Source: a virus. From it: a DNA stretch of 24,792 bases. The position numbers and the translations under genes are program-made. The stretch's first letter is position 1. The number at the start of each line of letters is the position of its first letter. Shown piece by piece: positions 1-24,792 of the stretch. The notes beneath the pieces were generated by a model that was not told the DNA's origin, did no database searches, and saw only the letters and a list, made by a program, of their open reading frames with translations. The stretch covers positions 1 to 24,792 of IMG/VR virus record IMGVR_UViG_3300046009_006332; one strand, given 5' to 3'.

Positions 1-2268
1 AACAAAGGTGCTTTGGCAGATAAGTTACTGAGTATGGCTGCAGAAAAAGATTCCGCCACAATGGCAGAAAAACTCGGTGACATAATGACAAAAGTGAAAG
101 AAAAATTTGAATCACTTATGTTTCCTATTGTTGAAATGGTTCATGGGTTATTTGACGCAAAAGACGCAGGTGGCGGTATTATGGCAGTATTTGATGATGT
201 TGTTAATTCTATAAAACCAATTTTATCTATACTTGGTGTTATAATTAAAATTATTTTAGCTGGTATGATTCCTGCATTCAAATTTACATTCAGTATTATA
301 TCCATGTTAGTTAAACCACTTTCATGGGTTGCTTCATTATTTGGTAGTGTAGAAGAAAAAACAGAACAAGTTGGAAAAACTGTGAAGGGTGTATCTGATG
401 GTGTAAATAAAATAACCAAACCAGTTCAAGCAGTAGAATCAGGATTTGGTGGTGTTCTAAAGTTGGTTGGATTAATAGGTGCAGCTTTTGCAGGTAAGGC
501 TTTGATTGGTAAAGGTTTAGACTTAATGAAAGATAAAGCTATGGATTTGGGTAAAACAATGGTGAGTAAAGTTGGTGGTGCTGCAAGTAAAGTGACAGGA
601 AAAATGGGTGGAAAGATGGGTGGATTTGCAGGAAAGGCATTGGGTAAACTCACAGGTAAAGGTGCAGCATCGGTAGCATCTGTTGGTGGTGGTGATGCCA
701 CAAGTAAAATATTAGATACACAATCTGCTTCTCTTGATAAAACAAATAAATTAGCAGACGGTGCTAAATCAGTTGGAAGTAAAATTGCAGACTTTGGTAA
801 AGGATTAGGTAGTGCTATAAAATCAATCGGGAAAGGTGTTGGTGGTGCATTTGAAGCGATACTAAAAGGACTGGGTAAAGGATTAGAAGGATTAGGTGCT
901 TCATTAGCTACTCCTGTGCCACCATTGGGTACAGTTGCCATTGCAGTTGGTTTATTCTTTCTTGCATTGGGTGCTTCACTACTTATGGCCGCACCTGCAA
1001 TAAAAGCAATTGCTCCCGTATTGATGAAGTTTGCCGAAGTTATCGGTGTAGTATTGGTTGCCGCCATTAAAGAAGCAGGTCCAATAATACAAAAGGTAAT
1101 AGAAACAGTCGGTGTAGTTTTAACCGCTTTTATGCCAGTATTGATTAGAGTTGCTGAGGTTCTTGGTACAGTATTTATTGCAGCAATAAAAGAAATTGGT
1201 CCAATTGTAAAAACTGTGTTTGAAGGTATTGCAACAGTAATGAGTACGATAGGTCAACAGATAGTTGATATAGTAAACACCATTGGTGATAATATAGTTA
1301 AAATTGTAGACAAGTTACTGAGTTTAACAAAACTAGATCCTGCGAAGTTGGCACTAATTGCATTAGGTATAACCGCAATCGGTGTAGCACTTGCAATGTT
1401 TGGTGGTGGTGCTGGAGCCGGCGCACTAATGGAGGGTCTCGGTAGTTTAGTCGGTGGTGACAGTCCGATAGACCAATTAATAACAATCTTAGATAAGGTT
1501 GACCCAAAAACAATTGGTGCTGTTGTTGCCGGTATTGCAGGTATTGGTGTTGCTATGAAAGTCATGGCAGAGCATTTGGGTAATATCGATGCTAGTAAAT
1601 TAGAAGAATTTGGTGACGCTTTAAGTGGATTGATGAAAAACATGAGTGGTGGACTTATGGAAGGACTTAGTAGTTTGGCTGGAGGTAAAAGTCCATTAGA
1701 GCAAATGAGTGAACTTGTTACTAAGTTAAATCCAGAAAAAATATCTGGTGCAGCAAAAGCATTTAGTCAAATATCAGATTCACTAAAAAAACTTTCCGAT
1801 ACTATTTCAACACTTGATGTTGATAAATTATCTAAAGTTATGGATAAAGTTGGCGGTGGTGGGGGTGTTTCTAATGTAGTTGGTTCTATAATGGGTGGGA
1901 TAACTTCATTATTTGGTGGCGGTGGTACTGAAGAAAGTAAACCGGCATCCGCAGCAAATAAAGCAAATGAATATACAGCAAAATCAACAATAACAAGTAT
2001 TCCACAAACTACTACTCCTACTACAACCGCAGCACCACCAACCGTTACAGGTGTACCTCCTGGTGAAGCACCTGGTAAAGCGAAGGGTGATGTTGGAGAT
2101 GCGTTGGGTGGTAAATTAGATAGACTAATTTCTATCATAGAAAGTATGGCTAGTCAACCAACTATAATAAAGTTCGGTGAAAAAACAGTTGAAGAGATAC
2201 AAAGTAAAATTGATTTCAAAAAAGCGTATAATATAGCGATAGATAATACATACGGCCGTAGAATTTAA
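1..2268 (+). CDS. Tail tape-measure-like protein, 5' end outside window
   Basis: The frame is open from base 1, so the true start lies upstream; the TTG at 13 is not a convincing start. About 755 residues are visible. The product alternates hydrophobic or amphipathic helices (about 180-330 and 930-1260) with Gly/Lys-rich stretches (480-900), has a Pro/Thr-rich linker near 1990-2085, and ends with a short polar domain containing PTIIKFGEKTVEEIQ. This make-up, plus its place directly before tube-initiator, LysM and hub genes, fits a tape-measure protein, which sets tail length and is expelled through the tube during DNA injection. Two internal duplications are listed separately. The role is inferred from composition and gene order; I see no single diagnostic motif. 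A different large membrane-active virion protein is the main alternative. Confidence 0.7.
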   Translation, partial: NKGALADKLLSMAAEKDSATMAEKLGDIMTKVKEKFESLMFPIVEMVHGLFDAKDAGGGIMAVFDDVVNSIKPILSILGVIIKIILAGMIPAFKFTFSIISMLVKPLSWVASLFGSVEEKTEQVGKTVKGVSDGVNKITKPVQAVESGFGGVLKLVGLIGAAFAGKALIGKGLDLMKDKAMDLGKTMVSKVGGAASKVTGKMGGKMGGFAGKALGKLTGKGAASVASVGGGDATSKILDTQSASLDKTNKLADGAKSVGSKIADFGKGLGSAIKSIGKGVGGAFEAILKGLGKGLEGLGASLATPVPPLGTVAIAVGLFFLALGASLLMAAPAIKAIAPVLMKFAEVIGVVLVAAIKEAGPIIQKVIETVGVVLTAFMPVLIRVAEVLGTVFIAAIKEIGPIVKTVFEGIATVMSTIGQQIVDIVNTIGDNIVKIVDKLLSLTKLDPAKLALIALGITAIGVALAMFGGGAGAGALMEGLGSLVGGDSPIDQLITILDKVDPKTIGAVVAGIAGIGVAMKVMAEHLGNIDASKLEEFGDALSGLMKNMSGGLMEGLSSLAGGKSPLEQMSELVTKLNPEKISGAAKAFSQISDSLKKLSDTISTLDVDKLSKVMDKVGGGGGVSNVVGSIMGGITSLFGGGGTEESKPASAANKANEYTAKSTITSIPQTTTPTTTAAPPTVTGVPPGEAPGKAKGDVGDALGGKLDRLISIIESMASQPTIIKFGEKTVEEIQSKIDFKKAYNIAIDNTYGRRI
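1015..1254 (+). repeat. Two 40-residue tandem repeats in tape-measure-like protein
   Basis: Copies at 1015-1134 and 1135-1254 are exactly 120 nt each and in frame. The first starts PVLMKFAEVIG and the second PVLIRVAEVLG; both continue AAIKE, then GPI. The match is clear in protein and much weaker in DNA, so the duplication is old. Each unit is a hydrophobic helix pair, a usual building block of tape-measure proteins. Confidence 0.8.
1426..1881 (+). repeat. Two diverged 76-residue repeats in tape-measure-like protein
   Basis: Copy 1 (1426-1653) begins LMEGLGSLVGGDSPIDQL and copy 2 (1654-1881) begins LMEGLSSLAGGKSPLEQM. The period is 228 nt. Later parts also align: DPKTIGA with NPEKISGA, and NIDASKLEEF with TLDVDKLSKV. 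This is a second, separate duplication in the same gene. Confidence 0.7.
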
Positions 2269-2282
2269 TAATCTACTTAGAG

Positions 2283-2294
2283 TTATATTTATAT
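2283..2294 (+). promoter_or_regulatory. Candidate late promoter motif, copy 1
   Basis: TTATATTTATAT lies in the 45-nt gap before the 2504-residue gene, ending 19 nt before its ATG. It matches four other intergenic copies in the window (consensus T, T or G, then ATATTTAT, then A or G, then T). It has no obvious -35 box, as in T4-type late promoters. Promoter function is inferred from recurrence and position only. Confidence 0.4.
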
Positions 2295-2313
2295 GAAATA
2301 ATTAGGATATACG

Positions 2314-5300
2314 ATGTCATTAGTAGATTTACAATCAGACTTATCAAAATTTAGATCAACCTCTGTAAAGCAGGCAAAAACTACATCTGCTTCTTCAAAA
2401 GCTAAGGATGGTAAGAATTTTGCCAATGTAACTCCTGTTTCTGATAAAATGGAATCCATGTCTCCTAATATAAATCCACTAGAACAAAGTAATTTAGCAG
2501 GAATGATGAGTTCAACTAAATTAGATGATATAAAGAAATTCAATACAAAACCATTATCTGGACTACTTGGTAAAACTAAATTAGACGATATAAAGAAATT
2601 TCAAACAAAACCAATAGAAGATTTGTTGGGTAAATCTAATTTGGATGATAATAAGGCGTTTAAAACAACACCAATTGAAAGTAGATTGGAAGGAACTAAA
2701 TTAGATGATGTAAACCCGTTTACAACCACACCCATAGAAAAAAGATTCGAGACTTCTAAATTAGATGATATTGTGAAAAAAGTTTTTCAAGAGGGACTTG
2801 TAAATGCTGTTTCTAAATACTCTAACATTAATATCGATTCGGAATTAACACCGTTGGCTAAATTATCTTCTGGTACTATTGCATCTAAATTTGCTCAAAT
2901 ACGTGAAGAAAATTTTGAAAGTAAATTAAATAAATCAGAAATAAATCCAAGAATAATCGGCATTGGTCAAAATAATTTACAATCTAATATACAACCAAAA
3001 CAAACTACATTAACTTTTAATAGAAAAGATTCTACACCAGAAATACCAATAAACAGTTCAGACCCATCTGATAATATAACAGATCCTAAAGTTGAGATAA
3101 ATAGAATACCATTGTCTTTAGATAGAAATAGTCAGTCTGTTGATATAACATCAAGAGGGGTTGTATTGCCCAATGATGATGTGGTTGATCCAAAAGTTAC
3201 TATAAATATTAAACCATTATTTAATGATTTGAAACCACAATCTGTTATTATAAATAAAGATTTATTTTCTCCGTTAAATAATATATTAAATCCGGACATT
3301 GCATTCGAGCGTTCTGTTTTGTCAATGGATAAAACAATAGAATCACCAGAATTGTTTACTGACTTACCAGTTGATGGATTTATTACAATACCAGATACAA
3401 AAATATTTAAAACTGATTTACGAACTAAATTGGTAAAAGATATAAGCGATTATAATGTAGATGGTATTCCTGCGAAGTATACACCGATTTCAAAATTAAT
3501 GGAAATGACTCCATCGCAAATAGTTGATACTATTCGATATGATTTAGAATCTGTTCAATTAGAAGACAACAGTAAATATAATTTAGATAAGGCTATAAAA
3601 ACTATTCCTTTTGGTAGAAATGAAGATCCATCAAAATCAAAATATTCTGCAGTTGACACACAAGAAGTAAACTTTTTTCCAGACTCAATGGCAAGTGGAT
3701 TTACAGCAAGACAGCAGTTAGGTGATAGTAAATTCAATGGTGATTCAAAATATGGTTGGGTTGGAAAATCTGGTGCAGCACCTTCTGTAAATTATATGAG
3801 TGATGAGAACGCAAAAGGATTTAAAACTTTTGTTGAAAAAAATAAAACTGCTTTTGTTATCAATAGTTCAGGATTTGGATTTGTAAAGATACCAGAAGTT
3901 AATTACTTTGATGAAAATAAACTTTATACAAAAGAAGGGTTTAAGGCGTTTACTTCACAGTTAGAAAGTGCTTATATAGATAATTCTTCTAAGTATGGGT
4001 GGGAAGGTAAATCTGGTGCAGCACCTGAAGTTAATTACTTTGATATAACTGAAACAAATACAACAGCTGGTTTTACTAAATTTGTACAACTGTATGATAG
4101 TAAATATATTCCAGACTCTTCTATATTTAATTGGGAGGGAGCAGCACCTGCGGTAAACTACTTTGATATTACAAATACACATACAGCAGAAGGTTTTAAA
4201 ACTTTATCTCAACCATTTATATCAAGTTATATTCCTGACTCTTCTCGATTTGATTGGGACGGAACACGTGATCAATCGCCAGAAGTAAATTATTTTGATT
4301 TACTCAGTAGATATACTACTACCGGATTTACTAAATTTGCACAGAACTATGATAGTAAATATATCCAAGATGCTTCACAATTCGACTGGGACGGTTCAAA
4401 AGAGCAGGCTCCAGTTGTAAACTACTTTGACTTGACTAGCACGTATACAAACGATGGATTTACTTCTTTCTCAAATTTGTACGATAGCAAGTATATTCAA
4501 GATTCTTCCCAATTTGATTGGAATGGTAATAAAGAAAATGTTCCAACTGTTAATTATTTTGATTTAACAAACGCGCATACTAATATTGGTTTTCATTCGT
4601 TTGCAGCTAAATTAGATTCTAAGTACATTAAAGAATCTTCCCAATTTGATTGGAATGGTGCACGTGACAAAGCACCTGCGGTTGATTACTTTGATTTAAC
4701 TAAGAGAAACACAACATCTGGATTTACAACATTTCACATACTACATGATTCAAAATATGTAAAAGAATCATCAATATTCGATTGGGATGGTGTTCGTTCA
4801 CAAGCACCTGCGGTAAACTATTTAGACTTATTGAAACAGTATACAACAGAAGGATTCAACACCTTTACTCAGTTTCAGATAACAAAGTATATTCCTGACT
4901 CTTCTCAATTTGATTGGAATGGAACACGTTCGGCCGCTCCAGCAGTGGATTATTTTGATTTAACTAAAAAGAATACAACAGTTGGTTTCCATACATTTGC
5001 AATAAAATATGAGAGCAAATACGTACCAGAATCATCAGAATTTGATTGGGACGGAACAAAACAAAAAGCACCTGCGGTTGATTACTTTGATTTAACTAAG
5101 AAATTTACCACGGTGGGTTTTCATACGTTTGCAAGAAAATTAGAAACAAAGTATATACCAGAATCATCGGAATTTGATTGGGATGGGAAGAAACAAAAAG
5201 CCCCCGCTGTTAATTACTTTGACTTGAATAAAAGAAACACAACAATAGGCTTTCACACATTTGCAGAACAGTATGATACAAAGTATATACCAGAATCATC

Positions 5301-8300
5301 GATATTCGATTGGGATGGAAATAGAGGTAAAGCGCCTGCTGTAAATTATTTTGATTTATCAAATATTGCAACATCCAAAGGTTTTCACATATTAGCACAA
5401 CAACAAGAACCAACTTCTTATCAAACAAGTGGCAATCAACTAAAAGGTGGTGCATCGATATTTGATTGGGATGGTTCTCGCACTGCTGCACCAGAAGTTA
5501 ACTTCTTTGATACGAGTAATCAAAGAACAACAAAGGGGTTTCATAAGTTTGCTAAGCAACTCGAGCCAACTAAATATCAAACATCTGGTACGACTCTAAA
5601 AGATGACGCTTCTGAGTTTGATTGGAATGGTACAAGAGCAAAATCACCAGAAGTTGATTACTTTGATTTAACTAAAAGATTTACAAAAAAAGGTTTCCAT
5701 AGATTAGCAGAAGTTAGAGAGGAAACCAAATACAAAACAGAGGCTTCAGAATTTACATTCAAAGGTTCACGGCCTAAAAAAGGTGTAAACTATTTCGATG
5801 CTACTGCAAAAAATGCTGCTGGTTTTACTCAAAAACCAGAATCATTACAAACAGAATATAAACACGAATCTTCAAATTTTGGGTTTACTGGTAAATTACC
5901 AAGTCCAATTGATTTCTTTGATAATAAAGATTCAGACGGTTTTGTATTAAATGCAGAACCACTTCAAAGTAAATTTAAGGAAGACACTAGTAAGTTTACA
6001 TTTTCTGGAAAAAGAAGTAACGCACCTGTAATTGATTATATAGAAAATAAAAATGCATCAGGATTTAATTCATTCCCGCCATTACTTGAATCCAAATATG
6101 ATTTAGATTCTACACAATTTGGCTGGAAGGGTGTTCGAATAAGTGCACCAGCAGTAGATTTCTTAGATAACGCTGCTTCAAGTGGGTTTACAACATTCGC
6201 ACAAACATATCAAAGTTTTTATACTGAAGATTTTGGTACATATAATTGGAAAGGGACACGTTTAGAAGCGCCAAATGTTAGTTGGTTTGGTATTACACCA
6301 AAAAGAAAAATGCAACTGCCAGACTTGGATTCTGCTACCCGTAGTGTTATGACTGATCAAGGGTTTAAAACTTTCTTTGAAAATAAAGAAAATACAAACT
6401 TAGCTTCAAGTTATTCAACACTATCAACTGAAAATGGACTGAACAAATCTTTAGTGAATAATATTCCTATGACTAATTTCTTTGGATATACTCCTTCCAC
6501 AAGAAACGGGTTTATGGTAAAAATGACATCAACGAGTGATACTATGTATCCGATAATTTCACCAATGATGCGATACGATTTACAACTGCAACAAAGAACT
6601 CCTATTCAAATATCAAGAGGTGAACTCCAAGGTGGACTCATTACAGATAGAGAATTGTATGCACCCAACACTTTTGGTAAAAAGATTTTCGGTAATGGTA
6701 GATTATCTTCTTTGCAAAATCAAGTACCAGATTCAAAGGTTGATACTGATTCTTCTTACTATGGAAGAACATACGAAGAAAACATAAGAAACTTTACAGA
6801 GAAAAAAGGATACGTTGCTAAATGGGCAATAAAACAAAATTCACCTTCACCATTAGACTTACAATATTCCAAATTTAATTTAAGAGCAGATGCTTACAAT
6901 CCAGACTTCTTAGGTTCAGCAGACCAACCATTTGTGATGAGAGACATTGGTCAGAGATGGGGATTTGGTGCAAACTTTGATGAAGGACTTGTTCGTGGTG
7001 GTGCTGTTACAATGGCAGATCGTATTCTTAATGACGTAATACGTATTGGTAAATTCTTGATAACTGGTAAAGGTTTACTGTTCTTAGCAAAACAAGTTGG
7101 CTTACAATTAATGAATCCGAATGTAGATGAAAGACCAGCTAACGGTATTATTGATTCATTGGCTTCTGCAACTTCTTTTGGGATGTCACCAACACAAATT
7201 TTCAATCCTTTGGCTTTAATTGCAAATACAGGTGGTGCACCAATTGGTTTAAGATTACCAAGACACAGTTTGTTGGGTGCTTTGGATTCATCGATGTTGA
7301 ATCGATACGGTGATACTGCAATAAAAAGAGAATTTTTAAAAGATGGTACACCTGCTGGTTCAAATTTCAAAGAATTAGAAGTTCCAAAAAGCGATGGTGA
7401 TCAAACAGATTACAGTAGATTAATCGGATTGATGAAAGAATTATTACCTAATTCATTCAAACCTAATGTTGCAGGCTTAACATTTGATCATGCACACGCA
7501 AAAATATATAGAATTTCAAGTGGATTCGGTGGACCAGGTGCTCCATTAGGAATTGGTGGTACAAAAATAAGAAGAGCAACTCATCCATACCTTACTTATT
7601 ATACAACCAATGCATTCTTAGTTGAGGCCGTACCACCAACTCCACCTGCCACAACAACCGCAGCAAGTGCAGTACCAACTTCTCCGGCTGCTGCAGCTGC
7701 TTCAGCAGGTGCTGCATTAGGACTTGGTACAACTTCAAATCCACAATATCAAAAAACTGCACTTAGAAATCAATTTTATAATCTTGGTGATAAAAATGGT
7801 GATGTGAATCCAGGTGGAAGTTATTCTGCTGAATTGTTTAATGAATATAACACAAGTGGAAAATCTGCATTCGGTATGATTAAAGGACTTATAAACTTGT
7901 TACCAAATGGTCCAGGTAATACTGTAAGTGCAGGTGGTGGTACAGCGAGTACAGGTAGTGCAGGTACTTCTGGAAGTGCTGCATCCATTCCAATATCTTT
8001 ACATTCTGAGACAATAAACAGAATAAAAGGTTTGGACACATTCACTCCAAAAACAAAAACATTTTCATCGATAATTAAACCAGAAACATATGCTAACGCA
8101 TTGAATAATCAAGACGTTCCGTTGCATAAAAGTTCTCCAACTGAATCAGATCCACTTAAAAAATATTTAACATCAACTTACAGCAACTTACGTAAGGCAG
8201 ATGTTGGAACAGTAACACGTTCACGTAAATACAATGACTTTAGACAAGATATATATGATAGTGAAGTTCCGCCATCTACTCCATCGGGTTCAAACGCAGC

Positions 8301-9828
8301 AGCAGCTCAATTACAAATAAAACAATTTATAATGTCTGACCCAAAGGTTATGCGTTACCATCAACAAAATTTAGAAAATTTCTATGGTCTTGGTGCACAC
8401 GGAGAACCAGGTAGTCAGAGAAATTTACCATTTGTATCAAATATACATTATATGAAAGATAAGAAAACAGGTGCTGCTGTACCAGTTTTGAAGAAAGGTA
8501 GACAATTCCGTGGTGATAGAATTAATATTATAGATTATAAACAAGTAACAAAACCTATAAACAAAAATTTAGTATATGAAAAAAATTTAGATGGGATACC
8601 TGGTTCTGAAGACTTAGTAGAATTTTACTTTACAAGTTTAAAGATTGACAAAGGTGGTATAAATAATCCTGCTGAAGCAATAGTATTTAGAGCAACTTTT
8701 GATAATATTCAAGATACACATAGTCCAAAATGGAATGCTGTAAAATATATGGGTAGAGGAGATCCACTCTATACTTATGATGGCTATGAAAGAAGTATTT
8801 CGTTTGGATTTACTGTGCACATTGGTTCTCGTGATGAAATGAAAGCGTCATGGAGAAAGTTGAATTATCTTGCTTCATGGACTGCGCCAGATTACACATC
8901 AGCGGGTTTAATTCGTGGTCCAGTTATTCGTTTGAATATTGGTCACTTATATCGTAAAATGCCAGGGTTTATAAGTTCGTTATCATATACATTTGATAAT
9001 GTTGGTAGTACATGGGAAACAGCAAAATTACCAGAAGATAGATCACAAACGGTAAAAACTGCTGCTAATGACGCAACACCTAACGTATTACTTTCTTCAC
9101 CTGGTGTGCTACAATTACCAAAAAATATTCAAGTATCTGTTGGATTTACTCCGTTTGGTGTGTATCGTCCAGAATACAATGGTGTCATGTACTCGTTGTA
9201 TGATGATGGAAACACAGGTGATGGTATTGAATCTGGTCTAATGCCAAGTTCTGACACTAAGGTAAACTACTTCAGAGCAATTGATACTAAGGATGATGGT
9301 ACACGTGCAAGCGTAACCGATGCTGATAATACAGCTCTGTTCTCATCACCTAAACCAGATGGTAAAGAAGCCGATTTGGTTGAGGTTGATCCAAAGCTAC
9401 GTGATGAAACTAACGATGAAAAACCAACAACAGTACCCGCAGGTTCTAAAGGACTCGTTGGTAATGCGGCAAAGGCAGGAGAAATTCCAAGTAGCACAAC
9501 AACGGCAACTGATACTACAAAAGTTGCAGGTAATGCACCTGGTACTGGTACGGGTACAACACCAACTTCAGATGGGCAAACTAATGCAGCAGCATCAACT
9601 GTAACTAATCCAACTGCAACTACAACACCTCAGTCTGGAACTAGTGCACCTGCTGATGTTCCACCAAAAACAACTGGTACTGAAACCGTAGTAACAGACA
9701 GTCAATATGGACCTGCTATACCAACTAATGATCAATACGGACCAGCTGCACCTTCAACTACTAATGCAACTGAAACAACTGGTACAACAGATAAACCTAG
9801 AAGTAAAAAGAAGAAAAAGCGTGGTTAG
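2314..9828 (+). CDS. Giant repeat-rich tail/baseplate protein with tube-initiator-like C-terminal domain
   Basis: This is a 2504-residue protein starting at ATG 2314, with AGGA six bases upstream. Residues 68-153 hold four and a bit 20-residue repeats, about 257-360 hold three units of about 35 residues, and 451-1319 hold about 20 units of about 44. A conserved-looking segment follows from about residue 1546 (GQRWGFG, then KFLITGKGLLFLAKQVGLQL). An Ala/Thr/Pro-rich linker lies near 7630-7740. A folded domain at about 8600-9200 contains FRATFDNIQDTHSPKW, YTYDGYERSISFGF and RDEMKASWRKLNYL. That domain resembles the tube/tube-initiator proteins that precede LysM proteins in contractile systems, and the next gene is indeed LysM. 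The tail end is low-complexity and finishes with SKKKKKRG. A baseplate or tail role is well supported by context; the purpose of the repeats is unknown. Confidence 0.75.
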   Translation: MSLVDLQSDLSKFRSTSVKQAKTTSASSKAKDGKNFANVTPVSDKMESMSPNINPLEQSNLAGMMSSTKLDDIKKFNTKPLSGLLGKTKLDDIKKFQTKPIEDLLGKSNLDDNKAFKTTPIESRLEGTKLDDVNPFTTTPIEKRFETSKLDDIVKKVFQEGLVNAVSKYSNINIDSELTPLAKLSSGTIASKFAQIREENFESKLNKSEINPRIIGIGQNNLQSNIQPKQTTLTFNRKDSTPEIPINSSDPSDNITDPKVEINRIPLSLDRNSQSVDITSRGVVLPNDDVVDPKVTINIKPLFNDLKPQSVIINKDLFSPLNNILNPDIAFERSVLSMDKTIESPELFTDLPVDGFITIPDTKIFKTDLRTKLVKDISDYNVDGIPAKYTPISKLMEMTPSQIVDTIRYDLESVQLEDNSKYNLDKAIKTIPFGRNEDPSKSKYSAVDTQEVNFFPDSMASGFTARQQLGDSKFNGDSKYGWVGKSGAAPSVNYMSDENAKGFKTFVEKNKTAFVINSSGFGFVKIPEVNYFDENKLYTKEGFKAFTSQLESAYIDNSSKYGWEGKSGAAPEVNYFDITETNTTAGFTKFVQLYDSKYIPDSSIFNWEGAAPAVNYFDITNTHTAEGFKTLSQPFISSYIPDSSRFDWDGTRDQSPEVNYFDLLSRYTTTGFTKFAQNYDSKYIQDASQFDWDGSKEQAPVVNYFDLTSTYTNDGFTSFSNLYDSKYIQDSSQFDWNGNKENVPTVNYFDLTNAHTNIGFHSFAAKLDSKYIKESSQFDWNGARDKAPAVDYFDLTKRNTTSGFTTFHILHDSKYVKESSIFDWDGVRSQAPAVNYLDLLKQYTTEGFNTFTQFQITKYIPDSSQFDWNGTRSAAPAVDYFDLTKKNTTVGFHTFAIKYESKYVPESSEFDWDGTKQKAPAVDYFDLTKKFTTVGFHTFARKLETKYIPESSEFDWDGKKQKAPAVNYFDLNKRNTTIGFHTFAEQYDTKYIPESSIFDWDGNRGKAPAVNYFDLSNIATSKGFHILAQQQEPTSYQTSGNQLKGGASIFDWDGSRTAAPEVNFFDTSNQRTTKGFHKFAKQLEPTKYQTSGTTLKDDASEFDWNGTRAKSPEVDYFDLTKRFTKKGFHRLAEVREETKYKTEASEFTFKGSRPKKGVNYFDATAKNAAGFTQKPESLQTEYKHESSNFGFTGKLPSPIDFFDNKDSDGFVLNAEPLQSKFKEDTSKFTFSGKRSNAPVIDYIENKNASGFNSFPPLLESKYDLDSTQFGWKGVRISAPAVDFLDNAASSGFTTFAQTYQSFYTEDFGTYNWKGTRLEAPNVSWFGITPKRKMQLPDLDSATRSVMTDQGFKTFFENKENTNLASSYSTLSTENGLNKSLVNNIPMTNFFGYTPSTRNGFMVKMTSTSDTMYPIISPMMRYDLQLQQRTPIQISRGELQGGLITDRELYAPNTFGKKIFGNGRLSSLQNQVPDSKVDTDSSYYGRTYEENIRNFTEKKGYVAKWAIKQNSPSPLDLQYSKFNLRADAYNPDFLGSADQPFVMRDIGQRWGFGANFDEGLVRGGAVTMADRILNDVIRIGKFLITGKGLLFLAKQVGLQLMNPNVDERPANGIIDSLASATSFGMSPTQIFNPLALIANTGGAPIGLRLPRHSLLGALDSSMLNRYGDTAIKREFLKDGTPAGSNFKELEVPKSDGDQTDYSRLIGLMKELLPNSFKPNVAGLTFDHAHAKIYRISSGFGGPGAPLGIGGTKIRRATHPYLTYYTTNAFLVEAVPPTPPATTTAASAVPTSPAAAAASAGAALGLGTTSNPQYQKTALRNQFYNLGDKNGDVNPGGSYSAELFNEYNTSGKSAFGMIKGLINLLPNGPGNTVSAGGGTASTGSAGTSGSAASIPISLHSETINRIKGLDTFTPKTKTFSSIIKPETYANALNNQDVPLHKSSPTESDPLKKYLTSTYSNLRKADVGTVTRSRKYNDFRQDIYDSEVPPSTPSGSNAAAAQLQIKQFIMSDPKVMRYHQQNLENFYGLGAHGEPGSQRNLPFVSNIHYMKDKKTGAAVPVLKKGRQFRGDRINIIDYKQVTKPINKNLVYEKNLDGIPGSEDLVEFYFTSLKIDKGGINNPAEAIVFRATFDNIQDTHSPKWNAVKYMGRGDPLYTYDGYERSISFGFTVHIGSRDEMKASWRKLNYLASWTAPDYTSAGLIRGPVIRLNIGHLYRKMPGFISSLSYTFDNVGSTWETAKLPEDRSQTVKTAANDATPNVLLSSPGVLQLPKNIQVSVGFTPFGVYRPEYNGVMYSLYDDGNTGDGIESGLMPSSDTKVNYFRAIDTKDDGTRASVTDADNTALFSSPKPDGKEADLVEVDPKLRDETNDEKPTTVPAGSKGLVGNAAKAGEIPSSTTTATDTTKVAGNAPGTGTGTTPTSDGQTNAAASTVTNPTATTTPQSGTSAPADVPPKTTGTETVVTDSQYGPAIPTNDQYGPAAPSTTNATETTGTTDKPRSKKKKKRG
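2515..2772 (+). repeat. 20-residue tandem repeats (4 full copies plus a partial)
   Basis: Copies start at 2515, 2575, 2635, 2695 and, partial, 2755, exactly 60 nt apart. The unit reads TKLDDIKKFxTKPIxxLLGK. T/S-K/N-LDD at the start and TTP or TKP in the middle are nearly invariant. The LDD codons are similar (tta or ttg, gat or gac, gat). Confidence 0.9.
3082..3390 (+). repeat. Three diverged repeats of about 35 residues
   Basis: Units begin at 3082 (DPKVEINRIPLSLD), 3187 (DPKVTINIKPLFND) and 3289 (NPDIAFERSVLSMD), 105 and 102 nt apart. A weaker fourth may begin at 2944 (NPRIIGIGQNNL). Shared features are D/N-P at the start, alternating hydrophobics and a later QSV or ESP. The units are more decayed than those on either side. 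Confidence 0.6.
3664..6270 (+). repeat. About 20 tandem repeats of about 44 residues (YFD-GF-SKY-FDWDG)
   Basis: Residues 451-1319 consist of about 20 in-frame units of 36-52 residues, most of them 44 (132 nt). The consensus order is P-x-V-N/D-Y-F-D-L, T-T-x-G-F-x-x-F-A, D-S-K-Y-I, E-S-S-x-F-D-W-D/N-G. The middle units (about 4140-5340) are most alike and share DNA runs, while the outer units at both ends are degenerate. Units beginning near 5340 and 5490 carry an eight-residue insertion after the SKY position. A decayed further unit may follow at 6271. The pattern suggests growth by unequal recombination in the centre of the array. Confidence 0.95.
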
Positions 9829-9840
9829 TGATATTTATAT
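9829..9840 (+). promoter_or_regulatory. Candidate late promoter motif, copy 2
   Basis: TGATATTTATAT starts one base after the stop of the 2504-residue gene and ends 38 nt before the ATG of the LysM gene. It fits the same 12-base consensus as the copies at 2283, 14174, 14614 and 19976. It could give the LysM-hub genes their own transcript. No experiment supports this. Confidence 0.4.
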
Positions 9841-9878
9841 ACAATAGATTTTGATTCTTAATATCATTAGAGGGTTTT

Positions 9879-10214
9879 ATGGCAAATCGCTATGAAAGTT
9901 CATATATAGTTAGTAACGCAAAGAAAATTGAATCGGACGGTACTGAGAAATATATTAGAAGATTATCTTCTGTATTTTATCCGAACTTTGAGAAAACAGA
10001 GGATGTTCGCATTCTCTCACAAGAAGGAGACCGACTAGATATTCTTGCACAAGAATATTATAATGATGCTTCACTATGGTTTGTTATAGCAAAAGTTAAT
10101 AACTTAGGAAAGGGGAGTTTAGATATTCCTGCTGGAAAAATAGTTAGAATACCTTATTATCAAGAAGACGCAGGTATACTTACATTGTTGGACAATTATA
10201 ACACTTGGAGATAA
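9879..10214 (+). CDS. LysM-domain baseplate protein (gp53-like)
   Basis: This is a 111-residue protein. The ATG at 9879 follows AGAGGG at 9869-9874. Residues 44-93 form a LysM fold: VRILSQEGDRLDILAQEYY, then DASLWFVIAKVNNL, then IPAGKIVRIP. In T4 gp53 and in phage and injection-system equivalents, a small LysM protein sits in the baseplate and joins the wedge or tube to the hub; it does not act as a cell-wall hydrolase. The order tube-initiator-like, LysM, hub agrees with this. The N-terminal 40 residues (YIRRLSSVFYPNF) are short and basic, as expected for an assembly tail. The stop is three bases before the hub start, so the two are co-translated. Confidence 0.85.
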   Translation: MANRYESSYIVSNAKKIESDGTEKYIRRLSSVFYPNFEKTEDVRILSQEGDRLDILAQEYYNDASLWFVIAKVNNLGKGSLDIPAGKIVRIPYYQEDAGILTLLDNYNTWR

Positions 10215-10217
10215 GAG

Positions 10218-12233
10218 ATGCCTGTATGGGGTGGCGCATATGAAAATCCATTTTATCACGCATCACTTGGTTATGTAAAAGGTGAATTAGCTGCAAGGGC
10301 AAATAATGCTGGTAGAAAAATTAGAGCTGGAAAAACCAATAAAGCACTCGAATGGTCGTATGGAAAAACAGCATACGGTCATATATCAGGTGGTGGAATA
10401 ACATTGGGCTTCCCTGGAAGTAAAGTAATGTCTGATTCATCAGGTAATTTAAAATTATATAACTCTCGTAATGTTCCAAAATTTCCATTGTTACAATCAA
10501 TAGATATTACAAACGATGGTACTATTGGTTCTTTGTTACGTGGTAAATTTACATTTACATATTTTCCAGAAATGTATGGTGGCGGATTTAGTATGGCAGG
10601 TATTGATAAAGCATTCTTTACACCGGGTAAAGATGTTGTTCTTTCATGGGGATGGAGCTATGGTGGAGCGGGATCAAGACAATCATTTACTGGAATAGTA
10701 AATAATTTCAACTGGTCATTTAATGCAGACTTATCTATGACTGCGGATTGTTCTGTTGTTTCTGCCGCAACCATTGCACTCGGTATGTCAGGTGATCAAA
10801 CCGTAAAACCAGCAGAAGGAGCGCCGGTTGAAGAAGTTCAAGATCCAACTGAAGTTGCAATACAGGCAAGTAATTTATCTTCAGTTATTGATGGTGACTT
10901 AGGACTTGGTGACAAAGAACCTGCTGAAGAAGGAACACCACCAATCCCAAAAGACCCACCAGTAACAACAGATACAGGTGGTGCTGGTATACCTGTATTT
11001 GAACCAAAAGAACCAGGTGAAATATTAATATTACCGAAGAGTAATACTATAAATAAGTATTTGGATTATGTTGGTATTGGATGGCCGTTTCAAGATAGTC
11101 AACCAGATGAGGAAGTAACACCCAAAGATCCACCAGACCCACCAGGTGATTCGGAGGGTGCGGCAGCAGTAAAACCATTTTGGTATATTACAGTTGGTAC
11201 TCTTGTAGATTTCACTAATATGTTAATTGAAAAATTTGAAGGTACGGGTGGAGCAACTGCGCTTGGAAAAATAATAAAAGTACTGTCAGACGGTAATTAT
11301 ACACAGGGTTATGCGGATATTCAATCTGCGTATCCGATAGATGTTATATTTCCGAATTCCGCAATGGGCTCTTATGGAGAATGCAAACCAGCATATGGTT
11401 CAGTTGAAAGTGAATTTGGTATTGGAGAAAAGATTTTTATTTCTGGTATTTTACTTGGTGTTGATTGGGTAAAAAAATCATACGATGAATTTATTACCGA
11501 GAATGCTGCAAACATACCATATAAAAATATTACAAAGTTTCTTGAAACTGTATTAAAAAGAATAAATATTGCTTCAGGTGATATGTATCAAATATCTGCT
11601 GTATTGTGTGAACCTCCAACTAATTTTGATGGTAATTCATCTGCTGGTCTTTCTAAAACAATACTATCGATTGAAGATGCAAATATTGCAAAATCAATCA
11701 CAGACGATGTTGACGCTAAAGCAATTAGGTTTGAAGCAACTATTTTTAAACCGTTAATAAAATCTGTTAGTATATCATCGAAACCACCTGCAGCAATGGC
11801 GGCTGCTGCTTATACAAAAGCAAGAGGTGGCAAACCCTCTAATATTGAAACACCAACTGGAGCAGCAGGTGCTACTGATACAACAACTGCAGATATTGCA
11901 AAAGCTGTTGCAAATTTTACAAAGACTGGTTTCAACTTATCGTGGTGTGAAGCATTCAGAGGATTACTGACTAAAAAGAAGAAATTAGCATCAATTCCAG
12001 GTAGTGCGCATTGGATTAATCAAGCACTATATCCAATTGATTTTACGGTAACAATTGATGGAATTAGTGGATTTCGATTTGGTGATGTTATAAAAACATC
12101 TTTAGTTCCAACATCATATAACAACGCAGGTTTAGTATTTGTTGTTACTAAGATAGATCATAAAATTAGTGCAGCTGGTTGGGAAACTACATTATCAACT
12201 GCTGCAAGAATTGGTATGGGTAAATTTGGCTAA
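10218..12233 (+). CDS. Baseplate hub protein, late-control-D/gp27-like
   Basis: This is a 671-residue protein. The ATG at 10218 is three bases after the LysM stop, with GGAG at 10207-10210. Residues 90-185 look like the first hub barrel: LLQSIDITNDGTIGSLLRGKF, then GKDVVLSWGW, then SFTGIVNNFNWSFNADLSMT. The C-terminal part at about 604-664 has the typical late hub pattern: DFTVTIDGISGFRFGD, then FVVTKIDHKISAAGWETTLS. Residues about 194-320 are an acidic, Pro-rich, low-complexity insertion (for example EEVTPKDPPDPPGDSEG). Hubs of this class form the trimeric ring at the tail tip that connects tube and spike. I see no lysozyme domain and no spike repeat. The name rests on fold-like patterns and gene order, not on a database match. 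Confidence 0.75.
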   Translation: MPVWGGAYENPFYHASLGYVKGELAARANNAGRKIRAGKTNKALEWSYGKTAYGHISGGGITLGFPGSKVMSDSSGNLKLYNSRNVPKFPLLQSIDITNDGTIGSLLRGKFTFTYFPEMYGGGFSMAGIDKAFFTPGKDVVLSWGWSYGGAGSRQSFTGIVNNFNWSFNADLSMTADCSVVSAATIALGMSGDQTVKPAEGAPVEEVQDPTEVAIQASNLSSVIDGDLGLGDKEPAEEGTPPIPKDPPVTTDTGGAGIPVFEPKEPGEILILPKSNTINKYLDYVGIGWPFQDSQPDEEVTPKDPPDPPGDSEGAAAVKPFWYITVGTLVDFTNMLIEKFEGTGGATALGKIIKVLSDGNYTQGYADIQSAYPIDVIFPNSAMGSYGECKPAYGSVESEFGIGEKIFISGILLGVDWVKKSYDEFITENAANIPYKNITKFLETVLKRINIASGDMYQISAVLCEPPTNFDGNSSAGLSKTILSIEDANIAKSITDDVDAKAIRFEATIFKPLIKSVSISSKPPAAMAAAAYTKARGGKPSNIETPTGAAGATDTTTADIAKAVANFTKTGFNLSWCEAFRGLLTKKKKLASIPGSAHWINQALYPIDFTVTIDGISGFRFGDVIKTSLVPTSYNNAGLVFVVTKIDHKISAAGWETTLSTAARIGMGKFG

Positions 12234-12251
12234 ATTTAAGTGAGGTTCACC

Positions 12252-12944
12252 ATGGCAATACGAAGAAAAATATATTATCCCGATGAACAGATAGAGAAAA
12301 ATCTCTTTACTAATGGTAGAGAATATATGTTCTTGGATAACTGGGAAGAGTATTCTGGTTATTTTCATAGATATAGTACTGGAGAAATATTTACAGAAAA
12401 GAATTGGGATCATGTTAAATCAAAAAGGTTGGTTCGATTCAAGGAAGGCTCTAAATCATATTTTAAGTATTTGGATTTGAAACAGTTTACTATATTACCA
12501 AATGGTGATAAACGGAAAACAATTGGAGAAACTACACAGTTTTATAAATACCGAGCACCGAGAGTGGTTAAAGTAAGGCCAACTTCTAAAGACTTGAAGA
12601 AAGGGAAAATACTAAGATATTTCGTTTATAAAAGAAATGAACCAGAACGTGTATTTTTTGAAATAGATGCAGACCAAGTGAAAAATTACTCTTCACTAAA
12701 TAAAGGGATAAACCATATATTATATGGATTAGTTAACATTACTTGGAAAGTAGATGGACCAGAATACGATATTTATAGTGGTTCTATTTTAATGAAGCCG
12801 GGTGTACACGATACAAATAAAAGAATTGTTTTGAGGAATGCAAAAAAATACCCTATGTTAGCGAAAGTAGTAACTAACTTTAGAAAATATTCTAAATATG
12901 ATACTGGCTTATCACACAGTACCGGTTGTATTAATTGTAAATAA
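12252..12944 (+). CDS. Conserved virion-type protein of unknown function
   Basis: This is a 230-residue protein. I take ATG 12252 as the start because GAGG at 12242-12245 is six bases upstream; a GTG at 12240 lacks such a site. The N-terminus (RRKIYYPDEQIEKNLFTNG, then MFLDNWEEYSGYFHRYSTGE) looks like a type I remember from other myovirus structural regions, always without a function. It is rich in Tyr, Lys and Arg, has no signal peptide or membrane segment, and ends in STGCINCK, whose two cysteines might bind metal. It lies just after the hub and six bases before the next gene, so it is probably made with the late genes and may be a baseplate or neck component. Function is not established. 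Confidence 0.65.
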   Translation: MAIRRKIYYPDEQIEKNLFTNGREYMFLDNWEEYSGYFHRYSTGEIFTEKNWDHVKSKRLVRFKEGSKSYFKYLDLKQFTILPNGDKRKTIGETTQFYKYRAPRVVKVRPTSKDLKKGKILRYFVYKRNEPERVFFEIDADQVKNYSSLNKGINHILYGLVNITWKVDGPEYDIYSGSILMKPGVHDTNKRIVLRNAKKYPMLAKVVTNFRKYSKYDTGLSHSTGCINCK

Positions 12945-12950
12945 AATATT

Positions 12951-14171
12951 ATGTTTCAAGATAAATCGTGCGTTTGTGTTCCATTACTTTCAAATTGGAA
13001 CAAGCATTCTTCTGATACCGCAGTAATTGGTTTGTACTTTCGATTCACCGATGGTACAGATACGTATATTAACTTTACACATCCAGATGAACTCGATTCC
13101 GATATTCAATTAACTCATATTAAGTTATCGTCAACTTCTCTTGTGTTTAATAAGAAGGCAATGCTTTATCATGGGTTCAATGAAGGTATTGATTTGAATT
13201 CATACTTACATTATTACGCTGGTGATAATCTAAATCCAAGAGAATTTTATCCAAAGGGGATGGAAGTTTTATCTACTAAGTTCTTTAGAATAGATGATTT
13301 AGGTCATGTTATACCATTGGCAAATCAATTGGAATGGGCAAAGAAGATTGCAGAGTATGTTTTACGGTTTGAACAATTTAGAAGTGAAAGTATAATAACT
13401 CAACAATGTATTGACTATTGCAATGACTTTACAAATGTATTTTATGAAATAGAAAAGAATGAAATTCTTGTTGGTGATGAACGTAAGAAACAAAATTATA
13501 TGTGGTACACCGCAACAAGTAGACCGAGCAATGCGTGGAATAACTTTAACTTCTCTGCATTGAATAAAAAAGACGGTACAAGAAATAAAATTCACTCAAG
13601 ATTTGAAGGTGGGAAAATAGTTCAGTTTGATTATGACGCTTTCCATATTAAGTTATTAGCAAAGATTTTAGATTATAAATTTGACTACCACCCATATGAA
13701 CAAATAAAAGCAGAATTAGGAATGGATGGCGAGTATGACGCATTCAAAACAAGAGTGTTTCAAAACATCTATGGTAGAATAACATCAGACTTTATTCAAC
13801 ATCCATTCTTCCAACGTGTACAAGTGGTTATAGATCAATTGTGGGAAGGGTATGAAAATGATGGTTATGTTGATTCTCACTTCTATGGCAAACTATTCAG
13901 AGGTATCCAAGACCCAACACCGAATAAAATATTTAATTATATACTTCAATCGTTAGAAACTGAATATAATGTGAAAAAGATTAAAACTGTTTTACCTATT
14001 ATTAACGATAAAAAGTCTATTTTCTCTATGTATTTGTACGATGCATTCGTGTTTGATATACATCCAGACGAAGAAAACCTAATAAATCTATTAAAAAATA
14101 TTTTTGAAACCGATGGAATGACAGTAAAAGTTTATGCTGGTGATGACTTTGGTGCTATTAAAAGAATTTAA
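12951..14171 (+). CDS. Stand-alone DNA polymerase A-like protein (palm and fingers, degenerate exonuclease region)
   Basis: This is a 406-residue protein with ATG six bases after the previous stop and no good ribosome binding site, so it is probably translationally coupled. Family-A polymerase marks appear in order. TATSRPSNAWNN (187-198) matches the TxTGRLSS-PNLQ signature. FDYDAFHIKLLA matches motif A, with D227 as the metal ligand. FKTRVFQNIYG matches motif B: K266, F270 and Y274 keep the spacing of E. coli Pol I K758, F762 and Y766. N329 and Q333 match N845 and Q849. YDAFVFDI matches motif C with D364. Differences from Pol I are H232 at E710, Y262 at R754 and A365 at E883. Residues 25-80 recall the 3'-5' exonuclease fold without its acidic residues. 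At about two thirds of Klenow size it may be a minimal polymerase or a non-catalytic relative. Confidence 0.7.
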   Translation: MFQDKSCVCVPLLSNWNKHSSDTAVIGLYFRFTDGTDTYINFTHPDELDSDIQLTHIKLSSTSLVFNKKAMLYHGFNEGIDLNSYLHYYAGDNLNPREFYPKGMEVLSTKFFRIDDLGHVIPLANQLEWAKKIAEYVLRFEQFRSESIITQQCIDYCNDFTNVFYEIEKNEILVGDERKKQNYMWYTATSRPSNAWNNFNFSALNKKDGTRNKIHSRFEGGKIVQFDYDAFHIKLLAKILDYKFDYHPYEQIKAELGMDGEYDAFKTRVFQNIYGRITSDFIQHPFFQRVQVVIDQLWEGYENDGYVDSHFYGKLFRGIQDPTPNKIFNYILQSLETEYNVKKIKTVLPIINDKKSIFSMYLYDAFVFDIHPDEENLINLLKNIFETDGMTVKVYAGDDFGAIKRI

Positions 14172-14173
14172 TT

Positions 14174-14185
14174 TGATATTTATGT
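14174..14185 (+). promoter_or_regulatory. Candidate late promoter motif, copy 3
   Basis: TGATATTTATGT starts three bases after the polymerase-like gene and ends 34 nt before the TTG start at 14220. It matches the window-wide consensus. No terminator separates it from the upstream gene, so it would add to read-through transcription. Confidence 0.35.
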
Positions 14186-14219
14186 AAGTACAATTTATGT
14201 AAAAATTGAGAGAGAATTA

Positions 14220-14609
14220 TTGAAAACACAGTTGGTATGTACTTTTGCTAAAAAATATCAAATAGAAAGAACATTGGATAACATAAAAGAAAATTTTAAT
14301 GTATTAAACAACAAAGTTTTCTTATTCCGTTCTTTTGATGTTAAAGATGAATGTATCCTTTCTTATAATATTATAATGGATACATATAAAAAGTTTTTAC
14401 CCAATTCCATCATGGTTCATCAGAAGAAAGAAACAAATACGATATATACGATAAACGCCTTAAACGAACTGATTATGAACTTGAATAATGGTGTATTGGA
14501 TAAAACATATCCTATTGAATGGGAAAGATATAGAAATTGTGCTTTATTGAAAAATAAAGACGGTTTCAAGGTTGTTAAAATAATACTAATTAATATATAT
14601 AATTTATAA
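14220..14609 (+). CDS. Small conserved phage protein, TTG start
   Basis: This is a 129-residue protein beginning at TTG 14220, with the purine-rich GAGAGA just upstream at about 14209-14214. No ATG lies near the N-terminus in this frame, and starting later would remove the conserved-looking first strand (TQLVCTFAKKYQIERTL). The middle has KKETNTIYTINALNELI, then a Leu/Asn-Gly turn, then IEWERYRNCALLKN. I have a memory of this arrangement in small unnamed proteins of other myoviruses and know no function for it. It contains no metal-binding or catalytic motif that I recognise. The last 15 residues are strongly hydrophobic (VVKIILINIYNL), probably a buried strand rather than a membrane anchor. 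Confidence 0.65.
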   Translation: MKTQLVCTFAKKYQIERTLDNIKENFNVLNNKVFLFRSFDVKDECILSYNIIMDTYKKFLPNSIMVHQKKETNTIYTINALNELIMNLNNGVLDKTYPIEWERYRNCALLKNKDGFKVVKIILINIYNL

Positions 14610-14613
14610 ACAA

Positions 14614-14625
14614 TTATATTTATAG
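14614..14625 (+). promoter_or_regulatory. Candidate late promoter motif, copy 4
   Basis: TTATATTTATAG begins four bases after the previous stop and ends 32 nt before ATG 14658. It would open the accessory block 14658-17882. Surrounding DNA is almost pure A/T, so chance occurrence is more likely here than at 9829. Confidence 0.35.
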
Positions 14626-14657
14626 TATATGTATTACATTATATATTAGAAGAAAAT

Positions 14658-14975
14658 ATGAAAAAAGAAGAACTTGTAGAAGTAATTACACAGAGAGTAC
14701 TTGAAAAGCTCAGCGAACGAATTTCATTATTGGAATCGAGTGGATTTGATATTATATTCAGTTCTCTTAGAAAAGAGTTGAATAAAATAGCTATACTTCC
14801 AGATAATGTAATTGACGCAAGCCAGTACAAAGAACACGAATTAGTCGATGCTTTGAAGAAAATTGGTTATGAGTATAAAAAACCAATGGGTAACAAACTA
14901 CATTTTTTTAATAAAAAAACAAGTATAAGTCTGTATCTAATTCAGAAAACTTTGAAAATAACACTTATGCCATAA
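14658..14975 (+). CDS. Hypothetical protein, 105 residues
   Basis: The ATG at 14658 follows a purine stretch (agaagaaaat) that is only a weak ribosome binding site. The N-terminal half (EELVEVITQRVLEKLSERI, then LRKELNKIAI) is charged and predicted helical. The second half (HELVDALKKIGYEYKKPMG, then KLHFFNKKTSISLYLI) could form a small strand-rich domain. I recognise no family. It is followed ten bases later by the 448-residue gene and is likely transcribed with it. It has no signal peptide and no cysteine. Confidence 0.6.
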   Translation: MKKEELVEVITQRVLEKLSERISLLESSGFDIIFSSLRKELNKIAILPDNVIDASQYKEHELVDALKKIGYEYKKPMGNKLHFFNKKTSISLYLIQKTLKITLMP

Positions 14976-14985
14976 GAGACATTAA

Positions 14986-16332
14986 ATGAAAAAAACACAG
15001 ACTAAAAAAGTACGTATTATTAAAGAAGATGTTTCTTCTGCAAATATAAGCCCCATAAGTTACATGGTGTTTATAGATATTTCTAGTTATCTATTCAAAG
15101 GTCGTGGTTTATTAAATTCTATGTTTTCAAGTAAAGCAACTGAATCTATTACAAAATGGTTTGGTAGAGTAAAAGAAGACGAAACTTATAAGGAAAATGA
15201 AGAGGCATTCAAAGCCATTTCTTCAAGATTTATGGGCAATCCTATTTTGAAAAAACTTTATAGTTCAATAGACAAACTTAAAACCATTTCAACTGGCGAA
15301 ACAGATCAAAGTGAAAGAGATAAAGATATTGAAAACTTATTGGGTAAAATAAGTTTATTTATTAAAAATAGACTTACAAAAAAAGAAAGAGAACTTATTG
15401 GTAAAATTTCAACTGTAGTTAATTCGATTGGTAATAATATTTCTTCTACCATAAAATCAGACTTAGAAGCAATGACAAAAGCAGAAGCACCTGCACCAAT
15501 CCAGCCAAAATCTAATGAAGAAAAACCAAAAGTAGAAGGGAAAGTAAATGAAAGACTAAAAAATAAGTTGCGTAAGAAAATCAAAGAAATAGTACGCACT
15601 AACATTATCAATCAACATTATAAAAATGAAGGAGTTTCTAAAATGAAAACGCAAAAAGACTTGGTAAACGAAGGAAGAAGAATCCAAGAGACTTTTAGGA
15701 AAAAAGTTAATGAGGGGTTTTTTGACAAAATAAAAGATGTGTTCAGAGATTCAGAGGAGTTTAAAGAGTTGGTAAAGCAGTTTGGCCTTGATAGAGAGAA
15801 GGTATTAAAGAAATCAGATGGAACTGTTGATGTAGCTAATGTATTTAGGGTAGATGGTAATTTTGATTGGATGGACGCTGATAAAAAAGGTTTAGCACTT
15901 GCAGTTAATAAAATTTTAAATAACGGAACTTTACAGATAAGTAATATTACAGGACAACCAACTCTTTTCAAATTAGAAAGATGGCCAAGAATATGTGCTG
16001 AAGTTACGATTACAAAATGTGACTTGGTTAGTTTTGAGGGATTTGCAATTGAGCTTGAAGGCGGCGGTAAGGTAGAAGTAAATCAATGTGATAATTTAAA
16101 ATCTTTAAAAGGTCTTCCGTCATCACTTAAAGACTTCAGTTTTGGGTATGGTGATTTCAAAAATTTTGAAGATTTTGGTGATGTTAAGACAACTCGAATA
16201 GTAACTTTACCTGGTACAAGTAAGATGGCGGTTGAAGCATTAAAAGCAAGTAACAATGATGTTAAGGCAGCAGAAGCGGCGTTATCGAAACAAACAGGTA
16301 TGACAATCAGTCTTCGTGGTATTAAAAAATAA
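14986..16332 (+). CDS. Two-part protein: helical lysine-rich N-terminus, packaged-protein-like C-terminus
   Basis: This is a 448-residue protein from ATG 14986, with only a weak GAGA upstream. Residues 1-219 are mostly charged helices (for example IENLLGKISLFIKNRLTKKE), then a Pro/Lys linker (APAPIQPKSNEEKPKVEG) and a very basic helix (KLRKKIKEIVR). Residues 220-448 begin with a second N-terminus, MKTQKDLVNEGRRIQETF. Then comes a helical stretch and a leucine-rich-like part with TITKCDLVSFEGF and KVEVNQCDNLKSLKGLPS, similar to short LRR-like segments common in large phages. Nothing suggests an enzyme. A strong internal ribosome binding site inside the gene (see next entry) suggests it makes two products, or is a fusion of two genes that lost the stop between them. 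Confidence 0.65.
   Translation: MKKTQTKKVRIIKEDVSSANISPISYMVFIDISSYLFKGRGLLNSMFSSKATESITKWFGRVKEDETYKENEEAFKAISSRFMGNPILKKLYSSIDKLKTISTGETDQSERDKDIENLLGKISLFIKNRLTKKERELIGKISTVVNSIGNNISSTIKSDLEAMTKAEAPAPIQPKSNEEKPKVEGKVNERLKNKLRKKIKEIVRTNIINQHYKNEGVSKMKTQKDLVNEGRRIQETFRKKVNEGFFDKIKDVFRDSEEFKELVKQFGLDREKVLKKSDGTVDVANVFRVDGNFDWMDADKKGLALAVNKILNNGTLQISNITGQPTLFKLERWPRICAEVTITKCDLVSFEGFAIELEGGGKVEVNQCDNLKSLKGLPSSLKDFSFGYGDFKNFEDFGDVKTTRIVTLPGTSKMAVEALKASNNDVKAAEAALSKQTGMTISLRGIKK
15643..16332 (+). CDS. In-frame internal product with capsid-targeting-like N-terminus
   Basis: ATG 15643 lies within and in frame with the 448-residue gene. It is preceded by AAGGAG at 15629-15634 with eight bases between, a far better site than that of the longer gene. 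The product would be 229 residues. Its first residues, MKTQKDLVNEG, resemble the start of T4 internal protein III (MKTYQEFIAEA, recalled). The segment to residue 25 is closely shared with the gene at 20017. VNE-G occurs at residues 9-11 and 22-25 and looks like a prohead-protease site. The rest is a helical part followed by an LRR-like part. Whether the ribosome uses this start, the upstream one or both cannot be decided from sequence. Confidence 0.5.
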   Translation: MKTQKDLVNEGRRIQETFRKKVNEGFFDKIKDVFRDSEEFKELVKQFGLDREKVLKKSDGTVDVANVFRVDGNFDWMDADKKGLALAVNKILNNGTLQISNITGQPTLFKLERWPRICAEVTITKCDLVSFEGFAIELEGGGKVEVNQCDNLKSLKGLPSSLKDFSFGYGDFKNFEDFGDVKTTRIVTLPGTSKMAVEALKASNNDVKAAEAALSKQTGMTISLRGIKK

Positions 16333-16968
16333 TTGCAAGTGATAAAGTTAATTAATATATTAAAAGAAATGGGGATAGATAAGGGTGCGTTCCATGGATT
16401 TGGAATGAAACCACAAGATATGCGTGTTGATAGTTGCAATGTGGAATGGACAAGTCCAGACCAAGATACCGGTTGCCCTGCGTTTTCTGATTCAACTAAA
16501 ATTACAGAAGAAGATATTACCAAGGCAATCGAATATCTAAATACGGAAAAACTAAAAACATTAATAGCATATTCAAGGGGTGGCGCAATATTATTACAAG
16601 CGTTATCTATGGGTGCTAAGAAACCATCAACAGTTTATTTAGTGGCTCCTGCTTGGAATAGACAATGGCCTACTGTGAGTTTAACTGGTTCTGAAGTAAA
16701 CGGAAGTGGTGCAATAATTCATGGTGGTAGTGATAATGTAGTTCCATTAAAACATTCTGTAATATTAGCAAAGGCAAGTGGTATGCCACTATATGTTTTT
16801 CCAGGTGCTAATCATGTTAGTATATTAAAAAATAAAGATAATCCAACATCTGGTATTTTATTGAAAAACTTAGATGAAGCAATGGAAATATTACCAGATT
16901 GGGGAAAAACAGGAAAATGTTCAGATGCAGAGTTGATAATACAAACAGATTTTGTAAATAATATTTGA
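16333..16968 (+). CDS. Alpha/beta-hydrolase fold protein (esterase/lipase-like)
   Basis: About 211 residues, starting directly after the previous stop with TTG 16333. GTG 16339 (giving IKLINILKEM) or ATG 16369 are alternatives; none has a good ribosome binding site, which points to translational coupling. The catalytic order of an alpha/beta-hydrolase is visible. An early HGFG loop (21-24) could form the oxyanion hole. The nucleophile elbow is LIAYSRGGAIL with S81, where the usual first Gly is Ala. The acid is in HGGSDNVVPLKHS (D134) and the histidine in FPGANHVSIL (H161). It would hydrolyse an ester or a related bond; the substrate is unknown. No signal peptide is seen. Its place between a gene with a packaged-protein-like N-terminus and the ParB-like gene suggests a host-directed or virion-carried enzyme. 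The fold call is firm, the role is not. Confidence 0.75.
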   Translation: MQVIKLINILKEMGIDKGAFHGFGMKPQDMRVDSCNVEWTSPDQDTGCPAFSDSTKITEEDITKAIEYLNTEKLKTLIAYSRGGAILLQALSMGAKKPSTVYLVAPAWNRQWPTVSLTGSEVNGSGAIIHGGSDNVVPLKHSVILAKASGMPLYVFPGANHVSILKNKDNPTSGILLKNLDEAMEILPDWGKTGKCSDAELIIQTDFVNNI

Positions 16969-16976
16969 GTCATACC

Positions 16977-17882
16977 ATGAGTAAATTAAGTGTGTTGTTG
17001 GGTGAAGTTAGAGATTTCAAACGAAGTGCAATAGATAACGCTAAATTTCGTCTTAGAGAAACATTCATTAATGAAGACGCCCTTAACGAAGACAAGGGGA
17101 CAAATATATTGAAAACGATTCTAAAAAAGGATTACAAGCAATTTGTTGCTTCTCTTGGTAAACACATAAAAGATCCAAAATTTATTGCAGCGATAGAAAC
17201 ATTGTCTGACAAAGCACCTGTAAAAACATCCGCAATTGCACCTGTCTGTACGGATTTAAGACCAACTCAAAATGAAGTTGTAATGGATAAATCTTTAAGT
17301 TATCCACTAACAGATGTACCAAGTGCCGAACAATACTTAAAAGGTGGAGTGGTTGCGGTTGCAGGTAAATCAATTATAACATCGGGTGGTGGTAAATATG
17401 TAATAGATGGACATCATAGATGGTCACAAGTGTTGTGTATTAATCCAGAAGCTAAAATTAAAGCATTAGATTTAACAGATATTAAAGAACCAATTGAAGC
17501 ATTAAAAGCAACACAACTTGGTATTGCAGCTCAAACTGGAGATGTTCCCAAAGCATCTGGTGGTGGTGTCAATTTGTTTACTGTTAGTCAAGACGAGCTA
17601 AAAAAATATGTTATTGATAAAATAAAAGAGCCAGTTGTTGCTGTGTTTGAAAAATATGGTAAAGGTGATACACCAGAAGCAATTGCAGATTATATTTGGG
17701 AAAACGTTAAAGTGTTAAAATCTACAAGTAAACCAGTTACGGGTGCACCGAAGCGTGACGTTATGCCCCAAACAGATGATGCTCCACAATGGGTTGATAA
17801 CACTTTCAATGTTGAGAAATTGCCAGAAGAATTAACTAATCGATTCAAAGAACTATTACGGTATAACAACAGAGATAAATAA
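16977..17882 (+). CDS. ParB/sulfiredoxin-like domain protein
   Basis: A 301-residue protein from ATG 16977, eight bases after the hydrolase stop. An upstream in-frame TTG at 16965 overlaps that stop and has no ribosome binding site. Residues about 85-175 look like a ParB/Srx fold: VPSAEQYLKGGVVAVAG, then YVIDGHHRWSQVL with the D-G-H-H-R signature at 144-148, then IKALDL. In ParB this loop binds CTP or acts in nuclease-like relatives, and in sulfiredoxin it binds ATP; phage versions are mostly uncharacterised. The N-terminus (KLSVLLGEVRDFKRSAIDNA) and two NED steps (INED at 31-34, LNED at 36-39) recall cleavable packaging leaders. The C-terminal third is Pro/Lys-rich and then helical. A terminator follows six bases after the stop. 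Confidence 0.7.
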   Translation: MSKLSVLLGEVRDFKRSAIDNAKFRLRETFINEDALNEDKGTNILKTILKKDYKQFVASLGKHIKDPKFIAAIETLSDKAPVKTSAIAPVCTDLRPTQNEVVMDKSLSYPLTDVPSAEQYLKGGVVAVAGKSIITSGGGKYVIDGHHRWSQVLCINPEAKIKALDLTDIKEPIEALKATQLGIAAQTGDVPKASGGGVNLFTVSQDELKKYVIDKIKEPVVAVFEKYGKGDTPEAIADYIWENVKVLKSTSKPVTGAPKRDVMPQTDDAPQWVDNTFNVEKLPEELTNRFKELLRYNNRDK

Positions 17883-17887
17883 AATCA

Positions 17888-17920
17888 CTGGGGACATTTT
17901 GTCCCCAGATTTATTTTACA
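17888..17920 (+). terminator. Rho-independent terminator after the ParB-like gene
   Basis: A perfect nine-base stem, CTGGGGACA (17888-17896) and TGTCCCCAG (17900-17908), encloses a TTT loop and is followed by ATTTATTTTA. The GC-rich stem in AT-rich DNA five bases after a stop codon makes this a confident call. It ends the 14658-17882 block and isolates the ssb unit. Confidence 0.85.
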
Positions 17921-17926
17921 TAAGAT

Positions 17927-17955
17927 TTGAATATTAAACACTAAAACATTATATT
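17927..17955 (+). promoter_or_regulatory. Sigma70-like promoter for ssb-uvsX
   Basis: TTGAAT (17927-17932) and TATATT (17950-17955) are separated by 17 bases. They match the bacterial -35 and -10 consensus at four and five of six positions. The pair lies just after a terminator and upstream of the ssDNA-binding protein gene. Transcription would start near 17962, placing the hairpin at 17968 at the very 5' end of the message. Confidence 0.5.
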
Positions 17956-17967
17956 TGTACTAACATA

Positions 17968-18009
17968 TTGAACGATATGAGTTCAACATTATTTATTATT
18001 TATTAAGGA
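17968..18009 (+). promoter_or_regulatory. Possible autogenous translational operator of ssb
   Basis: TTGAAC (17968-17973) and GTTCAA (17981-17986) form a six-base hairpin with the loop GATATGA. An unstructured AU-rich run with two TTATTTAT units follows at 17989-18003, then AAGGAG at 18004-18009. T4 gene 32 is repressed by its own product through a 5' structure followed by an unstructured AU-rich region covering the ribosome binding site, and the layout here is alike. Loop bases ATGA (17977-17980) could also pair with TCAT at the start codon. This is inference by analogy. Confidence 0.4.
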
Positions 18010-18017
18010 GTTACATC

Positions 18018-18788
18018 ATGGCTATCAATCTTGATGCAATTAAAAATCGTCTGTCTTCATTAAAAAACACAAACAATCGTGTTTCAAACATTTGGAAACC
18101 AGAACCAGGTGAACATCAAATCCGAATTGTTCCTTATGTTCACAACTTAGAAAATCCATTCATTGACCTTTACTTTCATTACAACATAGGAAAGCGTTCT
18201 ATTCTTTCTCCTGTAACATATGGTCGCCCTGACCCTATTCTTGAGTTTGCTGAGAAGTTAAAACAAACAGGTGACAAAGAAGATTGGCTAATGGGAAGAA
18301 AGCTCGAACCAAAAATGAGAACATATTTACCAGTTATTATCCGTGGACAAGAATCTGAGGGTGTAAAGTTTTGGGGATTTGGTAAAATGATTTATGAAGA
18401 ACTTTTAACATTTTTTGCTGATGAAGATTACGGTGATTTATCCGATCCTAAAAATGGGCGTGATATTGTAGTTACTGTTAAGTCAGCAGAAGAAATCGGT
18501 AAGTCTTATGCAGAAACATCTATTCGTGTTAAACCAAAACAAACACCACTTACAGAAAATGCTGCGGTTCTTGAGAAAGTTAAACAGCAACCAAAAATCA
18601 ATGAACTTTATCCAGAACCAACTTATGATGAATTAAAATCCCAATTACAAACTTGGATGGGAACTACACACGAAGATGTTGTAAAAAGTTCTACAAACAA
18701 CACATATGGTAAAACCAGTAATTCAGACGAACATACAAAAGCGGTAACTTCTTCAACAGTTGCTTCTTCTTTCGATGACTTATTTTAA
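18018..18788 (+). CDS. Single-stranded DNA-binding protein, T4 gp32-like
   Basis: A 256-residue protein with AAGGAG eight bases before ATG 18018. The order fits gp32: a short basic N-terminus for cooperative binding (LDAIKNRLSSLKN), a core beginning WKPEPGEHQIRIVPY (26-40), with PFIDLYFHYNIGKR and FWGFGKMIYEELL, and a C-terminal tail rich in Ser/Thr and acidic residues ending SSFDDLF. The acidic tail is where gp32-type proteins dock partner replication proteins. T4 gp32 is slightly longer (301 residues) and binds zinc through His and Cys; this protein has no cysteine at all, so the zinc site is absent. It lies 14 bases before uvsX, which suits joint work in recombination-dependent replication. 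The identification rests on the core pattern, the tail and the neighbours. Confidence 0.85.
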   Translation: MAINLDAIKNRLSSLKNTNNRVSNIWKPEPGEHQIRIVPYVHNLENPFIDLYFHYNIGKRSILSPVTYGRPDPILEFAEKLKQTGDKEDWLMGRKLEPKMRTYLPVIIRGQESEGVKFWGFGKMIYEELLTFFADEDYGDLSDPKNGRDIVVTVKSAEEIGKSYAETSIRVKPKQTPLTENAAVLEKVKQQPKINELYPEPTYDELKSQLQTWMGTTHEDVVKSSTNNTYGKTSNSDEHTKAVTSSTVASSFDDLF

Positions 18789-18802
18789 TAGGGATATACG
18801 TT

Positions 18803-19948
18803 ATGGCAAAATCAAAGAGTGACTTATCCGATGAACTCGGTGGAGTTATTGCAGAAACAATAAATAAAAAGTTCAAAGAACAGCATTTTAAAACCGCTTA
18901 TTTTCTTGAGGGTGATAGTGATGCACCCACGATTGTAAAAGAATGGGTTGGTACTGGCTCAACAATTCTTGATTTGGCAATTTCAAATCGTAAGAATGGT
19001 GGATTTCCAGTCGGTAGAGTGTCTGAAATAACAGGATTAGAACAATCAGGTAAATCATTGTTAGCAGCACATGCTCTACTAAATACTCAAAAAAAAGGTG
19101 GACTTGCAGTTTACATAGATACGGAAAATGCAATATCTCCTGAGTTTTTAACCGCAATTGGTTTGAACCTTAAAGATATGCTTTATATTCCATTAGATAC
19201 GATGGAAGATGTTTTTGAAGCGGTTGAGGTTATTATAGAGAAAGTTCGTTCCTCTGATAAAAACAAATTAGTTACAATAGTTATTGACTCTATTGCCGGT
19301 GCATCTACTAAAACAGAGATGGCTGCAGATTTTGATAAAGATGGTTATGCTACGGCAAAGGCACTTATCATTTCAAAAGCAATGAGAAAAATAACAAACT
19401 TAATCGGTAGAGAAAGAATTTGTTTGATATTTACAAATCAACTTCGTCAGAAATTAAATGCGCCAGCATTCTCCGATCCTTGGACAGCACCTGGTGGTAA
19501 AAGTATTCCTTTCCATGCCTCTGTTAGAATTAGATTGTCTTCTATTGGTGCTATAAAAGTAAAAGTAGATGGACATGAAGAAATCGTTGGTTCAAGAGTA
19601 AAGGCTAAATTAGTAAAAAATCGTTGTGGTCCTCCTCTGCGGGAATGTGAATATGAAGTATACTTCGATTCAGGAATCGATGATTACAGTAGTTGGTTAA
19701 CAACTATGAAGGACTATAAGTTGGTTGATCAGGCGGGTGCTTGGTATTCATGGACAAACAAAGAAACGGGTGAAGTTATTAAATTTCAATCGAAAGATTT
19801 TGTTGAAAAAATTATGAATCATCCAAAATTAAAAGAAATGATTTATGATGAAATTGCAGAAAAGGTAATTATGAAATACCAACAACTTGACTCTGCTCGT
19901 ATTGATGAAGTAATTATTTCAAATCAGCCAATTGATGATGAGGTATAA
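18803..19948 (+). CDS. uvsX: UvsX/RecA-family recombinase
   Basis: A 381-residue protein with AGGGA upstream of ATG 18803. Walker A is GLEQSGKS (78-85). The catalytic glutamate is E108 in VYIDTENA. Walker B is TIVIDSIAG with D162. The glutamine switch is Q213 in FTNQLRQKLNA. Then follows APGGKSIPFHASVRIRL (229-245), the RecA/UvsX part around the second DNA-binding loop. The length is near T4 UvsX (391 residues). It forms ATP-dependent filaments on ssDNA, displacing the SSB encoded just upstream, and drives strand exchange, repair and recombination-dependent replication. The C-terminal part (from about 300) is charged and family-variable. Phage-type wording such as NQLRQK favours UvsX over a host RecA, though the two are homologous. 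Confidence 0.93.
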   Translation: MAKSKSDLSDELGGVIAETINKKFKEQHFKTAYFLEGDSDAPTIVKEWVGTGSTILDLAISNRKNGGFPVGRVSEITGLEQSGKSLLAAHALLNTQKKGGLAVYIDTENAISPEFLTAIGLNLKDMLYIPLDTMEDVFEAVEVIIEKVRSSDKNKLVTIVIDSIAGASTKTEMAADFDKDGYATAKALIISKAMRKITNLIGRERICLIFTNQLRQKLNAPAFSDPWTAPGGKSIPFHASVRIRLSSIGAIKVKVDGHEEIVGSRVKAKLVKNRCGPPLRECEYEVYFDSGIDDYSSWLTTMKDYKLVDQAGAWYSWTNKETGEVIKFQSKDFVEKIMNHPKLKEMIYDEIAEKVIMKYQQLDSARIDEVIISNQPIDDEV

Positions 19949-19954
19949 TTTTAT

Positions 19955-19978
19955 TGGGGATAAACAAATTTATCCCCA
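19955..19978 (+). terminator. Hairpin terminator after uvsX
   Basis: A perfect ten-base stem, TGGGGATAAA (19955-19964) and TTTATCCCCA (19969-19978), has the four-base loop CAAA and lies six bases after the uvsX stop. The tail (TATTTATATTTA) is T-rich but not a pure run, so termination may be partial. The right arm directly abuts the promoter-like motif at 19976. Confidence 0.7.
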
Positions 19979-19987
19979 TATTTATAT
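19976..19987 (+). promoter_or_regulatory. Candidate late promoter motif, copy 5
   Basis: The core ATATTTATAT (19978-19987) is shared with the copies at 2283 and 9829. It ends 29 nt before ATG 20017 and directly follows the uvsX terminator stem. The gene behind it is bounded on both sides by terminators, so it needs its own promoter or read-through, which strengthens the case for this copy. Confidence 0.45.
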
Positions 19988-20016
19988 TTAAACACATTAT
20001 TTTTGGAGTATTTGAT

Positions 20017-20436
20017 ATGAGTAAGACGATAAAATTAAAGGATCTAGTGCAAGAAGGAAGATCCATACATGAAAAGTTTAACAAAAAAATGAATGAAGCA
20101 CCTTTCGGAAATCCACCTATTGGCAATATACCTCCTGGAATCCCAGGTCAATCCATCAATATAAAAGAATTGGTTAAAGATTATGTGGATTACCGTAAAA
20201 CAGAGGAATACAGCGGGAATATGGAAGACACAAGAGAAGCTGAAATGCAAATAAAATCATTAGAGCAACAAATAAAAAAAATGAAAGGTAATCCATTTTT
20301 TGAAATGGTGCATGAATTATCAAGGTTGGTTATTTACAATGAAGAATATGCTTCAATGGAAGAATCAAGAGAGATAGAACAACAAATACGTCAGTTGGCT
20401 CCAAAATTAGGCATATCGGCAAACGATTATATTTAA
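20017..20436 (+). CDS. Small protein with capsid-targeting-like N-terminus, insulated by terminators
   Basis: A 139-residue protein. ATG 20017 is chosen because GGAG at 20005-20008 lies eight bases upstream; an in-frame TTG at 19954 lies inside the uvsX terminator. The N-terminus (KDLVQEGRSIHEKF, residues 8-21, then KKMNEAPF) is nearly the same as that of the internal product starting at 15643. VQE-G (11-14) and MNE-A (25-28) look like prohead-protease sites. A Pro/Gly/Ile linker (31-45) follows. The rest is helical, with a duplicated pattern EEY, ME, RE, QI, L at 63-82 and 109-126. No catalytic motif is visible. It lies between replication genes but has its own candidate late motif and a terminator on each side. 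A virion internal protein is my best guess. Confidence 0.7.
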   Translation: MSKTIKLKDLVQEGRSIHEKFNKKMNEAPFGNPPIGNIPPGIPGQSINIKELVKDYVDYRKTEEYSGNMEDTREAEMQIKSLEQQIKKMKGNPFFEMVHELSRLVIYNEEYASMEESREIEQQIRQLAPKLGISANDYI

Positions 20437-20474
20437 TAAAAGATTATTAAATAATAGCCAATTAAGAACTATAC

Positions 20475-20506
20475 AAAGAGAATTATCGGATTCTCTTTTT
20501 TTATTT
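20475..20506 (+). terminator. Strong rho-independent terminator
   Basis: A nine-base stem, AAAGAGAAT (20475-20483) and ATTCTCTTT (20490-20498), has a six-base loop TATCGG and is followed by a run of seven T (20496-20502), one A, and more T. It sits 38 bases after the stop of the 139-residue gene. Its T-tract runs into the -35 element of the next promoter candidate. Confidence 0.88.
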
Positions 20507-20533
20507 TGGAATGTCATATTATTTTCGTATATT
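20506..20533 (+). promoter_or_regulatory. Sigma70-like promoter for nuclease-helicase genes
   Basis: TTGGAA (20506-20511) and TATATT (20528-20533) are 16 bases apart and match the consensus at four and five of six positions. They directly follow the terminator. Transcription would begin near 20540, ahead of the preferred ATG 20568. If correct, an ATG at 20511 cannot be the real start. Confidence 0.4.
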
Positions 20534-20567
20534 AGTATTCATAAAACGATATATGGAATTGGTTACA

Positions 20568-21614
20568 ATGAACAAAAAATATCAAAGACTTTTACAAGAA
20601 ATAGAAACTGAGAAAGAACTACAAGGTAATTTACACCGCGATAGTAAGGTTTTGATTGTAGATGGAATGAACTTATTTATAAGAACATTTTCAGCTATTC
20701 CTACTCTTAACGAGGATGGGCAACACATCGGTGGTCTTTCTGGTTTTCTCCAATCACTCGCTGCAACAGTCCGTATGGTTAATCCCACACGGGTTGTTGT
20801 GGTCTTTGATGGGAAGGGTGGTTCACTAAGAAGAAAGAAAATATATTCAAATTACAAGGAAGGTAGAGCAAATAAATCTAAATTAAATAGGGTTGCGGGT
20901 TTTGAGAATCTTGAGGATGAACAAAAGTCTATGAGGTTTCAACTGTTTCGTCTGTTTACTTACTTACAGAATTTGCCATTAACCATTATATCGATGGATA
21001 ATATTGAGGCTGATGATGTTATTGCCTACCTTTCTTTTTATTTGAAAGAACAATCTGTTATATTATCGAATGATAGAGATTTTTTACAGTTGGTATCAGA
21101 ACAAGTTTCTGTTTATTTACCAACGAAAAAAAAGTTATATACACCGGAAAATCTATTAGAAGAAACGGGAGTATGGTGTGAGAATTTTATTTTATTCAAA
21201 GCATTATTAGGCGATAAGAGTGATAACATTAAAGGTATTAATGGGTTTGGTGAAAAAACAATATTGAAACATTTCCCAATACTTTCAGAAAAAAGAAAAA
21301 TTGATTTAGATATGTTCGTAGAATTTTGTAAATTGTATGATAATAAATCTAAAGCAATCAATGAACTCAAAAATAACATTAGTGTATTAGAAACTAACTA
21401 TAAGATTATGCAATTACACGATGTTGATATTTCACAAAGTTTTAAATCATCTATACGTGGCATGGTCGATGGTGAAATCCAAAAACTAAATAAAATGGAA
21501 TTGGATAAATTATTTATAGCAGATAAATTATACTCTGCTATACCTAATTTTGAACACTGGTTGCAAAGAAATTTTGGAAATCTAAATACGATTCGGAATA
21601 TATATGCAGGATAA
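20568..21614 (+). CDS. 5'-3' exonuclease / RNase H, FEN family (T4 Rnh-like)
   Basis: A 348-residue protein. The frame is open from ATG 20511, but that codon lies at the end of a terminator, so I prefer ATG 20568 (20553 is also possible). FEN acidic clusters appear in order: VLIVDGMNLFIRTF with D32, VVVVFDGKGGSLRRKK with D81 and the basic arch residues, NIEADDVIAYL with E147, D149 and D150, ILSNDRDFLQLV with D169 and D171, and LLGDKSDNIKGINGFGEKT with D216 and D219 plus the helix-hairpin-helix. The full metal-binding set is kept, so it should be active. Such enzymes remove RNA primers and 5' flaps during lagging-strand synthesis. It overlaps the helicase start by 11 bases, which suggests coupled translation. 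Confidence 0.9.
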   Translation: MNKKYQRLLQEIETEKELQGNLHRDSKVLIVDGMNLFIRTFSAIPTLNEDGQHIGGLSGFLQSLAATVRMVNPTRVVVVFDGKGGSLRRKKIYSNYKEGRANKSKLNRVAGFENLEDEQKSMRFQLFRLFTYLQNLPLTIISMDNIEADDVIAYLSFYLKEQSVILSNDRDFLQLVSEQVSVYLPTKKKLYTPENLLEETGVWCENFILFKALLGDKSDNIKGINGFGEKTILKHFPILSEKRKIDLDMFVEFCKLYDNKSKAINELKNNISVLETNYKIMQLHDVDISQSFKSSIRGMVDGEIQKLNKMELDKLFIADKLYSAIPNFEHWLQRNFGNLNTIRNIYAG

Positions 21615-22956
21615 TTTATCCCAATACGGTCAAACGTTTCAAACAAAAGTAATTATTTCACTATTAAAAGATAGAGAATTCTTACAACAAGTGTCAGACC
21701 TTATAGATCCAACTTATTTTGAATCACAGGCAAACTCTTGGTTAGTTGAGAAGATTATTTCTTATTATGAGAAATATAAAAGTCCACCAACATCAGACGT
21801 ATTCAAATCTGAATTACTAGTGGTAGATGATAAAGTATTGAAAACAACGGTAGTTGATGCACTTAAACAAGTAAAAAAGTACACAGACAATTCTGATGAT
21901 GAGTATGTTAAAAATACTGTACTTGAATTTTGTAAAAATCAAAAGATGAAAATAGCGATATTAGAATCAGTTGATTTGTTAAGAAGTGGTAAGTATGATT
22001 TGATTAAAAAGAAAATTGATAATGCACTTAAAGCAGGAGCGGATAAAGATATTGGACATGAATATAAAATTGATGTAATATCTCGCTATGCAGAAGGTGC
22101 GAGAGTGTGTGTTCCAACTGGTTGGAATGTTATCAATGACATTATGTCAGGTGGGTTAGCAGCAGGAGAACTTGGTGTATTAGTTGCACCAGCCGGCGGT
22201 GGTAAGTCATGGGGCTTAGTGAGTGTTGCTGCAAATGCAGTTAAAGCAGGTAAACGTGTTATTTATTATACACTTGAATTGAATCAACATTATGTTGCAA
22301 GAAGATTCGATGCTTACTTCACAAAGATTGCTTTTCAAAACTTAGGCGAAGAACACGCACAAGAAAAAATTAAATCGGCAATGGAGAACTTAAAGGGTGA
22401 ATTGATTGTTAAATATTATCCAACAAAAACTCCATCGATTAACACACTCACTTCGCATATAGAGAAATGTATTAGTCAAGGTAAACCACCCGATTTGATT
22501 ATTGTTGATTACGCAGACTTGATTAAACCCGCAAAAGCAGGTGATAAGAGATTAGAGTTAAACGATATTTACGAAGACCTTAGAGGAATTGCAGGTTTAT
22601 ATCAACTTCCAATTTGGACTGCTTCACAAGCAAATCGTTCTTCATTGGAAGACGATGTTATCGAAGGTGGTAAGGTTTCAGAATCATATAATAAAATGAT
22701 GATTGCTGACTTTGTAATGTCACTATCAAGAAAGTTAGATGATAAAGTTGGTGGTACAGGCAGATGGCACATTATTAAAAATAGGTTTGGTCCAGATGGC
22801 ATGACGTTTCCAAGTAAAGTAAACACAATGACTGGCCATATAGAAATATACGAACCTAACTCCGATATGGGTAAAACTGTAACGGTTACTATGAAAGGTG
22901 AAAAGAATGTAAAGAAAGCACTTTCACAAAAATTTAAAGAGTTGGAAGGATTCTAA
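21604..22956 (+). CDS. Replicative DNA helicase, DnaB/T4 gp41-like
   Basis: A 450-residue protein, ATG 21604 within the end of the nuclease gene. Residues 1-150 are an all-helical N-terminal domain (FQTKVIISLLKDREFL), as in hexameric DnaB-type helicases. The RecA-like motor follows: TGWNVINDIMSGGLAAGELG (172-191), Walker A APAGGGKSWG with K201 and S202, the catalytic glutamate E225 in YYTLELNQ, Walker B LIIVDYADLI with D302, motif H3 TASQANRSS with Q342, and the arginine-finger segment IIKNRFGPDGM with R394. The length is close to gp41 (475 residues). It unwinds DNA 5'-3' on the lagging strand; no primase is seen in this window. The stop is followed by a possible very small reading frame and a terminator. 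Confidence 0.93.
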   Translation: MQDNLSQYGQTFQTKVIISLLKDREFLQQVSDLIDPTYFESQANSWLVEKIISYYEKYKSPPTSDVFKSELLVVDDKVLKTTVVDALKQVKKYTDNSDDEYVKNTVLEFCKNQKMKIAILESVDLLRSGKYDLIKKKIDNALKAGADKDIGHEYKIDVISRYAEGARVCVPTGWNVINDIMSGGLAAGELGVLVAPAGGGKSWGLVSVAANAVKAGKRVIYYTLELNQHYVARRFDAYFTKIAFQNLGEEHAQEKIKSAMENLKGELIVKYYPTKTPSINTLTSHIEKCISQGKPPDLIIVDYADLIKPAKAGDKRLELNDIYEDLRGIAGLYQLPIWTASQANRSSLEDDVIEGGKVSESYNKMMIADFVMSLSRKLDDKVGGTGRWHIIKNRFGPDGMTFPSKVNTMTGHIEIYEPNSDMGKTVTVTMKGEKNVKKALSQKFKELEGF

Positions 22957-22966
22957 TACTTATACA

Positions 22967-23035
22967 GTGCTATGTTATAAATCAGATTTACCTGATTTTG
23001 AGTGGTGGGACGGTGAAAAATGGGTTATGAAATAA
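22967..23035 (+). CDS. Possible 22-residue protein (WWDGEKW motif)
   Basis: A short frame from GTG 22967 ends at TAA 23033-23035 and encodes VLCYKSDLPDFEWWDGEKWVMK. Three Trp in ten residues and the WWDGEKW pattern are unlike random AT-rich translation and look like the end of a real protein. There is no ATG. The only Shine-Dalgarno-like sequence (GGAAGGA, 22944-22950) is 16 bases from the GTG, too far for ideal spacing. It could be a tiny phage protein or the remnant of a lost gene. Confidence 0.3.
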   Translation: MLCYKSDLPDFEWWDGEKWVMK

Positions 23036-23061
23036 TTTTATTAAAACCCAATTTTTTTAAT

Positions 23062-23099
23062 CAGAACCATATACTTATTCGTATATGGTTTTGGTTTTT
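23062..23099 (+). terminator. Rho-independent terminator after the helicase unit
   Basis: The left arm CAGAACCATATAC (23062-23074) pairs with GTATATGGTTTTG (23081-23093), with one G-T pair and the loop TTATTC, followed by GTTTTT. It ends the nuclease-helicase transcript. Only 45 bases separate it from the RNR start, and a weak promoter match (TTTACA at 23097, AATAAA at 23120, 17 apart) is all I see there. Confidence 0.8.
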
Positions 23100-23144
23100 A
23101 CAATAAAAATGATGTTTTCAATAAAAAAAATGATGGAGAAATAG

Positions 23145-24792
23145 ATGAATATTAGTAATAGAATTCTTTCTGAGATAACAGTATATATGAAATATGCGCG
23201 TTACTTACCAGAAGTGAATAGAAGAGAAACTTGGAATGAGTTAGTAACAAGAAACAAAGAAATGCATCAACGCAAATATCCTAAACTAGTAGATGAAATT
23301 GAAAATGTCTATAAGTTTGTTTATGATAAAAAGGTACTTCCATCGATGCGTTCACTTCAATTTGGTGGTAAGCCAATTGAAATTTCACCAAATAGAATTT
23401 ACAACTGTGCTTATTTACCAATTGATGATTGGCGTGCATTTGCTGAAGTAATGTTTCTTTTACTTGGTGGTACAGGTGTAGGTTATTCAGTTCAAAAGCA
23501 CCATGTAGAACAACTTCCTCCTATCCATAAACCAAAATCTAAAGAACGTCGTTATCTTATTGGCGATTCAATTGAAGGTTGGGCTGATGCGGTTAAAGCA
23601 CTTCTAAAGTCTTATTTCACAGGCGGTTCTTCTATTCGATTTGATTATTCAGATATTCGTCAGAAAGGTGCTCGTTTAATTACAAGTGGTGGTAAAGCAC
23701 CTGGTCCCGAACCACTTAAAATTTGTATTGAAAAAATTCGTGCTATTCTTGATTTGAAAGGCGATGGTGAACAACTTTCACCGATTGAAGTACATGATAT
23801 TGTTTGCCATATTGCAGACGCAGTTCTTGCAGGTGGTATTCGTCGTGCTGCTCTCATTTCTCTTTTCTCCGCAGATGATGACGATATGATTTCATGTAAG
23901 TTTGGAAACTGGTGGGAATTAGATCCGCAACGTGGTAGAGCAAATAATTCTGCCGTTCTTCTTCGTAGTAAAGTATCTGAAGAATTCTTCAAATCACTTT
24001 GGAAAAAAATAGAATTATCTAACGCAGGTGAGCCGGGTATTTATCTTTCAAACGATAAAGATTGGGGAACAAATCCATGTTGTGAAATTGCACTTCGTCC
24101 TTTCCAATTTTGTAACCTTTGTGAAGTAAATGTATCAGATGTTGTTGACCAAGAAGATTTAGAAGCAAGAGTTCGTGCTGCTACATTCATTGGTACACTT
24201 CAAGCGGGTTATACAGACTTCCATTATCTTCGCCCTATTTGGCAAAGAACAACTGAGAAAGATGCTCTACTCGGTGTTGGTATGACAGGTATTGGTTCAG
24301 GTAAAGTAACGAAACTGGATTTAAAAGCAGCAGCTAAAGTATCAAGAGAAGAAAATGAAAGAGTTGCTTCCATACTTGATATTAATAAATCTGCTCGTAC
24401 AACAACAATTAAACCAGCAGGTACATCATCTTTAACTCTTGGGTGTTCATCTGGTATTCATGCATGGCATAATGATTTTTATTTACGTAGAGTTCGTGTT
24501 GGAAAGAATGAATCAATTTATTCTTATCTTGCAATCAATCATCCAGAGCTGGTTGAAGATGAATACTTCAGACCACATGATACTGCGGTAATTGGCGTTC
24601 CACAAAAAGCGCCAGAGGGATCGATTCTTCGTAGTGAATCACCATTACAATTATTAGAAAGAGTAAAATTGTTTAATCAACAATGGATAAAACCAGGACA
24701 TAGAACTGGTATGAACACTCATAATATTTCTGCAACAGTCTCTATACGTGAACACGAATGGGATGCGGTAGGTAATTGGATGTGGGAAAACA
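23145..24792 (+). CDS. Class II (adenosylcobalamin-dependent) ribonucleoside-triphosphate reductase, 3' end outside window
   Basis: ATG 23145 follows GGAG at 23135-23138. About 549 residues are visible before the window ends; the L. leichmannii enzyme has 739. The active site matches that monomeric class II enzyme. C88 in RIYNCAYLP equals C119. N310, C312 and E314 in TNPCCEIALRPFQFC equal N406, thiyl-radical C408 and E410. C323, eleven residues on, equals C419. Family segments GGIRRAALISLF, NPQRGRANNSAVL-type (here DPQRGRANNSAVL) and TTTIKPAGTSSLTLG are all present. The C-terminal redox cysteines lie beyond the window. The enzyme turns NTPs into dNTPs using coenzyme B12, without oxygen or a second subunit, and supplies the replication genes just upstream. 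A second cysteine (C313) directly next to the thiyl site is unusual to my eye. Confidence 0.95.
   Translation, partial: MNISNRILSEITVYMKYARYLPEVNRRETWNELVTRNKEMHQRKYPKLVDEIENVYKFVYDKKVLPSMRSLQFGGKPIEISPNRIYNCAYLPIDDWRAFAEVMFLLLGGTGVGYSVQKHHVEQLPPIHKPKSKERRYLIGDSIEGWADAVKALLKSYFTGGSSIRFDYSDIRQKGARLITSGGKAPGPEPLKICIEKIRAILDLKGDGEQLSPIEVHDIVCHIADAVLAGGIRRAALISLFSADDDDMISCKFGNWWELDPQRGRANNSAVLLRSKVSEEFFKSLWKKIELSNAGEPGIYLSNDKDWGTNPCCEIALRPFQFCNLCEVNVSDVVDQEDLEARVRAATFIGTLQAGYTDFHYLRPIWQRTTEKDALLGVGMTGIGSGKVTKLDLKAAAKVSREENERVASILDINKSARTTTIKPAGTSSLTLGCSSGIHAWHNDFYLRRVRVGKNESIYSYLAINHPELVEDEYFRPHDTAVIGVPQKAPEGSILRSESPLQLLERVKLFNQQWIKPGHRTGMNTHNISATVSIREHEWDAVGNWMWEN

Follow-up and report, generated by a model that had tools for sequence, protein, structure and literature searches.

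Movable N-Terminal Leaders on Unrelated Proteins of T4-like Phages as Candidate Capsid-Targeting Propeptides

In the 24,792-nucleotide stretch of viral DNA analyzed here (the window), two genes whose products start at 15643 (gene A) and 20017 (gene B) begin with a common N-terminal leader and continue with unrelated bodies. We consider it quite probable that such leaders are capsid-targeting propeptides, which an S77 prohead protease would cut and which would load proteins that are probably ejected; docking, packaging, cutting and ejection are all inferred, in the absence of virion data and proteomics. Loading of proteins into the head for delivery into the host is very likely the role of the leader, but evidence from virions is lacking. 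The initial annotation had read the two products as candidates for packaged and injected proteins. They retain candidate status on the strength of a removable, capsid-targeting-like leader, while packaging, cutting and injection remain inferences.

Results and Discussion

The host phage is T4-like, genes A and B are neighbors, and six genes of the window bear leaders (all features below are on the + strand). The shared N-terminus noted in the initial annotation is real: KDLVNEGRRIQETFRKKVNE of the 15643 product and KDLVQEGRSIHEKFNKKMNE of the 20017 product are identical at 14 of 20 residues, and the local score of the pair, 72, lies above all of 5000 shuffles, which peak at 43. Within a related phage, a score of 72 or more is reached by 9 of 27,966 N-terminus pairs; these nine were not inspected, and paralogues likely lie behind them. 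That the remainders of the two products are unrelated is likewise supported, since each body retrieves only its own family with blastp and the predicted models differ, with four helices for gene B and a strand-rich body for gene A.

The long leader of gene A (15643..15714) consists of MKTQKDLVNE followed by GRRIQETFRKKVNE; one cut is predicted behind residue 10 and another behind residue 24. Body A (15715..16332; 205 residues, function unknown) is strand-rich in the predicted structure, with a mean pLDDT of 70.9 from 4 sequences. A PDB fold search with this body gave nothing at E<=0.001 and a PDB sequence search nothing at E<=1; fold matches to LRR proteins were weak (E 2.0 and worse) and were not used as evidence. 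A Shine-Dalgarno-like AAGGAG (15629..15634) lies 5' of the ATG at 15643, and a comparable GGAG precedes the stand-alone gene A in the relatives L004 and L006.

It is important to point out that in the window this ATG is internal to a 448-residue in-frame ORF (14986..16332), which joins the 14986 body to the tagged gene A and has a short leader of its own, MKKTQTKKVRIIKE (14986-15027), with a predicted cut at its end. The two parts form one ORF in the window, L003 and L005, and separate genes in L004 and L006. In two relatives a stop closes the upstream gene ahead of the gene A start, so there the tag is a true N-terminus; the longer ORF of the window is possibly a polyprotein. Further upstream, a 105-residue gene (14658..14975) has, by comparison with its homologues, a predicted 26-residue leader (14658-14735) ending in SLLE/SSGF, where the slash marks the cut.

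Downstream of gene A, an alpha/beta hydrolase gene (16339..16968; Pfam Abhydrolase_1 at 3.9e-06, over the cut-off) has a probable GTG start and the leader MIKLINILKE (16339-16368), with a predicted cut after its Glu. Judged from sequence, the start is most likely this GTG at 16339 and not the TTG at 16333; several relatives read MIKL at the same place. A ParB-like gene (16977..17882; weak ParBc_2 match, E 0.025, below the cut-off) has the leader MSKLSVLLGE (16977-17006) and extra sites FINE and LNE (to 17090), each with its predicted cut after the Glu. What had been seen in these two genes as looser versions of the tag is the same leader in its short forms.

The leader of gene B (20017..20097), delimited with its homologues, is again long, with MSKTIKLKDLVQE and GRSIHEKFNKKMNE in succession and a predicted cut after each; its segment IKLKDLVQE (20029-20055) fits the short leader. 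A linker and a four-helix body follow (20098..20436, from the predicted structure). Residues 1-46 have pLDDT <50 and the blocks from residue 51 onward 84-92, such that a low-confidence stretch parts the leader from the confident body in the model. A Shine-Dalgarno-like GGAG (20005..20008) lies 5' of the gene. The PDB fold search with the gene B body gave nothing at E<=0.001, and weak PADLOC matches (E 0.003 and 0.008) were set aside. Homology of the bodies to T4 internal proteins, a further membership test, was not met: Pfam and PHROGs scans of ten window proteins, including genes A (as part of the 448-residue ORF) and B, name none. Matches at ca 0.01-0.1 for the 448-residue ORF and gene B (one PHROG at 0.008) were set aside.

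We now turn to the leader in other phages, where the search for further tagged N-termini suggested by the initial annotation yielded many more; numerous environmental phages bear such leaders on dozens of unrelated proteins. A profile of the long tag finds 31 distinct N-termini over 7 unrelated bodies, with the next match at E 3.9. The long tag extends a 10-residue short leader, MIKLKDILxE, which stands before 66 unrelated body clusters in 128 ORFs from 119 loci (51 clusters in 87 ORFs for the first 79 loci alone). These ORFs were read from 119 new loci; three are shorter than 60 residues and four have MIKF instead of MIKL. The short-leader scan gave at least 120 stretches, against 0 for a permuted control. 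A strict core pattern, derived from these leaders themselves and applied to partly related records, occurs at 25 of 751 protein starts and at 0 of 183,194 internal positions. In 11 records, most of them picked because they bear leaders, there are 68 leader matches, often in runs, compared to 7 for the control. The membership test of a leader common to otherwise unrelated proteins is met, and its restriction to N-termini, the variety of its bodies and the different leaders on one body family are direct observations. A loose leader pattern was too unspecific to be of use. Gene starts in the relatives come from a simple gene caller, which sometimes chose a downstream start, and leaders were missed.

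The bodies include SAM lyase, hydrolase, zeta-toxin-type kinase, NUDIX and many unknowns. Some are lysozymes, in one case with a tail-lysozyme domain; these are not obvious head cargo, a point that we count against our preferred explanation. Some bodies were suspected to be ADP-ribosyltransferase-like on account of a YHFT motif, which we presumed to be indicative; when examples were searched against Pfam, NCBIfam and PDB sequences, no such family emerged, and we do not make this assignment. The body D family has copies with either the short or the long leader. One 89%-identical pair differs in its leader and the other short-leader copy sits elsewhere in the tree, and this occurrence of either leader on one body family suggests, from sequence, at least two exchanges. 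The hydrolase and body D have no relatives within the phage collection. For the long tag, a search of bacterial and archaeal genomes gave 414 short pattern matches, none of which was confirmed.

Such mobility could also mean that the tag is mere recombination debris, i.e. recently copied 5' ends without a function of their own, and both the GGAG found 5' of the two tagged window genes and of stand-alone gene A in relatives and the occurrence of one body with long and short leaders would fit this. We find this scarcely credible. The codons differ at 7 of the 14 identical residues of the 15643 and 20017 leaders, so it is the peptide and not the DNA that is conserved; 72 of 87 short-leader 30-mers are distinct at the DNA level; and the tag is more conserved than the body in 52 of 55 pairs (mean identity 0.89 vs 0.67). 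The codon data indicate that selection acts on the peptide.

Next to be considered are the predicted cut sites. The cleavage-like sites first pointed out in the two products recur directly before the body in nearly all homologues examined: [LIVMF]xE is present at the leader/body junction in 89 of 93 distinct N-termini from 13 families, the background being ca 10% for a window of 0-4 residues and 26% for 0-14. To place the body starts we wrote patterns by hand, and rows that were unmatched or had fewer than 6 residues ahead were dropped uncounted. Three of the four misses belong to the 14986 family, with a misplaced anchor or cut and INE or IKE visible, and one is true (TNE). By family, the site is VNE followed by GFFDKI in 3 of 3 distinct N-termini for gene A and [MI]NE in 11 of 11 for gene B; the hydrolase leader is present in 9 of 9, sites lie <=14 residues from the body in 12 of 12 ParB-like homologues, and [LIVMF]xE directly precedes the body in 11 of 12 homologues of the 105-residue gene (all distinct). 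The final Glu of the long tag is invariant in the 9 tags of set A2, which span 6 body types. The membership test of a protease motif at the leader end is met with this relaxed form (89/93); the strict T4 form L/I-x-E does not cover the long tag of genes A and B, which has V or M there. P3 of the long tag is often one of these two residues, which we counted against our preferred explanation, although some MCP sites also have V at this place (LVNE or LVKE; MCP, major capsid protein).

These sites bear on the option that the tag is a permanent docking or oligomerization helix that is never removed. The tag is indeed predicted to be helical, albeit at low confidence, and is strongly conserved; however, a cut motif directly before the body in 13 families, two such sites in the long form and the presence of proteases make this option very unlikely.

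A matching site is observed in the major capsid protein (MCP) at the expected cut, where L[ILV]xE, with A, S or N as the next residue, precedes an EW[ASG]G motif in all 19 distinct windows. Among 36 blastp-matched ORFs, the 21 with EW[ASG]G[VIL] all contain L[ILV]xE[ASN]. The other 15 comprise six fragments matching from residue 297 or later and nine that match near the N-terminus and could be read; seven of the nine have L[ILV]xE, one has LIKE/K, and that of Pelagibacter phage HTVC008M has FLGE/I. The seven with L[ILV]xE have EAWAG or EQWAG or break off there, and the LIKE/K, from the diverged MCP of a 368-kb record, lies at a possibly equivalent place. Some MCP sites read LVKE or LVNE, the latter being the same as in the tag.

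The protease gene itself is also observed in relatives. An S77 (gp21-type) prohead protease is found in 3 of 11 records of one set and 14 of 20 of another, including 7 of 7 leader-bearing records >140 kb. The leader contigs without it (8/11 and 6/20) are all <90 kb and are therefore perhaps incomplete. The membership test of a gp21-type protease in the same genome is met in relatives, among which gene B and the protease occur together in G004 and G008, and the check for such a gene proposed in the initial annotation thus succeeds there, while the window fragment gives no S77 match. HTVC008M has an annotated protease and yet no leader match. In the head cluster, near the protease, a core-type gene has the leader in 14 of 22 distinct homologues (7 of the 14 fetched by the leader pattern, 7 not, with most loci from the leader scan) and lacks it in 8, including Mel-JY01, G004 and G008.

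The leader could instead target the tail tube, the baseplate or the infected-cell membrane, with [LIVMF]xE merely part of a helix, as the tail-lysozyme/M23 protein and two phage lysozymes among the leader bodies and the location of the window cassette downstream of large tail-type genes would allow. We regard this as improbable, because a gene of the head cluster bears the leader, the expected MCP cut has L[ILV]xE, and in the SAM-lyase family the Glu at the body boundary is retained while the leader length varies.

For the capsid-targeting reading, the following mechanism can be envisaged. The leader would dock its own protein on the prohead core during assembly, and the S77 protease would cut after [LIVMF]-x-E, releasing the body inside the head; by analogy with T4 only, the freed body would probably exit together with the DNA when the phage infects a cell. 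The long form (genes A and B) may be viewed as an extension of the short leader, (I)KLKDLVxE, by a further segment, GRxIxxxFxxKxxE, at the end of which the second cut would fall, and recombination would move leaders as exchangeable modules onto unrelated bodies. A broader proposal, which we favor only slightly over its negation, is that the interchangeable leaders (MIKLKDILxE, KDLVxEGRxIxxxFxxKxxE) act in environmental T4-like phages as a general address label that loads arsenals of unrelated enzymes into the head, where genes would join the injected set by gaining a leader and some would be fused into polyproteins split by the prohead protease.

Comparison with known systems

The literature basis (PMC9026906, PMC7411985, PMC9391042, PMC5694885) was available only in part. 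According to the accessible part of a T4 review, the T4 CTS comprises 10-19 residues, with targeting depending mainly on residues 4 and 7 and processing on 8 and 10, and gp21 cleaves at L/I-x-E (PMC9026906). The T4 IPIII start given in the initial annotation, MKTYQEFIAEA, is correct and occurs in ipII and ipIII. The ipIII MKTYQEFIAE and gp24 MAKINELLRE have the layout of the short leader, and the gp24 pattern is nearly that of MIKLKDILxE. Like the CTS of IPI, IPII, IPIII and Alt and the gp24 propeptide, the present leaders are N-terminal, on unrelated bodies and, by prediction, removable, with hydrophobic residues 4, 7 and 8 and Glu 10 in MIKLKDILxE. They differ in sequence, sit on many more bodies, and show a two-site long form, runs of leader genes and varied leaders on one body family.

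In phiKZ and SPN3US, as far as the available parts of the sources describe them, a gp21-like protease cuts propeptides behind a short motif whose last residue is Glu, as predicted for the present leaders; shared N-termini in SPN3US gp53 and gp54 and redundant sites in phiKZ propeptides are further points of likeness. Several of those propeptides, however, exceed 100 residues and the motif is S/A-x-E or A-x-E, whereas here we find 10-27 residues and [LIVMF]-x-E.

The closest named relative found, Microcystis phage Mel-JY01 (PP395634.1; UvsX 67.7%), shares the gene order, has a prohead protease by annotation (S77, 21029-21691) and bears leaders on a SAM-lyase domain and, in the short form, on three paralogues, but has neither the long tag nor gene B. 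A Glu for the cut is predicted there in the products of 60276, 60923, 62056, 52405 and 52060 and in the MCP (QLISE/A). The loose leader pattern is not enriched there (6/237 vs a shuffle mean of 4.1, reached in 212 of 1000). No leader or CTS study in these phages was found in the literature searched, which excluded subscription papers and preprints. T4 already shows this kind of system; the scale, the leader exchange and the two-site long form appear to be new.

Conclusion

The accessible part of the T4 review proposes the CTS as a means of loading varied proteins (PMC9026906), and if our reading is true, this idea would become testable across many genomes. The leaders would also provide new packaging tags for engineered heads. 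A 10-residue signature would then predict which unknown genes of environmental T4-like phages ride in the virion and are delivered at infection, and the proteins so delivered would be the likeliest to counter first-line host defenses.

Results and Discussion

The products starting at 15643 (gene A) and 20017 (gene B) had been claimed in the initial annotation to share an N-terminus, and this proves to be real: 14 of 20 residues are identical, none of 5000 shuffles reached the alignment score, and the codons differ at 7 of the 14 identical residues. A profile built from 8 sequences of this long tag was searched against every ORF of the collected records and gave 31 distinct N-termini at E <= 6.2e-9, the following match having an E of 3.9. 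A start codon lies at or close to the beginning of all 31; two (the window with locus L055, and record G002 with locus L056) begin at an internal ATG of a fused ORF. Behind the tag stand the bodies A (15643, 4 sequences), B (20017, 12), C (record G007 and others, 2), D (6), E (5, adjoining D in record G005 and others), F (record G002, 1) and G (locus L086, 1), and blastp with each of the seven gave no match to any other tagged body. In the gene B family, invariant residues occupy 19 of the leader's 27 positions compared with 26 of the body's 112, and the mean identity over 55 pairs is 0.89 for the tag versus 0.67 for the body. With tag A1 as query, bacterial and archaeal genomes yielded no confirmed match, and the long tag was observed in this group of records only. 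Judged from sequence, the tag common to genes A and B is a movable leader.

The 15643 start falls within a longer ORF of the window, 14986-16332. In loci L004 and L006 a stop closes the upstream gene, and the tagged gene A is separate with GGAG ahead; between the 14986 body and gene A this stop is absent in the window, L003 and L005, which may thus yield both a fused and a separate product. Leader-bearing bodies are joined head to tail variously: 14986-16332 combines the 14986 body with gene A, and 52405-53691 of Microcystis phage Mel-JY01 an S-adenosylmethionine (SAM) lyase domain with a 14986-type body, reading INE/ where they join (slashes mark predicted cuts after Glu). Such fusions are possibly polyproteins. 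At the C-terminal end of the 14986 body (14986-15630; homologues in L004, L005 and L006), VNERLKNKLRKKIKEI[IV]R is kept and looks like a further propeptide at that terminus; PMC9026906 describes T4 Alt as cleaved at its two ends.

Many neighbours and relatives start with a short leader, MIKLKDILxE. A degenerate DNA pattern for it found at least 120 matching stretches in IMG/VR, and the same kind of search with a permuted peptide of equal composition found 0. On 119 new loci there are 128 short-leader ORFs in 66 body clusters (87 and 51 for the first 79 loci, the DNA of the leader 30-mers being distinct in 72 of these 87). A strict core pattern, derived from these same leaders in partly related records, matches 25 of 751 protein starts and 0 of 183,194 internal positions. 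The relaxed pattern has 68 matches in 11 records, mostly chosen for holding leaders, versus 7 with a reversed control; its 3-mismatch matches may include chance ones. Matches come in runs, such as 9.1-14.4 kb of record G019 and 137-140 kb of G018. A loose leader pattern shows no enrichment in Mel-JY01, and pattern search found no leader in HTVC008M.

Since IKLKDLVQE lies inside the gene B tag and MIKMKDLVQEG starts body C, the long tag looks like an extended short leader, with a second segment closing in another [LIVMF]xE. Among eight distinct body D sequences, six carry the long tag and two MIKLKDILKE. The D bodies of loci L064 (short leader) and L089 (long leader) are 89% identical and group with support 0.99, and record G008, the other short-leader copy, lies apart from L064 in the eight-sequence tree; this suggests that leaders were exchanged at least twice.

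The junction looks like a protease site. [LIVMF]-x-E stands directly ahead of the body in 89 of 93 distinct N-termini from 13 families, within 4 residues, a limit widened to 14 in the case of ParB-like and D, against backgrounds of 10% for 0-4 and 26% for 0-14 residues. These homologues are not independent cases, and the leaders were what first drew attention to several of the families. In the SAM-lyase family the Glu is constant and the leader length variable (ILKE/SGLSR, NVNE/SGLSR, QLNE/SGLAR, ILGE/SSLSR).

A gp21-type prohead protease, proposed early on as the enzyme to look for, is present in the group: PF03420 (S77) was found in 3 of 11 first-set records and 14 of 20 leader-bearing ones, including all 7 of those above 140 kb, and not in the window fragment. 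In G017:C1:71514-72392, from a 368-kb record, the S77 match is split into two stretches of a single 367-aa frame, which would look the same if an insertion interrupted the domain.

The major capsid proteins read L-[ILV]-x-E, then A, S or N, ahead of EW[ASG]G in 19 of 19 distinct windows. Seven more have L-[ILV]-x-E, six with EAWAG or EQWAG and one cut off at the site, and three of the seven have LVNE, as in the gene A tag. HTVC008M reads FLGE/I and T4 gp23 FLTE/A, the site at which gp23 is cut. Of 22 distinct homologues of a protease-neighbouring gene (Mel-JY01 21704-22168), 14 bear a leader such as MIKLKDILKE, MKLKDLLNE or MAKLKDLVKE, and 7 of the 14 came from the leader search itself; the copies in Mel-JY01 and records G004 and G008 lack one. 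Between protease and capsid genes, the head cluster also contains a ribosomal protein S21-like gene, named so at Mel-JY01 22183-22410 and assigned by position and look only at G026:66539-66766, G030:76327-76671 and G020:50629-50865.

The window is a 24.8-kb record of a T4-like phage. Its first part holds large tail-type genes (by position and comparison with Mel-JY01), followed by a variable cassette at 12.2-17.9 kb and then gp32-like, UvsX, gene B (20017), 5'-nuclease, DnaB-type helicase and another large gene. Mel-JY01 (190 kb; UvsX identity 67.7%), the nearest named phage found, shares this gene order, and its annotation includes a prohead protease. The 2504-aa ORF at 2314-9828 contains a degenerate repeat, DSSxFDWxGxRxxAPxVNYFDLTxxxTxxGFxTFA, in many copies, and Mel-JY01 has a 2255-aa ORF at the matching position. 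A 406-aa gene at 12951-14171, also in several relatives and Mel-JY01, matches a PHROG DNA polymerase family only weakly (E 0.008, 26 residues).

Leader bodies include an alpha/beta hydrolase, SAM lyase (G001:51277, E 2.5e-10; also Mel-JY01 52405), zeta toxin, NUDIX, phage lysozymes, a tail-lysozyme/M23 protein and many unknowns; Mel-JY01 11243, annotated as cytidylyltransferase-like, has a leader by the loose pattern only. The lysozymes call for caution over the destination of these proteins. Leader-bearing repeat proteins, with repeats such as LGRSPSGNIFLNFN or REGRSPSGDILLNID, occur at G005:53071-53517, L154 and G031:17594-18031. In the AlphaFold2 model of gene B (11 sequences), residues 7-25 form a helix, confidence stays low as far as residue 46, and a confident four-helix body follows, as would be expected for a detachable tag; the gene A model, from 4 sequences, is less secure.

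According to PMC9026906, T4 capsid-targeting sequences (CTSs) are 10-19 residues long, with positions 4 and 7 the main ones for targeting, processing at positions 8 and 10, and L/I-x-E as gp21 motif. T4 ipIII (MKTYQEFIAE) and gp24 (MAKINELLRE) have the same layout as the leaders here. The literature searched contained nothing on this leader. PMC9391042 describes T4 IPI as an inhibitor of a restriction system, and IPIII as required on one host strain, with similar action proposed. T4 work (PMC9026906) had already suggested CTSs as loaders of varied proteins, so we regard the leader system, inferred without virion data and with the window a fragment, as a new, much enlarged version of a known kind. 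By inference, a SAM lyase entering with the DNA would fit early counter-restriction.
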